In this document: positions 1 through 64,000 of the stretch, in pieces
Numbering within the stretch: the stretch's first letter is position 1
Layout of the letters: each line of letters starts with the position of its first letter
Source of the DNA: Trichothermofontia sichuanensis B231
GTDB taxonomy: Bacteria > Cyanobacteriota > Cyanobacteriia > B231
Length of the DNA stretch: 64,000 nt
Direction of reading: 5' to 3'
Assembly: GCF_026240635.1 (NCBI RefSeq)
Contig: NZ_CP110848.1
Location: 4,297,741 to 4,361,740 of the forward strand
The notes under the pieces: model-generated
What the model was told of the DNA's origin: nothing
The model's database searches: none
The model's input: the letters and a program-made list of their open reading frames with translations, nothing else
Program-made: the position numbers and the translations under genes

Positions 1-1
1 T

Positions 2-475
2 CAAACGGTTTTTGCCGAAGTCCGCCCCGACCAAAAAGCCGCTGTTATTGAATCCCTGCAACATTCAACAGTCACAATTGACAATTCCAAGCCGTCTCGA
101 ACGATCGTGGCAATGGTCGGGGATGGCATTAATGATGCACCTGCCTTAGCTCAGGCAGATGTGGGGATTGCGATCGGAACCGGGACGGATGTGGCGATCG
201 CGGCCAGTGATATTACGCTCATTTCCGGGGATTTGTGGGGGATTGTGACCGCGATTCAACTCAGTCGAGCAACGATGGCCAACATTCGCCAAAACTTGTT
301 TTTCGCATTTATTTATAATGTGCTGGCGATTCCGATCGCAGCAGGTATTCTCTATCCCTTATTCGGCTGGTTGCTCAATCCAATTCTGGCGGGTGCTGCA
401 ATGGCATTTAGCTCAGTTTCAGTGGTCATGAATGCGCTGCGGTTACGACGGTTTCAACCCCGGCATTCTCTATGA
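2..475 (+). CDS. Copper-type P1B ATPase, C-terminal part (5' truncated by window edge)
   Basis: This is the C-terminal ~157 residues of a heavy-metal P-type ATPase, which pumps a metal ion across a membrane using ATP. The open frame runs in from base 2. The hinge motif [10 protein letters not shown] is visible just after position 107, followed by the last two membrane helices. These carry the YN motif ([15 protein letters not shown]) and the [15 protein letters not shown] signature, both typical of the Cu(+) subgroup (CopA/CtaA/PacS type). The N-terminal metal-binding domain and the CPC helix lie outside the window, so CtaA and PacS cannot be told apart. The family call is strong and the Cu(+) specificity is an inference from the helix 7/8 motifs. 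Confidence 0.93.
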
Positions 476-485
476 ATTCCTAATT

Positions 486-851
486 TTAGCTACCCCGATA
501 GGTGCTATAGGACCACGGAGAAGTTAAGAGCGGTACATGGTAGTGGGCATTAGCATCGGCAATGCCAAAGCGAATAGGCACCTGATCTAAAAAAGGTGGT
601 GGGCCAGCCAGAAGGGTGGGCGATCGTTGGGCAAAATAATCCCCTACGCTAAAGATCAGTTCATAAATACCTACTTGCAAATTACCATCGTCAAGCAACG
701 GCTGATCGGTACGGCCATCAGCATTGGTCACGCAGGTTTTGAGGTGGGTGCGGATTCCCGTATCAGGCGCGATCGTCCATAACTCCAGGGTCATCCGGGC
801 CGCCGGACATCCATTCGCTGTATCCAGGACATGAGTTGTTAATTTGCCCAT
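486..851 (-). CDS. uraH: 5-hydroxyisourate hydrolase (transthyretin-like)
   Basis: The 121-residue product matches the full length of HIUase, which hydrolyses 5-hydroxyisourate in urate catabolism. It begins with the family signature [12 protein letters not shown] and ends with the diagnostic C-terminal tetrapeptide YRGS, whose residues line the active site of the tetramer. Internal residues [14 protein letters not shown] fit the conserved middle section. The gene is convergent with the preceding ATPase gene, with 10 bases between the stops. No other purine-catabolism gene is in the window, so its pathway partners must lie elsewhere. Confidence 0.93.
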
Positions 852-885
852 CTTGAAGGTGCCGATGATTGGTAAGGTTGGCTTA

Positions 886-991
886 TATGGTCAATCCAAA
901 TAAGAACGATACAATTTTCACTCCCCTCTCCCGTTCTGGGAGAGGGGCTGGGGGTGAGGGAGCTGTTTCAGCCTAAATTGCAATGACTATA
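886..991 (-). repeat. MITE-like element, copy 1 (type 1 right end)
   Basis: A 106-bp copy of a dispersed element, read here from its TATGGTCAATCC end to its TGCAATGACTATA end. The centre is a hairpin (CCTCTCCC...GGGAGAGG) followed by GGGGGTGAGGG. The ends form an imperfect inverted repeat (12 of 16 positions) and abut TA dinucleotides. It lies upstream of uraH. Confidence 0.8.
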
Positions 992-1020
992 AGTTAGTGA
1001 GTATTATTAAACCAAATTGG

Positions 1021-1060
1021 CTCCCGTCGCCCGTTCTGGGAGAGGGGCTGGGGGTGAGGG
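1021..1060 (-). repeat. Fragment of the MITE-like element (core only)
   Basis: The core hairpin and the GGGGCTGGGGGTGAGGG tract are repeated about 30 bp after copy 1, without recognisable element ends. It is probably a truncated copy. The rest of the 852-1362 intergenic space holds short ATTAATG-rich imperfect repeats (about 1080-1120) and CCTATAGTTG repeats (about 1228-1260). I see no gene there. Confidence 0.6.
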
Positions 1061-1362
1061 CAACCAGCCATCCTTTAGTTTAATGATTAATGTAATGATT
1101 GATTAATGTCATGATTAATGAGCGCAGTCTTCTTAGCTAGCCCCTAGGTTAGACCCTAGCCTATGCAAGACCCCAACTAAGCGGAGAACCCACCTAGGCA
1201 TCCTCCCCCGATGCCGCAACTTTAAACCTATAGTTGTAAACCTATAGTTGAGAACGTATAGTTAAACGGACAAACGGATAAACGATTCCCTGGGTTGTAC
1301 TGACCGCAATTTGTCCACATTTTTAATTTGCCCAGATTTTTTGTGTATTACGCTAACTCCCC

Positions 1363-3462
1363 ATGACTGCAACTGCTACCCAAGTTGATAATCCCCTGCT
1401 GATCGGCACTGGCCTACCGCCTTTTGACCAGATCCAACCGGAACACGTGGTTCCCGGTATGACCCAGGCTTTGGCCGAAGCCCACGATCGCCTCACCCAT
1501 CTGGAAGAAAGTTTCACCCCCACTTGGGAGGGGTTAATGGTACCGCTGCAACAGTTGCAGGAGCGGTTGTCCTGGAGTTGGAACATCGTCGGGCATTTGA
1601 TGTCGGTCAAAAACAGCCCGGAACTCCGGCAGGCCCACGAAACCATGCAGCCAGAGGTCATCAAATTCTGGGTCCGGTTGAACCAGAGTCAGGCCCTCTA
1701 TACCGGCTATCAGCAGTTGGCTGAACAGCGCGATCGCCTAACTGAAACCCAGCAACGTATCCTGGATACGACCCTGCGGGATGCGGAACTGTCTGGGGTT
1801 GGGCTAACGGGCGAAACACGGGAACGGTTTAATGCCATTCAGATGGAATTAGCCGATCTGGGGACACGCTTTTCCAACCAGGTGCTCGATGCCACCAAAG
1901 CCTATAGCCTCATCCTCAGCGATCCAGCAGACATTGCCGGACTGCCCCCCAGCCTCCTGGCCCAGGCCGCCCAAGCTGCACGGGATGCCGGTCACCCTGA
2001 CGCCACGGCGGCGAACGGTCCCTGGCGAATCACCCTGGATATGCCCAGCTTTATGCCTTTTATGCAACACAGCCAGCGACGGGATCTGCGGGAAACCCTC
2101 TACCGGGCCATGATCACGCGGGCGGCGACTGGGGAATGGGATAACCAATCGTTGATCGATCGTATCCTTGGCCTGCGTCAGGAAATGGCGCAAATCCTGG
2201 GGTTTAAGAACTACGCCGAACTCAGCCTGTCCCAAAAGATGGCTCCCAATGTTGCCGCTGTGGACGAACTCCTGGAATCCCTGCGGCAAGCCAGTTACGA
2301 TGCAGCCGTCGCTGAACTGGAGGCCCTGCGCCAATTTGCCCGTGAGCAGGGGGCACCGGAGGCGGATGATCTCCAGCACTGGGATATCAGCTTCTGGTCC
2401 GAGCGCCTGCGGGAGGCCAAGTTTGCCTTTAATAGTGAAGAACTGCGCCCCTATTTTCCCCTGGAGCAAGTTCTCAAGGGCCTCTTTGACTTGGCCCACC
2501 ACCTCTTTGGTGTGACGATTACGGCAGCCGATGGTCAGGTCCCGGTCTGGCATCCCGATGTGCGGTACTTCCAAGTTGCTGATGAAACGGGCCAACCGAT
2601 CGCCTATTTCTACCTCGACGCCTACAGCCGACCAGCGGAAAAGCAGGGGGGGGCCTGGATGGGCTATTGCCTCAATCGGAGTCGTTACTGGGAGGGAGGA
2701 GCCGCGAAGCTCCAACTGCCCGTTGCCTACCTGGTGTGTAACCAAACTCCGCCCGTGGATGACAAGCCCAGCCTGATGACCTTCCGCGAAGTGGAAACCC
2801 TCTTCCATGAATTTGGCCACGGCCTCCAGCACATGCTGACCACGGTGGATGAAACCGGTGCCGCAGGCATTCGCAATATCGAATGGGATGCGGTCGAGTT
2901 GCCCAGTCAGTTTATGGAAAATTGGTGCTACCACCGCCCAACTCTCCTGAGCCTGGGTAAGCATTACCAAACCGGTGAACCGCTACCGGAACACTATTAC
3001 CAAAAGCTCCTGGCGGCTCGTACCTTTATGAGTGGTACCGCCACCCTGCGGCAGTTACTCTACGCCTGGGTCGATCTCGAACTCCACGCCCGTTACCAAC
3101 CAGGGGGACCGGAAACGCCTCATCAGGTGCGCGATCGCATTGCCCAACGCACGTCTGTCCTCCCCCCGCTGCCGGAGGATCGGTTCCTCTGTAGCTTTGG
3201 CCATATCTTTGCTGGGGGTTACGCGGCAGGTTACTACAGCTATAAGTGGGCGGAAGTGCTCAGTGCGGATGCCTTTGCCGCCTTTGAAGAAGTGGGCCTA
3301 GAGGATGAACAGGCGATCGCTCAGGTGGGTCGTCGGTTCCGGGATACGGTCCTCGCCCTAGGGGGGAGCAAACCGCCGATGGCCGTGTTCCAAGCCTTCC
3401 GGGGCCGCGAACCTGACACCACTGCCCTTCTACGCCATAGCGGTTTATTGGCAGCCGCCTAG
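1363..3462 (+). CDS. prlC: M3 family metallopeptidase (oligopeptidase A-like)
   Basis: A 699-residue cytoplasmic zinc oligopeptidase of the thimet oligopeptidase/oligopeptidase A family, which degrades short peptides, including cleaved signal and transit peptides. The zinc site HEFGH is present near residue 482 (TLFHEFGHGLQHML). The third ligand region (ELPSQFMENW) follows about 25 residues later, and the family signature AGGYAAGYYSYKWAEV sits near the C-terminus. Length matches OpdA/PrlC (about 680-700). The ATG at 1363 directly precedes a normal N-terminus (NPLL...GLPPF). The gene stands alone between two repeat-bearing spacers. Confidence 0.95.
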   Translation: MTATATQVDNPLLIGTGLPPFDQIQPEHVVPGMTQALAEAHDRLTHLEESFTPTWEGLMVPLQQLQERLSWSWNIVGHLMSVKNSPELRQAHETMQPEVIKFWVRLNQSQALYTGYQQLAEQRDRLTETQQRILDTTLRDAELSGVGLTGETRERFNAIQMELADLGTRFSNQVLDATKAYSLILSDPADIAGLPPSLLAQAAQAARDAGHPDATAANGPWRITLDMPSFMPFMQHSQRRDLRETLYRAMITRAATGEWDNQSLIDRILGLRQEMAQILGFKNYAELSLSQKMAPNVAAVDELLESLRQASYDAAVAELEALRQFAREQGAPEADDLQHWDISFWSERLREAKFAFNSEELRPYFPLEQVLKGLFDLAHHLFGVTITAADGQVPVWHPDVRYFQVADETGQPIAYFYLDAYSRPAEKQGGAWMGYCLNRSRYWEGGAAKLQLPVAYLVCNQTPPVDDKPSLMTFREVETLFHEFGHGLQHMLTTVDETGAAGIRNIEWDAVELPSQFMENWCYHRPTLLSLGKHYQTGEPLPEHYYQKLLAARTFMSGTATLRQLLYAWVDLELHARYQPGGPETPHQVRDRIAQRTSVLPPLPEDRFLCSFGHIFAGGYAAGYYSYKWAEVLSADAFAAFEEVGLEDEQAIAQVGRRFRDTVLALGGSKPPMAVFQAFRGREPDTTALLRHSGLLAAA

Positions 3463-3489
3463 GACAGTCAACAGCGAGTCTCCCCATGT

Positions 3490-3596
3490 TATAGTCATTG
3501 TCATTTAGGCTGAAACAGCCCCCTCACCCCCAGCCTCTCTCCCAGAGCGGGAGAGGGGAGTGAAAAACTGTATCGTTCTTATTTAGATTGACCATA
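3490..3596 (+). repeat. MITE-like element, copy 2 (type 1 right end)
   Basis: A 107-bp copy, TATAGTCATTG...GATTGACCATA, in forward orientation just after the prlC stop. It has the same core hairpin and the TATCGTTCTTATTT right arm as copies 1, 4, 5, 6 and 8. Confidence 0.8.
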
Positions 3597-3601
3597 GTAG
3601 T

Positions 3602-3617
3602 AACGACTTTAGTCGTT
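3602..3617. repeat. 16-bp palindrome AACGACTTTAGTCGTT, copy 1
   Basis: AACGACT-TT-AGTCGTT is a perfect inverted repeat preceded by GTAGT. The same 21-bp stretch recurs at 39135-39155, so this is a short dispersed palindromic repeat. Here it sits immediately after a MITE-like copy and 15 bp before the next gene. Confidence 0.7.
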
Positions 3618-3631
3618 GCTGATCAAGGGCG

Positions 3632-4285
3632 ATGCAACCAACCCTAATCATTTTCATGCGCTACCCCCAAGCCGGAACCACAAAAACCCGATTGATTCCG
3701 GCCCTCGGAGCCGCCGGTGCTGCCCAGTTGTATCGCCATCTGGCAGAACGAACCCTGGCCCAGGGGATCACCCTCCAGCAACAACAGGCGATTAATATTG
3801 AAATCTGGTTTACGGACGGCAGTGTAGCCCAAATGCAAGGGTGGTTAGGTGATTCCCAGATCTATCGATCGCAACCCGCAGGGGACCTGGGTAAACGGAT
3901 GCTCACCGCCTTTGCCACCGTATTGGCTGATGGCAGCAATCGCGCAGTCCTGATTGGAACCGACTGCCCAGACCTGAGCGCCAAGCACCTCAGCGAAGCA
4001 TTTGCCGCTTTGGCCCAACATGATGTCGTATTGGGACCCGCCCAGGATGGGGGATATTATCTGATCGGTCTGCGGCGTCCGATCCCTGAGCTATTTGTCA
4101 ACATCCCCTGGAGTACGGCGATCGTCGCCCAACGCACCTTAACGATTGCCACCCAACTAGGTCTGTCTGTCCATTGCCTGCCCAGTCTCACCGACCTCGA
4201 TCGGCCAGAAGATTTAACCCACTGGGCGTGTAGCCTTACCACACAAGCATTACTTGGGAGATGGGTATCGCGCGGGCCAGATTGA
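3632..4285 (+). CDS. TIGR04282/DUF2064 family glycosyltransferase-like protein
   Basis: A 217-residue protein of the DUF2064 family, often annotated as an arsenosugar biosynthesis glycosyltransferase. It has a nucleotidyl/glycosyl-transferase GT-A-like fold. Visible signatures are IFMRYPQAGTTKTRLIPALG at the N-terminus, the metal/nucleotide region LIGTDCPDLS near residue 112, and LGPAQDGGYYLIGLR near residue 135. Length is normal for the family. The arsenosugar role is known only for some members, and no arsenic genes (arsM, radical SAM) are nearby, so the substrate here is uncertain. The start is an ATG 15 bp after a palindromic repeat. Confidence 0.88.
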   Translation: MQPTLIIFMRYPQAGTTKTRLIPALGAAGAAQLYRHLAERTLAQGITLQQQQAINIEIWFTDGSVAQMQGWLGDSQIYRSQPAGDLGKRMLTAFATVLADGSNRAVLIGTDCPDLSAKHLSEAFAALAQHDVVLGPAQDGGYYLIGLRRPIPELFVNIPWSTAIVAQRTLTIATQLGLSVHCLPSLTDLDRPEDLTHWACSLTTQALLGRWVSRGPD

Positions 4286-4368
4286 TAACAAACGCATTGG
4301 GTTGGATCGTCCTGCGTTTGACCCAAGCTAATCAAGCCAATCAAACCCATGACAGCCTTGACCTGATT

Positions 4369-4471
4369 TATAGTCATTGCCATTTAGGCTGAAACAGCCC
4401 CCTCACCCCCAACCCCTCTCCCACAGGGGGAGAGGGGCTTAGACATCCCTTTCTAATCTGAAATAACTATA
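4369..4471 (+). repeat. MITE-like element, copy 3 (type 2 right end)
   Basis: A 103-bp copy with the shared left half (TATAGTCATTGCCATTTAGGCTGAAACAG) but a different right end, CTTAGACATCCC...CTGAAATAACTATA. The type 2 right end pairs better with the left end (about 15 of 20 positions) than type 1 does. It is the same variant as copy 7 at 22619. Confidence 0.8.
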
Positions 4472-4561
4472 AAATTAAAAAACTAAAAAACCTAAGTTTA
4501 AAAATTACTAAGCTTAAATCAAGATTGACTGAACCCTAGCTTGTCCTAGATTGCCATCGTT

Positions 4562-4798
4562 ATGTCATCACCGACCTTTACCGTGGGCGATCGCGTCCGC
4601 CTCCAGGAAACGCCCCCCTATCTGAAAACCGCCGAACCCCGCCCCATGCTGCGTCCCCCCCAGTTAGTCAAACCGGGTGAGATTGGTGTGATTACCGCCG
4701 CCCATCCCGGTGGACAATGGGCGGTCCGTTTTGCCCGTGGCTCGTTTTTGTTTGATAGCCAGCAGCTAGAGTGGGTGCCACCAGGGGTCGGCGAGTGA
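4562..4798 (+). CDS. sipA: NblS-interacting regulator SipA (DUF3148)
   Basis: A 78-residue SH3-like small protein. In Synechococcus the family member SipA binds the sensor kinase NblS/Hik33 and stimulates its activity in the light/nutrient stress circuit. Diagnostic sequence is FTVGDRVRL near the N-terminus, PPQLVKPGEIGVI in the middle and WAVRFARGSFLF near the end. Length and overall pattern match the cyanobacterial family. It is convergent with the M16 operon, with 15 bases between the stops. NblS itself is not in this window. Confidence 0.9.
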   Translation: MSSPTFTVGDRVRLQETPPYLKTAEPRPMLRPPQLVKPGEIGVITAAHPGGQWAVRFARGSFLFDSQQLEWVPPGVGE

Positions 4799-4813
4799 TT
4801 GGGAGTGATGGGT

Positions 4814-6142
4814 CTAGCGCTTCTCATCAGAAGACGCAACGCCAGCAGCCACCGCGGCCTCAGGTCCCACGATCGACAGATAAGGCTCACCAAAGACGCG
4901 GCAAGCAACCCGCTGGATATCTGCGATCGTCACGGCTTGCACGACTTCCTGGAATTGGCGATCGAAGGCCACCCCTAGCCCCAGGATTTCGTACCAGCCG
5001 TAGATCTGGGCGAGTTGGGCATTACTTTGTTTGCCCAGCGCATATTGACCCAGCATTTTGTTTTTGACGACTTGCAACTCGTCGGCGGTGAGCGGAACAG
5101 TGCGCAGGCGTTCGAGTTCTCGGCGTAACCCTGCAATCGCCTGCTCCGTATTGCTAGGAGCGGTGCCCATGTAGGCAACGAAGTGAGACGGATCGAGGCG
5201 AGTTGGGTAAAGGCTGGAAACGGAATAGGCCAACCCCCGTTTTTCCCGCAATTCGACAAAAAGGCGACTGGACAGACCATTGCCCAAGTAGGTGTTGATC
5301 AGTTTGAGAGGAATGTAATCGGGGTCATGGACGGCTGGGGCAAGGTGGCCCACCAGAATGGCCGCCTGTTGAGTGTCTTGAACGGTCGTGACGGTGCAGG
5401 GCTGGACCACAGGGGTAGGCAGATCGAGGGTAGGCAGCGGGGTATCGGGCGGTGACCAGTCGCCAAAGACCCTTTCAACCAGGGCGATCGCCGCATCCGG
5501 TTTGATCTGGCCCCACAGACTCACAACCAGGTTGTCCGGACGGAAATAGGTTTGATGAAAGGCAAGCAGATGGTCACGGGTCAATTGTGCCATCGTTGCC
5601 TCGGTACCCATGCCTTCAAAGGCGTAGGGATGGGTACCATAGAGGGCGTGGCGCAGTTGTTCAAAGGCAACGGCAAACGGCTGCTCCCGCAGCGATCGCA
5701 GACTACGCAGGGCTAAACGACGTTCTAATTCCACCTCAGCCTCTGGGAAAGACGGGGTGCGCAACAGTTCCCCCGCCAGGTGCAGGATATCGGCAAAATC
5801 AGCGGTGACCGTTTTAATGCGGAGGGTGAAAAAATCAGCATCATTGTCGGCCCCCAGGCTGGCACCCACCGACTCCACCTGCTCCGCAATTTCCAGCGAG
5901 GTTCGCTCCTGAGTTCCCTTGGTGAGAACGGCGGCCAAAAGGTACGACAAGCCCGCCTGCTCAATGGGTTCATAGCGGTTCCCCGCCTTGAGGAAACACC
6001 GCGCCGCAATGATATCAACGGCGGGGTTTTCACCCACAATCACCTCCATGCCATTAGCCAGGGTAACCTGCTGGAGCGGCAATGCGACAGCAGACGGGAG
6101 AGGGGGAGCGGATGGGAGAGAAAACTCGGATCGTACAGTCAT
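4814..6142 (-). CDS. M16 family peptidase subunit lacking the zinc motif
   Basis: A 442-residue insulinase/processing-peptidase-like protein, the second gene of a two-gene operon. Where catalytic members have HxxEH, this one reads GLSYLLAAVLTKGT, so the zinc site is absent. It keeps the C-terminal substrate-binding R/Y element (RLFVELREKRGLAYSVSS). This is the pattern of the non-catalytic partner of a heterodimeric M16B protease, comparable to alpha-MPP-type subunits. Its ATG overlaps the upstream gene's stop (ATGA, 4 bp), indicating translational coupling and probable assembly with that product. The substrate is unknown. Confidence 0.93.
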   Translation of the reverse strand: MTVRSEFSLPSAPPLPSAVALPLQQVTLANGMEVIVGENPAVDIIAARCFLKAGNRYEPIEQAGLSYLLAAVLTKGTQERTSLEIAEQVESVGASLGADNDADFFTLRIKTVTADFADILHLAGELLRTPSFPEAEVELERRLALRSLRSLREQPFAVAFEQLRHALYGTHPYAFEGMGTEATMAQLTRDHLLAFHQTYFRPDNLVVSLWGQIKPDAAIALVERVFGDWSPPDTPLPTLDLPTPVVQPCTVTTVQDTQQAAILVGHLAPAVHDPDYIPLKLINTYLGNGLSSRLFVELREKRGLAYSVSSLYPTRLDPSHFVAYMGTAPSNTEQAIAGLRRELERLRTVPLTADELQVVKNKMLGQYALGKQSNAQLAQIYGWYEILGLGVAFDRQFQEVVQAVTIADIQRVACRVFGEPYLSIVGPEAAVAAGVASSDEKR

Positions 6143-7449
6143 GCAGGTTTCAGAACAGTGACGGCATAGCGATCGCCCGTGAGGTAGCGTTGGGCCAAGA
6201 CTTGGAGATCCTCACGCTCAAAGGCGCGAATATAGCTAGGGTAGGCGATCGCCTGTTCCGGCTGAGCGATCGTGCTGTAGTAGCCGTAGAGGTTAGCCAG
6301 TTGGCTGGGAGTTTCTAGGGAAAAGATATGCTGGTTACACAGGAGCCGTTGCGCCCGCTGCAGTTCTTCGAGCGTAGGGGGATAGGTGGCCAAGTGGGTG
6401 AGATGGCGCTGAATCTCGGCCTCCACGATCGCCAGTGCCTCAGACTCCAGCCAAACCGACAACATAAACAGGCTGGACTCCTTTTGGAGCATTAAATGAC
6501 ACGTAATATCCTGGACCAGTTGGCGTTCTTCCCGTAAATCCCGCACCAGTCGCGAACTGCGGCCATCACTCAGCAGGGTAGCCAGCAAATCTAACCCATA
6601 GGCATCGATCAGATTATCGGTTCCCGGCCCCACCCAGGCCATCAACAGGCGGGCCTGTTCCAAGCGGGGAAGTTCCAACACTTGCCGTCGAATCCCAGTC
6701 AGCGGGGGTTCTGGAGTCAGCGTCGGAAGCGGGGGCAAGGGCGGCATCATTTCCGCTTGAGACCGCTGGGCAAATGCGGCCTGGGCAGCACTTCCGGCAG
6801 CACTGGGAAAACTCTGGTTGACAGCCTCTAGGGCGATCGCCTCGGAGACATCCCCGGTCACAACCACGGTCATATTGGCTGGCTGGTAGTAGGTCCGATG
6901 GAAGGTTTGCATATCCTGGGGGGAATAGCGTTGCAACTGGTCCGCTGTTCCCAGCACCGGACGCCGGTAGGGATGATGCTGATAGACCGTTTGCAGCAAT
7001 GCTTGAAACCCTACCCAATCGGGATCATCATCGGCTTGGCGGATTTCCTCCAGCACCACCTCCCGTTCACGCTCGAATTCATCGGCAGGAATGGCCGCAT
7101 TCAACAACACCTCCGCCAAATAGGGCAGAATATAGGTAAAGTCAGGAGCCGCCGTCGTTAGGTAATAGTGGGCAAAATCATGACTGGTGGCTGCATTACT
7201 CACACTGCCACAGCTTTCCACCACATAGTCAAAATAGCCAGGCGGGATTTGGGCAGTCCCCTTAAAAATCATGTGCTCTAGAAAATGCGCCATTCCCGAC
7301 CATTCATCGGGTTCTACGATCGCCCCCGCCTTCACCCAGACATCCACCACCACCACTGGCAATGCTAAGGGTTGGTGAATCACCGTCAAACCACTGTCTA
7401 ACCGGCAGACAGTGGCAGGGAATGGTGGCATTGAAAGGGTGTTGACCAA
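6139..7449 (-). CDS. M16 family zinc peptidase (catalytic subunit)
   Basis: A 436-residue M16B metallopeptidase. The inverted zinc motif HFLEH is at residues 55-59 within GMAHFLEHMIFKGT, and the distal glutamate region (FEREREVVLEEI) follows about 75 residues later, so the site looks complete. It is the first gene of the operon with the zinc-less partner, overlapping it by 4 bp. No clear signal peptide is present, so a cytoplasmic or periplasm-facing location cannot be decided. A candidate 6S RNA gene lies about 145 bp upstream on the same strand. Confidence 0.94.
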   Translation of the reverse strand: MVNTLSMPPFPATVCRLDSGLTVIHQPLALPVVVVDVWVKAGAIVEPDEWSGMAHFLEHMIFKGTAQIPPGYFDYVVESCGSVSNAATSHDFAHYYLTTAAPDFTYILPYLAEVLLNAAIPADEFEREREVVLEEIRQADDDPDWVGFQALLQTVYQHHPYRRPVLGTADQLQRYSPQDMQTFHRTYYQPANMTVVVTGDVSEAIALEAVNQSFPSAAGSAAQAAFAQRSQAEMMPPLPPLPTLTPEPPLTGIRRQVLELPRLEQARLLMAWVGPGTDNLIDAYGLDLLATLLSDGRSSRLVRDLREERQLVQDITCHLMLQKESSLFMLSVWLESEALAIVEAEIQRHLTHLATYPPTLEELQRAQRLLCNQHIFSLETPSQLANLYGYYSTIAQPEQAIAYPSYIRAFEREDLQVLAQRYLTGDRYAVTVLKPA

Positions 7450-7594
7450 CGGCTACGCCCAGGCAAATATCCAGAAATTTGACGATTAAAGACCCTTGCA
7501 TGATTAGGGGAGACACCCGGAGGGGTCAGACTTACTGCCACTGCGCTCCTTTAGAAAAGGGCTGGATGCAGTGGGGATCCCTCACCCAGAAGAT

Positions 7595-7779
7595 GGTCCC
7601 CCGCAACGCCGTCTTACCTCAGTCTTCGACCTGGTTTAACCAGGTGGGCACCAAAAGGCCAATTTAAAGTTTCCGAGTCAAGGCTCGGTTTACTGCCATC
7701 AGCCGCATGGTTCCCTCGTAGACAAGACTGTAGATCGTAAAACAGTATTGGCAGTCACCAACGCCGCAGTAGAACCTTG
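7595..7779 (-). ncRNA. Candidate 6S RNA (ssaA/ssrS-like)
   Basis: On the minus strand this stretch folds by eye into a long interrupted hairpin of about 185 nt, the usual 6S size. Outer ends GGUUC and GGACC pair, and CGGCG pairs with CGUUG. A 5' side hairpin UUGG...CCAA follows, then UUUUAC/GUAAGA, then an open central bubble. Inner helices are AGUCUU/AAGACU and GGCUGAU/AUUGGCC, ending in an apical CCGAG...CUCGG. The 3' arm has its own hairpin ACCUGG-UUAA-CCAGGU, reminiscent of the 3' arm of E. coli 6S. A -10 box TACAAT lies just upstream. Exact ends are estimated. Some other structured RNA, or an M16 operon leader, remains possible. Confidence 0.55.
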
Positions 7780-7785
7780 CCTCCC

Positions 7786-7791
7786 ATTGTA
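7786..7791 (-). promoter_or_regulatory. -10 box TACAAT for the candidate 6S RNA
   Basis: On the minus strand TACAAT ends seven bases before the proposed RNA start at about 7779. No strong -35 hexamer is seen at the usual distance. Confidence 0.45.
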
Positions 7792-7830
7792 ATGATTTTT
7801 GGGCAAACCCTGGTAATCGGTGTGACACTT

Positions 7831-7936
7831 TATGGCCAATCCAAATAAGAACAATACAGTTTTTGACTCCCTCTCCCAGAGCGGGAGAGGGGTTGGGGGT
7901 GAGGGAGCTGTTTCAGCCTAAATTGCAATGACTATA
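7831..7936 (-). repeat. MITE-like element, copy 4 (type 1 right end)
   Basis: A 106-bp copy running from TATGGCCAATCCAAAT to CAATGACTATA, with the standard core hairpin. It sits between the candidate 6S promoter and the 3' end of aroB. Confidence 0.8.
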
Positions 7937-7971
7937 GTTCCCAAAGTTCCCAATGAGATAGCGAGCCGACG

Positions 7972-9141
7972 TTAAAGGCTAGGCAGTACCTGGCGAACTT
8001 GCGCCGTGGTTAGCTGATCGGTCACGGTGGCGGCCCCAATTTGCGTGGGCAAGACAAACCGCACCTTCCCATCCTTAACTTTTTTATCCGTCTGCAAGCT
8101 GGCGAGGATAGCGTCTGGATCCAGGCCCGCTGGGATTTGTGTGGGCAGTCCGGCTTTTTGGATCAGGGCAAGCTGACGATCGGCCTCAGCCGCACTCCAG
8201 AAGCCAGCCGCGACAGCTAACTGACCTGCCGCTACCATCCCGATCGCCACCGCTTCCCCATGATTCACCTGACGATAGCCCGTCAAACTTTCCACCGCAT
8301 GGCCGATCGTATGGCCATAGTTGAGAATCGCCCGGAGACCTCCCTCCTTCTCATCCTGACTGACAACTTCCGCCTTGGCCTGACAGGACCGGATCAGGCA
8401 TTCTTCCAGGGGAGAATGGGTTTCCCCTGGGCCAATCTCAGCGAGAAACCGGTGGTGATCTAAGCGGGGTAATTTCTCCAGCGTTTCAAACAAACCCGTA
8501 TCCCAAATCACACCATACTTAATCACCTCCGCCATCGCTGCCCGAAATTCACGGGCAGGCAGCGTAGCCAAGACCTCCGGATCAATCAGTACCAGGCGAG
8601 GTTGGTGAAAGGCCCCAATCAGATTTTTCCCTTGGGGATGATTCACCCCGGTTTTGCCCCCGATCGCGGCATCCACCATCGCCAGCAAACTGGTGGGCAC
8701 TTGAACCACGTTAATGCCCCGCAGCCAAGTGGCCGCCGCAAAGCCTGCCATGTCCCCAATGACCCCGCCCCCCAAGGCCACGATCGTGGACGAGCGCTCC
8801 AGCCGCGCATCAAGGGCCGCATCATAGATTTTCTGGACCGACTTCAGGGTTTTGTAGCGTTCCCCTGCTGGCAGGAGACAGTGACTGACGGCAAACCCCG
8901 CCTGGGTCAGTGCGGTTAAGAGGCGATCGCCATAGTACCGGAAGATCACTGGGTTAGAGACCACTAACACCTTTTTCCCTAGCTTCAAGGCTGGCTCCTG
9001 GGCGGGAGGCGGGGGGACAGTTGCCGGTCGCGGGGCATCAGGATGACCGGTTAGCCAAGCGCCAAGTGCATCCAGACTACCGGGCGCAATCAGAATGTTG
9101 TAGGACTGGGGGCCAAGGTGAACACGAATAATTGAAGGCAT
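7972..9141 (-). CDS. aroB: 3-dehydroquinate synthase
   Basis: This enzyme cyclises DAHP to 3-dehydroquinate, step two of the shikimate pathway, using NAD and a divalent metal. Signatures are [39 protein letters not shown], and the metal-binding histidine region [11 protein letters not shown]. From ATG 9141 the protein is 389 residues ([14 protein letters not shown]...), matching cyanobacterial homologues. An in-frame ATG at 9189 would add 16 non-conserved residues and is less likely. A proline-rich insertion ([12 protein letters not shown]) follows the first beta strands and looks lineage-specific. Confidence 0.96.
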
Positions 9142-9317
9142 GATCGCGCAATTCCCAAAGTGTTCGCGCCGTGTCTCCACCAGAGCCACACGACGGAGCG
9201 GGTGAACAGAACGGGGTAGGGAGCAGAGGGGGGCTGGACGGTTAGCAACCTACCGCAGGCTGTATTTTACTCCAGTCAATGGTTCAATAGGTTGAAGATG
9301 TTTTTGGGTGACCTGTT

Positions 9318-9419
9318 ATGGAGCTATCCGGTGTGTTGGCCTATGTGCTGTTCCTGAGTGTGGCGATGGGGACGGCCCTCGCACTATTCTTTGGGCTGAA
9401 GGCCGTTAAATTAATCTAG
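9318..9419 (+). CDS. petL: Cytochrome b6f complex subunit PetL (candidate)
   Basis: A 33-residue frame with one transmembrane helix: MELSGVLAYVLF at the start and FFGLKAVKLI at the end. Length, the single N-out helix and the GL(K/R)..K(L/I)I tail fit PetL, a peripheral one-helix subunit that stabilises cytochrome b6f. The gene is isolated between aroB (divergent) and a MITE-like copy, which is normal for petL. No strong ribosome-binding site is visible. At this length the identification rests on pattern only. Confidence 0.72.
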   Translation: MELSGVLAYVLFLSVAMGTALALFFGLKAVKLI

Positions 9420-9434
9420 CTAAAGTGATCGAGT

Positions 9435-9541
9435 TATAGTCATTGCAATTTAAGCTGAAACAGTACCCTCACCCTCAGCCCCTCTCCCAGAGCGGGAGAG
9501 GGGAGTGAAAAGCTGTATCGTTCTTATTTGGATTGACCATA
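9435..9541 (+). repeat. MITE-like element, copy 5 (type 1 right end)
   Basis: A 107-bp copy starting 15 bp after the petL stop: TATAGTCATTGC...GATTGACCATA. The remaining spacer to 9671 shows no gene. Confidence 0.8.
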
Positions 9542-9671
9542 AACTGTAGGTTGATCTCGATTAAACCCTGGTCCTATCCCGGGACGGGTGGGGTTGCGGG
9601 AGCCTCCCTCAACTGACCCAACCTAAACGGTGGTGTTCCCTCCATCCGTAGCCCAATTGTTGGCGGTCCCC

Positions 9672-11855
9672 CTAATACACTTCCAGCCTCAACGCAAAGC
9701 GACTGGCTTGGGGGGCCGAGACTTCGATCAGGTAGTCGCCGGCTTGGGGTAGGCGGGTTTGCCAGGTTTTGCTATTGGCCGCTATCACACCTAGGCGTTG
9801 ACCATTCGGGGCGATCGTTTTCACCGCGATCGTACCTTGCAATACCTGAACCACCAGCAACTGCTGAGCTTGAGCTGCCAGCAAATAGCGTTGCACCTGA
9901 CCAGGGGCCACTTCTCCCGTCACCGTGGTGCTGGTTTCCCCTGGCGCAAAGCGAATCCAACCAGTTTCTGCTGGGGGGAATTGGGCGGTGGCTGGACTCA
10001 GTGCCACTTCCAACGTGTAGGCCCCATACCCACTCACTTCAATCTGGTAGCGATCGTCGCCGGGCAGTTGCCCAGTCCAGCGCTGGGTGCGATAGGCCGC
10101 TGCATCGATCGCTTGGCCATTACTGCGTAAAAGATTCATCACAACTCCTGCCCCCACTAATTGCACGGCTAAGACCTGCCCCTGGAGGGCTTCGAGCACA
10201 TATTGCTGGCTAGAAGCTCGTCCCAGATTGCCCCGCACGAGGGTAGACACCTCCCCTGGGGCAAACCGCAGCGATCGGGCTAGCCCCCCTGGGGTTCCCT
10301 CACTCAGCTCTCCGCCGGTCGCCAGTGACGGGTCATTTGGCAGGGACAGGGGCGGAAGAGGACTGGAACGGGAGCGGTACGTATAGGGAGATGGTGGCCA
10401 AGGAATCGAGCGATTCAGAGAGGCGCTGGGATCGGAACTCAGAGAATCAGAGAGCAGTGAATGCGACTCTCGCGTGGAGACAGTGCGCGAAGGCAGCAGA
10501 CGATCACGGCTCCAGACCAGACCGAGCACCCCGATCAGGCCAAGACCCAGGATCAAGCCCGAACGCAGGTAGGGGTGCAGGCGATTGTATAGCGATCGCC
10601 AGCGACGCCTCTGACGGTGCTTACTAGGTAGAACAGGTTCATACACCAGGGTCACCGAGGCATCGGCATGGGAAGCCCCCGCCATACTGGGGAGCGGCGT
10701 CAGTGGTGTTTCCGTCAACACCGGGGCTGACGGGGCAATAACAGGTGGGACTGGTCGGGGGGCTAACGGATTGCCTGCTGACTGCGGTGCTGCCGCCGCC
10801 GGTGAGGGGAGACTTGATGGGAGGGGAGCAGCGACCATTGGCCCAGTGGTGGGGATAGGGAAGGGAGGGGGCGTGCTCCCCTCCCCTTGCGAACCTGGGG
10901 GGAATGCACTCGCCGGTACCGACCGACTGAGATCAGCTAGGACAGCGCTAGCCGATTGGTAGCGATCGACCGGTTGCCAAGCTAACATTCGCCCTAAGAC
11001 AGCGGCCAAGTCAGGACTGACCTGTTCTCTGGGCCAGTTCCAAGTCAGGGTCGCCTGATCAAACAATTGTTCAGGATCTTGCCCAGTCAAGAGCACCAGA
11101 CACGTCGCTGCCAAGGCATAGAGATCCCCGTGGGGATGAGCCTCGATCGCGTGCACCTGCTCCGGCGGTATAAACCCCATGCGCCCGATCGGCAGTAAGG
11201 TTTGCCGGAGATAGCGAATATCCAGATCATCGGCTGCGCCGTCAGACGCGCTTAAGCGCCGGAGGAGACCTGCGGGAAACGAACCAAAGGTAACCAGCAG
11301 GGGCTGGGTCTGGGTGATATCTGGGAGGTTCTCCAGCTTAGGGATCGCTAAATCTAGATCGGGCACAGGAATCGGCATCGCGGGGACTTTAAGGACTAGG
11401 GCATCTGGGGCGATCGTGCCCTGACTCAAGTGGTGCTGGTGCAGTAGGTCTAAACACGGCAGCAGCGTTGTCAGTAGGAAGCGAACTTCCCTCTCTGAAA
11501 CGGTTTGCTGATGTTGGCGACGACTGAGCAAGAGTTGTCGACAGGAAAAACCCGCGATAAACTCCTGCACGATGAATAAGCCCTGCGCCTCCATAAACGT
11601 TGCCCAAAACCGGGGAATGCAGGGATGTTGGAGTTGATAAAGCCGGCTAACTTCTTGCTGAAAATAGATCTTTATCTCTTCTAATCGTTTAGGGTTCTCT
11701 ATTTTAGGTAACTGAAATTGCCGTAGGACACAGCACTCCCCAAACCGTTCTTGATCCAAGGCTAAATAAGTATATCCCCAACGACCCTGTCCCAGGAGGC
11801 GTTGAATTAAATAGCGTTGTCGCAAGCAGATGCCGGCTGAGAGCGGTGATTCCAT
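9672..11855 (-). CDS. Membrane-anchored Ser/Thr kinase-like protein, predicted pseudokinase, with C-terminal PPC-like domains
   Basis: A 727-residue protein. Residues ~15-310 have a kinase fold: glycine loop GQGRWG (22-27), alpha-C glutamate E68, GFIPPEQ and DLYALAATCLVLLTG. The chemistry residues are altered. The beta-3 lysine is R45, HRDIKPDN reads QGTIAPDA (145-152) and DFG reads TFG (189-191). A Pro/Ser-rich linker and one membrane helix (LILGLGLIGVLGLVW, ~435-450) follow. The C-terminus has two tandem beta-rich segments (about 535-625 and 640-727), each with RFAPGE...V.G and YLLEV/YTLEV-like strands resembling pre-peptidase C-terminal domains. Inference: an ATP-binding or scaffolding receptor rather than an active kinase. 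Confidence 0.88.
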   Translation of the reverse strand: MESPLSAGICLRQRYLIQRLLGQGRWGYTYLALDQERFGECCVLRQFQLPKIENPKRLEEIKIYFQQEVSRLYQLQHPCIPRFWATFMEAQGLFIVQEFIAGFSCRQLLLSRRQHQQTVSEREVRFLLTTLLPCLDLLHQHHLSQGTIAPDALVLKVPAMPIPVPDLDLAIPKLENLPDITQTQPLLVTFGSFPAGLLRRLSASDGAADDLDIRYLRQTLLPIGRMGFIPPEQVHAIEAHPHGDLYALAATCLVLLTGQDPEQLFDQATLTWNWPREQVSPDLAAVLGRMLAWQPVDRYQSASAVLADLSRSVPASAFPPGSQGEGSTPPPFPIPTTGPMVAAPLPSSLPSPAAAAPQSAGNPLAPRPVPPVIAPSAPVLTETPLTPLPSMAGASHADASVTLVYEPVLPSKHRQRRRWRSLYNRLHPYLRSGLILGLGLIGVLGLVWSRDRLLPSRTVSTRESHSLLSDSLSSDPSASLNRSIPWPPSPYTYRSRSSPLPPLSLPNDPSLATGGELSEGTPGGLARSLRFAPGEVSTLVRGNLGRASSQQYVLEALQGQVLAVQLVGAGVVMNLLRSNGQAIDAAAYRTQRWTGQLPGDDRYQIEVSGYGAYTLEVALSPATAQFPPAETGWIRFAPGETSTTVTGEVAPGQVQRYLLAAQAQQLLVVQVLQGTIAVKTIAPNGQRLGVIAANSKTWQTRLPQAGDYLIEVSAPQASRFALRLEVY

Positions 11856-12491
11856 CCGTTTTCGGACTTCCTGAGGATTGAGGCACAGGACAAGAGCCGT
11901 ACCACTCGACTTACGTGTATTGTCAGCGGGGCCTTGACGAATTTCCTAGGAACTCTGGCCCCTAGGGGGTGGCATACGGGAGGACTGTCTCCCCTTGGCG
12001 GTTCTCCAACTCGACCTCGGGCAGACTGGGGTGCTTGACTGTGCTGAGAAGTTAAGCGAAACTAGCATCCAATAGCAGTGACCAATCTAGAAATTGGATC
12101 AATTTATTAAGTTCCTATGAAATTTTCGTGTTTATACTGAGAAGAGTTGAGGCTTGGCTCGACAGCAGGGTCAGAATTGACGGCTGTTTGAGGGGGTACC
12201 TTACTAGGTGCTACTCAAGAGTGGGTCACAAACCAAGCAGGCTCATCTGTACTTTCGTTTTAGTGAAATATACTTACCCAGACGAAGGATTAGGTGCAAT
12301 GGCCGTAGGGGCTGACCCGCTCAAGGGAGTCAGACAACTCTCTGCCTCTGTATTGTTTTAGGTGTAATTAGTCTGGATTAATTGCGATCGCGGCTGATCT
12401 TGATTCAATTCTTTTCTTTTCTTTTCTTTACTCATCTTTTCTTTACTCAACCAACCTATCTCCCAATTGTGCTTGTTGTCTGCCAAGGGCT
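11856..12491. other. 636-bp intergenic region
   Basis: No supported gene is seen. It holds an inverted repeat CCAAT-CTAGAA-ATTGG near 12081-12096 and a pyrimidine run of TTTTC repeats near 12408-12430, just ahead of the DUF2997 gene. A short frame at 12128-12361 has no family features and no ribosome-binding site. Confidence 0.5.
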
Positions 12492-12701
12492 ATGGAAACA
12501 CTGGAATTTGTGATTTATCCGGATGGCCGAGTTGTTGAGAAAGTGACCGGAATTGCGGGGTCCTCCTGTGCTGAAGTGACGGCAGCGATCGAAGCGCAGT
12601 TGGGCCAGGTTCTCAGCCAGGAGACTACTGCTGAGTACTTTGCTGAGGTTTCCCAGTCTGCTGCCTCCACCGTGGCCCAGTCCATGTACGGTCAGTGGTA
12701 A
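12492..12701 (+). CDS. DUF2997 domain protein
   Basis: A 69-residue acidic protein (METLEFVIYPDGRVVEKVTG...). The pattern of a short beta-hairpin (F.IYPDGRV.E.V.G..G..C) followed by a helix that ends in EY is that of DUF2997. Function is unknown. It heads a three-gene group with ycf35 and a 4Fe-4S ferredoxin, all on the same strand, a grouping I recall from many cyanobacteria. This suggests a shared, probably redox-linked, process. A cysteine follows the conserved GxxG turn (GSSC). Confidence 0.85.
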   Translation: METLEFVIYPDGRVVEKVTGIAGSSCAEVTAAIEAQLGQVLSQETTAEYFAEVSQSAASTVAQSMYGQW

Positions 12702-12812
12702 GGGATCGATCAGGGGAATTGGCGGTAATCCAGCCACGGAACAGCGTCGTTGATTACCGATTTAATTGCCCATTCTTGTTAACCCTAGTCAATATCGAGC
12801 GTCTAAACAGCC

Positions 12813-13199
12813 ATGTCACACTTTAGCAACATCAAAACCCAGATCCGCAATTTGGCATCTCTGCAAGCGGCCCTTACCGATTTGGGCATTGACTGGAAAG
12901 CGGGGCCACATCCAGTGCGGGGATACCAGGGCCAAACGGCAACGGCGGAAGTGATGATTCCCCAGGACAATGGCTATGACATTGGGTTCCGCTGGAATGG
13001 TCAGGAGTACGAATTGGTGGCCGATCTCCAATTCTGGAAGCAAGCGTGGTCTGTTGATCGCTTCCTCAGCTTAGTCAAGCAGCGTTATGCCTATCAGACT
13101 GTCCTGGCAACCACGGCTGAACAGGGTTTCCAGGTGAGTGAACAGGAACACAATCAGGACGGCTCAATTCGCCTAGTAGTTCAGCGTTGGCAAGGGTAG
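12813..13199 (+). CDS. ycf35: Ycf35 family protein (DUF1257)
   Basis: A 128-residue protein beginning MSHFSNIKTQIRNLASLQAAL and containing GYDIGFRWNGQEYELVADL and a VDRFL..V.QRYAY segment. These are hallmarks of Ycf35, encoded in some plastid genomes and in nearly all cyanobacteria. The biochemical function is not established. It follows the DUF2997 gene by 111 bp and precedes the ferredoxin gene by 161 bp. The 13241-13284 spacer holds a short tandem repeat. Confidence 0.92.
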   Translation: MSHFSNIKTQIRNLASLQAALTDLGIDWKAGPHPVRGYQGQTATAEVMIPQDNGYDIGFRWNGQEYELVADLQFWKQAWSVDRFLSLVKQRYAYQTVLATTAEQGFQVSEQEHNQDGSIRLVVQRWQG

Positions 13200-13240
13200 T
13201 CGCTGCTCCCTGGTGCAGTCCAGAATCAGTAGAGAATTAA

Positions 13241-13284
13241 TACTGGTAATAATACTGTACTGGTAATAATACTGGTAATACTGG
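13241..13284. repeat. Short tandem repeat TACTGGTAATAA
   Basis: Three imperfect units of TACTG(GTAATAA) in a row, in the spacer ahead of the ferredoxin gene. This resembles the short tandemly repeated sequences common in filamentous cyanobacteria. Confidence 0.65.
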
Positions 13285-13360
13285 CCGTAGTTGGTTGGGT
13301 CTAACGCTGTGCGACCCAACCCTTGCTGTTAATCACACGACGCTACAGGAGTTATTCTGG

Positions 13361-13825
13361 ATGACCGATTTTAGCCCTGACTCTGGTGGTGGGGCCAATC
13401 CAGCCTTGAACTCAGTGCGTACAGGCTTTGAGCCAGAGTTGGGCAGTGCGTATCAAGCGGCTGCTAACCGTACAGGCTTTGAGCCAGAATTGGGGGGTGC
13501 CTTACGCCAGAAGGGGGTCTATGTAGATGAGATCACCTGTATTGGTTGTAAGCATTGTGCCCATGTGGCCCGCAATACGTTCTACATTGAGCCAGAGTAT
13601 GGCCGATCGCGGGTGGTGCGCCAGGATGGGGACCCAGAGGATCTCATCCAGGAGGCGATCGATACCTGCCCAGTGGATTGTATTCATTGGGTGGATTATA
13701 CGGAACTCAAGAGATTAGAAGCCGAGCGGCAGTACCAAGTTGTCCCGATTGCTGGTTTTCCGATTGACCAGGCGGTGGTCCGTTCCCGGATGCGTAAGCT
13801 GCGTAAGGGCAATCGCCCTTCCTAG
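13361..13825 (+). CDS. 4Fe-4S ferredoxin with duplicated N-terminal motif
   Basis: A 154-residue single-cluster ferredoxin. The cluster ligands are in CIGCKHC (about residue 63) and TCPVDCIHW (about residue 103). The long N-terminal extension carries the same peptide twice, RTGFEPELGSA and RTGFEPELGGA, about 25 residues apart. AGGAG at 13347 sets the ATG at 13361; an upstream in-frame start at 13295 lacks a ribosome-binding site. It is the third gene of the DUF2997-ycf35-ferredoxin group, where it could deliver electrons to or with Ycf35 (inference). A strong hairpin follows the stop. Confidence 0.9.
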   Translation: MTDFSPDSGGGANPALNSVRTGFEPELGSAYQAAANRTGFEPELGGALRQKGVYVDEITCIGCKHCAHVARNTFYIEPEYGRSRVVRQDGDPEDLIQEAIDTCPVDCIHWVDYTELKRLEAERQYQVVPIAGFPIDQAVVRSRMRKLRKGNRPS

Positions 13826-13849
13826 CAAGGCATTGAGAAGCGGGTTCTT

Positions 13850-13894
13850 CTGGGTTTAGGGTGGGGGCGCGTAGCGCCCCCACCCTAAACCCAG
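13850..13894. terminator. 21-bp perfect hairpin after ferredoxin gene (dispersed hairpin family, copy 1)
   Basis: CTGGGTTTAGGGTGGGGGCGC, a GTA loop, and the exact reverse complement. It lies 24 bp past the stop, so it could stop transcription or protect the mRNA 3' end, although no clean U-run follows. A near-identical hairpin occurs at 47443-47485, and both are followed by a TTTAATTTGTAG-like segment, so it is also a mobile or dispersed repeat. Confidence 0.6.
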
Positions 13895-13930
13895 CATTTT
13901 AGTTCTTTAATTTGTAGCTTTTTGCACTGT

Positions 13931-14036
13931 TATAGTCATTGCCATTTAGGCTGAAACAACACCCTCACCCCCAGCCCCTCTCCCACTCTGGGAGAGGGCA
14001 GTGAAAAACTGTAGCGTTATTATTTGGATTGACCAT
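13931..14036 (+). repeat. MITE-like element, copy 6 (type 1 right end)
   Basis: A 106-bp copy, TATAGTCATTGCC...GGATTGACCATA, located between the hairpin and the Rpn-like gene. Confidence 0.8.
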
Positions 14037-14100
14037 ACGCCAAAATCTCAGGAGAACCGAGAAACGAAGGATGATTGAACCCTGATCAATCCTGAGTGCT

Positions 14101-15087
14101 ATGCCGCGCCGCAATGATCACGATAGTCCCTGGAAAATCGTCCTGGAAGCCTACTTCCCCGACTGTCTCAGCTTTTTCTTCGCTGATCTTCTTTATCAGG
14201 CGATCGACTGGAATCACCCCTATGAATTCCTTGACAAGGAACTGCAACAGGTGATCCGTGATGCGTCCCTGGGGCGTCGCTTTGCTGACAAGCTAGTCAA
14301 GGTCTGGTTACTGAACCATCAGGAACTGTGGATTTTGGTGCATATTGAAGTGCAAGGTCGCAAGGAGAGCCGCTTTGCTGAGCGCATGTACCAATATCAC
14401 TATCGAATTCGCGATCGCTATAATCGTCCGGTTGTTAGTCTTGCCCTCCTTTGCGATCCGAGTCCGACCTGGCGACCAAGCAGCTATGGGTACGCTACCT
14501 TTGGCTGTCAGGTTACCTTCCAGTTTCCCAGCATCAAACTGCTAGACTATCGACAACAGTGGGAACAACTCGCCGCTAGCCACAACCCCTTTGCTACGAT
14601 CGTGATGGCCCATCTGCAGGCGCAGGCGACGCGCCGGGATCTAAATGAACGTAAGACCTGGAAGCTATGGTTAATTCGACGGTTATACGATCGCGGCTAC
14701 AGCCGCCAAGATGTAATTAACCTCTTCCTATTTATTGACTGGGTTATGAGCCTATCCGCAGAATTAGAACAGGAGTTTTGGCAGGAAGTCAAGCAATACG
14801 AGGAGGAACGCCGGATGCCGTATATCAGTAGCGTTGAACAGATTGGTCGTGAAAAGGGACGACAAGAAGGACGACAAGAAGGACGACAAGAAGTTTTCCG
14901 CACGTTGATGGAATCGCGGTTTGGTCGCCTCGATCGCCCCTTACGGGATCTGTTGCCCCAACTGCTGGCTTTGTCCGATCGCGAGGCCACTGAGTTAATT
15001 TTGCAATGCTCCCAGTCTGAATTAATTCGCTACTTTGATCAGCAGGTTAACTTATCAGATCACGCGTCAGATCACACATCAGACTGA
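14101..15087 (+). CDS. Rpn-like PD-(D/E)XK nuclease family protein with DUF4351-like tail
   Basis: A 328-residue protein of a group abundant in cyanobacteria and often labelled transposase or Rpn family nuclease. The nuclease-like core has conserved D/K residues (ADKLVKVW) followed by the strand LVHIEVQGRKE, which matches the E-x-Q/K part of the PD-(D/E)XK site. The C-terminus contains a repeat of GRQE (REKGRQEGRQEGRQE, encoded by a 12-bp tandem repeat at about 14868-14894). A DUF4351-type helical tail ends it. Rpn proteins promote RecA-independent recombination in E. coli; activity here is an inference. Confidence 0.85.
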   Translation: MPRRNDHDSPWKIVLEAYFPDCLSFFFADLLYQAIDWNHPYEFLDKELQQVIRDASLGRRFADKLVKVWLLNHQELWILVHIEVQGRKESRFAERMYQYHYRIRDRYNRPVVSLALLCDPSPTWRPSSYGYATFGCQVTFQFPSIKLLDYRQQWEQLAASHNPFATIVMAHLQAQATRRDLNERKTWKLWLIRRLYDRGYSRQDVINLFLFIDWVMSLSAELEQEFWQEVKQYEEERRMPYISSVEQIGREKGRQEGRQEGRQEVFRTLMESRFGRLDRPLRDLLPQLLALSDREATELILQCSQSELIRYFDQQVNLSDHASDHTSD

Positions 15088-15199
15088 GCCAGACCGAGCA
15101 AAACCCAACTATCTGTAACCACCTGCGACTATCTGCTAAGATGTCTGGGCCTTGCCCCTGTAAATCCTAAGCGTCAGGGTACCCACTCGCTCAGACTGA

Positions 15200-16435
15200 T
15201 TAAGTCCGGAACTTCTCCGTAATTCGCTGCATGGCGGCAACCACATTCTCCCGACTGTTAAAGGCAGAGATCCGGAAATAGCCTTCCCCAGCAGCTCCAA
15301 AGCCAGAGCCAGGGGTACCCACCACATGACAGGTTTGCAGAAGTTGGTCAAAGAAATCCCAACTGGAGAGGCCCTGGGGGGTTTTTAGCCAGATATAGGG
15401 GGCATTGACGCCGCCATAAACCGCAAAACCAGCCGCCGTGAGTTGCTCCCGGATAATGTGGGCATTTTCTAGGTAGAAGTTGACTAGCCCCTTCACCTGG
15501 GCCTGCCCCGACTCGGAATACACGGCTTCAGCCCCCCGTTGGACAATGTAGGAAACGCCATTAAATTTGGTTGATTGGCGACGGTTCCACAACTGCCAGA
15601 GTGCTATCTCGGTACCATCCGCAGCCTGAGCTGTTAATGATTTGGGTACGACGGTAAAGGCACAGCGGGTTCCTGTAAAGCCAGCATTTTTGGAGAACGA
15701 TCGAAACTCGATCGCGCACTCGCGGGCACCCTCGATCTCATAAATAGAATGGGGAAGGCTGGGGTCGGTGATAAAGGCTTCGTAGGCAGCATCAAAGAGC
15801 AAAATCGAACCATTGGCACGGGCATAGTCCACCCAAGTTTGGAGGTAGGCTTTCGAGGCAACGGCGCCGGTGGGATTGTTGGGGAAACAGAGATAGATTA
15901 GATCGACCTTTTGGGTAGGCAGGGCAGCAGTAAAGTCATTCTCCGCCGTGATCGGCAAGTAAACGAGGCCCTCGTACTCCCCATTCTCCTTGATGGGGCC
16001 AGTGTGGCCCGCCATGACATTGGTATCGACGTAGACTGGGTAGACAGGATCGATGACCGCGATCGTATTATTGTTACCAAAGATATCGAGAATATTTCCT
16101 GTGTCGCATTTGGAGCCATCGGAGATGAAAATTTCTGAAGCATCAACCTCACAGCCGCGTGCTTGGAAATCATGGGCAGCTATTTTCTCCCGCAACCAGG
16201 GGTAACCCTGTTCTGGTCCATAACCTTTAAAAGTTTGCCGATCGCCCATATCGGCCACTGCCTGAATCATCGCCGTGCGACAGGCTTCGGGGAGAGGCTC
16301 CGTCACATCACCAATACCCAGCTTGATGATTTGGGCCTCTGGGTTAGCTTCGGCAAAAGCATTCACCCGACGGGCGATTTCGGGGAATAGGTAGCCAGCT
16401 TTCAGTTTTAGGTAGTTGTCGTTAATCGTCGCCAT
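15200..16435 (-). CDS. dapL: LL-diaminopimelate aminotransferase
   Basis: A 411-residue class I/II PLP aminotransferase that converts tetrahydrodipicolinate to LL-diaminopimelate in one step. This is the lysine/peptidoglycan route used by cyanobacteria, plants and Chlamydia. The sequence shows the DapL N-terminus ([18 protein letters not shown]), the [10 protein letters not shown] motif, [11 protein letters not shown], and the PLP lysine in [13 protein letters not shown]. Length equals the family norm. It is a single gene on the minus strand, with the IS605-type remnant in its upstream spacer. Confidence 0.97.
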
Positions 16436-16590
16436 AGCGAATGATGCGTCAGAAAGGTGCGGTTCCTAGCATAGAGAGGCAAGTGACCCTTGGTAAATAC
16501 CTGGTGTTACCTGGTGTGGACCCATGCTTGGTTATCTGAGCTGAGCCTGCGTAAACTAGGAGCAAGGGTACATCACGTACTGACTGAGTG

Positions 16591-16745
16591 AAATCGTGAC
16601 ATCCTCCCGACGCTCACCCTAGCGGGTAGAGCGCGGGCTTCCCAACCTCGCGATTGAGCATTCCTGCCCCCACGCCACTTATCTAGGTCGTAGACCCCCG
16701 ACGGACCGACTTGGCAGGCGGTTTCCGTTCCCCAGCGTCCCTGGG
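16591..16745 (-). mobile_element. IS200/IS605-type right-end / omega-RNA-like remnant, no intact tnpB
   Basis: On the minus strand this stretch reads GGGGCAGGAATGCTC..., then GGTTGGGAAGCCCGCGCT, then CGGGAGGATGTCAC. This is the arrangement seen at the 3' end of many cyanobacterial tnpB elements, where the end of tnpB runs into the omega RNA and the right terminus. An open frame on the same strand (16788-16573) includes WGTETACQVG, resembling the tail of cyanobacterial TnpB proteins. No TnpB catalytic region is present upstream, so only the right end persists. Identification is by recalled pattern and needs a database comparison. Confidence 0.5.
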
Positions 16746-16812
16746 CTACTATATTCTCCCATCCACTTTCCCCAAGCAACATCCCCAAGCAACATACAAC
16801 AGGAACCTGCCA

Positions 16813-17691
16813 ATGGTATTGCCGGATACCTCCCCTTCCCCACCCACTTGGTTAGCGATCGTGCGTCTGCTGCGCTGGGATAAACCCGCCGGACGCTTGA
16901 TTCTCCTTGTCCCTGCCCTCTGGGCCGTCTGTACTGCTGCCCAAGGACTGCCGCCGGTGGGCCTCCTGTGGGTGATTGTGGTGGGCACCCTAGCCACTAG
17001 TGCCGCAGGGTGCGTGATCAATGATCTCTGGGACCGCAACATTGATCCGCAGGTGGCCCGTACCCGCGATCGCCCCCTTGCCTCCCGCACCCTATCCCTA
17101 CAAACTGGTTGCGGGGTGGCCGCGATCGCCCTTCTGGCAGCCTGGGGACTGGCCGCTTACCTCAATCCCCTGAGCTATGCCCTCTGCGTCGCAGCAGTGC
17201 CTGTCATTGTGTTATATCCCCTGGCCAAGCGGTTTTTCCCCATTCCCCAACTGGTGCTCGCGATCGCATGGGGCTTCGCCGTCCTGATTAGTTGGAGTGC
17301 CGTTGTGCCCCAGTTAACGGTTGCTACCTGGCTCCTGTGGGGGGCAACGGTGCTGTGGACCCTGGGGTTTGACACCGTGTATGCAATGGCCGATCGCGAA
17401 GACGATCGCCGGATTGGGGTCAATTCCAGCGCCCTATTTTTTGGCGACTTTGCGCCCCATGCTGTGGGCCTGTGTTTTGCCGGCACAGCGGGGTTACTGG
17501 CGGCTCTGGCCATCCAACTGGCGATGCACTGGAGCTTCTGGCTGGCCTGGGGACTGGCGATCGTCGGGTGGTTGTGGCAATACCTGCGCCTGTTGCAGCC
17601 AACGCCAGAGATCTATGGTCAGATTTTCCGCCAGAATGTGGGGTTGGGTTTCCTGCTCCTGGTGGGTATGGTCGCTGGTTTAATCCTTTAA
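16813..17691 (+). CDS. ubiA: UbiA family prenyltransferase, probable 4-hydroxybenzoate polyprenyltransferase
   Basis: A 292-residue membrane protein with about eight helices. It would attach a polyprenyl chain to 4-hydroxybenzoate, the plastoquinone-pathway step in cyanobacteria. The two aspartate-rich motifs are visible: NDLWDRNIDPQVARTRDRPL near residue 75 and DTVYAMADREDD near residue 188. The start at 16813 (MVLPDTSPSP) gives the expected N-terminus with the substrate motif RWDKPAG; an earlier in-frame ATG at 16711 adds sequence that overlaps the IS605-like remnant and is unlikely. Confidence 0.93.
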   Translation: MVLPDTSPSPPTWLAIVRLLRWDKPAGRLILLVPALWAVCTAAQGLPPVGLLWVIVVGTLATSAAGCVINDLWDRNIDPQVARTRDRPLASRTLSLQTGCGVAAIALLAAWGLAAYLNPLSYALCVAAVPVIVLYPLAKRFFPIPQLVLAIAWGFAVLISWSAVVPQLTVATWLLWGATVLWTLGFDTVYAMADREDDRRIGVNSSALFFGDFAPHAVGLCFAGTAGLLAALAIQLAMHWSFWLAWGLAIVGWLWQYLRLLQPTPEIYGQIFRQNVGLGFLLLVGMVAGLIL

Positions 17692-17709
17692 GGACACTTC
17701 CTTTAAGCT

Positions 17710-20193
17710 TTAAGGACACGTCCCGATCGCGGGGGCCTGGGTTGAGAGGGCCTTCGGGTAAGGAATGCGTTTGTGGTTATATTGCTGCCAGACGAAGACA
17801 AAAATTTCGGCAATTTGGGCCAGATCTTCACGGCTGAGGCCGGAATCCACCAGTTGGTTATCCTGCCAGCGTGCTCGCAGAATTTTATTCACCATACGCA
17901 GAGCTTCTTCATGGGTGGCATCCTTGAGCGATCGCAGGGCTGCTTCACAGGAGTCGGCCAGCATCACAATCCCGGTTTCCTTCGATTGGGGGATCGGGCC
18001 ATCGTAGCGAAAGTAGGCTTCATCCAAGGGACGATCGGGACTGGGGGCGGAGAATTCACCAGCTCGCTGTTGGGCCTGCTGATAGAAATAACTGACCAAC
18101 ATTGTCCCCTGGTGCTCTGGGATAAAAGCGCGAATGGCCTTCGGCAACCGGTAACGGCGGGCCATCACTAGACCTTCACTAACGTGCTTCTTGATAATCG
18201 CCACACTCAACCACGGATCATCCAGTTGGTCGTGTTTATTCGGCCCCCCCATTTGATTTTCAATAAAGCCTTGGGGGTCATGCATCTTGCCAATGTCGTG
18301 ATACAGCGTCCCCGTGCGCACCAGTTCCACATTACACCCTAGGGCACAGGCTGCCGCTTCCGCCAGCGTGGCGACAAACAGGGTGTGCTGGAAGGTTCCC
18401 GGTGCTTCCGTTGCTAACCGCTTCAGCAAGGGTCGGTTGGGGTTGGCCAATTCTGCCAAACGCACGGGCGTTACCAGGTCAAACAAATGCTCCAGATAGG
18501 GGCTTAAGCCTAGGGCGATAATGCTCCAGAGAACCCCCTTGGCGCCTTGAATCGTGGCATCCAGCAGCACACTATGCCAAATGGTCCCCGCTGCGGCACT
18601 CAGGGTAAAGGTCACCAGCAAATAGGTGGTCGCCTGGGTAATGCCCACCACACCCCCCAGGAGGGCCAATTCCTCCCGCGATCGCAGCCGTCCTGCAAAA
18701 AAAGCCGCCAATAGACCACTCACGGCACTGGCTAACCAATAGCCCCATTGCAACTCAATCCCGATCGGCAACAGGAGACTGAGTAACCCGACCGTCGCCA
18801 CTCCCAGGTTCGAGCCATAGAAGCTACCGACCAAAAGCCCTACCATTGCCAGGTTGGTGGAGGGTAAATGCAAAGCAATGAAAGCCGGTGTACTGAGGCA
18901 GAGCAGGAGTAACAAGAAGCGATCGCGGCGACGCAGTTGGGGATAAAACCGTCGTTGCAGTCCCCAAAACAAGCCCACCCCGATAGTTACAATCCCGCCA
19001 AACCCCAGCAACCCCAACCAGTTCAGGCCCCGCTGGCTAAGATCGAAGTGATCTAGGAGCGCAAATTGGGCAGGGGTAATCGTTTCCGCAGCCTGGACGA
19101 TGATCTCCCCGCGCCGAATGCTGACCATCACAGGTTCGACCGCCCGTGCCGCCTGCTCCGCCCGCACGCGAGTCTGTTCCTTGTCCTCAATTAAGTTGGG
19201 CTGGAGGCTACTCAAGAGCAACCGCACAGCCAGGGGTTTCGCGATCGGGGGGACCATTTCTTGGAACTGCAAGTTGGCAGCTTCCCGTAGAAATGAGGTA
19301 GGCAGGCCGGGGGGAATCCCCTGGGTCATCATCCGACGCGCTACCTGATGCAGAGCCTTTTGCGTCGTTTGCCACTCCTCCGGCGTCAGAGCCAGGAGAA
19401 CCGCATCATAGGGTGAGGCAGTATCAGGGGGAGTCGCAGCGGCGATAGCAGCCAAGGCCGTCGCGTATTGATGACGGGCCTGGTTAACTTGATTGATCAC
19501 CTGCGCAAAGGCTGGGGGCGAAACGGTGCGTTGGAAGACACGCAGTTCCGCGATTGCCCGCTGTTGGGCTGATGTATTCTCGCTCGGAGGTAGGAGGGGC
19601 TGGCTGGGTAGAGGGGAAAAGGACGCTAGGGGCGGGGCTTGGGTCCGAAAACTGAGGGGAATCTCATCCACGGCTTGCTGGATGGCTCGCCATTCCCACT
19701 CTTCCGCCTGTTGTAGATAGACCTGGGTGGGCGTTGACAGGATCGTTGGCGACACGAAGGGCAGGGGAGTTGCCTGCGATCGCAACGTATTCCCCTGTTC
19801 AATGAGCCGTTGCAGTTTGTGTGAGATTTCCTGGTTAGCAGTGGGGTTTACCATCCAGACCGGTGCCGTCGCCAAACGCGCTTCCTTCCGTTTTGCTTCG
19901 GTACTCTCCCGATCCTCGATGTGGGCATCATAGCGAGCACGCAGGGTAATGGGTGCCACCTTACCCACGGCCAGCCGGGGTTGGTTATAAAAGCGCTGGC
20001 CGATCGCGCCCGTAAGGGTTACCACAGTTACAGTTAACGCCAGGGCTGGGCGGGCATAATGCCACACAGAAACGCGCCGCCCATGACGCACAGGCATGGT
20101 AACCGGAGCTTTTACCCTAGCATCGCCCCTCTCAGCGAGCGTGTCTTCGGCAGTGATTTCAACCTCAATCGGATGGTCAATGGAATGGGGCAT
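17710..20193 (-). CDS. 7TM receptor with HD hydrolase domain (PgpH-like c-di-AMP phosphodiesterase family)
   Basis: An 827-residue membrane protein. A first helix near residue 50 is followed by a large extracytoplasmic 7TMR-HDED segment (about 80-370). A seven-helix block (about 395-570) and a cytoplasmic HD domain come next. The HD residues are evident: FQHTLFVATLAE, then YHDIGKMHDPQGFIENQ, then IKKHVSEG and IPEHQGT. Family members such as Listeria PgpH hydrolyse cyclic di-AMP, so a role in c-di-AMP turnover is likely. Convergent with ubiA (18 bp apart). A minus-strand start further in cannot be excluded. Confidence 0.92.
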   Translation of the reverse strand: MPHSIDHPIEVEITAEDTLAERGDARVKAPVTMPVRHGRRVSVWHYARPALALTVTVVTLTGAIGQRFYNQPRLAVGKVAPITLRARYDAHIEDRESTEAKRKEARLATAPVWMVNPTANQEISHKLQRLIEQGNTLRSQATPLPFVSPTILSTPTQVYLQQAEEWEWRAIQQAVDEIPLSFRTQAPPLASFSPLPSQPLLPPSENTSAQQRAIAELRVFQRTVSPPAFAQVINQVNQARHQYATALAAIAAATPPDTASPYDAVLLALTPEEWQTTQKALHQVARRMMTQGIPPGLPTSFLREAANLQFQEMVPPIAKPLAVRLLLSSLQPNLIEDKEQTRVRAEQAARAVEPVMVSIRRGEIIVQAAETITPAQFALLDHFDLSQRGLNWLGLLGFGGIVTIGVGLFWGLQRRFYPQLRRRDRFLLLLLCLSTPAFIALHLPSTNLAMVGLLVGSFYGSNLGVATVGLLSLLLPIGIELQWGYWLASAVSGLLAAFFAGRLRSREELALLGGVVGITQATTYLLVTFTLSAAAGTIWHSVLLDATIQGAKGVLWSIIALGLSPYLEHLFDLVTPVRLAELANPNRPLLKRLATEAPGTFQHTLFVATLAEAAACALGCNVELVRTGTLYHDIGKMHDPQGFIENQMGGPNKHDQLDDPWLSVAIIKKHVSEGLVMARRYRLPKAIRAFIPEHQGTMLVSYFYQQAQQRAGEFSAPSPDRPLDEAYFRYDGPIPQSKETGIVMLADSCEAALRSLKDATHEEALRMVNKILRARWQDNQLVDSGLSREDLAQIAEIFVFVWQQYNHKRIPYPKALSTQAPAIGTCP

Positions 20194-20409
20194 GGTACTG
20201 ACATCCCCCGAAGTTTGCGCTCAACTCAGTGGTGCAGTTTTCCACTCGAACAGTTTCCCCTCAACGCATTTGACTCCTGCGATCCTACCGCTTACCCATA
20301 CCTAGCGATGATTCCTAGGGTTGCCTCACAACAGGAAAAGGTTAAATTAACGGCTAAGTCCATGACGGCCATCTTGGCTCGCTTTATTATAGCTTGCTGG
20401 ACTGATTGC

Positions 20410-21540
20410 CTATATCGCTTGCATGGCCTGAGCCGTCTTCCCGGTTAGGGGAATGTCCCGGCGCAGGACCCAGCCATTAGGACCATCGATCCGACGGGGC
20501 AACTGCTGTTGATCGATGACTTGCAGGGTTTTCATATCGTAAGTTGTGTAATCGGTGGCAGCGTTGGCCAAGTGAACATCAACGATCGTTAAGGTTTTGC
20601 TTGGCGGCAGATTGCTCTGCAACAGCGGGCGAGGACCACTGCCTAGGGCACCGGCATGGAGAAGGTCTAGTTCACCGCGATGACCGGGGAAGTAGGCGTG
20701 CTGGTGACCGCTGATATAGGTATGGACGTGATAGTGCTCTAGGAGCGATCGCAGCCGCTCAGCCTGATTTAAAAACTCCCCAGGGTGATCGCGCCCCACG
20801 GCGACGGCATACAGTGGCAAGTGGCCAATAACGATTCGCAGCCGTGCCGCTTGGGCAGCCGGACTTCCTAAACTTTGGGCGACCCAGGTTAACTGGGCTT
20901 CCGGGATCTCAGCCGTGGAGGCATCCCAGACCAGGTAGAAAATTTGTTGCTGTTGGAAGGTGTAGTAAAACGGGAAGTGGGCACGATCGACAAAAGTTAG
21001 ACCCGGATCATGGGCCGGGGTACGCCAATAGGCTGCCGCCAGTTGCCGCTCCGTGTCGAACAGATAACGCCGCGCCGAGTTCAGGGCACCGGAGGCATCG
21101 TGATTGCCGATCGTGAACCCAAAGGGAATCTTGGCACGTCGGAGGGGAGCCGCCACCCGGCGATCGAAGGCGGCCCACATGGCCTGGATTTGGGCCACCG
21201 TCAGCGTACTTTTCTGGCCCGCCACCATATCCCCCCCACAGAGGACCAGATCTGGTTGCCAGTCAGGAATGAGTTGAATCGCCCGATCAACCTCCGGTTC
21301 ATAGTCCACGGAGCCGTACTGGCTATTGAGGTCACTGATGACCACCAGCCGTACATCCCCTCGCCGGGGGGCAAACAAGCCGGTGGGCGCCGGCGAACGC
21401 GACTGGGCCAAGTTGAAAGTGGCCCTTGGGGCCGTTGCAGCTAGAGGGACACTTGGGGAGAGACGCTGGGCGATCGCCGCTAATCCCCCGCCGCAGGCGA
21501 GGCCGCCTAGATATAAAAATCGCCGACGTTTCCAAGGCAT
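20410..21540 (-). CDS. Metallophosphoesterase with Tat-type signal
   Basis: About 376 residues. The N-terminus MPWKRRRFLYLGGLACGG has a twin-arginine pattern followed by a hydrophobic stretch, suggesting export folded, with cofactor metals, to the periplasm. Calcineurin-like motifs follow: VVISDLN (D-x-N where D-x-H is usual), GGDMVAG, GNHD, IGHLPLYA and SGHQHAYF. The first-motif histidine change may alter the dinuclear metal site. The start at 21540 is chosen because it places RRRF correctly; 21564 adds eight residues. The substrate is unknown. Confidence 0.88.
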   Translation of the reverse strand: MPWKRRRFLYLGGLACGGGLAAIAQRLSPSVPLAATAPRATFNLAQSRSPAPTGLFAPRRGDVRLVVISDLNSQYGSVDYEPEVDRAIQLIPDWQPDLVLCGGDMVAGQKSTLTVAQIQAMWAAFDRRVAAPLRRAKIPFGFTIGNHDASGALNSARRYLFDTERQLAAAYWRTPAHDPGLTFVDRAHFPFYYTFQQQQIFYLVWDASTAEIPEAQLTWVAQSLGSPAAQAARLRIVIGHLPLYAVAVGRDHPGEFLNQAERLRSLLEHYHVHTYISGHQHAYFPGHRGELDLLHAGALGSGPRPLLQSNLPPSKTLTIVDVHLANAATDYTTYDMKTLQVIDQQQLPRRIDGPNGWVLRRDIPLTGKTAQAMQAI

Positions 21541-21606
21541 TGCCCGATCCTGCTGACGACCCACTCAATAGTCTGTTTGTCGTCTACTTGTCCCAATTGC
21601 AGTATC

Positions 21607-22143
21607 TTAGGTAACCATTGCTAACCATTGGCCTAGGGGAGACTGCCAGAAAGCTTGCTGCAATTCTCCCGTCGCCGCGAGATAACTTAAGCGTACAGTA
21701 TGGTAGCCCAATAGTAGCCCTAAGGCAGTCAGAGGATAGCGCCGATCGCGCCGAAATGCCCGCACTAAGGGGCTATAAACTGCCTGTACCCGATGACCAG
21801 AGTGCAGTTCGATCACCAGATGGATCACGCCCAGTACCAAGCCAATCAAAAGTAAGGGACCAAATACATGGTGGATCAAGGCTTGTTCCCAATCCCCTCG
21901 CACCATCGCCATCAGCGATCGCGTCATTCCACAGGTGGGACAGGGAATCCCCGTCCAATGGCGCAGGGGACAGACTAACCCCGGAATCCGCCAGCCCAGA
22001 TTATAAAGGGGCGCACCGATCAACGGAGCTGCAACTAGCGCCAGCGTTCCCCACCGCTGTTGGCGATCGCTCGGAGATAAGCGCTGGGAAGATAACTGCC
22101 AGATTGGCTGCACAATGCTTGCCTCCTCCTTATTTATAACCAA
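21607..22143 (-). CDS. DUF2752 membrane protein
   Basis: A 178-residue protein with the DUF2752 signature CPLRHWTGIPCPTCGMTRS: a cysteine cluster at the edge of the first membrane helix, and a following helix around HHVFGPLLLIGLVLGVIHLV. Function is not known. It lies 7 bp downstream of the TM2-domain gene on the same strand, a frequent pairing in bacteria, so the two are probably co-transcribed. The very N-terminus is uncertain; several in-frame starts are possible. Confidence 0.88.
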   Translation of the reverse strand: MVINKEEASIVQPIWQLSSQRLSPSDRQQRWGTLALVAAPLIGAPLYNLGWRIPGLVCPLRHWTGIPCPTCGMTRSLMAMVRGDWEQALIHHVFGPLLLIGLVLGVIHLVIELHSGHRVQAVYSPLVRAFRRDRRYPLTALGLLLGYHTVRLSYLAATGELQQAFWQSPLGQWLAMVT

Positions 22144-22150
22144 CTTGGGT

Positions 22151-22411
22151 TTAGAACCAACCGCGCTTATTAATCAGGTAAGTATTGATAAATTCAGCAT
22201 CCGTCTTCGTCAGGTACAAAATACCTTCAATTAAACCAATAATACCCATGATACCTGCACCTAAGCCACAGGTAAGCAGCGAAACCAGCAGCATGATAAG
22301 ACCTTCTTGGGTATAGCCGAGGATAAATTTGTGAATACCGAAAGCACCTAGCAAAATGCCACAGATACCTGCCGCAATTTTTTTACTAGAGTCAGGGTGG
22401 GTATCATTCAT
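22151..22411 (-). CDS. TM2 domain protein
   Basis: An 86-residue protein with the TM2 hallmark: two membrane helices joined by a short turn and the motif GxFGxHKFILGYTQEG. It ends LINKRGWF. The ATG at 22411 is preferred because GAGAGG lies nine bases upstream, whereas it directly abuts the alternative ATG at 22420. It is the first gene of a two-gene unit with DUF2752. The molecular role is unknown. Confidence 0.88.
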   Translation of the reverse strand: MNDTHPDSSKKIAAGICGILLGAFGIHKFILGYTQEGLIMLLVSLLTCGLGAGIMGIIGLIEGILYLTKTDAEFINTYLINKRGWF

Positions 22412-22618
22412 CCGGAGCATCCTCTCTTGACGATCGCCATCTTAACAGTTAGAGCCAAGTTGCCTTGTTCAGCGTTACCCTCAGCTATCCTGGCAGTGTG
22501 ACTGGCCCCCATGCTTCAACCCTAGCATTTTTCCATAAGCTTGATGGCAGCAGATGCTTAAAATTATGCAACAGTTGTCGCGATCGCCCTAGCTGGCAAC
22601 GACTCAAGCCATGACTAC

Positions 22619-22721
22619 TATAGTCCTTGCAACTTAGGCTGAAACAGCCCCCTCACCCCCAACCCCTTTTCCACTTTGGGAGAGAGGCTTAGACATCTCT
22701 TTCTAATCTGAAATAACTATA
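22619..22721 (+). repeat. MITE-like element, copy 7 (type 2 right end)
   Basis: A 103-bp copy sharing the CTTAGACATC...CTGAAATAACTATA right end with copy 3. It is in the 22412-22802 spacer, which otherwise shows GTGTATG/GTGTACGTATC-type repeats near 22745-22800 and no gene. Confidence 0.8.
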
Positions 22722-22802
22722 ATGTTGCAAAACCTTATCTTCACTGTGTATGTAGCTTCAGTGTGTATGGAGTGTACGTATCCAGTGTACATATCGAGGG
22801 TA

Positions 22803-23777
22803 CTAAGTCGGAGGCTTGATCGCTCGAATAAAGTAAAGCTTTTGGTACAAAATCCCCCCTTTCTCAACCACCGGCTCAACCTCTCCCAGGGAGGTCACCA
22901 TCTCTTCATAGAGGGGTAAAAACTCCCAATAGTAATCAGCAAGGGGTAAATCCAGCCGATGGACCACCACCCAATTGGCCTCTCCTCGCTCGGTCCAGGG
23001 GTGGGCATAATCCAGGGGATCCGCTCGATCGCTCGTCATCCCCGGTCCCCAATAGTGATCCATTAACTGTTGTGTGCGGCGTGCCCCCTGCCTACTAGTG
23101 GTGACAAACAAAATTTCACCCCCAGGGTTTAATAAGGTTCCCCCTTGCATAATTAAGGCATCGGTCACAAATCGTCCCCAGCGACCATTATGATTCCAAT
23201 CGCTAGCAGCATGAGGCTCGCGATCGGCTACGAGTTTTTGAAAAAATTCACGAGTACCAGGAAACGTAGGTGGATTTGAGTAGATGCGATCGACTTTACC
23301 CGTTTGCTGCAAATAGGGAGAGACGGCTTCAAAACAGTTAGATTCTAGAAAAGTAGCCTGCCCAGGGGGTAATTGATTTAAGTGCCAGTTACGAGTTGCC
23401 ATGACAATTGCCTGGGGATTGAGATCAGTAAAGATAACCTGCCTAGCTCCCTGCATTCCTGCCACAATGCCTAAGATTCCTGATCCCGCTGCGAAATCAA
23501 GCACGCGTTTCCCTATACATGTATCAGCAAGAATTAATTGACACATTTCAGTCGTAAAGGCAGTTGGTGCCCAAACACAGGGATTGGTTTCTAGGAAAAT
23601 AGACGTTCCTACCTGTTCCAATTCAAGACGGAGGATACTACCCGGTGCCAAGTGTTGATAATGATGCGACTGACTGGAATCGTAGACAACAATCTCGCGA
23701 TTTTCTAAGCTCATCCGCACCCCCTGACTATCCGCAGTCGAATCCGCGGCACTGGTTGTTAGCTCTGGTCGATGCAT
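22803..23777 (-). CDS. Class I SAM-dependent methyltransferase (MTS-like)
   Basis: A 324-residue protein. The central Rossmann domain carries the SAM motif VLDFAAGSGILGIVA (about residue 115), the acidic strand end IFTDLNPQA, and the catalytic-type tetrapeptide NPPT (YSNPPTFPG). That motif is shared with MTS-domain enzymes modifying N-atoms in rRNA or proteins. The C-terminal part (about residues 225-324) is less familiar. The substrate is unknown; a ribosomal RNA or protein target is an inference from the NPPx motif and from the ribosomal genes that follow. Confidence 0.85.
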   Translation of the reverse strand: MHRPELTTSAADSTADSQGVRMSLENREIVVYDSSQSHHYQHLAPGSILRLELEQVGTSIFLETNPCVWAPTAFTTEMCQLILADTCIGKRVLDFAAGSGILGIVAGMQGARQVIFTDLNPQAIVMATRNWHLNQLPPGQATFLESNCFEAVSPYLQQTGKVDRIYSNPPTFPGTREFFQKLVADREPHAASDWNHNGRWGRFVTDALIMQGGTLLNPGGEILFVTTSRQGARRTQQLMDHYWGPGMTSDRADPLDYAHPWTERGEANWVVVHRLDLPLADYYWEFLPLYEEMVTSLGEVEPVVEKGGILYQKLYFIRAIKPPT

Positions 23778-23840
23778 AAATACAGCCTTTACCTAATTTA
23801 CTCAGTACACAGTTAAGGCTTGGATCTCAATCCGACCGGC

Positions 23841-24004
23841 AGCCGTCCTCCCCCAACCCCTTTTCCCTACTTGGGAGAAGGGGAGCCGGATGTTCAAGTC
23901 TCTCTCCAGCTCTGGGAGAGGGATTGAGGGTGAGGGCCGGACCCGCGGGCTGCCCCCATCTTACCCCTGTAACACTGTACTTTATGATTAAGGTAAAGGC
24001 TGTA
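23841..24004. repeat. Larger MITE-related repeat, copy 1
   Basis: Contains two CTTGGGAGAAGGGG / CTCTGGGAGAGGGATTGAGGGTGAGGG blocks and ends ACTTTATGATTAAGGTAAAGGCTGTA. It is shared with 61720-61842. It looks like a related but longer element type. The left boundary is approximate. Confidence 0.6.
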
Positions 24005-24315
24005 ACTCCTATTAACTGCTCCTATTAACTTACATAGAACGGGGGTTCAACTGCCCCAATCACTGCAATGACACCACCTATTAGCGCAAGATTTATTTTG
24101 GCGTACCCCTGTGGCAGACTGGTTGTGTTTCCCGAAGTTCGCTCATACTGACTGTCTGCGGGTAGTGTACCGGGTAGCGTACCATGTCTATCTCCCTCTA
24201 TCAGCCCAGGGATGGCCCAGACTAGCCAGCCAAGTATCTCCCCACAGCTAGCCGCGATCGTCAAAAATTTCTGCCTCGCCCTCGCCCATCTTCTGCTTTT
24301 GCTAACCGAAAGCGA

Positions 24316-24321
24316 TATAAT
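24316..24321 (+). promoter_or_regulatory. Candidate -10 box for the rplM operon
   Basis: TATAAT lies about 200 bp before rplM in a spacer without a supported gene. If used, the mRNA has a long leader, which would leave room for translational feedback by a ribosomal protein. No clear -35 is seen. Confidence 0.3.
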
Positions 24322-24527
24322 AAAAAGTTCGTGCTCATAGCTGCGCAGCGATACGCCGTCGGCGTCGCATCGCAACGCGATTATCGCCAAGGGAACCCTC
24401 TGGGCAAACTGAGCGATAATGGGCAACAGCTCACCATCTGGTTAGCGGGAGGATCTATCCTGCTGCCTTTTTTGCTGTGATCGTGCCGTGGCTGTGATCC
24501 TGCTGTGATAGTAACCCGCAAGCGTTT

Positions 24528-24977
24528 ATGAATAAGACTTACGTTCCCCCCCAAACCACCTCGCAGACGTGGTATGTCGTCGATGCCGCAAATCAACGGC
24601 TCGGACGATTGGCCTCGGAAGTAGCCAAGGTTCTGCGTGGCAAGAACAAACCTGAATACACCCCCCACATGGATACGGGCGACTTCGTGATCGTCGTCAA
24701 TGCCGAAAAAATTGCTGTGACAGGTCGCAAGCGCACCCAAAAGCTCTATCGTCGTCACTCCGGGCGTCCCGGTGGCATGAAGGTAGAATCTTTTGCCAAG
24801 TTGCAAGCCCGTTTGCCAGAGCGCATTATCGAGCAGGCAGTGCGCGGGATGCTGCCCAAAAATAGCCTGGGCCGCAAGCTCTTCACTAAGCTTAAAGTTT
24901 ACGCTGGTCCCGACCATCCCCACCAGGCCCAAAAACCCCAACCCATGCAATTACAAACCATTCCAGGAGGTAACTAA
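24528..24977 (+). CDS. rplM: 50S ribosomal protein L13
   Basis: A 149-residue large-subunit protein. The sequence shows the expected [47 protein letters not shown] and [31 protein letters not shown] blocks. It heads rplM-rpsI, with the stop and the rpsI ATG sharing a base (TAATG). In many cyanobacteria rplQ and truA come just before rplM; here a methyltransferase gene and repeats do, so the ribosomal cluster is broken at this point. Confidence 0.98.
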
Positions 24978-25405
24978 TGCAGGCTAGCGATCATCGTCAT
25001 TCGGCCCAAGGCGGTCGTGTCGTGTACTGGGGCACGGGTCGCCGTAAATCTTCGGTGGCGCGGGTGCGCTTGGTGCCAGGGAATGGCCAGTTGATCATCA
25101 ACGGTAGACCGGGGGAGCTTTATCTCCAGTTCAATCCCACCTACCTCAATAGCGTCAAGGCTCCGTTGGAAACCTTAGGTTTGGACACGGAATACGACAT
25201 TTTAGTCAATGCCTCCGGCGGGGGCCTAACTGGTCAAGCAGATTCCATTCGTTTGGGGGTGGCTCGTGCCCTGTGCCAACTCGATCCGGAAAACCGCAAA
25301 CCCCTCAAGATTGAAGGGTACCTGACCCGCGATCCCCGCTCGAAGGAACGCCGCAAGTATGGTCTGCGCAAGGCTCGCAAGGCTCCGCAATACTCGAAGC
25401 GCTAA
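24977..25405 (+). CDS. rpsI: 30S ribosomal protein S9
   Basis: A 142-residue small-subunit protein. [14 protein letters not shown] and the C-terminal tail [12 protein letters not shown], which reaches the P-site tRNA, are present. It is translationally coupled to rplM by a TAATG overlap. A GGAGG at 24967 serves as ribosome-binding site. Confidence 0.98.
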
Positions 25406-25691
25406 ACGGCTGATCCACATGCTGGTGGCATACACGGGCACAATCGCCCCATGTTTAGCCAAAGCGGGAACGCTAAGATGAAGGTAGGTCAAGCGATCGC
25501 CCTGCCGCCTGGAGGTGGGCACCCGCCTCTGGTGAGGGGTGGCATTTGTCACTGGGTGGGACCGAGAGTCGTGACCGAATTAAACTGAATTAGACCGCAA
25601 ATTAGCGCGAATTAGACCGAAATTGACTTGACTATTTACTGGGGAAAATCCCCATCACACTCATTCTCTGACGGTAAGGAACGCTGAGATC

Positions 25692-25919
25692 ATGCCTAAA
25701 CCTGACATTCATCCCACCTGGTATCCCGACGCTAAGGTTTACTGCAATGGCGAAGTAGTCATGACGGTGGGTTCCACTAAACCCGAAATCCATGTTGATG
25801 TCTGGTCGGGTAATCACCCCTTCTTCACCGGCACGCAGAAGATTATTGACACGGAAGGGCGTGTGGAACGCTTCCTGCGCAAGTATGGCATGGGTGCTGA
25901 GCAAGGGGCGGCTCAGTAA
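25692..25919 (+). CDS. rpmE: 50S ribosomal protein L31
   Basis: A 75-residue protein, MPKPDIHPTWYPDAKVYC..., with the family segment DVWSGNHPFFTG. Only one cysteine is present, so this is a form without the CxxC zinc knuckle. It is separated from rpsI by 286 bp containing imperfect GAATTAGACCG repeats (about 25575-25625) and a GGGGAAAATCCCC hairpin near 25641, so it probably has its own promoter. Confidence 0.96.
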   Translation: MPKPDIHPTWYPDAKVYCNGEVVMTVGSTKPEIHVDVWSGNHPFFTGTQKIIDTEGRVERFLRKYGMGAEQGAAQ

Positions 25920-26067
25920 GGGGGGCTGAAGGTCGATCGAGGAGTGGGCACCAACTGCTTGGCGGTAGGGAGGTTGCCGCTCAGCGATCGAGCAACAACG
26001 CAGGCCTTAGGTAGGTGGCGAGGTGCTCATCGAGCTAGGGTTTGCGGCTCAAGTCCCTTTGCCCCAT

Positions 26068-26085
26068 CCCCCCGCAAGCGGGGGG
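26068..26085. repeat. Short GC hairpin CCCCCCGC-AA-GCGGGGGG
   Basis: A perfect 8-bp stem in the 25920-26333 spacer downstream of rpmE. The surrounding segment (about 26019-26110, GCTCATCGAGCTAGGGTTTGC and AAGTC...CTTTGCC) resembles the stretch at 51085-51165, so it is part of another dispersed repeat. It could also act as the rpmE terminator. Confidence 0.5.
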
Positions 26086-26333
26086 CCAAGGGGGTTGAAA
26101 GCAAGGATTTAGGAGTGAGGATAGAGGAGTGAGAAGGGGGGGAAACGAAGCAACTATCTCTGTTCTCTGTTCTCTCCCCTCACGTAAGGGGCAAAGCAAA
26201 GTCGCTTCGCCCTTGGTGAGCGAAGGGAGCTAGGGATGTGGGGAGAAGATTTGTCAGGTAACCGGCCCAACCGACTTGAATTGTCATTCAAATTTCATTC
26301 AAACCCCTTTCGGAATGCTGAGTCAGACGCGCA

Positions 26334-27449
26334 ATGGCTGAGTCTTATTTACTGGAAAAACTGCAATCGGTTGAGCAAACCTTTGCGGAGTTAACCCGAC
26401 GCTTGGCTGATCCGGATGTAGCCACCGATCCGGATGAACTTCAGCGGCTGGCCAAGGCCCGATCGTCGCTGGAAGCCATCGTTACCACCTATGACACTTG
26501 GAAGGCTACCCAGCGGGAATTACAGGGGGCCAAGCAAGTGCTTAAGGAGGCGGCGGGTGATCCGGAAATGTATGCGATGGCCAGCCAGGAAGTCGAAGAC
26601 CTGGAACAGCAGTTAGCTGAGCTGGAGCGGCGTCTGAAGATTCTGCTGCTCCCCCGTGATCCCAATGATGACAAAAACATCATGCTGGAAATCCGGGCTG
26701 GGACGGGGGGCGATGAGGCCAGTATTTGGGCGGGAGATTTGCTGCGGATGTACACCCGCTATGCCGAGCAACAAAACTGGCGGGTCAAGTTGGTAAGCGA
26801 GTCCCTGGGGGATATGGGGGGCTTCAAGGAAGCCATCCTGGAGATCCAGGGTGATCAGGTCTACAGTAAGCTCAAGTACGAAGCAGGGGTTCACCGAGTG
26901 CAACGGGTCCCTGTGACAGAAGCCGGTGGACGGGTGCATACCTCGACGGCGACGGTGGCGGTCATGCCCGAAGTCGATGAGGTGGAAGTGGAGATTGACC
27001 CCAAGGATATTGAAATTACGACAGCCCGATCGGGAGGTGCGGGAGGACAAAATGTTAACAAGGTGGAAACAGCGGTAGACCTGTTCCACAAGCCCACGGG
27101 GATTCGGGTTTTTTGCACGCAGGAGCGATCGCAGTTGCAAAACCGGGAGCGGGCGATGCAAATCCTGCGGGCGAAGCTCTATGAACTCAAGCTTCAAGAG
27201 CAGCAGGCGGCAGTGACCTCGATGCGCCGATCGCAGGTGGGTACGGGATCGCGATCGGAAAAGATTCGGACCTATAACTACAAGGACAACCGAGTGACCG
27301 ATCACCGCTTGGGACAAAATTTCCCGCTTAACTCGGTACTAGAAGGGGATCTCGAAACCATCATCCAATCCTGCATCAGCCAAGATCAGCAGGAGCAACT
27401 GGAGGCCCTAGCCGAGTCTAGTGCGACGCCAACGGAACAGCTGGTGTAA
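26334..27449 (+). CDS. prfA: Peptide chain release factor 1
   Basis: A 371-residue RF1 that terminates translation at UAA and UAG. The universal GGQ motif is present ([19 protein letters not shown]) and the stop-codon recognition segment reads [20 protein letters not shown]. Here the PxT tripeptide typical of RF1 appears as PVT, close to that segment. Length is normal. Gene order rplM-rpsI-rpmE-prfA is the usual cyanobacterial arrangement. Confidence 0.97.
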
Positions 27450-27577
27450 ACCGCCTACCTCGATTCTCGCCTACAGATTAGCCGACGGATTAAACCTCAC
27501 CTTACCCCGGTGCTCATTATCCGGAGAAAGATCACGAAAGTTCATATCCTGTGCCCTATCCCGCTGGTCATCCATAC

Positions 27578-28354
27578 ATGTTGCGACTGATTACCGACTT
27601 TGATGGTCCGATCATGGACGTGTCCGATCGGTATTATCACGTTTACACCCTCTGTCTCGCGACCTATCAACAGCCTGATCAGTTTATTAAGCAACTTCCC
27701 AAGGCCGAATTCTGGCGGTTGAAACGGGCGCAGGTACCTGAATGGCAAATCGGTCGCCTATCGGGCCTAAATCCAGAACAAGCGCGGGCTTTTGCCGGTA
27801 TGCGGGCACGGGTTGTCCACGATATCCCCTATCTCGTCTACGATCGCCTACTGCCCGGAGCGATCGCCACCCTCGAAGCCTGTCAGCGAGCTAGCATGGA
27901 CCTGGTGGTCATGACCATGCGCCGCCAACGGGAACTTAATGAACCACTCAAACGCTATCGTCTTGATCGCTTCTTTCCCCCCACGCACCGCTACTGCATT
28001 AGCGACGACTACGTCAAGACGGATGATGTCCACGACAAACCCCAACTCATGGCACGGGCCTTGGCGGAACTGCCCCCAGCTACAGAAACCTGGATGGTGG
28101 GGGATACGGAAGCCGATATTGCAGCGGCCCACGCCCACGGCATTCGGATAATTGCCGTCCTGTCAGGGATTCGCGATCGCACCCAACTGGCCCAACACCA
28201 TCCTGACTACATCGTGAACGACCTCCAAGAGGCTGTCGAGTTGATCCAGCAGACGCGCGCTCATTCCTATCCAGCCCCAGCACGGCTGTGGACAACTGTC
28301 CAGCCTCCTTTGCCAAGCCAAACCTATCGGTTAACGCAGCAAGGCACTTACTAA
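27578..28354 (+). CDS. HAD family hydrolase
   Basis: A 258-residue haloacid-dehalogenase-like protein. Motif I is ITDFDGPIMDVSDRYY with the nucleophile and acid aspartates, motif II is VVMTMRR, and motif IV is MVGDTEADIAAAHAHG, so the active site seems complete. A helical cap lies between motifs I and II. The start at 27578 (MLRLITDFDGP) is chosen; 27551 adds nine residues. The 3' end overlaps the convergent CPP1-like gene by 24 bp. The substrate is unknown, most likely a small phosphate ester. Confidence 0.88.
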   Translation: MLRLITDFDGPIMDVSDRYYHVYTLCLATYQQPDQFIKQLPKAEFWRLKRAQVPEWQIGRLSGLNPEQARAFAGMRARVVHDIPYLVYDRLLPGAIATLEACQRASMDLVVMTMRRQRELNEPLKRYRLDRFFPPTHRYCISDDYVKTDDVHDKPQLMARALAELPPATETWMVGDTEADIAAAHAHGIRIIAVLSGIRDRTQLAQHHPDYIVNDLQEAVELIQQTRAHSYPAPARLWTTVQPPLPSQTYRLTQQGTY

Positions 28355-28933
28355 CCAGAGCACCACAAACGAGGTACAAGCAGCCACAGTACCCGGATGG
28401 CCAACCATCTGTAGGCTGGGCACCAGAGCCGTCAGCCCCCCGCCCAGGAGGAGGCCAACCCCCAGCCCCACCAGCGTTAACACCAGCGATCGACCAAATT
28501 TATTTTCCTTGCGGTTGAGGAAGTACAAACTGACCCCAGTTCCGAGGGCCAGTGTCAGTGACGGCTCCAGCACCCATGTCAGCCCTCCCAAGGCAATAAA
28601 AATAGCGGCGGGCAGCAGAATTTCTCCCTGGCTGGGCGTATCGAGGAAACGGTGCAACCAGTTGGGCATAGACGGTGTCGGTGTTGGAGGCGGAGCCGGA
28701 GCAACTGCGGCCAGCCGTTCGGGGAAGCGAATCCGATCGGGAACCTTAATTTTGCCTTCTTGGCGCAACCGCAGCCGATCCATCAGGACGGCATCGTAGG
28801 CCGCTTCAATGGCTGAAAGCACCTTCTGGTCACTTGCATATTGCTCTTGTAGACGAAGCCGAGCATCCTGGATTTCATCAAACGAGGCATTCTCTGCCAC
28901 CCCAAGCAACTCGTAGGGATTTTGACTGCTCAT
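28331..28933 (-). CDS. CPP1-like J-domain-like membrane protein (DUF3353)
   Basis: A 200-residue protein. The N-terminus MSSQNPYELLGVAENASFDEI resembles a J-domain without the HPD motif, followed by about three C-terminal membrane helices. Plant CPP1 is a chaperone-like protein that stabilises protochlorophyllide oxidoreductase in plastid membranes, and cyanobacterial homologues share this layout. A thylakoid chaperone role here is inferred. The gene overlaps the HAD gene tail to tail. The 28934-29325 spacer upstream shows no gene. Confidence 0.88.
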   Translation of the reverse strand: MSSQNPYELLGVAENASFDEIQDARLRLQEQYASDQKVLSAIEAAYDAVLMDRLRLRQEGKIKVPDRIRFPERLAAVAPAPPPTPTPSMPNWLHRFLDTPSQGEILLPAAIFIALGGLTWVLEPSLTLALGTGVSLYFLNRKENKFGRSLVLTLVGLGVGLLLGGGLTALVPSLQMVGHPGTVAACTSFVVLWLVSALLR

Positions 28934-29325
28934 TTACAACCTCCGCGAACCCCATCTGTTAGTCATTATGGTGCTTGACTGGTATGAACGACAAACGAGG
29001 ATAAACGCCCCCCGACCTGACCCCAAACACTCTTCTGACGGGTGCAAGCTGGCCATTACTTCTCTTGGGGGGCAGACCCTGACCTTGTCCCAGCTTTCCT
29101 TGCCATCCTAAACTCGGTTGGGAATGGTATAGCAGAAGGTTGTACTGGTCCGCTGTTGCCTTGTGATCAGGCGTGGTCAGTATATTTCAGAGTGATCTAG
29201 CGATCTGTAGACCAGTTTAACCAGTATCAGTAGGCTTCTGGGTCAACGAGCGCTAGGAATTCAGCCAACAGACGCGCTATCCTAACGTAGCAGGGACCAT
29301 GCACTCTCAGACCCCAGCGATCGCC

Positions 29326-30036
29326 ATGAACCCGGTAAAAATTCTTGTAGTCGACGATGATCCGGCCATCTGCAATCTTGTTCAGCGATACCTCCGTGCT
29401 AAGAATTATCAAGTGGAAGTCGCTGGTGATGGGAAGACCGCCCTGGCCACCTTCGAGCAGTTTAACCCGAATCTAGTCATTTTAGACTTAAACTTACCAG
29501 ATACCAATGGTTATACGCTGTGTCGTGAAATGCAGCAGCGAACCCAGGTCTTTGTATTGATGCTGACCGGGCGAACAGATACTGCCGATAAAATTAAGGG
29601 ATTTTCCCAAGGGGCTGATGATTACCTCACGAAGCCCTTTGATTTGGAGGAGCTACTGTACCGGGTAGAAGCTATTCTCAAACGCCAGCGCAGCTTGGAG
29701 AATGCCAGAAATCAAAGCCTAGTCTTTGCTAACCTCAGGATTGACCCGGAACGTCGTGAAGTGACCCTCAATAACCAGATGGTAACCCTGACAGCGCTTG
29801 AATTTGACCTGCTCTATTTTCTCGCCAGTCATCCGGGGCGGGTGTGGCGACGAGCGGAGTTAATTCAGGAAGTCTGGGACTATGAGGATTATGTGGGTGA
29901 TCCCCGTGTTGTAGATGTTCATATTGGTCAAATTCGCAAGAAAATCGAAGCTGATACCAGTCAACCGACCCTGATCCATACCGTGCGAGGGGTGGGTTAT
30001 AAATTTGAAGTCCCGTGTGAAGTCCCGAAGACCTAA
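29326..30036 (+). CDS. OmpR-family response regulator
   Basis: A 236-residue two-component regulator. The receiver domain (about 1-120) has the acidic pocket DDD (10-12), phospho-acceptor D54 (VILDLNLPD), a T in MLTGR and K in YLTKPF. The C-terminal winged helix (about 140-232) ends with IRKKIEAD...HTVRGVGYKFE. The start at 29326 (MNPVKILVVDDD) is preferred to 29299. No histidine kinase is adjacent, so this is an orphan regulator by position. It precedes lpxD by 16 bp and may be co-transcribed with it. Confidence 0.93.
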   Translation: MNPVKILVVDDDPAICNLVQRYLRAKNYQVEVAGDGKTALATFEQFNPNLVILDLNLPDTNGYTLCREMQQRTQVFVLMLTGRTDTADKIKGFSQGADDYLTKPFDLEELLYRVEAILKRQRSLENARNQSLVFANLRIDPERREVTLNNQMVTLTALEFDLLYFLASHPGRVWRRAELIQEVWDYEDYVGDPRVVDVHIGQIRKKIEADTSQPTLIHTVRGVGYKFEVPCEVPKT

Positions 30037-30052
30037 ACAAGTTGGGTAAGCG

Positions 30053-31102
30053 ATGGCAGTGCAATTCAGTCAATTAGTGGCCCAACTTGGTGCGGGAGCC
30101 ATTCAGCATAGTTTGGAGCAGGAACCGGCGCTCGATCCGCTGTTGTCGGGCGTAGCGGCGATCGATCAGGCGGTTAGCGGAACATTAAGTTTTATTGAAA
30201 ATTTATCCTTTGCTAGCCAGATCGCGACTACGGGGGCGAGTGCGTTAATTTTGCCACTGGAACCGGCATCGCTCCGTGAGCAGGCCAAGGCGCGCCAACT
30301 CGCCTGGATTGCCACCCCGCAACCGCGCCTCCTTTTTGCCCAAGCGATCGCCCAGTTCTACCAACCCTTTCGCCCCGAACCGAGAATTCATCCTACCGCT
30401 GTCATAGATGCTTCGGTTCAGGTGGGTCAGGAGGTGTATATTGGCCCGCACGTGGTAATCCAGAGGGGGGTGACTCTGGGTGATCAGGTCTGTATTCACC
30501 CTAATGTGGTGATTTATCCCCAGGTGACGATCGGCGATCGCACGGTGCTTCATGCCAATTGCGTCATCCATGAGCGCACCCAGATTGGGGCTGATTGTGT
30601 GATTCACAGTGGGGCAGTGATCGGCTCCGAAGGTTTTGGCTTTGTGCCCACCGCCCAGGGGTGGTACAAGATGGAGCAGTCAGGGTATACGGTCCTCGAA
30701 GATGGGGTGGAGGTGGGCTGTAATAGCACTATTGATCGACCGGCGGTGGGGGTTACCCGGATTGGGTGGGGTACCAAGCTGGATAATCTAATTCACATTG
30801 CCCACGGGTGTGAGGTGGGGCGGGCTTGTGCGATGGCGGCCCAAGTGGGATTGGCCGGTGGCGTGAAGGTGGGCGATCGTGTCATCCTGGCGGGACAGGT
30901 GGGGGTGGCCAATCAGGTGAAATTGGGTGATGGCGCGATCGCCTCAGCCCAGTCGGGGATTCATGCCGATGTCCCTCCGGGATCCGTCGTCTCGGGTACC
31001 CCCGCGATGCCCAATAAACTTTGGCTGAAGACTTCCGCCCTGATCAAACGCCTGCCAGAGTTTTATCAAACCTTGAAACGGCTACAGCAAAATCGTCCGT
31101 AG
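30053..31102 (+). CDS. lpxD: UDP-3-O-acylglucosamine N-acyltransferase
   Basis: A 349-residue acyltransferase of lipid A synthesis. It has an N-terminal uridine-binding domain (about 1-100). Hexapeptide repeats follow and form a left-handed beta helix (IHPTAVIDASVQVGQEVYIGPHVVI onward). The catalytic histidine region is NLIHIAHGCEVG. Length and domain order match LpxD. It lies directly after the response regulator. The 31103-31424 spacer that follows contains an AGCCATCAT repeat (31110-31140) and no gene. Confidence 0.95.
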   Translation: MAVQFSQLVAQLGAGAIQHSLEQEPALDPLLSGVAAIDQAVSGTLSFIENLSFASQIATTGASALILPLEPASLREQAKARQLAWIATPQPRLLFAQAIAQFYQPFRPEPRIHPTAVIDASVQVGQEVYIGPHVVIQRGVTLGDQVCIHPNVVIYPQVTIGDRTVLHANCVIHERTQIGADCVIHSGAVIGSEGFGFVPTAQGWYKMEQSGYTVLEDGVEVGCNSTIDRPAVGVTRIGWGTKLDNLIHIAHGCEVGRACAMAAQVGLAGGVKVGDRVILAGQVGVANQVKLGDGAIASAQSGIHADVPPGSVVSGTPAMPNKLWLKTSALIKRLPEFYQTLKRLQQNRP

Positions 31103-31109
31103 GACCGCT

Positions 31110-31141
31110 AAAGCCATCATAAGCCATCATAAAGCCATCAA
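31110..31141. repeat. Short direct repeat (A)AAGCCATCAT x3
   Basis: Three near-identical 10-11-bp units in tandem, eight bases past the lpxD stop. No function is assigned. Confidence 0.6.
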
Positions 31142-31424
31142 AAGTCTGCTCGATGAATCAGGACTGATCAATCATTCTGCCGTCCCTTAAACGTTGTGAG
31201 GATGATCGCCGCGATCGCCCCGCTGGATGGTCGGGAGAGCCGCTACCTGCCTTCCTGGGTTTCCTTGCCGCAAACCCAAGCGTTAGGCCAGCAAGTATAG
31301 AATGGGGGATAAATAGAATGGTTGATAACTTGGGTGGGGACAGCGACAATACCGAGATGGTAAAGGCACCCAACCCAGCGGACCAGAGTGGGAAGCAAGT
31401 GCGATTGCAGGAGCGGAGTCATCG

Positions 31425-33548
31425 ATGGGAAAAGTAGTTGGCATTGACTTGGGGACTACGAACTCAGTCGTGGCCGTGATGGAAGGCGGCAAGCCAGTGG
31501 TCATTGCCAACGCCGAAGGGATGAGGACAACCCCCTCGGTGGTCGCGTTCAATAAGGATGGTGAACGCCTAGTGGGGCAAATGGCTCGACGACAAACCGT
31601 CCTCAATCCCCAAAACACCTACTATGGTGTCAAACGCTTCATCGGTCGCAAGTACTCGGAACTGACTCCGGAATCGAAACGGGTTGCCTACACGATCCGG
31701 CGGGATGATAACGGCAATGTCAAAATCCGCTGCCCGCGCTTGCAAAAGGAGTTTGCCCCGGAAGAGATTTCCGCCATGATCCTGCAAAAGCTGGTGGAGG
31801 AGGCCAGTCGCTACCTAGGCGAACCTGTCACGGGTGCGGTGATCACGGTGCCTGCCTACTTCAATGACTCGCAACGGCAGGCGACGCGGGATGCGGGCCG
31901 GATTGCAGGGCTGGAGGTCAAACGCATTCTCAATGAACCGACGGCGGCTTCCCTGGCCTATGGGTTGGATCGGGCGCAAAACGAGACGATCCTGGTGTTC
32001 GACCTGGGAGGGGGGACTTTCGATGTATCCATCCTGGAGGTAGGCGATGGGGTGTTTGAGGTTAAGGCGACCAGTGGGGATACCCAACTGGGCGGGAATG
32101 ACTTCGATCGCAAAATCGTTGATTGGCTGGCCGAACAATTTCTGGAAGCGGAAGGGATTGATCTGCGCCGCGATCGCCAATCGCTGCAACGGCTGATGGA
32201 GGCTGCGGAAAAGGCTAAGATCGAGCTGTCTGGGGTGGCGGTGACCGATATCAACCTGCCCTTTATTACGGCGACTGAAGATGGCCCCAAACACCTGGAA
32301 ACCCGCCTCACCCGCGCCCAGTTTGAGGGGTTGTGTGAGGATCTAATTTCCCGCTTGCAACAGCCGGTCAAACGCGCCCTGGCGGATGCGGGCATGACCC
32401 CGGCCCAAATTGATGAGGTTGTCCTGGTGGGGGGATCGACGCGGATTCCCTTTGTCCAAGACTTGGTGCGATCGCTAATCCGCAAGGAACCTAACCAAAA
32501 TGTCAACCCGGATGAGGTGGTTGCCATTGGGGCAGCGATCCAGGCGGCGATCCTGGCTGGGGAAGTGAAGGATGTGTTGCTGCTGGATGTGACGCCCCTG
32601 TCCCTAGGGTTGGAGACGATCGGCGGGGTGATGAAAAAGCTGATCCCTCGCAATACTACGATTCCGGTGCGGCGATCGGATATCTTTTCCACGGCAGAGA
32701 ATGGCCAAACTTTGGTGGAAATCCATGTCCTCCAGGGCGAACGGGAGATGGCTGCCGATAATAAATCTCTGGGACGCTTCAAGCTGACGGGGATTCCCCC
32801 GGCTCCCAGGGGGGTTCCCCAGATCCAGGTATCTTTTGACATCGATGCCAACGGTATTTTGCAGGTGACGGCCCTCGATCGCAGTACGGGGCGGGAGCAA
32901 AGTATCGTGATTCAAGGGGCCTCGACTCTGAGTGAGGCTGAGGTGGAACGCATGATCCGGGAGGCGGAGGAATTTGCTGAGGTCGATCGCGAACGGCGGG
33001 AGCGGGTGGAAAAACGCAACCGGGTGGAGGCCCTCGCCAACCGGGCAGAACGACAACTGCGGGAACTCAGCCTTGACTTCGGGGTCTATTTTGCCAGCGA
33101 TCTGCGCAAGCGCATTGAACTGCTGGTCCGGGAACTGCGGGATTGCCTGGAACAGGAAGATGAGCGGGGATTGGATATTGCCCAGGCGGAGTTGCAGGAT
33201 GCCCTCTATGAGTTGAAGCGGGAAACGGCTTTGCGCTTTGCTGAGGAGGAGGAGGATGACCTGCTGGAGCCGATTAAGCGCACGTTTTCGGAACTGCGGG
33301 AGGCCAGTCCCTTTGGATCGGGCGATCGCAAGCGCCGATCGCTAAGTTCTAGTCGGGAATCGTCGCGCTGGGGGGCGGAGGGCGATCGTCGGCAGTTGAG
33401 TGAGTCGCGATCGGGTGGTCCGTCGGGCCGAGGCGATCGCTACGATCGCGGGGAGCGGGGTGGCTATGACCGGGGGGGGTACGATCGGGGTAATCGTTAT
33501 AACGGCTATGACGATGAGGATTGGGGGGATGATGATGATTGGATCTAA
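31425..33548 (+). CDS. dnaK: Hsp70 chaperone DnaK with basic/acidic Gly-rich tail
   Basis: A 707-residue Hsp70. The ATPase signatures [34 protein letters not shown] and [14 protein letters not shown] are all present, as are the linker [14 protein letters not shown] and the peptide-binding domain. The C-terminus departs from DnaK2-type EEVD-like ends. It is rich in R/G/D/Y (repeated YDRG units) and ends [12 protein letters not shown], which suggests one of the divergent cyanobacterial paralogues (DnaK1/DnaK3-like). A dnaJ gene lies downstream beyond an inserted minus-strand Uma2 gene. AGGAG precedes the ATG; no CIRCE element was seen. Confidence 0.96.
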
Positions 33549-33588
33549 GGCGTTGGGTGGGAACCACTAAGGCACAAAGAGTTTGGAG

Positions 33589-34194
33589 TTAGGGGTTGGG
33601 GGGATGGGTTTGACCGATTGTCCAGAGTTGATCGATGGTTAATTTGAAGTTGGGGATCACGGTGGAGGTAATTGGGGCTGAGCCGGTCAAAACAGTGTCT
33701 TCGTACTGACCATCGACCCACTGGCAAACAGTGACCTGGCGAGTTTCAGGATCGACAATCCAATACTCGGCGATGCCACGGGCGGCATATTCGGTGTGCT
33801 TATAACGATAATCACGATGGCGATTGGCAATGCCAGGACTGACGACTTCAATCACCAGGGCCGGTGGGGGCATATCTCGTGTCAGGGTGGCCCGACTGGC
33901 CCCGGCCAGTGCTGCTAAAGACTCTTCACTATGTACCAACAAATCCGGCACCCGACACCGGGCACGACGGCCAGATACCTCGATCTCTGTATCCTTATGG
34001 GCCAGTAAGGCAAGGGGGACATACTTCGCTAACTCAAACAATAATCCCTTAGCAATCTGGTTATTTTCGGGTGACTCCGGGGGCATTTCGACTAACTCCC
34101 CATCCACTAGCTCGTAGCGGCGATCGCTGCCATCGTCATAAGCCAAGTATTCCTCAAAAGTCAGGAAGGTTTTTGCCGGTGCCGTTGTGACCAT
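33589..34194 (-). CDS. Uma2 family (DUF820) putative endonuclease, copy 1
   Basis: A 201-residue PD-(D/E)XK-fold protein of a family greatly expanded in cyanobacteria. Visible motifs are [35 protein letters not shown] (the D of the site), [12 protein letters not shown] (E-x-x-S) and [12 protein letters not shown]. It lies antisense between dnaK and dnaJ, separating what is otherwise a chaperone pair, so it may be an insertion. A second, divergent member is at 39336. The function of the family is not settled. Confidence 0.92.
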
Positions 34195-34385
34195 TTTGAC
34201 GCTTCCTCAAAACTTGTCCATCTCTTCTGATGGTTTCTAGCAGACAGGACGTCTAGTCCCCCGGCGATCGCCACGGCTTAGCCCTCGGCGTTCAGCCCTC
34301 TCCAATAATAGATCTTGGTAGACTATGGCCAACAGGGCAACTGGCAGCCCGCCTATGCCCCGATGGATCGAGTATCCTGGAGACT

Positions 34386-35378
34386 ATGCAGAACTTTCGG
34401 AACTATTACGAAATCTTAGGTGTGGCCAGAGATGCCACGGTGGATGAGATCAAGCAGGCATACCGGCGACTAGCCCGGAAATATCATCCTGACCTGAATC
34501 CAGGCAATAAGGCCGCAGAGGAAAAGTTTAAAGATATCGGCGAAGCCTACGAAGTCCTATCCGATGCCAGTAAACGATCGCAATATGACCAGTTCAGCCG
34601 TTTTTGGAAACAGCGTGGGTTTGCCGGGAAAGCAGCCCGCTCTGCGGCTGCGGCTGCAGGTTGGGGTGCAGGGAGTCGCACCACCACCCGTGAGGAAATC
34701 GACTTTGATGTAGAGGACTTTAACAGTTTTGTCGATCAACTGCTGGGGCGTCGAGCCAATCGTAATGGTACCACTGGTGGAACCAGTACCACCTCGACTA
34801 GCCGGAGTACCCAGTTTCGACCCGGTACGACGCGTACAGCTTACACCGTAAACGCTCGCCCCTCCCCCCGTAACGCCGAGGCCCGTCTTGCGGTACCGCT
34901 GGAGACCGCCTATCTAGGTGGACGGGAACGCATTCGTTTGGAAGATGGTCGATCGCTGGAGGTGAACCTCCCCCCTGGGATGGTGTCTGGCCAGCGCATT
35001 CGTCTACGCGGTCAGGGGATTGCTGGGGGCGATTTATATCTCAAAATTGATGTGATCCCCCATCCGTTTTTCAAGGTTGAGGGTAGCGATATCCTCTGTC
35101 AGGTACCCCTAACACCCAGTGAAGCAGTTTTGGGGGGCGCGATCGAGGTCCCAACGCTAGATGGTCCCGTCAAAATGACTGTACCGGCGGGTGTGAGTTC
35201 AGGACAACGGCTGCGGCTGGCGCAAAAGGGCTATCCCGATGAGGCGGGGCGGCGGGGCGATCAAATTGTCGAGATTCAGGTGGTGATCCCCAAGAACATC
35301 AGTCCCCAAGAGCGGGAACTCTACGAAAAACTCCGTCAGCTAGAAGACTTTAATCCTCGTGCCAATTTACCCGTGTGA
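34386..35378 (+). CDS. dnaJ: DnaJ-type co-chaperone (type II, no zinc domain)
   Basis: A 330-residue Hsp40. The J-domain at the N-terminus includes HPD ([11 protein letters not shown]). A Gly/Ala- and Ser/Thr-rich linker follows (about 75-160). The C-terminal substrate-binding domains come next ([38 protein letters not shown]). No CxxCxGxG repeats are present, so it is the CbpA-like type II class. It is likely the partner of the nearby DnaK. The 35379-35789 spacer downstream shows no gene. Confidence 0.95.
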
Positions 35379-35789
35379 AGGACGCGCCGCCAGACACCTA
35401 GTGAGCACACCCAGTGAGCATAGAGTAAGAGGGTGGCGATTTTTCATACAGTTTTATTTTGCAAAATGTAAATCCAGCCCCCTGATGACCTAGACCCTGC
35501 TTGACGAAATCCGGATCAGACGACTACACTTCCCAAAGTCTTAACTTGCGTTGGTATTCGTTCAACCATCAGGGAAAGGTTATTCAGGTCACAAGCAGGG
35601 GCATCGGGGTTGTGATTGTTTTCACCTGGGAGTTAGCTGTATCAATTCTGGATTCTGCTAACACCAAGGAGAACTGATAGTACTTTTACTAAAGCGGGTA
35701 TGATCAACCCATCAGCCATCGAGCTGGCAAGCCTGATCAGCCCGTAGCTGTGCTGAGTTGACGTCCGCTGTAGGAGAGGGGTGAAGTCT

Positions 35790-36353
35790 ATGTCCGCTGC
35801 CTTAAGATCAACTGTTTCCGCGCGATCGCGACGACAAGAGCGGTTAGCTAGGCAGCAACAGAGGGAAGCTAATTGGGTTGAGGGGACTGCGGCTCTGGCT
35901 CCCGATCGCTCATTTTCTCCCTTAACCCCTGTTCCTGACTTACCCCAACCAGAAGTTCAGCCCCCCGCCACCGTTGAAAGTCTGCCCCTACCAACGGAAG
36001 TGCCTTTGTGGTTGCGGGCCTCTCTGGCGGTTCAACAGGCTACCCTGTTTCTCTCCTGTGGGTTAGCTGCCGCCGTGTTAGCTGCCTATGCAGTGAATGT
36101 GTACTCGCAACAGTCTTGGGGGAAGGTTTACCAGGAGTTGCAACTACTACGGCGCAATGAGCGTCAATTGATCAGTGCCAATGAGATTTTGCGTAATCAG
36201 TTGGCCCAACAGGCTGATCAGGCGGGTAATGGTCTAGTGAATCCCAAACCTCAACACATGATCTTTCTCGAACCCACACCCGTGACCTCTGCGCCGGTGG
36301 CTGTCGCTGAGCCACTACCGCGGCCCCAGCAAGAAGAACCGATCGGTTATTAG
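35790..36353 (+). CDS. Single-pass membrane coiled-coil protein, FtsL/FtsB-like topology
   Basis: A 187-residue protein I do not place in a named family. Residues ~1-75 are Arg/Gln-rich, then Pro-rich. One membrane helix (QQATLFLSCGLAAAVLAAYAV, about 85-105) is followed by a short coiled coil (YQELQLLRRNERQLISANEILRNQLAQQ) and a Pro-rich tail. This topology resembles small divisome proteins such as FtsL or FtsB, but there is no further support. GAGGGG sits eight bases ahead of ATG 35790; a GTG at 35781 is the alternative start. There are no division genes nearby. Confidence 0.72.
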   Translation: MSAALRSTVSARSRRQERLARQQQREANWVEGTAALAPDRSFSPLTPVPDLPQPEVQPPATVESLPLPTEVPLWLRASLAVQQATLFLSCGLAAAVLAAYAVNVYSQQSWGKVYQELQLLRRNERQLISANEILRNQLAQQADQAGNGLVNPKPQHMIFLEPTPVTSAPVAVAEPLPRPQQEEPIGY

Positions 36354-36498
36354 GCTATAGGTGATCGAGAGCCTTTCCTCCGGGCTGCCTGACCCATCTT
36401 TTCCCCTGGCCTGAGCAGAGAGATAGAGAGGCAAGAGAACGGAGATAGTCGCTCAGTTTCCCTCACTATCTACACATGGATACGATCAATCCCGTTGA

Positions 36499-38154
36499 CT
36501 AATTTTGGGGAACTGTCCACCAGGCCAGAGCATAGGGTTGGACGGCATCGTTGACCTGTTGTCGGTAGATCACCCGTAGTTTATAGCGACCCGTTGTTGG
36601 GATTCGGAAGAAGAGATGCTCTGTACTATCAACAGTGCTATTTGAGGACCATAAACTTCGCGCAATATCCGTATCCTCGACCCGCATCAGGTAGAGATCA
36701 AGGTTATTGAGTCCCCGATCGATAAAACTTTCCCCTAGATCATATTGACCATTGTGGTTAGTATCGTTGAGATCCACCTGGCGGTTCCACACCAAGGTTG
36801 CTGCTACGAAACTCCCCGCCTTGAGGGGATTGGCCAACCGGTAGTCTTGAAAAATGGGGGTAGTGTTGTTACCCAGACTGTCCGATACGGCCACCTGACG
36901 ATAGTCCCAGCCGATCGCAGGAACAGGTTGATCAGGAGACCATTGGCCTCCCTGCAATTGTTGGTAGGCCCGAAAGGCGTTAAGTTGCCCCGCTCCCAAT
37001 TCCGCATCCAGAGGAATGCTGCGATCGCGGTAAGCATCTGACTCCAACCAGGTGCGACGGTTGCGAGCCAGTAGAGTTCGGGTCATGCCCAAACGCAACC
37101 CGTCCCCCTGATCGCGAATTTTGTCAGCGGAATTGAGCAGCACCGCCCGCATGACTTCCTGACGCCGACTGGCCAAACTCCAGTTAGGGGAGTGTTTTTG
37201 GAGATGGCGATCGCCAAACTCCTGGAGTAGGGCTATCGTGCCCGTGACGTGGGGGGCTGCAAAACTGGTACCACTGGAGCGGGTGATCTTACCATCTGGA
37301 TTGAGGACAGCAATGCCGCTGCCAGGAGCCACTAGGCCGATCGCCCGTCGATTCCCCACATTGTTTTCCAGTCCCGCCACCCGCTTGGCGATATCGCTGG
37401 TTTCACCCCCCAAGTTAGCAAAGTCAATCTGAGCAAAGAGACCCTCTGTCTGGGTGGTAAAGGCCACGGTGATACCGTTGTAGTTATCGGTAGGAATGGG
37501 GATACCGCCCTTACCCTGGTTACCGGCTACAACATAGACCACATTGTGCACCCGTGCTGACCAGTCCACGCATTGAGTCAGGAGGGCATTACCATCCAGT
37601 CGGGCATTGGGTCGGGGATCTTGGGCCAGGGATTCCCCGAAGCTAAAGTTAATTGCCCGTACATCCCCCCCATTTTGTAGGGCAATATGCTGGGCCGATA
37701 AACATTCCTCCGGTTGGGCATTGCGCCGCAGATTTCCCACTGCCGCCGAGTAGAGGCGGGCATTGGGGGCTACCCCCCGTGCCCCCTTATCAGTGCTGAT
37801 CATGACACTGGCGACATTTTGGGCATGGGGATCAATTTCCATATTGGTTTTAGCAGGCCTATCCCGGAAAAAGACGCGAGTCAAACTGACCGCTTGACTA
37901 TTGCCCGCTGCCTTATCTAGGCCAAACTTGGCTGGACGGCCAATCTCCACCTGCCCGATCGCGATCTTCCGTCCCGTCAAGTGATAGGGAGGGGCCTGCA
38001 GTCGGTAGGCATCGATGCCACTTTTGCCACGGGAGGAATCCCCCTCCGCGCGGGCTGCGGTCGCCCCACCCGCCAACCAGCCACCTCCGAGCGTGATCGC
38101 CAGCGTCAGGCTACCGACCAGCCCTAGCCAGAAATATCGCGCGATCGCCACCAT
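36499..38154 (-). CDS. Exported S8-like serine protease with altered triad
   Basis: A 551-residue protein with an N-terminal signal sequence (WLGLVGSLTLAITLGGGWLAGG...ARA). The subtilase serine block is intact (SSGTSFAAPHVTGTIALLQ). The histidine block reads DPHAQNVASVM where HGTHVAG is usual, keeping the His. The strand that normally carries the Asp (VIDTG) reads QVEIG, i.e. Glu. A C-terminal beta domain (about 400-551) contains a Ca-binding-like DTNHNGQYDLGE segment. It is probably periplasmic or secreted. Activity is uncertain because of the Asp-to-Glu change; sedolisins use Glu but in a different arrangement. Confidence 0.87.
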   Translation of the reverse strand: MVAIARYFWLGLVGSLTLAITLGGGWLAGGATAARAEGDSSRGKSGIDAYRLQAPPYHLTGRKIAIGQVEIGRPAKFGLDKAAGNSQAVSLTRVFFRDRPAKTNMEIDPHAQNVASVMISTDKGARGVAPNARLYSAAVGNLRRNAQPEECLSAQHIALQNGGDVRAINFSFGESLAQDPRPNARLDGNALLTQCVDWSARVHNVVYVVAGNQGKGGIPIPTDNYNGITVAFTTQTEGLFAQIDFANLGGETSDIAKRVAGLENNVGNRRAIGLVAPGSGIAVLNPDGKITRSSGTSFAAPHVTGTIALLQEFGDRHLQKHSPNWSLASRRQEVMRAVLLNSADKIRDQGDGLRLGMTRTLLARNRRTWLESDAYRDRSIPLDAELGAGQLNAFRAYQQLQGGQWSPDQPVPAIGWDYRQVAVSDSLGNNTTPIFQDYRLANPLKAGSFVAATLVWNRQVDLNDTNHNGQYDLGESFIDRGLNNLDLYLMRVEDTDIARSLWSSNSTVDSTEHLFFRIPTTGRYKLRVIYRQQVNDAVQPYALAWWTVPQN

Positions 38155-38310
38155 GCCATTGCCCTGATATTAAAAAAAACTATCGAACTATTAAGAAATC
38201 CAATCACTGAAGGGAGTGGAAGTTGACTGAAAAAAACTTAAAAGAAAAAGAAGATGAAATTTTGTTACGATAGATCCGACCCAGATCCTATGCGGAGAGC
38301 GTTGCCTATC

Positions 38311-39024
38311 ATGACCTCAGCCACTTCTCACAAACCCATTGTCGTTGCTCCTTCTATTTTATCAGCAGATTTTAGCCGCCTAGGCGATGAGGTGCGGGCG
38401 GTGGACCAGGCCGGAGCCGACTGGATTCATGTGGATGTGATGGATGGTCGTTTTGTCCCGAATATCACGATCGGGCCACTGATTGTGGAGGCGCTACGTC
38501 CGGTCACCGCTAAGCCCCTGGATGTCCACCTGATGATCGTTGAACCGGAAAAGTATGTCGGTGATTTTGCCAAGGCGGGGGCCGACATTATTTCTGTCCA
38601 TGCTGAGCACAATGCCTCTCCCCATTTGCATCGGACCCTGTGTCAAATTCGGGAACTGGGTAAGCAGGCGGGGGTGGTCCTCAATCCTTCGACGCCGCTG
38701 GAGTTGATTGAGTATGTGTTGGAGGTGTGCGACTTAATCCTGATCATGAGTGTGAACCCCGGTTTTGGTGGTCAAAGCTTTATTCCCGCTGTGGTGCCCA
38801 AGATCCGTAAACTGCGTCAGATGTGTGATGAGCGGGGCTTAGATCCCTGGATTGAAGTGGATGGGGGTCTCAAGGGTGACAATACCTGGCAGGTGCTAGA
38901 AGCCGGAGCCAACGCGATCGTCGCGGGTTCGGCTGTGTTTAAGGCTAAGGACTATCGGGCGGCGATCGAGGGGATTCGCCACAGCAAGCGTCCTGTTGCC
39001 CAACCGGAACTGGCCGTGGTTTAA
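38311..39024 (+). CDS. rpe: Ribulose-phosphate 3-epimerase
   Basis: A 237-residue TIM-barrel enzyme interconverting ribulose-5-P and xylulose-5-P in the Calvin and pentose phosphate cycles. Signatures are [67 protein letters not shown] and EVDGGL, with metal ligands H and D in place. ATG 38311 fits the family N-terminus. Upstream in-frame ATGs at 38254 and 38290 would add unrelated residues. Confidence 0.97.
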
Positions 39025-39139
39025 GGGAAGTCGGCGATTCGTAAACCTAAGGCGATTGCCCCCCTAATGGCGCGGGGCAGGCAAGTTGTTTGCCCCCAAT
39101 ATGCTTACAGCAAACATAAAACTTCGCGACGTTCGTAGT

Positions 39140-39155
39140 AACGACTTTAGTCGTT
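39140..39155. repeat. 16-bp palindrome AACGACTTTAGTCGTT, copy 2
   Basis: Identical to the palindrome at 3602-3617, including the GTAGT prefix and a G directly after it. It lies in the 39025-39335 spacer, which shows no gene. Confidence 0.7.
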
Positions 39156-39335
39156 GCAGGCTAAAGCCAGCACTACAAACGTGGCATATTTGATCATCTG
39201 AGAACTCTCAAAGCGAGTAGGGTAGTCAGCCTGCTGGCTGGTCAGGGCACAGCGTTCACAGGGGATCTTGCCCCGCGTATCCCGATGAGAATCGCGTAAA
39301 TTGGGAGAAGTTGCTGCTTTGGTGTCGATCGCCCC

Positions 39336-40043
39336 ATGTTAGCCACCTCATCCCGTCCCACCGTCACTTGGGAAAAGCTACCGGATGACTTTGTTCTGCC
39401 CGATGATCCTGTGGACAATATCAATCAACCCGCTCTAGCCGCTGCCCTCACGGAAAGTTTGCAACTCGCAGGTCGGTTGCCGGAAACAGCCCTGACGCCT
39501 ACCAACTACGGTATTTGCGCCACGATCGATGGCCAAATCATCGTTAAGGCCCCCGATTGGGCGTTTATTCCCCAGGTTCGGGTCGATCGCGAGCAAATCG
39601 TGCGGAGCTACACGCCTCGTCTGCACGGGGATATACCCACGATCGTGCTGGAGTTTCTATCAGACACAGATGGGGGCGAGTATTCTGCCAAGCAAACCTA
39701 TCCCCCCGGCAAGTTTTTCTTCTATGAGCAGATTTTGCAGGTTCCCAATTACGGGATTTTTGACCCCGCCACGGGCAAGTTAGAACTGTACCGCCTAGAC
39801 GCTAGTGGCCAATATCGTTTAGCAAGTGCTGATGAGCAGGGGCGGGTGTGGTTGCCGGAGATGCAGTTGTTTTTGGGCGTGTGGCAAGGCGTGCGGGAAA
39901 ACCGCTCCGGGTACTGGCTACGCTGGTGGGATGAGGCAGGCAATCTGCTGCTCTGGGGTACGGAACAGGTCGCTCTAGAGCGACAGCGCGTCGAACGACT
40001 CGCGGCACAACTGCGAGCAGCGGGGATCGAACCAGAAGTGTAA
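39336..40043 (+). CDS. Uma2 family (DUF820) putative endonuclease, copy 2
   Basis: A 235-residue PD-(D/E)XK-fold protein. It has WEKLPDDFVLPDDPVDN at the start, KAPDWAFIPQV (acidic residue), IPTIVLEFLSDTDGGEYS and YGIFDPATGKLELYRLD. The tail ends in a short LERQRVERLAAQLRAAGIEPE helix, as is common for longer Uma2 proteins. It is only distantly similar to copy 1 at 33589. It is convergent with the amidase gene, 6 bp apart. Confidence 0.9.
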   Translation: MLATSSRPTVTWEKLPDDFVLPDDPVDNINQPALAAALTESLQLAGRLPETALTPTNYGICATIDGQIIVKAPDWAFIPQVRVDREQIVRSYTPRLHGDIPTIVLEFLSDTDGGEYSAKQTYPPGKFFFYEQILQVPNYGIFDPATGKLELYRLDASGQYRLASADEQGRVWLPEMQLFLGVWQGVRENRSGYWLRWWDEAGNLLLWGTEQVALERQRVERLAAQLRAAGIEPEV

Positions 40044-40049
40044 GTCGGG

Positions 40050-41855
40050 TTATCCCCCGTCGGCGATCGCCTGCTCGACCCACAGACGCAGCCCGTTCGC
40101 GATCGCCGTGGCTAATTCCTGCTGGGCGATGGGATCAATAATCCACTCAAACTCTTCGGGGTGAATCATGAACCCTAGTTCCAGCATCACGCTGGGGGCG
40201 ATCGTCGGACGGGTGAGGGCCAAATTATTCCAAAAGACCCCATAGGACGGGCGATTCAGGGTGTTTACTAAGTAGTCGTGTAAGAAGGCGGCGAGACTGT
40301 GGGATTGGGTGGTGTACCAGAAGGCCGCTAGCCCTTGGGTATTGCGGGCATCGCCATCGTCGGGCAGGGCGTTATAATGCAGGCTCAGGACGATCGTCGG
40401 CTGCTGCTGCTCAATCATCGCAACCCGATCGTTTGGATACAGGTCGTCATCCCCCTCGCGGGTCATGGTAACCGTTGCCCCCTGTGCTCGCAAGCGATCG
40501 CGTAGTAACTTGGCCATCACTAATGTGACATCCTTTTCTGGGTATCCTGTTGGTCCCCGTGCGCCTGGATCGGCCTCACTGCCGTGGCCCGGATCGAGGA
40601 GGATGTGCACTCCCCGCAGGGGCGATCGGGGTGAGGCTTGCCGTAGATCGGGGGGATGGCGCAGGGACAGGATCAAGCTGGTGCCCTCATAGCGCAGTTC
40701 ATACCCCCACTGCTGAGCGGGCTTGAGTTGAAAGTCATAGGTTACCCTGTCTGGGGCCGGTTGGGTCCAATCCAAACGGCGGATCACGGGGCTGGTGGCG
40801 AGGTAGAGGGTATCGGTTTGGGCGGTGGTGTTGTGGAGTGTCAGAGTGAAGCGGCGATCGTCTTGGGTCACCGTAACCGGCACCGGCACCTGCAATGGGA
40901 AAATGACATCGGTCCAGCCGTCGCGCTCCCGTGATTTGAGGCTACGGATCAGGCTGTGGGGGGGGACGGCGGTGGTGACGGGTTGGGTTTCCCTAGCGCG
41001 AATCCAGGCTCCATAGTCCAGCCGCCACCATTCCCCTTCTTGCCCAGTGACCTGAGCTTGGGTGCCGGTGGGCAGAGGCGTGAGGCGGGAATAGGTGGTA
41101 CTAGGGCCAGTGCGGGCGGTGCCGGATGGGGCGGTGACAGCGATCGTCGGTAACTGGCTGGGGTTCAGGATCGTGACGTGCCCCGGCCCGGTTTGGGTTA
41201 CGGTTTGGCCCTGCCAAGTCAGCCGAAATTGGGGCGCACCCAGAGCACCCGGCTGGGGAAAGGTTAAACACCCCTGGTACTGACCAATTGAGGTGTGGTG
41301 GATCGGTTGATTCCGCCCAGTAAGCACTGCCGCATTGTCGGGCAGCAAGACCTGATCAGCCTGCTCGGTTAAGGCGAGCGTTTGGCCCCCTAATTGGACA
41401 GTGACCGTTGCTTGGGGCGGCGCGATCGCGCTGAGGCAAATCAACTCCCCTGGTAGGCGGGCAATATCGACCGCAGGTTCCAAGGAATCGGGGGCAAAGT
41501 TCGCCCCGACGGGCAGGGGTGGGGTTGTCGCCAGTCGGGTTACGGTTAGCTGAATTTCTTGATCCTGGTATTGCAGGCGAAATTGGTTTTCACCTACCTG
41601 GAGGGGAAAGCTAGGGGCAAAGTGGCCGGCAGGGGAACGGGCGATCGCCTGACCGTTAACCAGAACCGTTCCTGCGGGAGGAGCCGTCCCAATCAGAAAA
41701 ATTTGACTGGCCATCGTTTGGTGGTTGGGGGGCGGATAGGCCAGAAACAGGCGTGATTCGGCCCCGATAGCGGGCGCCATCAGGACCAGACTGGGGACGA
41801 TACCCGCGATCGTGCGGTAATATCCACACCACGGTAGTGGGCAATGAAAAGACAT
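40050..41855 (-). CDS. N-acetylmuramoyl-L-alanine amidase (AmiC-like)
   Basis: A 601-residue periplasmic enzyme that cleaves the amide between MurNAc and the stem peptide. Starting at 41855 gives a signal peptide (YYRTIAGIVPSLVLMAPAIGA). An SH3-like domain (about 240-300, ARTGPSTTYSRL...WWRLDYGAWI) and an AMIN-like beta domain (about 310-410) follow. The Amidase_3 catalytic domain has ILLDPGHGSEADPGA, KDVTL, SLHYNA and MLELGFM, covering the zinc H-E-H and catalytic E. Cyanobacterial AmiC enzymes drill septal nanopores or separate daughter cells; which applies is unknown. The in-frame ATG at 41993 is unlikely. Confidence 0.92.
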   Translation of the reverse strand: MSFHCPLPWCGYYRTIAGIVPSLVLMAPAIGAESRLFLAYPPPNHQTMASQIFLIGTAPPAGTVLVNGQAIARSPAGHFAPSFPLQVGENQFRLQYQDQEIQLTVTRLATTPPLPVGANFAPDSLEPAVDIARLPGELICLSAIAPPQATVTVQLGGQTLALTEQADQVLLPDNAAVLTGRNQPIHHTSIGQYQGCLTFPQPGALGAPQFRLTWQGQTVTQTGPGHVTILNPSQLPTIAVTAPSGTARTGPSTTYSRLTPLPTGTQAQVTGQEGEWWRLDYGAWIRARETQPVTTAVPPHSLIRSLKSRERDGWTDVIFPLQVPVPVTVTQDDRRFTLTLHNTTAQTDTLYLATSPVIRRLDWTQPAPDRVTYDFQLKPAQQWGYELRYEGTSLILSLRHPPDLRQASPRSPLRGVHILLDPGHGSEADPGARGPTGYPEKDVTLVMAKLLRDRLRAQGATVTMTREGDDDLYPNDRVAMIEQQQPTIVLSLHYNALPDDGDARNTQGLAAFWYTTQSHSLAAFLHDYLVNTLNRPSYGVFWNNLALTRPTIAPSVMLELGFMIHPEEFEWIIDPIAQQELATAIANGLRLWVEQAIADGG

Positions 41856-42138
41856 CGGCTTGGCCTCAACCAGTAGGGAGGGCTTGGGGCAGACGGGCAA
41901 TGCGATCGACACAAATGTATTGCAAGCGACAACTCGGAGGCAAGGGGAACACCCATGATAAATAGGGGTATAAAAGGCACTACTCCTGTACAAATTTCTG
42001 GGGTATCATACAGGTTATTATCATTATCTGCTACCCAAAGATTTATATAAAAATCAGACAAAATATAAAATAATTTAGACAAGAAAAGTCACGAGATATA
42101 AAAGTCAGAGAAGTAAATACTCACTCGCTGAATACCCA

Positions 42139-42174
42139 GAGGTAATATGTGAGGTAATATGTGAGGTAATATGT
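42139..42174. repeat. Tandem repeat GAGGTAATATGT x3
   Basis: Three perfect 12-bp units in an AT-rich spacer (41856-42221), about 50 bp before the next gene. The adjacent 42000-42110 stretch is rich in ATATAAAA and shows no gene. Confidence 0.8.
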
Positions 42175-42221
42175 CTGATTCCCTATCCTAAGTTGAAGCT
42201 GCCTTTTACTTGGTGATAGTT

Positions 42222-42785
42222 ATGTCTACCCGGATTGGTGAACTTTTGGAAACGGCTGGTTTAGTGTCTCATGCCCAGATCGAGGTGGCAATCCGAGATC
42301 AGACCCTGTTCCCTGATAAGCGCTTAGGGGAGATCTTGGTCCTCCGAGGGTGGATCCAAAGAGAAACCGTCGAGTTCTTTGTCCACCTGTGGCCCCAACT
42401 TCTGAAGCAACCGAACCGTTACCCCCTTGGCTACTACCTCACGGCATCAGGACTGTTGCAGGAAGAGCAAATCTCAGCGTTGCTTAAGGAGCAGGAGAAA
42501 ACGGGCATCAGATTAGGTGCCCTAGCAGTGCTACGCGGTTGGCTCAAGCAGGAGACACTTACCTTTTTCCTGCGGGCGCTTAATCCCAAAGCACTAACTG
42601 AGTCGGCATTTGTGCGTAAGCGTGCTCCGATCGCAGCATCGGCCCGGGCAGCAGCGTCAGTCCGGCCAGCGGCGGTGTCCAAGGCAAAATCCCAACCCCC
42701 ACGCGTCAGTGATGACGATTCCAGTGACGACATTCCCACCCTGGATGATCAGGACCTTGAGATTGACGTGGCCTGGCTCGGTTGA
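42222..42785 (+). CDS. Protein with two MshEN/GspE-N-like repeats
   Basis: A 187-residue protein. Residues ~2-60 (RIGELLETAGLVSHAQIEVA...LGEILVLRGWI) and ~70-128 (LGYYLTASGLLQEEQISALL...LGALAVLRGWL) are two copies of a helical module. The module resembles the N-terminal domain of GspE/PilB ATPases, which in some proteins binds c-di-GMP. The tail is Ala/Lys/Ser-rich, then acidic. No ATPase domain is present. It might be a regulatory or adaptor protein for type IV pili (inference). ATG 42222 is preferred to GTG 42210. Confidence 0.78.
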   Translation: MSTRIGELLETAGLVSHAQIEVAIRDQTLFPDKRLGEILVLRGWIQRETVEFFVHLWPQLLKQPNRYPLGYYLTASGLLQEEQISALLKEQEKTGIRLGALAVLRGWLKQETLTFFLRALNPKALTESAFVRKRAPIAASARAAASVRPAAVSKAKSQPPRVSDDDSSDDIPTLDDQDLEIDVAWLG

Positions 42786-42792
42786 GCTATCC

Positions 42793-44175
42793 TTATTCCT
42801 GCTCGTTGTGGGCAGCCACCCGTAGCCGATGGTAAGCCGTGGCCAGGGCGTCGTTATCCCCCACGTTACCGGGGAAAAGGACAACGGGCAGGGTGGGGAA
42901 CAAGGGGTGGTCCAAGGGAGTCCGCACTACGGAGACGCCCGGTAGAATTTGGCCGAGTAAGCGGGCTGATTTGAGGGCTAACCCTTTACTCAGGACATCG
43001 TTGGAGGTAATGCCGCCTTTGCTGATCAGGAAACCAATATCCGTCGGTAAGCCCTGGACGATCGCCATCAACAGGTTTGAGACTTCAACCCCAAAGGCGA
43101 GCCGGGTTTGGGTATCGGGGAAGGTGAGTTCTTGGCGGCTGGTGTAGATCACGGGAGTTTTCCCACTGGCATAGATAGCCTGGACTTCAGCCAGGACGGA
43201 TTCCCGAAGGCGCTCTCGCTGATCCAGCGTATCCGACAACAGGTGGGAGACATCAACTTCAATCCCGGCGACCGTTGGGTTCTGGAGCAGTTGGGTCAGT
43301 TGGGCAGTAGTCTTCTGGACATGGGACCCCACGAGGATGACGCCGGGGTTGCCCTGACGCACGTACTGGGCCATCTCATTGGCTGGGACGGGTTGGGGGG
43401 GTAGGGCTGCGAGGGAGGTGAGTAAGCTGGCGGCACTGCGGAACAGGAAGCGCTTACCCTGGGCAGCGGCTCGGAGCACGTCTTGGGCAAAGCGATCCAT
43501 GTCGGCCTGGGTTTCGGCATCCACAGCGACGCAGACATTGCCTGTCAGGCCCATCAGGCGATCGTAGGTGCCCGATCGCACGTCCGCGAGTAGGAACCGC
43601 TCCACTTGGTGGGCTAGGATTTTTCCCTGGGTCTTTTCGGCTACGTAGTCTGGCAGATAGCTGTGGTGATACCCAAACACGGAATCCCGCGCAAACTCGG
43701 TTTCATGGACGGGGGTGTCCACCCCGGCAATTTTGAGGTAGTGAATGCTGTCGCGGGTGAAGCGTCCCCCTTCAAAAAAGGCTGGGGTCAGGAAGTGGGC
43801 GTCGAAGGGACCGAGTTCGGCGGCGATGACATCGGTTTCGATCGGGTAATGGCCGCGTAGGGTGGAATCGGAGCGGCTGACGATGAGGAAGTCGGTGATT
43901 TGGGTTTGGGCGAGGGCTTGCTTCAGGTTTTGGCAAACCTCGCGGGTAACGGCGGCAGCCTCATCGGGGGGCAGTGCCCGTGTATTGGTCAATACGAAAA
44001 AGATGGGGGATTCATCGGTCAGGCCCAGGCACAGGGTGTCCACGTCCCAACGGCACAGCAGTAGGCAACTGTGGACGGTTTGAGAACCAGTGGGGTCGTC
44101 ATCTAGGACAATAATTTTGGGTGAGTCGGTCATGGGGATTCCCAGGGCATTGAGTAGGTCAGTGGCAATCATCAT
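42793..44175 (-). CDS. Four-carbon acid sugar kinase family protein (DUF1537)
   Basis: A 460-residue two-domain kinase. The N-terminal domain contains DDDPTGSQTVHS, SRSDSTLRGHYPIE and PAFFEGGRFT. The C-terminal nucleotide-binding domain has LISKGGITSNDVLSKGL and LFPGNVGD. Family members phosphorylate 3-oxo-tetronates or erythronate, often with an aldolase and an epimerase; none is adjacent here, so the substrate is unknown. An internal ATG at 44133 (MTDSPKIIVLDDDP) is an equally good start. It lies downstream of cupB on the same strand, in the place where cupS would be in an inducible operon. Confidence 0.9.
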   Translation of the reverse strand: MMIATDLLNALGIPMTDSPKIIVLDDDPTGSQTVHSCLLLCRWDVDTLCLGLTDESPIFFVLTNTRALPPDEAAAVTREVCQNLKQALAQTQITDFLIVSRSDSTLRGHYPIETDVIAAELGPFDAHFLTPAFFEGGRFTRDSIHYLKIAGVDTPVHETEFARDSVFGYHHSYLPDYVAEKTQGKILAHQVERFLLADVRSGTYDRLMGLTGNVCVAVDAETQADMDRFAQDVLRAAAQGKRFLFRSAASLLTSLAALPPQPVPANEMAQYVRQGNPGVILVGSHVQKTTAQLTQLLQNPTVAGIEVDVSHLLSDTLDQRERLRESVLAEVQAIYASGKTPVIYTSRQELTFPDTQTRLAFGVEVSNLLMAIVQGLPTDIGFLISKGGITSNDVLSKGLALKSARLLGQILPGVSVVRTPLDHPLFPTLPVVLFPGNVGDNDALATAYHRLRVAAHNEQE

Positions 44176-44306
44176 TGAACCAGCCTATGGGGCATACTGG
44201 GGAACCACTAAGGCACGAAGGACACAAAGGTTCACCCAGATCTTTACTTAGTGTACTTAGTGTCTTGGGGGTGAGCTGCTTGGTCGTACTTGCTTCATAC
44301 CGTAGG

Positions 44307-45431
44307 CTATTGATTCACCGCTTCCAACTGGGAGGTGATAAACCGATTCATCCAGCCCTCCAGATAAACCCGATTTTCCTGGCGTTGTTGCGGATCCGGG
44401 GTACCAATTGGGTGCGGTGCTAGCCCCCGAATGACCGCCGTCGTCACACAAAACATCGATTTCTGGAAGCTTTCACAAATTTGCACCCGCAGATCATCTT
44501 CCTGACGTATGGTCTGGCGATAAAGATTGTGCAGATAATCGGGTAGAAAATGGCGCATATCCTGCATTAACTGCGTGGGTGGAATCCCAGATCCCCCGAT
44601 CGGCAATGGATCAGCATACAACGCACCATAGGTAAAATCCGCTTGCTCTACTGGAATTTGATAGGCTTGGGCATTGTAGGAAACGGTACCGGGGAAGGGT
44701 GTCCCCCGGAAAAAGACGGCTTCAACGTAGGGAACTGCCACATCCATCAGAAACGTTAACCCGGCACTGGGCGGAATCAAATCATAGGCTTGACCGCGAA
44801 TCTTGACGCAATAGGTAATGGGTTTACTTGCCGCATCCACAAGACCCTGTTGAATGTGATCCACAACCTGAGGGATAGACTTGATTTCACCGCGATCGTA
44901 GCGATCGGAGAGGTTCATAAAAATATCACTCATCACTCGCCAGAACTGTCCCAAACCGGCATAATAAGCCATCTGACGTAACTGTTCCGGCAAAAATTCT
45001 GGAAAAATCTTGTGTAGCCCCAGCACTAGAAAATTGTTCTTGAACTTCGCTTGAATGACCGCCTCACAATTCGCACGAAATTCCGGCGTATCCAAATAGG
45101 CATCCAGTCCTCCCCCCCCATGCCAGAGCATCGCTCGCATACAGTACTCAGCATACTCAAAGTTGATGCGATCGTGCCACAAATGTTTTAACAGTTTACT
45201 GAATGAAAATTCGTCGTTGAAATACTTGAAAAAAGGAAAGAAAACCAGGAATTGACGATCGGCAATATAATTGAGGTTATTTGAGTAGGCATCTAAAACA
45301 ATTCCATAGCTTTTAAGAATACCCACAACCTCAATCAGATTAGTCGGCGTATCCTGCAAAAGGGCTTCACCCGCCTCCAGGCGATCGATATAGGCCGATA
45401 AAGGATGTGGCGTGGCTACAGTTTTACCCAT
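44307..45431 (-). CDS. cupB: CO2 hydration protein of the NDH-1MS-type complex (CupB/ChpX-like)
   Basis: A 374-residue protein unique to cyanobacterial CO2-uptake NDH-1 complexes, thought to hydrate CO2 to bicarbonate at the thylakoid, driven by NDH-1 electron/proton flow. Family sequence is clear: IEVVGILKSYGIVLDAYSNNL, HLWHDRINFEYAEYCMRAMLWHGGGGLDAYLDTPEF and FFRGTPFPGTVSYNAQAY. His and Cys candidates for the zinc site are present. It follows ndhD on the minus strand after 342 bp containing 67-bp tandem repeats. No cupS follows, which favours the constitutive CupB form over CupA. Confidence 0.88.
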   Translation of the reverse strand: MGKTVATPHPLSAYIDRLEAGEALLQDTPTNLIEVVGILKSYGIVLDAYSNNLNYIADRQFLVFFPFFKYFNDEFSFSKLLKHLWHDRINFEYAEYCMRAMLWHGGGGLDAYLDTPEFRANCEAVIQAKFKNNFLVLGLHKIFPEFLPEQLRQMAYYAGLGQFWRVMSDIFMNLSDRYDRGEIKSIPQVVDHIQQGLVDAASKPITYCVKIRGQAYDLIPPSAGLTFLMDVAVPYVEAVFFRGTPFPGTVSYNAQAYQIPVEQADFTYGALYADPLPIGGSGIPPTQLMQDMRHFLPDYLHNLYRQTIRQEDDLRVQICESFQKSMFCVTTAVIRGLAPHPIGTPDPQQRQENRVYLEGWMNRFITSQLEAVNQ

Positions 45432-45577
45432 ATAACAGATAGTGCGTAGGAACTAAACAACAATTTTATACAGCCTGTGTCGCCTCAGGGAGGATCAGGC
45501 TATTGGCTCAAGCCCCTTGTTCATCAGGTAATTTTGTCCTTCAGAGACTTGGGAAACGCTGTATTTTCTGTTTTCAT

Positions 45578-45773
45578 CGTAGGGGTAGGTTTCCCCCAAA
45601 CCCTCCCCATGACGAGCAATTCCAAGAAACCCACCAAATTTAATCGTAGGGGCAGGTTTTCCCCAAATCGTTCCCATGACGAACAATTCCAATAAATTCG
45701 CCAAATTTAATTGTAGGGGTGGTTTTTCCCAAAATCTTTCCTCGTGATCAATCATCTGCATAAACCCGCCCAT
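45578..45773. repeat. 67-bp tandem repeat, two good and one degenerate unit
   Basis: Units start at 45578, 45645 and 45712 with (C/T)GTAGGGG(T/C)(A/G)GGTTT.CCCCAAA and end CCAAATTTAAT. Units 1 and 2 are about 85% alike and unit 3 decays after about 25 bp. The array fills most of the ndhD-cupB spacer (45432-45773) and would be transcribed within the operon. Confidence 0.8.
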
Positions 45774-47312
45774 CTAATGTTTGAAATTGGCCAAATTGGG
45801 CGATCGGGCAGGCACCTGCCCCAGCAGTTGCGGAAAATCAACCATCTGAGCTTCCGGTGTGCGCAATAGCAACGACCCAATTTGCGGTTCACTCCAGCGC
45901 ACCAGCCAGATCGGCTGAATTCCCAGGAAGATAATGAACAGGGATAGTGCGATCGCGGGCAATCGTTCCGGCCAGGTGACCCCCGGCATCCGGGCCAACT
46001 GCGGTGTCAAGCGACCAAAAAAGACACGATTAATCATCAACAGAAAATAAACAGCGGTCAGACCAGTCCCAATCATGCAGAAGAGGGTCTGGACAGGAAA
46101 GATGGGGAAACTCCCCCGGAAGACCAGAAATTCACTAATAAAACCCACCATGCCTGGAACCCCGGCACTGGCCATTGCTCCCAGGATCATCAAGCTCCCA
46201 ATCAGGGGTAACCCGCGCTCAGGGTTGAGCAATCCCCGCAGAAAATTGATATCACGACTGCCCGTTTTTTTGTAGACCACACCCACCAACAGGAACAGCA
46301 AGGCAGAAATCAAACCGTGGCTGACCATTTGCCCCACCGCTGCCACTAAACTCAGACGCGTAGCTGCTGCCGCCGCTAGCAAAATATAGGCCATGTGGGC
46401 GATCGAGGAATAGGCAACCACCTTTTTCATGTCCTGCTGGGAAATGGCACAGGCTGCCCCATAGAGCGCACTAATTGCCGCCCAAACCGCTAACCAGGGG
46501 GCGAGCTCCACCCAGGCTTCCAGGAACAACCCCACCCCAAACCGCAGCAGGCCGTAGGTTCCCAGCTTGAGCAACACCCCAGCTAGCAGCACGGAAACTG
46601 GGGTTGAGGCTTCCACGTGGGCATCCGGCAGCCAGGTATGCAAGGGGAAAAACGGAACTTTGATGCCAAAACCAATCAGCAAGCCGATCAACAACACGAT
46701 CTGTGTCCCCGCCGGCAGGACTTGCGATCGCAGTAACTCATAGTCAAAACTATTTACCCCCGCAACCCAGGCCGTACCTAAAAAGGCAGCCAGCAGGAAA
46801 ATGCCGGAAATGGCGGTATAGATTAAAAACTTGGTGGCCGCATAGCCTCGCCGACTGCCTCCCCAAATCGCGATCAGGAAGTAAAGGGGAATAATTTCAA
46901 CTTCATAGAACAGGAAAAATAACAGCAAATCCTGAGCTAGAAAAGCCCCAGCCACGGACCCATTCAGCACCAAAATTAGGGCATAGTACAACCCCGATCG
47001 CGGCAGCTCCCGCTCGCTGCTGTAAATGGCCACGATCGTCAGCAAGCTATTGAGGAAGATCAAGGGTAAGGATAGGCCATCTAAGCCCAAGTGATAGTTC
47101 AAGCCAATCCAATCTACCCAAGGGATATTTTCTACCCACTGCATTCCGGCTTGATCTGGATGAAACTTTACCGCGATCGCGATCATCCAGATCAACATTC
47201 CGGTTGCCACTGTCAGCGCCAGCGATCGTGCCCGCTGCGGCCCCAGTTGCCCCGGCCAAAATCCCACGAGCGCCGCTGCCACCAACGGCACCCAGATCAA
47301 AACACTCAGCAT
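45774..47312 (-). CDS. ndhD4: NAD(P)H-quinone oxidoreductase subunit NdhD (CO2-uptake type, NdhD4-like)
   Basis: A 512-residue antiporter-like proton-pumping subunit with about 14 helices. Motifs are HLGLDGLSLPLIFLNSLLT, the lysine helix around LLIGFGIKVPFFPLHTWLPDAH, and VVAYSSIAHMAYILL. ATG 47312 has AGGAAGG upstream and gives MLSVLIWVPLV, the typical start; 47351 is less likely. Position between ndhF and a cup gene shows it belongs to a CO2-uptake NDH-1 complex. The number 4 rather than 3 rests on the absence of cupS. Confidence 0.88.
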   Translation of the reverse strand: MLSVLIWVPLVAAALVGFWPGQLGPQRARSLALTVATGMLIWMIAIAVKFHPDQAGMQWVENIPWVDWIGLNYHLGLDGLSLPLIFLNSLLTIVAIYSSERELPRSGLYYALILVLNGSVAGAFLAQDLLLFFLFYEVEIIPLYFLIAIWGGSRRGYAATKFLIYTAISGIFLLAAFLGTAWVAGVNSFDYELLRSQVLPAGTQIVLLIGLLIGFGIKVPFFPLHTWLPDAHVEASTPVSVLLAGVLLKLGTYGLLRFGVGLFLEAWVELAPWLAVWAAISALYGAACAISQQDMKKVVAYSSIAHMAYILLAAAAATRLSLVAAVGQMVSHGLISALLFLLVGVVYKKTGSRDINFLRGLLNPERGLPLIGSLMILGAMASAGVPGMVGFISEFLVFRGSFPIFPVQTLFCMIGTGLTAVYFLLMINRVFFGRLTPQLARMPGVTWPERLPAIALSLFIIFLGIQPIWLVRWSEPQIGSLLLRTPEAQMVDFPQLLGQVPARSPNLANFKH

Positions 47313-47442
47313 ACTTGCCTTCCTCATCAGAACTGATAATTGAAAATTCAAAATTTTAGATGGGCGGGTTGATATGGATTTGGGTAACTAGAGAAAGAGA
47401 TAGGTATAACCCGCCCCTCCAATTAAAATTCACAGGCTCTCC

Positions 47443-47485
47443 TGAGTTTATGGTGGGGGCGCTACGCGCCCCCACCATAAACTCA
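47443..47485. repeat. 20-bp perfect hairpin (dispersed hairpin family, copy 2)
   Basis: TGAGTTTATGGTGGGGGCGC, a TAC loop, and the exact reverse complement, within the ndhF-ndhD spacer. It is almost the same as the hairpin at 13850-13894, but with compensatory changes in both arms (TTAGGG/CCCTAA versus TTATGG/CCATAA). Here it is inside an operon, so it may tune the relative expression of ndhF and ndhD rather than end transcription. Confidence 0.65.
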
Positions 47486-47555
47486 ACGTTTCCGATCGTT
47501 TATTTGTAGTTGCTGATACTGTTTACCCCAAAATCCCAGAAGAGCCAATTCACAA

Positions 47556-49418
47556 TTAAAAATTTCCCCCGCTCAAGAGCAACCACAATATGAACCCTAC
47601 CGCCAGCACGATCGTTAGTATATATGCCTGCAATCGACCCGTGACGTTGTATTTCAACACCTGCCCGCCCATCACTGTGACTAGCCCCGCTAGGTTCACC
47701 ATGCCATCAATCACATAGCGATCGCACCAAGTGGTCATCTGGGACAGGAGCGCCACCCCTTTCACCACCGTGAGAGCATAAATTCGCTCAATGTAAAAAT
47801 CGTAGGCCAGCAGATCTTGGAAGAAGCGCACAAATGCTTGGGTCGATCGCGACCATTCCCGGCTAAATTCCACCAAACTCCCCAGCACACAACCCAAGGC
47901 CCCCGATGCCATCACCAACGGTAAGGCAAGCTGGAGCAACAGTTGATCCTCATTGGCCAGTGGGGTGGTCGGACTGAGCCAGTAGGGCCATTGGAGGGGG
48001 ACTAAGGGCGAGAGCAAAGCTAACACGATGAGCGTGACCATCGGCAGGGCCATTGGCCAAGCCACCTCCGGCGCACGCCGGGTTTTTGGCTGCGGTTTGC
48101 CCAGAAATACTAGGCGAAACACACGGGTCAGATTCAACGCACTCAGACCATTGACCACCATCAAGACCACCACCAGCCACACGGGCACCTCCCAACGCCC
48201 ATTCAACCACCGCTGGATGGTCCAGAAGGTCCCCAAGGGCAACATACAGACCAGACTCAGGGAGCCAACCACAAACGCGGTGGTCGTCGCGGGCATTCGC
48301 GACCATAGTCCCCCCATCTCGGTAATGTTCTGACTATTGGTGGTCAAAATGACGGCTCCGCTGCTCATAAACAGCAGGGTTTTCGCTAGGGCATGGGTCA
48401 ACAACAACAACAAGGCAATATCGACCTGACCTAACCCTACGGCAATAAAGACCAATCCCAAATAGGCACTGGTGGAGTGGGAGAGGGCACGCTTGATATC
48501 TAACTGGGCGATCGTCACCAGTGAAGCTCCGATCGCGGTCACCGTCCCAATCGCCATCAACACATCCGCCGCGATCGGCGATAGGGTAAAGACGGGTTGC
48601 AGCTTGATCAACACATAGGCCCCAATCGAGACGACGATCGAGTTGCGCATCAGGGACGCCGGGTTAGGGGCCTCCATCGCTTCATCCAGCCAGAGATTGA
48701 GCGGAAACTGGGCACATTTGCCCGTCGGCCCCGCGATCAGCGCTAACCCCAGGAGGGTGGCTGCCAGCGGAGGTAAAGGGGCAGTTTTGGTCCACGCTTC
48801 TAGTTCGGAAAAACTCAGACCTGCCCCGTAACTAGAAAGCGCCACTAAACCCATCAGCAAAATCACATCCCCCACCCGCTTCGTCAAAAACGCATCCCGC
48901 GCCGCTGTGACCACTAGGGGTTGGGCGTACCAAAATCCCACCAGCAGATAGGTCGAAAGGGTGAGCAGTTCCAGCAACGCATAGCTCAAGAATAGGGAAT
49001 CACTCAGGGCGATCCCCCCCAGAGCCGCCTCGAAAAAGCCCATCAGACCAAAGAAGCGGGCTAAAGCCCAATCCTTCTCCATGTAACCCAAGGCATAGAG
49101 TTGGGCCAGAAGGCTGATCAGCGTTACCAAGGTCAAGGCACCCAAACTCACAGGGGACAGTTCGATCGCCAGTGATAGATCGAGGTCGGCTACCTGTAAC
49201 CAGGAAAACTCTAATTGCTGGACCGGCTGCGTAAACGAGTAGCGAAAGGCCAAGAGACTATGTCCAAAGGAGAACACTGTCATCAGCAGGTTAAAGTAGG
49301 CTGCTGGCCGGGGACCCGTGCGCCGCACTAAGCCCATTGACCACGGCAGGGTCAAAATCGCTCCCAGCAGGCCATAGCCCGGAACCCACCAAATCGTTTG
49401 CAGGAACCACTGCATCAT
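47556..49418 (-). CDS. ndhF4: NAD(P)H-quinone oxidoreductase subunit NdhF (CO2-uptake type, NdhF4-like)
   Basis: A 620-residue proton-pumping subunit with about 15-16 helices, shorter than the respiratory NdhF1. Helix motifs are FLSYALLELLTLSTYLLVGFWYA, TGKCAQFPLNLWLDEAMEAPNPASLMRNS and LSHSTSAYLGLVFIAVGLG. ATG 49418 (MMQWFLQTIWWVPGYG) follows AGAAGGA; 49469 is less likely. It is the first gene of ndhF-ndhD-cup, transcribed divergently from sbtA, and would form the distal membrane arm to which the Cup protein docks. Confidence 0.9.
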   Translation of the reverse strand: MMQWFLQTIWWVPGYGLLGAILTLPWSMGLVRRTGPRPAAYFNLLMTVFSFGHSLLAFRYSFTQPVQQLEFSWLQVADLDLSLAIELSPVSLGALTLVTLISLLAQLYALGYMEKDWALARFFGLMGFFEAALGGIALSDSLFLSYALLELLTLSTYLLVGFWYAQPLVVTAARDAFLTKRVGDVILLMGLVALSSYGAGLSFSELEAWTKTAPLPPLAATLLGLALIAGPTGKCAQFPLNLWLDEAMEAPNPASLMRNSIVVSIGAYVLIKLQPVFTLSPIAADVLMAIGTVTAIGASLVTIAQLDIKRALSHSTSAYLGLVFIAVGLGQVDIALLLLLTHALAKTLLFMSSGAVILTTNSQNITEMGGLWSRMPATTTAFVVGSLSLVCMLPLGTFWTIQRWLNGRWEVPVWLVVVLMVVNGLSALNLTRVFRLVFLGKPQPKTRRAPEVAWPMALPMVTLIVLALLSPLVPLQWPYWLSPTTPLANEDQLLLQLALPLVMASGALGCVLGSLVEFSREWSRSTQAFVRFFQDLLAYDFYIERIYALTVVKGVALLSQMTTWCDRYVIDGMVNLAGLVTVMGGQVLKYNVTGRLQAYILTIVLAVGFILWLLLSGGNF

Positions 49419-49512
49419 TGCGATCGTCCTTCTACCCTTGCTATTGTCTGCCCATACAACACTCCTCACCCCCAGCAGTTGGGAACCTCCCCCAACCCAA
49501 GGCCAGGAATTG

Positions 49513-49525
49513 TTAAGAGTTGTAA
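49513..49525. promoter_or_regulatory. Candidate LysR-type (CmpR/NdhR-like) site
   Basis: TTA-AGAGTTG-TAA fits the TTA-N7/8-TAA pattern reported for CmpR. It lies in the 49419-49740 divergent spacer between two carbon-uptake operons, where a shared low-CO2 regulator would be expected. Such short patterns occur by chance, and no second clear site was found. An AT-rich TTAAATTAACTTTAATA run follows at 49534-49550. Confidence 0.25.
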
Positions 49526-49740
49526 TGAGCTTTTTAAATTAACTTTAATATCTCATGGTTAGGGTATCAGAAGTATGGTCTCCTGAAGAGCAACCTTGCT
49601 GTTCCTGAGGTTCTGGGGGTATGGCATCTTCCCGCGATCGTGCCAACTCAAGGCGTCACAGGGAGGCCAACTCATGGAATGATGAAGGGGGCATTAGCCC
49701 AGGCGGCTAGGTGCGCGGTTACAGTCAAGATAGTACCCCT

Positions 49741-50715
49741 ATGGATTTCAGCCTCATTTCATCAAATATTCTCAGTCCCCCCGTTTTATTCTTCTTTTTG
49801 GGAATGTTGGCGGTGCTCCTCAAATCCGATCTGGAAATCCCTCAACCGCTGCCGAAGTTATTCTCCCTGTATCTGTTGTTTGCGATCGGCTTTAAGGGGG
49901 GAATTGAACTGGTCAAAAGTGGGGTCAATCAGGAGGTAGCCCTCACCCTCCTGGCGGCGATCATAATGGCCTGTTTTGTGCCAGTTTATACGTTCTTTAT
50001 CCTCAAGGCCAAACTCGATACCTATAATGCGGCGGCGATCGCCGCCACCTACGGGTCGATTAGTGCCGTTACCTTTATTACTGCAAGCTCGTTCCTACAG
50101 GAACTCGGGATTGATTTTGATGGTTTCATGGTCGCCGCCCTGGCCTTGATGGAATCTCCTGCCATTATTGTGGGCTTGGTTTTGGTCAATTTATTCACCG
50201 CCGATCGGGAGTCTGGTAATCAGATTAATTGGCCAGAAGTGCTTCAGGAAGCGTTTCTGAATAGTTCTGTCTTTTTATTAGTCGGTAGTCTCATTATTGG
50301 AGTTCTCACGGGTACTCACGGGGAAGAAGTTCTCAAACCCTTTTCCCAGGGAATCTTTTATGGGGTTCTCACCTTTTTCCTGCTAGATATGGGATTGGTG
50401 GCTGCTCGTCGGCTGCGGGATTTGAGTAAAACGGGACCATTTCTGATTGCCTTCTCTGTGGTTATTCCCCTCCTTAATGCGACGCTTGGTATCCTGATAG
50501 CCAAGGTGATCGGGATGTCGCAGGGGGATGCGCTCCTGTTTGCCGTTTTGTGTGCCAGTGCGTCCTACATTGCTGTTCCGGCGGCGATGCGCCTGACGGT
50601 CCCGGAGGCTAACCCCAGCCTCTATGTGACCACGGCCCTTGCCTTGACTTTCCCCTTCAATATCATTGTGGGGATTCCCTTATACCTGTACGGGATTCAG
50701 TTTCTCTGGAGATAA
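49741..50715 (+). CDS. sbtA: Sodium-dependent bicarbonate transporter SbtA
   Basis: A 324-residue inner-membrane permease that co-imports bicarbonate with Na+. The sequence is typical: FLGMLAVLLKSDLEIPQPLPK, YLLFAIGFKGGIELVKSG, ATYGSISAVTFITASSF, ALMESPAIIVGLVLVN and ASASYIAVPAAMRL..PEANPSLY. The hydrophilic loop between halves is short, so the protein is smaller than Synechocystis SbtA (about 370). ATG 49741 (MDFSLISSNILSPPV) is the family start. It is followed four bases later by its regulator sbtB. Confidence 0.95.
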   Translation: MDFSLISSNILSPPVLFFFLGMLAVLLKSDLEIPQPLPKLFSLYLLFAIGFKGGIELVKSGVNQEVALTLLAAIIMACFVPVYTFFILKAKLDTYNAAAIAATYGSISAVTFITASSFLQELGIDFDGFMVAALALMESPAIIVGLVLVNLFTADRESGNQINWPEVLQEAFLNSSVFLLVGSLIIGVLTGTHGEEVLKPFSQGIFYGVLTFFLLDMGLVAARRLRDLSKTGPFLIAFSVVIPLLNATLGILIAKVIGMSQGDALLFAVLCASASYIAVPAAMRLTVPEANPSLYVTTALALTFPFNIIVGIPLYLYGIQFLWR

Positions 50716-50719
50716 GACC

Positions 50720-51031
50720 ATGCATGCAGTGAAACGGGTTGAAATTATTGCCAACTCCTCCGAGTTAGCCAAAATTCTGGAGGGTTTGAATGCAGCAGGA
50801 GCACCAGGCTATACCGTGATTCGCAATGTCACGGGCAAGGGCATCATGGGCAATATCTCCGATGATGAGGTAACTACCCTCAGCAATGTCTATGTGCTTT
50901 GCTATTGTGCAGAGGACAAAATTAAGCCGATCGTGGAAGCGATTCGCCCTATTTTGAATAAGTTCGGCGGGGTCTGCTATGTGTCGGATGCAATGGAAAT
51001 ACGATCGGTGCGCTGCGTCAGTCACCTCTAG
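50720..51031 (+). CDS. sbtB: PII-like regulator of SbtA
   Basis: A 103-residue PII-like trimer-forming protein that binds adenine nucleotides, including AMP and cAMP in studied homologues, and regulates SbtA. Features are VKRVEIIANSSELAKILEGLNAAG, the T-loop region RNVTGKGIMGNISDDEVTTLSNVYVL and the C-terminal strand GGVCYVSDAMEIRSV. The redox-sensitive C-terminal CGPEGC-type loop of Synechocystis SbtB is missing; the protein ends RCVSHL. GGAGATAA provides the ribosome-binding site and the sbtA stop together. Confidence 0.93.
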   Translation: MHAVKRVEIIANSSELAKILEGLNAAGAPGYTVIRNVTGKGIMGNISDDEVTTLSNVYVLCYCAEDKIKPIVEAIRPILNKFGGVCYVSDAMEIRSVRCVSHL

Positions 51032-51084
51032 GATCTAGGATCGTCCTGATTGACTCACAAAACTCGTCGCGGCACTCCCACTCC

Positions 51085-51165
51085 CCAGCGCAGGCGACGT
51101 ACTCATCGAGCCAGGGGTTTGCAGCGCAAGTCGCTTCACCCCTTGTAGGCGAAGGGATTTAGGAA
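51085..51165. repeat. Dispersed repeat related to 26019-26110
   Basis: GTACTCATCGAGCCAGGGGTTTGCAGCGCAAGTCGCTTC... resembles GTGCTCATCGAGCTAGGGTTTGCGGCTCAAGTC... in the rpmE-prfA spacer. Both are followed by hairpin-forming GGCGAAGGGA- or CGGGGGG-containing text. The boundaries are approximate. Confidence 0.5.
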
Positions 51166-51180
51166 TGACGGCACAAGAGC

Positions 51181-51287
51181 TATGGTCAATCCCAATAAGA
51201 ACGATATAGTTTTTCACTCCCTTCTCGCGCCCTGGGAGAGGGACTGGGGGTGAGGGTGCTGTCTCAGCCTAAATTGCAATGACTATA
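51181..51287 (-). repeat. MITE-like element, copy 8 (type 1 right end)
   Basis: A 107-bp copy, TATGGTCAATCCC...CAATGACTATA, ending eight bases from the bfr stop codon and merging with its terminator T-run. Confidence 0.8.
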
Positions 51288-51305
51288 AAAGTGCCTAGGC
51301 ACTTT
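51288..51305 (-). terminator. Palindromic terminator overlapping the bfr stop
   Basis: AAAGTGC-CTAG-GCACTTT is a perfect inverted repeat that includes the bfr TAG stop. On the minus strand it is followed by TTTATA, fitting a short intrinsic terminator whose T-run is partly provided by the adjoining MITE-like end. Confidence 0.5.
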
Positions 51306-51774
51306 CCATCTGTGACTGAAGATAATTTTGCAGACCAACCTTATCAATCAACTCCAGGTTAGTTTCCAAAAAATCAATGTGTTTCTCCGTCTCATCCAGA
51401 ATATGCTCCAAAATCTCACGAGAAGCATAGTCCTTGACCGATTCAAAGTAGGCAATGCCTTCTTTTAGGGTTGCCTGTGAAGCTCGTTCAAGCTCGAGAT
51501 CACCCGCTAAACATTCCGGGACATCCTGCCCAATGCGCAGCTTGTGGAGATCCTGTAGATTAGGCAAGCCTTCTAGGACCAGAATACGCTCAATCACCGA
51601 ATCGGCGTGTTTCATTTCTTCGAGCGATTCTTTATATTCGTGGGAACCCAACTTATTGAATCCCCAGTTCTTATACATCCGCGCATGAAGAAAATACTGG
51701 TTAACGGCTGTTAATTCGTTAGTCAGCACTTTATTGAGATGCTGGATAACTTGCGGATCACCTTTCAATGTCAA
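51295..51774 (-). CDS. bfr: Bacterioferritin
   Basis: A 159-residue four-helix-bundle iron storage protein. Ferroxidase residues are visible in [17 protein letters not shown] (Glu, Tyr), [14 protein letters not shown] (Glu, His) and [13 protein letters not shown]. The methionine in EEMKHAD is the usual haem ligand, so this is a haem-binding subunit. Length matches Bfr (about 155-160). It is the second gene after bfd, 35 bp apart, consistent with co-regulated iron storage and release. Confidence 0.96.
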
Positions 51775-51809
51775 TCTCCCTACATCATCATTACAACATC
51801 ATCATTAAC

Positions 51810-52004
51810 TTACACTTTTGACCTATTTTCAGTCGTTTCACCCAGGGCAACCCTTTCCAGTATGCCGATCGCATACTCAGAGCAACGCCCACACATACTC
51901 GCCACCCCAAGCTTGGCTTGCAAATCATCCAGCGAGCGACAACCACTTTCGATAGCTTGAAGAACCTGAGTATCCGTCACTGGGTTACAAATACAAACGT
52001 ACAT
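51810..52004 (-). CDS. bfd: Bacterioferritin-associated ferredoxin-like (2Fe-2S) protein
   Basis: A 64-residue protein with four cysteines in the BFD pattern: MYVCICNPVTD (CxC) and MCGRCSEYA (CxxC). Bfd docks on bacterioferritin and passes electrons to the haem to release stored iron. It is the first gene of bfd-bfr. An AT-rich upstream region (52040-52080, TTAATTGATGATTAAATTAATGG) might hold an iron regulator site, but I see no convincing Fur box. Confidence 0.93.
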   Translation of the reverse strand: MYVCICNPVTDTQVLQAIESGCRSLDDLQAKLGVASMCGRCSEYAIGILERVALGETTENRSKV

Positions 52005-52374
52005 AGGCGTTAATAACTCCTGAAATTATCCGCTATCACAACCGCAAATACCATTAATTGATGATTAAATTAATGGATGGTTAAGGATCAGTCAGGATTT
52101 CTCCCAACTCTCTCTCCTCCCCACCTCCTCAATACCTATTCTCCGTTGCGTAATCTGCCATAAATCAACCTCATCGATTCCCAAATAAACCCGCAGCACC
52201 CTCACCTTGCCATTTGGCATTGGGTACGCTCCTGCCTGCAACTCCAAATCCCTAAGACAGCTATCCCTCACTCAATGGGTGCTTTACTTTGGACAACCCC
52301 TTACTGACCTGAGCTTGACCTCTAGACTTTAATTTAATGCTTAATAGTATTTATTGTCAATAAGCTTGAAGCCT

Positions 52375-52419
52375 ATCTCCCCGCACTAGCTGTTCAGGGG
52401 CTAAAGTTTATGGGGAGAT
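52375..52419. other. Inverted repeat ATCTCCCC...GGGGAGAT in the ftsH upstream region
   Basis: Two exact 8-bp arms, 29 bases apart, in a 684-bp gene-free region (52005-52688) between bfd and ftsH. The rest of that region shows no supported gene; short frames there lack family features. Confidence 0.4.
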
Positions 52420-52688
52420 TACCAGAAGCTAAAGGTCAACAAGCTCGGCTCTGGGTCTTATCCAACTAATTCGCTTATTAGTAGATCTCTGCAATTATGT
52501 GACCGTCTCCTGGTGACGATAGCCTTGGTCTTGGACTGCCCTTGACTGGGTGAGGGGTATGCCGGTGCTCCGCGTGTCGGGCCGCGATCGAGGCTGTCTT
52601 GCGCCGCCTGGAGCGCCTCCATTTAGATGGGAGGGCGTTAAACTTGGATTAGCCTTTCTTGTGATTCAGATTTTCCTTGGCCTTTCCT

Positions 52689-54680
52689 ATGAAACATCCT
52701 GGTGCCGTGGCAAACACGCAACCGTCTTGCGCCAGCGCTGTCCCCCCCTCGGGGATGGCGGCTCATTTGCCTGCGCGTACCTTCCCCTTTCCTAGTCGTC
52801 GATCGGGTGGCATGAGGCGAGTGGCGGTGGGTTGGTTCCTCGTGCAAAGTGCCTTGCTGGGGTTACTGGGTGGCCCTGTCTGGGCTGAAGCTGGCCTTAG
52901 TTACAGCCAGTTGTTAACCAAAATGGATCAGGGTGAAGTTGCCAAGATTGAGTACGACCCAGAGCGGCAGATTGCCAAGGTTCAGCTCAAGGGGCAAAGC
53001 GGTCCTAATGCAACCCAGACTGTGGCCCTGTTTAATAACAACCCAGAGTTAATCGAGCGCGCCCGCGCTAACAATGTGGAATTTTCTGTCCAACCTTCGG
53101 CCAATAACCGGGCGATGGTCGGTCTCTTCCTCAATCTATTGCTGGTGCTGCTGGTCATCATGGGTTTAATGATGATTTTGCGCCGCTCCAGTGGGGCCTC
53201 GAACCAGGCCCTGAATTTTGGCAAGTCCCGTGCCCGTTTCCAGATGGAAGCCCAAACGGGGGTCATGTTTGACGATGTGGCAGGGGTGGAGGAGGCCAAG
53301 GAAGAACTGCAAGAAGTGGTGACGTTCCTGAAGGAGCCGGAACGGTTTACGGCGATCGGTGCCCGCATTCCCAAGGGGGTGCTGCTCATTGGTCCGCCGG
53401 GGACGGGCAAGACGCTGTTGGCCAAGGCGATCGCCGGGGAAGCCGGGGTACCCTTTTTCAGTATTTCCGGCTCCGAATTTGTGGAAATGTTTGTTGGGGT
53501 GGGGGCATCACGGGTACGGGACTTGTTCCGCAAGGCCAAGGAAAATGCCCCGTGTTTGGTTTTTATTGATGAAATTGATGCAGTGGGTCGCCAGCGGGGA
53601 GCCGGGATCGGCGGTGGCAATGATGAACGGGAGCAAACCCTGAACCAGTTGCTCACGGAGATGGATGGTTTTGAGGGTAATACAGGTATTATCGTGATTG
53701 CAGCCACCAACCGCCCCGATGTTCTGGATTCAGCCCTGTTGCGCCCGGGACGCTTCGATCGCCAGATCACGGTTGATCTGCCGACCTATAAGGGACGGCT
53801 CAAAATCCTGGAAGTCCATGCCCGTAACAAAAAGCTAGAGGATACGGTCTCTTTGGAAATGGTTGCCCGTCGCACCCCCGGCTTTTCCGGAGCCGATCTG
53901 GCCAATCTGCTCAATGAAGCGGCGATCCTGACCGCCCGTCGCCGTAAAGAGGCGATCGGTCCTTTGGAGATTGACGATGCCATCGATCGCGTCACCATTG
54001 GCCTGATGCTCAATCCCCTGCTAGACAGTAGCCGCAAACGGATGACGGCTTACCATGAGGTCGGTCATGCCCTGCTGATGACGCTGCTCAAGCACTCGGA
54101 TTTGCTGGATAAGGTAACCATTATTCCGCGATCAGGGGGCATTGAGGGGTTTTCCCAATCGATCCCCGATGAGGACACGATCGACAGTGGCCTGTATACC
54201 CGAGGTTGGCTGCTCGATCGCATCACCGTGGCATTGGGGGGATTAGCCGCAGAGGCCGAGGTGTTTGGCCCTGACGAGGTGACCACGGGGGCCAGTAGTG
54301 ATATTCGCCGGGTAGCGGATCTGGCGCGGCGGATGGTGACCCTGTTTGGGATGTCGGATTTGGGGCCTCTGGCCCTAGAGACGCCGGGCAATGAGGTATT
54401 CTTAGGGCGGGATTGGATGCCGCGATCGGAGTATTCCGAAGAAATTGCTGCCCAGATCGATCGTCAGGTGCGGGAGATTGCCACTCGTTGCTATCGTGAA
54501 GCCCGTCGGATCATTCGCGAAAATCGGCCCCTCGTCGATTGCCTGGTGGATTTGCTACTGGATCAGGAAACGATCGAAGGGGATGACTTTCGAAAGCTAG
54601 TGGCCGAATATATGAACGTACCTGAAACTGACCTGCACAAGGGGAAGAAACTACCGACCCTGGTCACAACCTCCGCTTGA
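52689..54680 (+). CDS. ftsH: ATP-dependent zinc metalloprotease FtsH
   Basis: A 663-residue membrane AAA protease. Two N-terminal helices (about 42-62 and 142-162) flank a periplasmic/lumenal domain. The AAA module has GPPGTGKT, the pore loop [18 protein letters not shown], Walker [12 protein letters not shown], and arginine fingers in LRPGRFDRQ. The zinc site reads HEVGH, with Val for the more common Ala. Homologues degrade damaged PSII D1 and other membrane proteins. The N-terminus is unusually long: MRRVAVGW at 52812 is an alternative start giving a more typical length. Which of the four cyanobacterial FtsH paralogues this is cannot be fixed by eye. Confidence 0.94.
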
Positions 54681-54705
54681 TAGCTTTTTCCTGATCAAAC
54701 ACCCT

Positions 54706-55704
54706 ATGAAACTTGCCAAAAAGACCCTGGATGAACGCCTGGATCGTCTTTACGATGTCATTATTGTCGGCGGTGGCGCGGGTGGTCTTTCAGCGGGTAT
54801 TTACACCCAGCGCTATTTACTCTCCTCACTGATCATTGAAAAGGGGCGGGGCCGCTCCTTTTGGATGCAGGATTTGCGGAATTATCTCGGTCTGCCCCCC
54901 ACCACCCCTGGGCGGGAGTTACTCAAGCAGGGACAGGAACATTACCTGTCGCTAGGGGGCGATTACCTGCGGGCCTATGTGGAAGCGGTCAAGGATGAGG
55001 GGGACTATTTCAGCGTCCGGGTCAAAGTCGGGATGAAGGACAGTATTTATCCCGTGTTTCGCTCGAAATACCTGATTGCGGCCAGCGGCATCATTGACAA
55101 CCTGCCCCAACTGGAGAATATGCAAAATGTCTATGATTATGCGGGCTATAACCTCCATGTCTGTATGATTTGTGATGGTTATGAGATGGCCGATCGCCGC
55201 TGTGGGTTATTTGTCAATTCAGAGGCAAATATCAACACGGCCTTTGTCCTGAATTGGTTTACACCCTACCTGTTTGTGTTCACAATGGGCCTTTTCCCGG
55301 TGAGTGATGCCATGCGTCAAAAGCTGGCGGATCATGGTTATCGTCTGATTGAGACACCGATTAAGCAATTCCTGGGCGAAAATCACGAGATGACTGGGGT
55401 GGAACTGGTTGATGGCACAGTGATTCCTCTGGAAACCGGCTTAGTGGCAATGGGGGCACACTACCATAAGGATTACCTAGCGGGGTTAAATCTCCAGCAG
55501 GCCGGGGAAAATCTGGTCACTGATGAGATGTGCCGGACTTCTCATCCCCGGATTTTTGCCCTAGGCGATCTAAAACAGGGGTTAAACCAGGTGTCGATCG
55601 CGGTGGCAGATGGTACATTAGCAGCCACAGCTATTTGGCGGGAGATTCGTCGGGCTTCTCCAGCTCGTCGTTGGGAGGCGGACCCCGCTATGGCTGCGCC
55701 TTAA
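54706..55704 (+). CDS. DDOR-like flavin disulfide oxidoreductase (NTR homologue without an NADPH site)
   Basis: A 332-residue thioredoxin-reductase-like flavoprotein. FAD binding is clear: DVIIVGGGAGGLSAGIY and RIFALGDLKQGLNQVSIAVADG. The redox pair CMIC is in LHVCMICDGYEM. The segment that should carry the NADPH motif (GGGDSA and HRRxxxR) instead reads GLFVNSEANINTAFVL, so NADPH use is unlikely. This matches the diflavin-linked disulfide oxidoreductase (DDOR) group described in cyanobacteria, where a second FAD occupies that site. The physiological electron donor is unknown. It follows ftsH by 25 bp. Confidence 0.85.
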   Translation: MKLAKKTLDERLDRLYDVIIVGGGAGGLSAGIYTQRYLLSSLIIEKGRGRSFWMQDLRNYLGLPPTTPGRELLKQGQEHYLSLGGDYLRAYVEAVKDEGDYFSVRVKVGMKDSIYPVFRSKYLIAASGIIDNLPQLENMQNVYDYAGYNLHVCMICDGYEMADRRCGLFVNSEANINTAFVLNWFTPYLFVFTMGLFPVSDAMRQKLADHGYRLIETPIKQFLGENHEMTGVELVDGTVIPLETGLVAMGAHYHKDYLAGLNLQQAGENLVTDEMCRTSHPRIFALGDLKQGLNQVSIAVADGTLAATAIWREIRRASPARRWEADPAMAAP

Positions 55705-55737
55705 TTGACAGCCATTATTGACGGGAGCGACGTGACT

Positions 55738-56289
55738 ATGCCCCAGACTGAAACCCAGGATATTCAAGCTCTCCAGGCAGAAATGGCCGCACTGCGGGAG
55801 GAGTTGCAGGTGCGTGACCAGTTGGTGCAGCAATTGTCCCAGGAATTGTTTCGCCTGGTGAAGGGCAATCAGCAGTTTATGCCCAATCCAGAGTTGTCGG
55901 AGCGGCACCAAGCGGAAATGCAGGTGATCCGGGAGCAGTTGCAACATGTGGAGGAACAGGTCGCCTTTTACCAGGAGCAGTTAGCAGCGCGGGATATGGA
56001 AGTGCAGCAGTTACGCCAGTCGGTGCAGGAGTTGACCGATCGCTCACGGATGCTGGAGCAGGTGGTGCAGGAGTTGCCCAAGGTTTACCGCCAGAAGTTT
56101 GCCGAGCGTATGGCTCCGATTCGCGAAAAGATTGCCCAGGTGCAGCGGGAAAATCGCCAGTTGCACGCCGAGTTGCAAAGTGTCAGCTACCGACTGGCGA
56201 TGACGTCGCGGGGGTCCTCGAAGTTGGATCTGCCTAGTTTTGGTAACCCCCTACCACAGGTATCGATGCCCAATTTTGGCAACGCCTAA
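55738..56289 (+). CDS. Npun_F5560-like coiled-coil protein
   Basis: A 183-residue protein that is almost entirely coiled coil, with Gln/Glu-rich heptads from about residue 8 to 160 and a conserved FRLVKGNQQFMPNP insert near residue 45. It ends with a Pro/Gly/Ser tail (LPSFGNPLPQVSMPNFGNA). It matches a cyanobacterial family of unknown function that I recall under the name Npun_F5560. ATG 55738 is preferred to an in-frame start at 55705. No membrane helix or enzymatic motif is present, so a structural or adaptor role is likely. Confidence 0.78.
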   Translation: MPQTETQDIQALQAEMAALREELQVRDQLVQQLSQELFRLVKGNQQFMPNPELSERHQAEMQVIREQLQHVEEQVAFYQEQLAARDMEVQQLRQSVQELTDRSRMLEQVVQELPKVYRQKFAERMAPIREKIAQVQRENRQLHAELQSVSYRLAMTSRGSSKLDLPSFGNPLPQVSMPNFGNA

Positions 56290-56440
56290 TGGGTCAGTAA
56301 CTCGCCGTCACCTGTGGCGTAGGCAGCTTGCTGGCATCGGCTAGTCGCCTACACCACGATTGTTCATGAGCCATTCGGGTTTGCTTAGGTTTGCTAGGCT
56401 AGAGCCATCTCTAGAGCCATCTATTGATCCACCTGCGTCT

Positions 56441-57682
56441 ATGGCCCGCATCAACCTGCTTGAAACCCGTACAACCCGGTTTGGTGACCTCATCAGTAAC
56501 GGTAAGATTTACCAGGTTCCCCCTTTTCAGCGTGATTATGCTTGGCAGGAAGAAAATTGGGAGGATCTCTGGCAAGATATCCTGATGCTTCACACCAACC
56601 CGGATGCGAGTCACTACATGGGTGCGCTGGTTCTACAAAATGCGAATAGGTCTGACAAGGAATTTACGATTATTGATGGGCAACAACGGCTAGCCACGCT
56701 CAGTATCATTGCGATTGCGGTTATTGACAAACTCCAGAAATTAGTCGATCGTGACGAAGATAAACAAGCCAATCAGGACCGGCAGGACATTTTAAGGCGA
56801 ACCTATTTGAGCGATCGCGACCCGCGATCGTTGCGCTACTCTAATAAAATTCGTTTGAATGAAAACAATAATGATTTCTATCGCAGTAATTTGGTTAATC
56901 CGAGAAAACCTTTGAATCCGCGATCGTTATCAAAATCCAATCGATTACTCTGGCAAGCTTTTGAATATTTTTCAGGTTGCTTAGAAGCGCTTGAAGATGT
57001 CACGAACAGTGGTGAGAAGCTAGCTGAATTTTTGACTGATACAGTTGCTCAAAGACTTCTTTTCATTCAGATTACCGTTGAAGATGAATTGAATGCTTAC
57101 ACCGTATTTGAAACCTTAAATGCCAGGGGCATAGAGCTAAGTTCAACGGATCTGCTTAAGAATTACCTGTTTTCCCTTTGTCAAGGTCCGGATGATTTAC
57201 AGGAAGTGCAGGGACAATGGCGAAGAATTATAAATACGGTACAGATGGAAAAATTTCCCGAATTTTTGCGCTACTATCTGAGTCTCAGACAAACCAGGAT
57301 AAGGCGAGAAAGATTATTCAAAATAGTGCGTGAATCTGTCAGAGATGCTGGGCAAGCATTTACGTTACTCGATGAGCTAGAAAAATATAGTAGCCTTTTT
57401 ATTGCACTTGGTAACGCTAATGATGAATTCTGGCGCGATACCCCAGAAAATCAACCCTATATTCGTGAACTCGAATTATTTGGTGTAAAACAAGCTTATC
57501 CAGCATTACTCACTGCATACGAAAAGTTTTCGCCCCAAGACTTTACTCGCTTATTGAAATTGATCAGCGTATTATCTTTTCGCTATACCGTTGTCAGCAG
57601 TCTCAATCCCAATGAGTTAGAAACACTGTATAATAAGGTAGCGATCGCCATTAACAAAGATGAGATAACAAGAAGGAATTAG
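56441..57682 (+). CDS. DUF262 (GmrS-like) part of a frameshifted GmrSD-type protein
   Basis: 413 residues. The DUF262 nucleotidase/ParB-like motif is intact (FTIIDGQQRLATLSII, about residue 74), preceded by the YQVPPFQRDYAWQ block. A helical middle region follows and the frame stops at KDEITRRN. In intact relatives the same chain continues into a DUF1524 HNH nuclease domain, which here lies in another frame right after. GmrSD-type proteins cut modified phage DNA in an NTP-dependent manner. Base composition is visibly AT-richer than the neighbours, a sign of transfer. The start at 56441 is chosen; an upstream frame to 56360 adds residues overlapping a small direct repeat. Confidence 0.85.
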   Translation: MARINLLETRTTRFGDLISNGKIYQVPPFQRDYAWQEENWEDLWQDILMLHTNPDASHYMGALVLQNANRSDKEFTIIDGQQRLATLSIIAIAVIDKLQKLVDRDEDKQANQDRQDILRRTYLSDRDPRSLRYSNKIRLNENNNDFYRSNLVNPRKPLNPRSLSKSNRLLWQAFEYFSGCLEALEDVTNSGEKLAEFLTDTVAQRLLFIQITVEDELNAYTVFETLNARGIELSSTDLLKNYLFSLCQGPDDLQEVQGQWRRIINTVQMEKFPEFLRYYLSLRQTRIRRERLFKIVRESVRDAGQAFTLLDELEKYSSLFIALGNANDEFWRDTPENQPYIRELELFGVKQAYPALLTAYEKFSPQDFTRLLKLISVLSFRYTVVSSLNPNELETLYNKVAIAINKDEITRRN

Positions 57683-58047
57683 TGCGATATATCCTTGGAA
57701 AACTGGAGCAAGACATAGCGGGGCGAAAAGATCTCCGCGACGATGGCTTTTCCATTGAACATATCTTACCGGAATCTCCTACTGAGGCTTGGCATAAAAA
57801 CTTCACTGATACTGAAATTGAAACAATGGTCTACCGGCTTGGAAATCTCACGCCTTTAGAACCTCATCTGAATCGTCAAGTTGGTAATGAGTCTTATCCG
57901 ATTAAGCAGGCAGTTTATCAAAAAAGTGTATATCAGCTAACGCAAACTATCTTGGCGGAAGCATGGACGCCCCACACCCTAACTGCCCGACAGGAACGAC
58001 TGGCACAGCGGGCTGTTCATGTTTGGAAATCGGATTTTTCCCTATAA
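57682..58047 (+). CDS. DUF1524 (GmrD-like HNH nuclease) part of the frameshifted gene
   Basis: 121 residues in the frame offset from the preceding DUF262 frame. It carries the DUF1524 nuclease signature FSIEHILPESPTEAW (the HxxP element) and YRLGNLTPLEPHLNRQVGN. The only nearby start is a GTG that overlaps the previous TAG stop (TAGTG), which would allow reinitiation. In frame, sequence upstream of the GTG (NKKELVRYIL) still looks like family sequence, supporting a recent frameshift. It could be a pseudogene, a genuinely split two-subunit system, or a base-call error. Confidence 0.8.
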   Translation: MRYILGKLEQDIAGRKDLRDDGFSIEHILPESPTEAWHKNFTDTEIETMVYRLGNLTPLEPHLNRQVGNESYPIKQAVYQKSVYQLTQTILAEAWTPHTLTARQERLAQRAVHVWKSDFSL

Positions 58048-58085
58048 TAATTGCAGCATTGGCCATCCCTGCCGCAATCTCGACG

Positions 58086-58535
58086 ATGAGTGAACCTTCT
58101 TCCCCAAAGCGATCGTTCCCCCTAACCACCGTTGGTGCCCTGGTACGGGGGCCATCTGGGCGGGTGTTGATTGTCCGAACCACAAAATGGCGGGGCACGT
58201 GGGGGGTTCCGGGCGGGAAAGTTGATTGGGGTGAAACCCTGGAAGCAGCCCTGAAGCGCGAATTCCGAGAAGAAGTTGGTCTAGAGTTAGAGAATATCCA
58301 GTTTGCCTTGTTACAAGAGGCCGTGTTAGATCCCCAATTTTATCGGCAAGCCCATTTTATTTTGCTGAACTACTGGGCCACAACCACTACGGAAACGGTT
58401 ACACCTAACCAGGAAATTGTCAAATGGGAATGGCTCTTTCCCAAGGAAGCCCTGACTTACGCGCTAAATTCCTATACCAGAGTCCTCATTGAACATTATT
58501 TAGCCTCTCTAGCATCGGCTCCCCATCATGATTAA
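58086..58535 (+). CDS. Nudix hydrolase
   Basis: A 149-residue protein. The full Nudix box is present near residue 42, GGKVDWGETLEAALKREF followed by REEVGLE, with all metal-binding glutamates. Family members hydrolyse nucleoside diphosphates linked to another group; the substrate is unknown here. ATG 58086 is preferred because upstream in-frame sequence overlaps the DUF1524 gene and has no family character. The end overlaps the SDR gene by 8 bp, so the two are probably co-translated. Confidence 0.92.
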   Translation: MSEPSSPKRSFPLTTVGALVRGPSGRVLIVRTTKWRGTWGVPGGKVDWGETLEAALKREFREEVGLELENIQFALLQEAVLDPQFYRQAHFILLNYWATTTTETVTPNQEIVKWEWLFPKEALTYALNSYTRVLIEHYLASLASAPHHD

Positions 58536-59241
58536 AACGGCATTAGTGACCGGTGCGGCTAAGGGCATTGGACGGACAATCGCGCTGACCCTGGCCCAAC
58601 AAGGCTTTGATGTGGCCGTCCATTACCACCGTAGCGAGACCGCCGCCCAGCAGACCGTTCAGGATGTGCGTGCCCATCAGGTCCAAGCGATCGCCCTTCC
58701 TGCCGATGTGAGCCAACCCCAGGCCGTACAAACCCTGGTGGATACGGTGGTTGACAAATTGGGCGGACTTTCGGTGGTCGTCAACAATGTGGGGAATTAC
58801 TTTAAAAAGCCCATTGATGAGATGACGATCGCCGAATGGCATGAGATCCTGGATACCAACCTCAATGCCACCTTTTATGTCACCCAGGCCGCTCTCCCCC
58901 ATCTGAAAGCAGCGGGTTGGGGACGCATTATCAACCTGGGCTTTGCCGGGGCACAGAATCTAGTCGCCCGCACCCAGATTACCCCCTACGCGATCGCCAA
59001 AACTGGCGTGATTCTTTATACCAAAGCCCTGGCCAAACAACTGGCCTCCCACCGGATTACTGCTAACGTGGTCGCGCCAGGGGTCGTGGAAACCTCCGTC
59101 AGCCAACCCGTCACCCAAATTCCCATAGGACGCATGGCCACCGTCGCAGAAGTGGCGCGGGTCATTGACTTTCTCATTGCCCCGGAGGCGGGCTATTACA
59201 CCGGCCAAGTGATTGAAGTGGCGGGGGGCTGGAACCTCTGA
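58528..59241 (+). CDS. Short-chain dehydrogenase/reductase, catalytic Ser apparently replaced
   Basis: A 237-residue classical SDR. The cofactor loop is TGAAKGIG, followed by NNVGNY and the catalytic YAIAK. The serine that lies 13 residues before the Tyr in FabG-type enzymes falls on a glycine (IINLGFAGAQ), so catalysis may differ. HYHRSE after strand 2 suggests NADPH preference. It overlaps the Nudix gene. Possible roles include pteridine or ketoacyl reduction, without further evidence. Confidence 0.9.
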   Translation: MIKTALVTGAAKGIGRTIALTLAQQGFDVAVHYHRSETAAQQTVQDVRAHQVQAIALPADVSQPQAVQTLVDTVVDKLGGLSVVVNNVGNYFKKPIDEMTIAEWHEILDTNLNATFYVTQAALPHLKAAGWGRIINLGFAGAQNLVARTQITPYAIAKTGVILYTKALAKQLASHRITANVVAPGVVETSVSQPVTQIPIGRMATVAEVARVIDFLIAPEAGYYTGQVIEVAGGWNL

Positions 59242-59283
59242 CGTGGATTCGGCACCTCCCCCTTGGCAATTAGTCAAATCTAT

Positions 59284-59297
59284 AGTACAAATTATCT
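59284..59297. promoter_or_regulatory. Degenerate LexA-like box upstream of recA
   Basis: AGTACAAATTATCT matches 12 of 14 positions of the cyanobacterial LexA pattern RGTACNNNDGTWCB. It lies about 107 bp before the recA ATG. LexA control of recA differs between cyanobacteria, so this is only a hint. Confidence 0.25.
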
Positions 59298-59403
59298 GCC
59301 TAACCCATTGATCCGAATCGGAAACCGCTAAAATAGGGGAACTAAGATTTTGGCCTGATCGCTCACCCTGTCCCCCTTTACTGACCTTACTGAAACCACC
59401 AGC

Positions 59404-60534
59404 ATGGCACCAAAAGCAACCAACGCCGCCGCCAATAGCAAGGCCACCCCGCCCCAAAATAGTAACCCAGAGCGGGATAAGGCCCTAACCCAGGTCCTCA
59501 CCCAGATCGAGCGCACCTTTGGCAAGGGATCGATCATGCGGCTGGGGGATGCCGCACGCATGAAGGTGGAAACGATTCCCACGGGGGCGTTAACGCTGGA
59601 TATTGCCCTGGGAGGGGGCTTGCCCAAGGGGCGAGTCGTGGAAATCTACGGCCCTGAAAGTTCCGGGAAGACGACCCTGGCACTCCACGCGATCGCCGAA
59701 GTCCAGAAGACCGGAGGCATTGCCGCCTTTGTCGATGCGGAACATGCCCTTGATCCCACGTACTCTGCGGCCCTGGGGGTGGATATTGAAAACCTGCTGG
59801 TCTCGCAACCGGATACGGGGGAAATGGCCCTGGAGGTGGTGGACCAACTGGTGCGATCGACGGCGGTGGATATTGTCGTGGTGGACTCGGTAGCGGCGTT
59901 GGTGCCGCGATCGGAGATTGAAGGCGATATTGGTGAGATCCAGGTGGGTTCCCAGGCCCGGTTGATGAGCCACGCCCTGCGCAAGATTACTGGCAATATC
60001 GGCAAGTCTGGCTGTACGGTGATTTTCCTGAACCAGTTGCGGCAAAAGATTGGCGTCACCTATGGCAGCCCCGAAACGACGACGGGGGGACAGGCCCTCA
60101 AGTTTTATGCCTCTGTGCGTCTAGACATTCGCCGGATTCAAACCCTGAAGAAGGGGACAGAGGAGTTTGGGATTCGCGCTAAGGTGAAGGTGGCGAAAAA
60201 TAAGGTGGCCCCGCCCTTCCGGGTGGCAGAATTCGACATCATTTTTGGGAAGGGCATTTCCAGTGTGGGGTGCCTCGTGGATCTGGCGGAGGAAACCGGG
60301 GTGATCGTTCGCAAGGGAGCCTGGTACAGCTATAACGGCGACAACATTGGCCAGGGTCGGGATAACACGATTCAATATCTGGAAAGCAATCCCACGATCG
60401 CGAATACGATCGAGCAACAGGTGAAGGAAAAACTGGAGTTAGGTGCGATCGTGTCGGCCAATTCGGTCGCTCCCCTCTCCGAACCCACTGATGATGAGGA
60501 CGAGATCATCACCGATCTGGCAACCCTAGCCTAG
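59404..60534 (+). CDS. recA: Recombinase RecA
   Basis: A 376-residue recombinase for homologous recombination and the DNA damage response. Walker A is GPESSGKTT. The sequence [18 protein letters not shown] precedes the conserved NQLRQKIGV (L2 region), and [12 protein letters not shown] is in place. The acidic tail ([10 protein letters not shown]) is typical. The N-terminal ~20 residues are Ala/Asn-rich and variable. It is followed two bases later by a HAD gene and may be co-transcribed with it. Confidence 0.98.
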
Positions 60535-60536
60535 GG

Positions 60537-61235
60537 ATGACTCCCATGCCAACGGCCCTCCTATTTGATCTGGATGGGACCCTAGCTAACACCGATCCCT
60601 TCCACTTTCAAGCTTGGCAAACCTACCTGCGCACCTATGGTCTGGAGATTGACGATCGCTTTTATCGGCAGCATATTAGCGGTCGCCTCAATCCGGATAT
60701 TGTGCAGGACCTTCTCCCCCAGCTAACCCCTGAGCAGGGACAACAGGTTGCCGAGGAAAAAGAAGCCTACTTTCGCCAACTAGCAGCGGGCCTGACCCGG
60801 ATGCCCGGTCTAACAGAATTATTAAACTGGTCAAGTGCACAGGGACTTCAGCAGGCCTTGGTCACCAACGCCCCCCGACCCAACGTGGAATTTGTGTTAA
60901 CAGTCCTCGACCTTTGGGAGGCTTTCCCCGTCATCGTTTTTGCTGCCGAGTTACCCGTTGGCAAACCCGATCCCGCCCCCTATCAATTAGCCCTAGACAA
61001 ACTCCAGGTGTCTCCAGAACAGGCGATCGCCTTTGAGGATTCCGCCTCCGGGATTCGCTCGGCGGTAGCAGCAGGCATCCCCACCGTAGGCGTCGCCTCG
61101 ACCCATCCCCCGGCTGAGCTAAGGGTCGCCGGCGCAAGCTGGGTCATCCAGGATTTTCGCGATCCCCAGTTATGGACATTGCTCAGCAGAGACGGCGAAG
61201 AAGGGCAAGGGGCAGCAGGGAGCGTCTGTCGATAG
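60537..61235 (+). CDS. HAD family phosphatase (beta-phosphoglucomutase-like subgroup)
   Basis: A 232-residue protein. Motif I is FDLDGTLANTDPFHF with both aspartates, motif II is VTNAPR, motif III is KPDPAPYQLAL and motif IV is FEDSASGIRSAVAAG. A helical cap lies between motifs I and II, as in sugar-phosphate phosphatases and phosphoglucomutases. An internal ATG at 60546 (MPTALLFDLDG) is an equally good start. The substrate is unknown. It sits two bases after recA, although no functional link is known. Confidence 0.9.
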   Translation: MTPMPTALLFDLDGTLANTDPFHFQAWQTYLRTYGLEIDDRFYRQHISGRLNPDIVQDLLPQLTPEQGQQVAEEKEAYFRQLAAGLTRMPGLTELLNWSSAQGLQQALVTNAPRPNVEFVLTVLDLWEAFPVIVFAAELPVGKPDPAPYQLALDKLQVSPEQAIAFEDSASGIRSAVAAGIPTVGVASTHPPAELRVAGASWVIQDFRDPQLWTLLSRDGEEGQGAAGSVCR

Positions 61236-61296
61236 CATTTTTACCCACTCCCCACTTCCCACTCTCTCCTCTCTTCTCTCTTCTCTACTCCGAGAT

Positions 61297-61524
61297 TTAA
61301 GTCGGTGTCATTTGCAGATCCGGGCGTTCTTCCGGAACGATCGCGCCGTCTACGGGACACACCTGTAGGCAAATGCCACAGTCGATGCAGGTAGCAAAGT
61401 CGATCCAGTACCAATCAGTTCCCTTGTTGTTTTTGCCAGGGCCAGGGTGGATACAGGCAACGGGGCAGGCGTCAACGCAGTCAGCAATGCCCTCGCATAC
61501 CTGGGTTACGATCGTATGGGCCAT
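61297..61524 (-). CDS. Bacterial-type two-cluster ferredoxin
   Basis: A 75-residue ferredoxin. The second cluster binding site is canonical (CIDCGICLQVCP). The first is CEGIADCVDACPVACI with wider spacing, as in seven- or eight-iron ferredoxins with a [3Fe-4S] or modified first cluster. AGGAG lies ahead of ATG 61524 (MAHTIVTQVCEG); an in-frame ATG at 61593 would add 23 residues without family similarity. It is a single gene on the minus strand. Confidence 0.93.
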   Translation of the reverse strand: MAHTIVTQVCEGIADCVDACPVACIHPGPGKNNKGTDWYWIDFATCIDCGICLQVCPVDGAIVPEERPDLQMTPT

Positions 61525-61695
61525 GTAACGGTCTCCTCGCGAGTGCTTTCCTCTAACCACTGTACGCAATCTCTGACACGACAAAACGGGCAATCGGCCT
61601 TCTAACCCTCATACTGAGGCTATGCCTAACCGCCTAGCTGACGGACAACTCTTTTCCTGGCCTGAGGCGAGAGCAGCGAGAAAAGAGAGCGGAGA

Positions 61696-61842
61696 TATAG
61701 TCATTGCAATTTAGAAAGGGCCAAGGGGAGCCGGATTTTTAAGTCCTCGCCCGCTCTGGGATTGAGGGTGAGGGCTGCACCCGGGGAATACCCCCAGCCT
61801 ACCCAGGTAAAACTCTACTTTATGATTGGGGTAAAGGCTGTA
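61696..61842. repeat. Larger MITE-related repeat, copy 2 (chimeric left end)
   Basis: It begins TATAGTCATTGCAATTTAG like the 105-bp family. It then switches to the sequence of the 23841-24004 repeat (GGGGAGCCGGAT..., GGGATTGAGGGTGAGGGC..., ACTTTATGATT.GGGTAAAGGCTGTA). The two families have therefore joined here. It abuts the stop of the dehydrogenase gene at 61844. Confidence 0.6.
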
Positions 61843-61843
61843 G

Positions 61844-62890
61844 TCAGGGTTCAATCAAAATCTTGTAGGTATCCGGTGTGGGGTTACGGGCTTGTTCCAC
61901 GGCCTTGGGTAGCTCGCGAAGGGGATAGCGATCGCTGATCAGGGTATCGATATCAATCCGCTGGTTGAAAACCAAATCTGCTGCTAGTGCTTGCACACGG
62001 TAAGAAGAACTGTAACTCCCCATCAGGTCAATCTCACGTCGGTAGAGAATGTTGGGATTGAGGGGAATTTCTACTTCATCCGGGAATTCAGCAAAGAAGA
62101 GAATTTTGCCCCCCTTGCGAGTACAATCGAGGGCTTGGAAAAACGCTTTGTCACTAGGAACGGCTAACAGGGTGGTATCGACCCCAAAGCCCTCTGTGCA
62201 GGCGTGAATGTTCTTAACTAACTCGGGACTCCGGGCATCAAAGGCCGCCTCTGCTCCCACTTGTAAGGCTTTATTAATGCGGCTGGGTAAGAGGTCAGTA
62301 GCGATCGCCCGTGCACCAAAGTAGCGCACCAGCATAATCAACATCAGACCAATCGGCCCAGCCCCGGTGACTAAAACCGTTTGACCGGGCGTCACCTGAG
62401 CTTTTTTCACAGCCTTTAAGCAACAGTTGGTCGGTTCGACAAAACTGGCCTGGGCAAAGTTCACGTGATCGGGAATTCGGATGAGGCCCCCGTGGCGCAC
62501 AATATGGCCAGGAATTTTGACATATTCGGCGAAGCCACCCCCGCTGGGGATGAAGCCTGCTGTGGTGGTGATGGTTTTGTAAATCTCGCACATGGAGAAG
62601 TTATCGTTGAGGCAATAGCGGCAGTGCATACAGGGAATGTGATGTAGCACAACAACGCGATCGCCCACCTGCCAATCCTGAACACGCTCGCCAACCGCGG
62701 CGATCGTTCCAGCCATTTCATGGCCAAAAATGCGCGGCGGTTCATAAAGGGGATAGCAAATTTTTTTAATGTCGGACTGGCACAACCCCACAACCCGCAC
62801 CTGGACGAGAACCTCATCGGCCCCAATCTCTGGGATGGGAACTTCCTCATAACTCAGTTGATTAACACCCCGGAAAACCTGCGCCTTCAT
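61844..62890 (-). CDS. Zinc-dependent medium-chain dehydrogenase (sorbitol/threonine dehydrogenase-like)
   Basis: A 348-residue MDR-family enzyme. Catalytic zinc ligands are in VGLCQSDIKK and FGHEMAGTI, and the structural zinc site has four cysteines in CMHCRYCLNDNFSMC. The NAD(P)-binding strand VLVTGAGPIGLMLIMLVRYFG ends in TDLL, suggesting NAD. Polyols, threonine or related sec-alcohols are likely substrates, but none is indicated by context. Confidence 0.92.
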   Translation of the reverse strand: MKAQVFRGVNQLSYEEVPIPEIGADEVLVQVRVVGLCQSDIKKICYPLYEPPRIFGHEMAGTIAAVGERVQDWQVGDRVVVLHHIPCMHCRYCLNDNFSMCEIYKTITTTAGFIPSGGGFAEYVKIPGHIVRHGGLIRIPDHVNFAQASFVEPTNCCLKAVKKAQVTPGQTVLVTGAGPIGLMLIMLVRYFGARAIATDLLPSRINKALQVGAEAAFDARSPELVKNIHACTEGFGVDTTLLAVPSDKAFFQALDCTRKGGKILFFAEFPDEVEIPLNPNILYRREIDLMGSYSSSYRVQALAADLVFNQRIDIDTLISDRYPLRELPKAVEQARNPTPDTYKILIEP

Positions 62891-63238
62891 AAACCAATAA
62901 CCACCCGATCAACAGGGAAATAGCAAACAGAACTGCCCTCTATCCTAGGGGGATTGGGGAGCGGCTCCAAGGGGGAGCGGCTAACCCTGGGCCAAGGGGC
63001 AACGCTAGGATGGGCCTCAGCAACCAGGAACGGCGAGGTTACAGAGTAACGCCAGACGGCTCTACCATGCCCATGCGCTCATGCTAGCGCAACGGAGTAA
63101 CCCTCACCGCACTGGCTTGTGCCTAATGCCTTTCTCCCGAAATCATTGTCTTGAAGAGGGGGAAATTACCAACTAAGATCGTTACCCTAGCGATAGCCGT
63201 ACTGTCTGGCTGCCTTCCCTACCGAACTGCTTTTCCCT

Positions 63239-64000
63239 ATGTGGATTCCACCCCTCTCTGACGAAGCCCTAGAGCGTTTAAACCAGGATCTCTACTCGGA
63301 GTCCCAGGCTAACCTGGACTATCTCGTGCTGGTTGTGAGTTCCTGTCTAATTGCCAGCTTCGGCTTGTTGAGCAATAGTGCTGCTGTGATTATTGGGGCG
63401 ATGATTATTGCACCCCTGATGTTACCGATTCGCGCGATCGCCTTTGCAGGCTTAACCAGCAATCGCGCCCTCCTGCTCCAGAGCTTACAGGCAATCGTCA
63501 TTGGTCTGCTCCTAGCCATTGGCCTCTCCTGGCTGGTGGGGAAAATTTTCAACGTGTCGGAATTTGGGTCCGAGGTCTTGGCTCGCACACAACCGAATTT
63601 ACTTGACTTGGGCATCGCCCTAGCCGCCGGTGCCATTAGCGGTTTTGCCAAAGTGCGCCCCCACGTCAGCGACGCCCTAGCAGGAACCGCGATCGCCGTT
63701 GCCCTCATGCCCCCCCTGTGTGTCGTGGGCCTGACCCTCTCCCAGGGCTTACTGGATTATAGTTTTGGGGCATTCCTCCTCTACATGACCAACTTGTTTG
63801 GCATTACCCTCGCCTGTCAGATCATCTTTGCCACCGCAGGCTGTGCCCAAAGACCTTACCTGGGACGGGACCTCACCTCCTGGATGACTATCCTGTTTAC
63901 CCTGGCCCTAGCCTTACCCCTGGGCCTGCGTACCCTCGCCCTGCTTCAACAATCCCGCATTCAGGCCAGCATTCGCAGTGTACTGTTAAACCGGACGATC
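63239..64000 (+). CDS. DUF389 (TIGR00341-like) membrane protein, 3' truncated by window edge
   Basis: The first 254 residues are visible, starting MWIPPLSDEALERLNQDLY. The DUF389 signature GAMIIAPLMLPI is near residue 60, within a series of about six helices (LVLVVSSCLIASFGLL, ALLLQSLQAIVIGLLLAIGL, LMPPLCVVGLTLSQG and others). The frame is open to the last base. Function is unknown for the family. The 62891-63238 spacer before it shows two GGGGAGCGGCT repeats near 62952-62985 and no gene. Confidence 0.88.
   Translation, partial: MWIPPLSDEALERLNQDLYSESQANLDYLVLVVSSCLIASFGLLSNSAAVIIGAMIIAPLMLPIRAIAFAGLTSNRALLLQSLQAIVIGLLLAIGLSWLVGKIFNVSEFGSEVLARTQPNLLDLGIALAAGAISGFAKVRPHVSDALAGTAIAVALMPPLCVVGLTLSQGLLDYSFGAFLLYMTNLFGITLACQIIFATAGCAQRPYLGRDLTSWMTILFTLALALPLGLRTLALLQQSRIQASIRSVLLNRTI

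Follow-up and report, generated by a model that had tools for sequence, protein, structure and literature searches.

The BoxC/PIT/TM motif is found in hundreds of bacterial genomes. Bacterial MITEs of the Tc1/mariner-IS630 type are short, non-coding elements with terminal inverted repeats that use TA as their target, reach high copy numbers and are located between genes. Nezha is listed as one such cyanobacterial MITE (Zhou 2008, listed in PMC10969869). Formation of an intrastrand triplex was demonstrated in vitro for the E. coli BoxC/PIT/TM motif only, and when mobile elements were looked for around the motif in E. coli, no association was reported (PMC4666352). No earlier work tying BoxC/PIT/TM to MITEs was found in the open-access literature. 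In this study, the motif was found to form the interior of a family of small repeats, called the L/RA/RB elements after their left arm (L) and their two kinds of right arm (RA and RB). These elements are very probably non-autonomous, TA-target MITEs of a Tc1/mariner/IS630-like kind that carry a BoxC/PIT/TM core and were moved in trans. The members and parts of the family identified in the window, which is the whole stretch of 64,000 nucleotides analyzed, were as follows.

3490–3596, plus strand: L/RA element of 107 bp, TA...TA, the reference copy of the preliminary description
3490–3518, plus strand: its left arm L, TATAGTCATTGNNATTTAGGCTGAAACAG, an imperfect inverted repeat of the right arm
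3519–3560, minus strand: its core, by sequence the BoxC/PIT/TM intrastrand-triplex motif, reading CTCTCCC-GCTCT-GGGAGAGAGGCTGGGGGTGAGGG on the minus strand
3570–3596, plus strand: its right arm RA, GTATCGTTCTTATTTGGATTGACCATA, from which the copy at 3490 deviates at one base
886–991, minus strand: L/RA element of 106 bp
4369–4471, plus strand: L/RB element of 103 bp with the right end CATCCCTTTCTAATCTGAAATAACTATA
7831–7936, minus strand: L/RA element of 106 bp
9435–9541, plus strand: L/RA element of 107 bp
13931–14037, plus strand: L/RA element within another dispersed repeat
22619–22721, plus strand: L/RB element of 103 bp with a decayed core (CTTTTCC variant)
51181–51287, minus strand: L/RA element of 107 bp with a decayed stem
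1021–1060, plus strand: stand-alone TM core without arms
about 23900–24004, plus strand: core with RC arm, a member of the second MITE family, RC/RD (its end, GGTAAAGGCTGTA, resembles the ends of the resident IS630)
61696–61842, plus strand: mosaic element in which an L tip (TATAGTCATTGCAATTTAG) is fused to an RC-type core and arm

All eight complete copies that the preliminary description had reported were found at their positions, five on the plus strand and three on the minus strand, and each was located between called genes. The two alternative right ends that it had distinguished are also real, RA (GTATCGTTCTTATTTGGATTGACCATA) being present in six copies and RB (CATCTCTTTCTAATCTGAAATAACTATA) in the copies at 4369 and 22619. 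The sequence that it had called a fragment at 1021 is present, but is a lone core hairpin that possesses neither end of the element. The assignment of a CCTCTCCC/GGGAGAGG hairpin to every copy was slightly too strong, as the CTTTTCC variant at 22619 and the decayed stem at 51181 are exceptions. The member of the second MITE family at about 23900–24004 and the hybrid at 61696–61842, which looks like a mosaic produced by arm exchange, were absent from the earlier list. The 6S RNA gene (RF00013; window 7594–7775, minus strand) directly adjoins the element at 7831. A dispersed palindromic repeat, GGTGGGGGCGCGTAGCGCCCCCACC, which has a terminator-like look, is located at 13850–13894 and 47442–47485 of the window and hosts the element at 13931. 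The same repeat was also found inserted at the same place in the right arms of two 227-bp elements elsewhere in the genome (3315265–3315491 and 3726656–3726882), where the GTGTCG or GTATCG beside the inserted repeat recurs on its other side.

The genome is a single contig, a chromosome of 4.44 Mb, of which 2.46 Mb (55%) was covered by the detailed reading; its DHQ synthase has exclusively cyanobacterial nearest relatives, with identities of 64–70%. Genome-wide, 374 left ends were found at 2 or fewer mismatches and none with the reversed pattern that served as control. Thus, the family inferred from the window does not result from chance and extends through the chromosome, in which there are roughly 400 copies of this non-coding element of about 105 bp. 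In the 2.46 Mb, 198 L ends had an RA or RB partner less than 200 bp away, and the resulting pairs were exactly 107 bp long in 120 cases and exactly 103 bp long in 32. The elements are therefore of two kinds that share the left arm L, with L/RA usually of 107 bp and L/RB usually of 103 bp. Like MITEs, they are short (103–107 bp), non-coding and multicopy (374 left ends). Their ends, which begin with TATAGTCA, TATGGTCA or TATAGTTA, are imperfect inverted repeats: L and RA match at about 20 of 29 positions and RB is comparable, as aligned by eye. The mean distance from copy to consensus was 6.8%, which counts against claiming present-day activity. Among 389 other genomes of the class, matches to the left end were at chance level, with one match each in two genomes.

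On its G strand, the core reads CCCTCTCCC-n5-GGGAGAGGG-spacer-GGGGTGAGGG, and this architecture equals that of TM_ECO (PMC4666352). The pattern CCCTCTCCC-loop-GGGAGAGGG-spacer-GGG(G)TGAGGG was present in all 197 of the 197 paired elements with at most 4 mismatches in 27 positions. After merging, 427 TM loci were identified in the 2.46 Mb, of which 197 were within the L/RA/RB family. None was found in a simulated order-2 genome, which was used as control since reversed blocks, being near mirror-symmetric, were unsuitable. Judged by sequence, the core is thus the known pan-bacterial motif BoxC/PIT/TM, which the preliminary description had overlooked. Elsewhere, the core matched plasmids of proteobacteria and one Prevotella, and weak matches came from E. 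coli. At the TM pair between hrpB and mrcB of E. coli K-12 (164400–164800), no clear terminal repeats or duplication were seen by eye, so that the mobile context of the motif is so far demonstrated for cyanobacteria only.

The TA...TA boundaries of the elements are sharp. In 128 elements, the flanks carried about 0–0.3 bit at nearly every position, with a weak and symmetric bias for T before the element and A after it. Ends that vary freely had been named beforehand as an observation that would speak against a mobile element; the TA-flanked termini proved constant and the flanks near random. Empty sites were sought in intragenomic paralogues, because the genomes available for comparison were no closer than the same class. 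For this purpose, the flanks of elements hosted by other dispersed repeats were fused either directly or through T, TA, TCA or TATA and scored against the remaining sequence of the 2.46 Mb. The single-TA join scored best in 17 of 26 host-repeat cases, many of them ungapped and with identities of 80–95%, and another join was preferred in the other 9. For instance, the copy at 13931 has an uninterrupted paralogue at genome position 1627249, with 95% identity in a 63-bp stretch that spans a single TA. For the copy at 3490, the single TA was also preferred, more weakly (83% with one gap). Empty TA sites, which the preliminary description had called for in close relatives, therefore exist in uninterrupted paralogues of the host repeats (17/26), and this pattern is the footprint expected of cut-and-paste insertion at TA with duplication. 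TA at both ends together with single-TA empty sites constitutes a target-site duplication, as in MITEs, and TA is the target dinucleotide, as in MITEs of the IS630/Tc1-mariner type.

Most elements are located between genes (192 of 193), and, by home-made and approximate gene calls on which all placement statistics rest, 39.6% of them are in convergent gaps and 8.9% in divergent gaps, vs 16.7 and 29.8%, respectively, expected from intergenic TA. This strong excess at convergent gene ends, a hairpin that is stable relative to shuffled sequences (z of −2.3 to −3.9) and a near-palindromic core that would serve both directions are what would be seen if selection kept the elements as bidirectional terminators or as stabilizers of mRNA 3' ends, with mobility being incidental. 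Avoidance of promoters, however, accounts for the placement bias by itself and without any function. Moreover, orientation relative to the neighboring gene showed no strand bias in tandem gaps (51 same and 48 opposite), none of the six elements of window positions 1–20000 received a terminator-like call (a stem followed by a T-rich tail), and the PIT elements of E. coli are cited as having no terminator activity (Hoyne and Maher, 2002, cited in PMC4666352). The terminator role suggested in the preliminary description thus finds no support, and selection for such a function is an unlikely reason for the persistence of the elements. A different origin from hairpins would be spread in the manner of REP/BIME-type palindromes, in which a Y1 (RAYT/IS200-like) transposase acts on the core hairpin and the arms hitch-hike. 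The core is indeed a GC-rich hairpin that sometimes stands alone, such as that at 1021–1060, and the genome contains two Y1 transposase genes. The TA...TA boundaries are, however, about 45 bp outside the hairpin and have single-TA empty sites, and the core is at least 2.7 kb from both Y1 genes, neither of which is flanked by the palindrome. Such an origin is highly improbable.

The preliminary reading of the family as MITEs with a TA target is supported by the conserved ends and the empty sites, and movement in trans by a transposase of the IS630/Tc1-mariner type would fit both. It had also proposed a search for an IS630-type transposase with matching ends. Transposase genes with PF13358 (IS630-type) were identified at seven loci, whose readable ends are TACAGCC- or TATAGCC-like and differ from those of the elements. 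Five of the IS630 copies (genome positions 2971794, 2989883, 3397980, 4283870, and 2925741) are 96–99% identical and about 1033 bp long, one being truncated, with ends TACAGCCTTTCCC.../TACAGCATTTCC... At 3047117 and 915408, related copies have ends of the TATAGCC/TATAAAA/TATAGGA type wherever these can be read. Their target logic at TA and the near identity of the five copies make the resident IS630 copies candidates for mobilizing the L/RA/RB family, and they fit the second MITE family of this genome, RC/RD, whose ends (...GGTAAAGGCTGTA; TACAGCCTTTACC) are similar to theirs. Beyond the TA tip, however, the L/RA/RB ends (TATAGTCATT) share little with those of the resident IS630 (TACAGCC/TACAGCA). 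Furthermore, the IS630 transposase reading is spread across two frames and, in some copies, interrupted by stops; it is either decayed or expressed by frameshifting. Mobilization of the family by these copies is accordingly improbable. Because of the mismatched ends, the family is described as working like an IS630/Tc1-mariner MITE and is not filed as a member of that group. No autonomous copy was found among L and R ends 200–3000 bp apart in 55% of the genome, where such pairs look like chance or interrupted elements, and no partner transposase with the ends of the family (TATAGTCATTGCAATTTAG/TATGGTCAATCCAAAT) was found in the same 55% or at the PF13358 loci with readable ends. An apparent L-ended IS at 3614233, 3695693, and 3730444 was rejected, as it is a separate IS inserted in three L elements. 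This IS, whose ends are like GGGAGAG-CAGGGTGGTT(G/T)CATTT, is positioned exactly at their core and may target the hairpin.

The core is not restricted to the L/RA/RB elements. At least three additional MITE families, of this genome and of other cyanobacteria, also contain it, with target duplications of 8–10 bp. In the genome G005, a duplication of exactly 8 bp was present in 9 of the 12 copies, counted by hand, of a core family of 161 bp (GGCATTAATATACTT.../GGCAACAATATACTT...). A 140-bp family with two cores (GAGAGCATCCCAGTTTTGC.../GAGTGCATCCCACTTTTG...) had duplications of 8–9 bp in G005 and G023, and its counterpart in the present genome had exact duplications of 8 or 9 bp in 12 of 15 copies, vs about 0.5 or less after shuffling. 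The RE family of the present genome had 10-bp duplications in 3 of 14 copies, vs 0.2 after shuffling. In addition, a related TA-ended core family, TATAGTCATTTCAAAC..., was identified in G004, a genome of the same class. Given these different lengths of duplication around one core, the core sits in elements that need different transposases. An A-type motif is combined with a B-type motif in both the E. coli TM pair and the cyanobacterial double-core family; the former faces inward, with its third strands together, and the latter outward.

Arm pairs at canonical distances numbered 144 for L/RA, 39 for L/RB, 29 for RC/RD, and 11 for mixed combinations, such as L/RC, RB/RC, and RA/RE, and both loop orientations, AGAGC and GCTCT, were seen among the cores. 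The mixed pairs are most simply read as products of recombination or template switching at the core; individual cases may instead stem from nested insertion with subsequent deletion. We tentatively suggest that BoxC/PIT/TM may be a transposon-borne module, common to unrelated cyanobacterial MITE families (with TA, 8-bp, 8–9-bp, and 10-bp duplications) and serving as a joint for the arm exchange that creates new MITEs. For the L/RA/RB family itself, the preferred reading is that of some 400 non-autonomous DNA transposons of 103–107 bp, which insert at TA and duplicate it. They would have been moved in trans by a Tc1/mariner/IS630-like transposase, now absent or unrecognized. The elements persist chiefly between genes, at 3' ends. 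The BoxC/PIT/TM interior, whatever benefit it might confer, would be a passenger that multiplies in the genome along with the elements, with an occasional exchange of arms across it that recombination or template switching between cores would explain most simply.

The means by which BoxC/PIT/TM spreads had been unexplained; the elements described here provide a visible vehicle for the motif, complete with target duplications and empty sites. Its mode of spread, and the choice between transposition and recombination as the source of its instability, can thereby be addressed by comparison of sister strains. Cores common to unrelated MITEs also offer a simple route to new MITE families. If the motif is indeed a transposon-borne module, its carriage by MITEs would explain its abundance across cyanobacteria and possibly in other phyla.

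Compared with known systems, the L/RA/RB family resembles MITEs of the Tc1/mariner-IS630 type, including Nezha, in general family traits. Different from those MITEs, no matching autonomous IS was found for it, and it possesses two right arms per left arm and contains a BoxC/PIT/TM interior. The TA-ended core repeats of G004 are similar in their ends (TATAGTCATTT(C/T)AAAC...), their length of about 125–145 bp and their TM core; their arms, however, diverge beyond the tips and their copies are far fewer (13 arms by search). The palindromes of Enterobacter sp. 638, CCCTCTCCC-XX(X)-GGGAGAGGG, share the same palindrome and occur about 100 times, at the 3' ends of genes; in the part of that report consulted they are read as terminators and a mobile context is not reported (PMC2869309). 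Similar to BoxC/PIT/TM (Hoyne and Maher; Holder et al., 2015, PMC4666352), the present core consists of a pyrimidine block, a short loop, GGGAGAGGG, a short spacer and GGGGTGAGGG, and also resembles it in being intergenic, without strand bias and present in many copies in cyanobacteria. Different from the E. coli motif, for which an association with transposons was reported to be lacking (PMC4666352), the present core is located within mobile elements with target duplications.

What the first reader, a model, noticed from the sequence alone, without database searches (positions are those of the whole stretch)
56441..58047. GmrSD-like defence gene split by a frameshift
DUF262 and DUF1524 domains, normally one chain, lie in different frames with a TAGTG junction. 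Family-like residues continue across the break (TRRN in frame one, KKELVRYIL in the other). A 7-bp deletion between direct GGAAT repeats would explain the offset, but that is inference. The locus is AT-richer than its surroundings. It may be a decaying restriction gene, a phase-variable switch, or a true two-subunit system.
Basis: partly seen in the sequence, partly recalled or inferred. Interest (0 to 1): 0.55.

Follow-up and report, generated by a model that had tools for sequence, protein, structure and literature searches.

The report
Deletion-split GmrSD-type defence gene
A cyanobacterial gene for a DNA-cutting anti-virus enzyme, normally one protein, has been cut into two adjoining reading frames by the loss of about 100 bases, and is most likely inactive, although the join happens to look able to restart translation so that two separate pieces might still be made.

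Summary
DUF262 (56441-57679) and DUF1524 (57682-58044) lie in different frames, joined at TAGTG. In the 34 of 39 related loci where it could be measured, the spacing across this joint is 129, 126 or 123 bases, always in frame; here it is 29. The lesion is therefore a net loss of about 100 bases, not 7. It removes about 33 conserved residues (two short helices and the start of the DUF1524 domain) and shifts the frame. Of 53 distinct close loci, 43 are intact single chains and none shows a conserved two-protein form. Eight others carry eight different lesions, so the gene seems to be lost repeatedly in cyanobacteria.

Most likely this is a recently broken, non-functional restriction-type gene. 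One alternative stays open. The GTG at the stop has an SD-like AAGGA just upstream, made by a codon that is Lys in 42 and Arg in 1 of 43 intact relatives but Glu here. The published two-chain CT596 GmrS/GmrD, itself a stop, re-initiation and deletion cloning artefact, kept nuclease activity (PMC4437046). A natural, attenuated two-chain enzyme is possible, at about 25%. Phase variation and programmed frameshifting found no support.

The parts
56441..57682 (+). DUF262 / GmrSD_N half: ATG start (MARINLL...), DGQQR motif, 413 codons, stop TAG 57680-57682
   Evidence: PF03235 E 3.9e-38; PADLOC HEC-06 PDLC04154 profile 1-412 of 569; 83% identical to L002; start matches that of relatives
57682..58047 (+). 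DUF1524 / GmrSD_C half (HNH): GTG start overlapping the stop, 121 codons; lacks about the first 22 positions of the domain
   Evidence: PF07510 profile 25-137 of 138, against 2/3-137 in 5 of 5 intact relatives tested; PDLC04154 449-568
57666..57684 (+). Deletion joint: net ~100 bases absent compared with relatives (129 to 29 between the codon for residue 404 and the GTG); exact ends uncertain by a few bases
57673..57684 (+). SD-like AAGGA (57673-57677), 4-base spacer, GTG start: possible termination-reinitiation site
   Evidence: sequence; function is inference

Best explanation
This is a probably horizontally acquired, single-chain DUF262-DUF1524 (GmrSD/DndI/SspE-type, PADLOC HEC-06-like) nuclease gene. 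A roughly 100-base out-of-frame deletion removed the last short helices before the HNH domain and part of that domain, and put a stop codon at the joint. The most likely result is a truncated DUF262 protein with no working nuclease: a recently dead defence gene, one of several independent losses of this family in cyanobacteria. Shown: the deletion relative to the relatives compared, the frame change, and retention of the other catalytic motifs. Inferred: acquisition by transfer (from base composition), loss of activity, recent age, and that the cost of carrying the enzyme drives the losses.
For: Spacing across the joint is 129 (31), 126 (2) or 123 (1) bases in the 34 of 39 loci where it could be measured (not L027, L037-L040), against 29 here. 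Of 53 distinct close loci (66% identity or more to L002), 43 show no internal stop or frame change, 8 are broken in 8 different ways, 1 runs off its contig, and 1 is the window. Residues 412-444 have a mean majority fraction of 0.81, against 0.85 for residues 1-411 and 0.76 for 445-567. In an AlphaFold2 model of the intact relative L002 this stretch holds helices 413-419 and 427-434, in blocks with pLDDT 92-96. The Pfam DUF1524 match is cut at its start (25-137 against 2/3-137). The window's C half folded alone is poor (mean pLDDT 55, no strands), while the same stretch in the intact model has block means of 75-96.
Against: The two halves show no further stop or frameshift. Departures at near-invariant columns (9 of 194 in N, 1 of 40 in C) lie within the range of intact relatives (0-17 and 0-6), so there is no sign of long decay. 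The joint carries a plausible re-initiation site. A two-chain GmrS/GmrD with a deletion between the halves was active (PMC4437046).
Confidence: 0.63

Rival explanations
1. The split gene still works as a two-chain enzyme. Ribosomes end at TAG and restart at the overlapping GTG, giving separate DUF262 and DUF1524 chains that reassemble, possibly with reduced or altered activity and lower toxicity, like the CT596 GmrS/GmrD pair.
For: TAGTG overlap with AAGGA 4 bases upstream. The AAGGA arises from a codon that is Lys in 42 and Arg in 1 of 43 intact relatives but Glu here, so the change probably came after the deletion freed it (inference). Of 55 rows compared at this joint (three of them duplicates of others), only L044 has both an SD-like motif and a start codon there. 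DGQQR and HNH motifs are kept, and near-invariant columns are kept as well as in intact relatives. The originally cloned two-chain GmrSD was a stop + re-initiation + deletion artefact that kept activity (PMC4437046, section 3 part 1 and passages).
Against: About 33 conserved residues and about the first 22 positions of the DUF1524 domain are missing. The C half alone models poorly, from a shallow alignment. Relaxed constraint explains the Lys to Glu change equally well, and L044, an intact gene, has a similar motif without any split. AAGGA at 4 bases is closer than the usual optimum (recalled). None of the other 52 close loci shares the split. How the CT596 loss lies relative to the HNH motif was not checked, so the parallel may be loose.
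Confidence: 0.25
2. The deletion is a sequencing or assembly error in this genome.
For: No reads were available, and none of the 58 other genomes is of the same genus or family. The founding two-gene GmrSD record was later resequenced as a single gene (PMC4437046, PMC4619093).
Against: The genome is one contig, 99.76% complete. A 100-base internal loss is not a typical read error (general knowledge). The Glu codon at an otherwise basic position suggests a lasting lesion.
Confidence: 0.07
3. Programmed -1 frameshifting or phase variation makes a full-length chain in some cells.
For: The second frame is the -1 frame and is open from 57664.
Against: No XXXYYYZ heptamer in the 90 bases before the stop. 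Bases 57640-57740 fold no better than shuffles (z +0.67). A shifted product would still lack about 33 residues.
Confidence: 0.03

Closest known systems
HEC-06 / Orf5 models of PADLOC-DB (PDLC04154, PDLC02687)
   Same: The two best-scoring models for both halves (N half E 6.5e-172 and 3.2e-173, C half E 1.2e-38 and 1.3e-31, in that order of models)
   Different: Those profiles are one chain of 569 and 543 positions; positions 413-448 of PDLC04154 are unmatched here
DndI (PDB 9JFL), phosphorothioate-sensing DUF262-HNH nuclease
   Same: Closest solved relative by sequence (E 1.1e-36 with the family profile) and by fold of the intact relative (Foldseek E 2.1e-16); DUF262 + HNH in one chain
   Different: About 21% identity, TM-score only 0.46-0.47 with large rmsd; DndI sits beside dndBCDE, while a DndC model finds nothing in this genome; broken here
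Two-chain GmrS/GmrD of E. coli CT596 as first cloned
   Same: Stop codon, re-initiated second chain and a deletion between the halves (PMC4437046)
   Different: That was a cloning artefact in a laboratory plasmid, with an 84-residue connector missing, and it was shown to be active; here it is chromosomal, about 33 residues are missing, and activity is unknown
BrxU (PDB 7P9K) and Eco94GmrSD, single-chain Type IV enzymes
   Same: DUF262-linker-DUF1524 with DGQQR and HNH motifs; fold match of the intact relative to BrxU E 1.1e-4
   Different: Intact single chains; BrxU is not among the sequence matches at E 0.01

Membership tests
GmrSD-type (DUF262-DUF1524) enzymes | DUF262 domain with DGQQR motif | tested here: met
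   PF03235 E 3.9e-38; IIDGQQRLATL in the translation
GmrSD-type (DUF262-DUF1524) enzymes | DUF1524 domain with HNH-type motif | tested here: met
   PF07510 E 6.6e-23; EHILPE, GN and N invariant in 20 sequences and present, but profile positions 1-24 are missing
GmrSD-type (DUF262-DUF1524) enzymes | Both domains in one chain, the form of all 43 intact close relatives | tested here: not met
   Different frames, stop at 57680. A broken member by descent, not an intact member
GmrSD-type (DUF262-DUF1524) enzymes | Nucleotide-dependent cleavage of modified DNA | not testable with these tools
   needs protein
PADLOC HEC-06 | Full-length match to the HEC-06 profile | tested here: not met
   Halves match 1-412 and 449-568 of 569; the middle is unmatched
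DndI (phosphorothioate-sensing) | Genome carries the dnd modification genes | tested here: not met
   TIGR03183 DndC: 0 matches in the own genome; other dnd/ssp genes not searched
Conserved two-subunit GmrS + GmrD system | Relatives encode two separate proteins at this point | tested here: not met
   Not seen in the 52 other distinct close loci, one of which (L027) ends before the joint can be judged; L014 has a nonsense codon at residue 450 plus a second one at 563, which reads as decay

The most novel reading that the evidence does not exclude
A natural, chromosomal birth of a two-chain GmrSD-type enzyme. A deletion split a single-chain nuclease, and a later change at a codon freed from coding created a Shine-Dalgarno-like site, so that stop and restart are coupled. 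The host keeps an attenuated, less self-toxic restriction enzyme, the same outcome that laboratory cloning gave for CT596 GmrSD.
Probability: 0.22. Interest if true: 0.6.

Novelty: new member of a known kind. Interest (0 to 1): 0.3.

Why it matters
As a broken defence gene it is ordinary, but it adds a clean case to a pattern seen here: this DUF262-DUF1524 family is disrupted by different lesions in 9 of 53 distinct close loci, window included (one of the 53 cannot be judged), which suggests that carrying the enzyme is costly. [quoted passage not shown]

Tried and rejected
7-base deletion between GGAAT repeats: rejected, spacing 29 against 129 and only one GGAAT. Slippery site or structured frameshift signal: none found. 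Assembly-error control with part of FtsH in the same 388 genomes: one search lists only its 150 best rows; 8 of these 150 carry a stop, and 6 of the 8 reach residue 588 or beyond, about where most matches have already ended. FtsH is under strong constraint and the capped list favours strong matches, so this controls only roughly for sequence error. Decay test by departures at near-invariant columns: inconclusive, the window is in the range of intact genes. Window's C half alone by AlphaFold2: poor model from a shallow alignment of 20, so only weak evidence. Mobile carriers: 6 plasmid records (E up to 1e-50) and 2 phage records (E up to 1e-20) hold only distant relatives under 60% identity. NCBIfam gives no match for either half, L002 or L037. 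Insertion-site comparison through the neighbouring NUDIX gene was dropped: only 2 of 193 other genomes have a close NUDIX. Literature on DUF262 + cyanobacteria + pseudogene: one paper in the listing, on the HEPN superfamily, not read. PADLOC/HEC-06 papers: listing only.

Rows dropped before counts: loci whose best segment was under 66% identity to L002, identical or >98.5% identical rows (including L025 and L030), and L027 (contig end) from the intact set. The 34 spacings still include the near-duplicates L025 and L030. One search handed out loci only for its 30 best matches, which favours intact genes; it also lists two shorter matches (G191, G070) that were not fetched and are not counted. 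flags one TGA each in G236 and G299; one search finds no stop within residues 1-567 of these (L094, L103), so they are counted as intact.

Full report
Observation. The window lies in a one-contig 4.44 Mb genome; the closest relatives of the gene are cyanobacterial. The gene is the only PF03235 match in that genome at E 0.001. The DUF262 half (56441-57679) and DUF1524 half (57682-58044) are in different frames and meet at TAGTG. Both are AT-rich compared with their neighbours. Neighbours tested match FtsH-type AAA/M41 protease, pyridine nucleotide-disulphide oxidoreductase, NUDIX, short-chain dehydrogenase, RecA and HAD families; the gene directly upstream (55705-56286) has only weak coiled-coil-like matches. 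It looks like a lone, probably acquired gene among ordinary genes. I did not scan the rest of the genome for defence systems.

What the lesion is. I compared the distance from the codon for residue 404 of the DUF262 half to the first codon of the DUF1524 half in the 34 of 39 loci where it could be measured. It is 129 bases in 31, 126 in 2 and 123 in 1, always a multiple of three; in L014 a nonsense codon follows the joint. In the window it is 29. The net loss is about 100 bases (97 if a 126-base form was ancestral). The two halves align to the intact relative L002 at residues 1-411 and 445-569, so about 33 residues are gone. A 7-base change would restore the frame but not this stretch.

What was lost. 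Positions 412-444 are well conserved (mean majority fraction 0.81 in 43 intact relatives). In an AlphaFold2 model of L002 (mean pLDDT 82) they hold helices 413-419 and 427-434, just before helix 445-461, which leads towards the HNH motif. The new GTG corresponds to residue 449, inside that helix. The Pfam DUF1524 match begins at profile position 25 in the window and at 2 or 3 in 5 of 5 intact relatives tested.

Relatives. Of 53 distinct close loci, 43 show no internal stop or frame change, one (L027) runs off its contig, and nine, the window included, are broken. The other eight are: L014 (stops at 450 and 563), L015 (stop at 262), L019 (stop at 517), L031 (stop at 186), L033 (frameshift near 241-247), L037 (residues 200-422 missing in frame), L038 (155-510 missing in frame) and L039 (residues 1-74 not found, 227-418 missing, stops at 171 and 175). 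Sequence error in some records is not excluded. No locus shows two separate proteins at this joint as a conserved form.

Is it dead? Outside the deletion the halves look maintained: 9 of 194 near-invariant columns differ in the N part and 1 of 40 in the C part, within the range of intact relatives (0-17 and 0-6). The lesion is therefore recent, or the halves are still used; these data cannot tell which. Against use: the lost core segment, and the poor stand-alone model of the C half (mean pLDDT 55; a shallow alignment, so weak evidence).

For use: the joint reads AACAAGAAGGAATTAGTG. Residue 447 is Lys in 42 and Arg in 1 of 43 intact relatives but Glu here. That codon would not be translated in a chain that starts at GTG, and the change makes AAGGA four bases before the GTG. 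Of 55 rows compared (three duplicates), only L044 has both an SD-like motif and a start codon there, and L044 is an intact gene. This fits relaxed constraint after the deletion and, less certainly, selection for re-initiation.

Literature bearing on it. PMC4619093 (abstract, section 12 and passages read) reports that fused GmrSD is much commoner than the two-gene form and warns that adjacent split records may be errors. PMC4437046 (section 3 part 1 and passages read) states that the two-chain CT596 GmrS/GmrD was a cloning artefact (stop codon, re-initiated GmrD, small deletion) that retained activity, and that the full gene was toxic in higher-copy plasmids. PMC8565348 (passages and section 20 read) shows that in BrxU the linkers entwine in the dimer and that nucleotide hydrolysis is needed for cleavage, so loss of linker-side helices should matter (my inference). 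PMC11662687 (passages only) describes DndI, the nearest solved relative. A full-text search for GmrSD with reinitiation lists two papers, of which I read parts of PMC4437046 only; I make no claim that natural splits are unreported.

Function of the intact family (inference). From DndI, SspE and BrxU, the intact relatives are expected to be nucleotide-dependent nucleases that respond to a DNA modification. Which one is unknown. The own genome has no DndC match, so a resident phosphorothioate system of the Dnd kind is unlikely; other dnd/ssp genes were not searched.

Verdict. A broken single-chain GmrSD/DndI-type gene, most likely inactive (0.63). A naturally split, still-working enzyme is the main rival (0.25).

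Noticed in passing
L014, L015, L019, L031, L033, L037, L038, L039: The same gene family is disrupted in eight other distinct close loci by different lesions, four of them in records titled as isolates, which suggests repeated loss of a costly gene.
   Followed up: partly
L037:3085-4107; L039:6001-6879: Two loci lack nearly the same middle part (residues 200-422 and 227-418 of L002) in frame; L037 leaves a 341-residue open frame that still matches both Pfam domains. It could be decay or a compact form; L039 also has stops.
   Followed up: partly
L014, stop at residue 450: A nonsense codon falls one codon past the window's new start codon position (449), but the gene has a second stop at 563.
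   Followed up: partly
window 58086-58532: The NUDIX gene just downstream has a relative at E 1e-20 or better in only 2 of 193 other genomes of the class searched, so it too may be an acquired or rapidly changing gene.
   Followed up: no
window 57963-58535: The mechanically listed 190-residue NUDIX ORF overlaps the DUF1524 end; the NUDIX domain starts well inside it, and a start at 58086 without overlap is more likely.
   Followed up: partly
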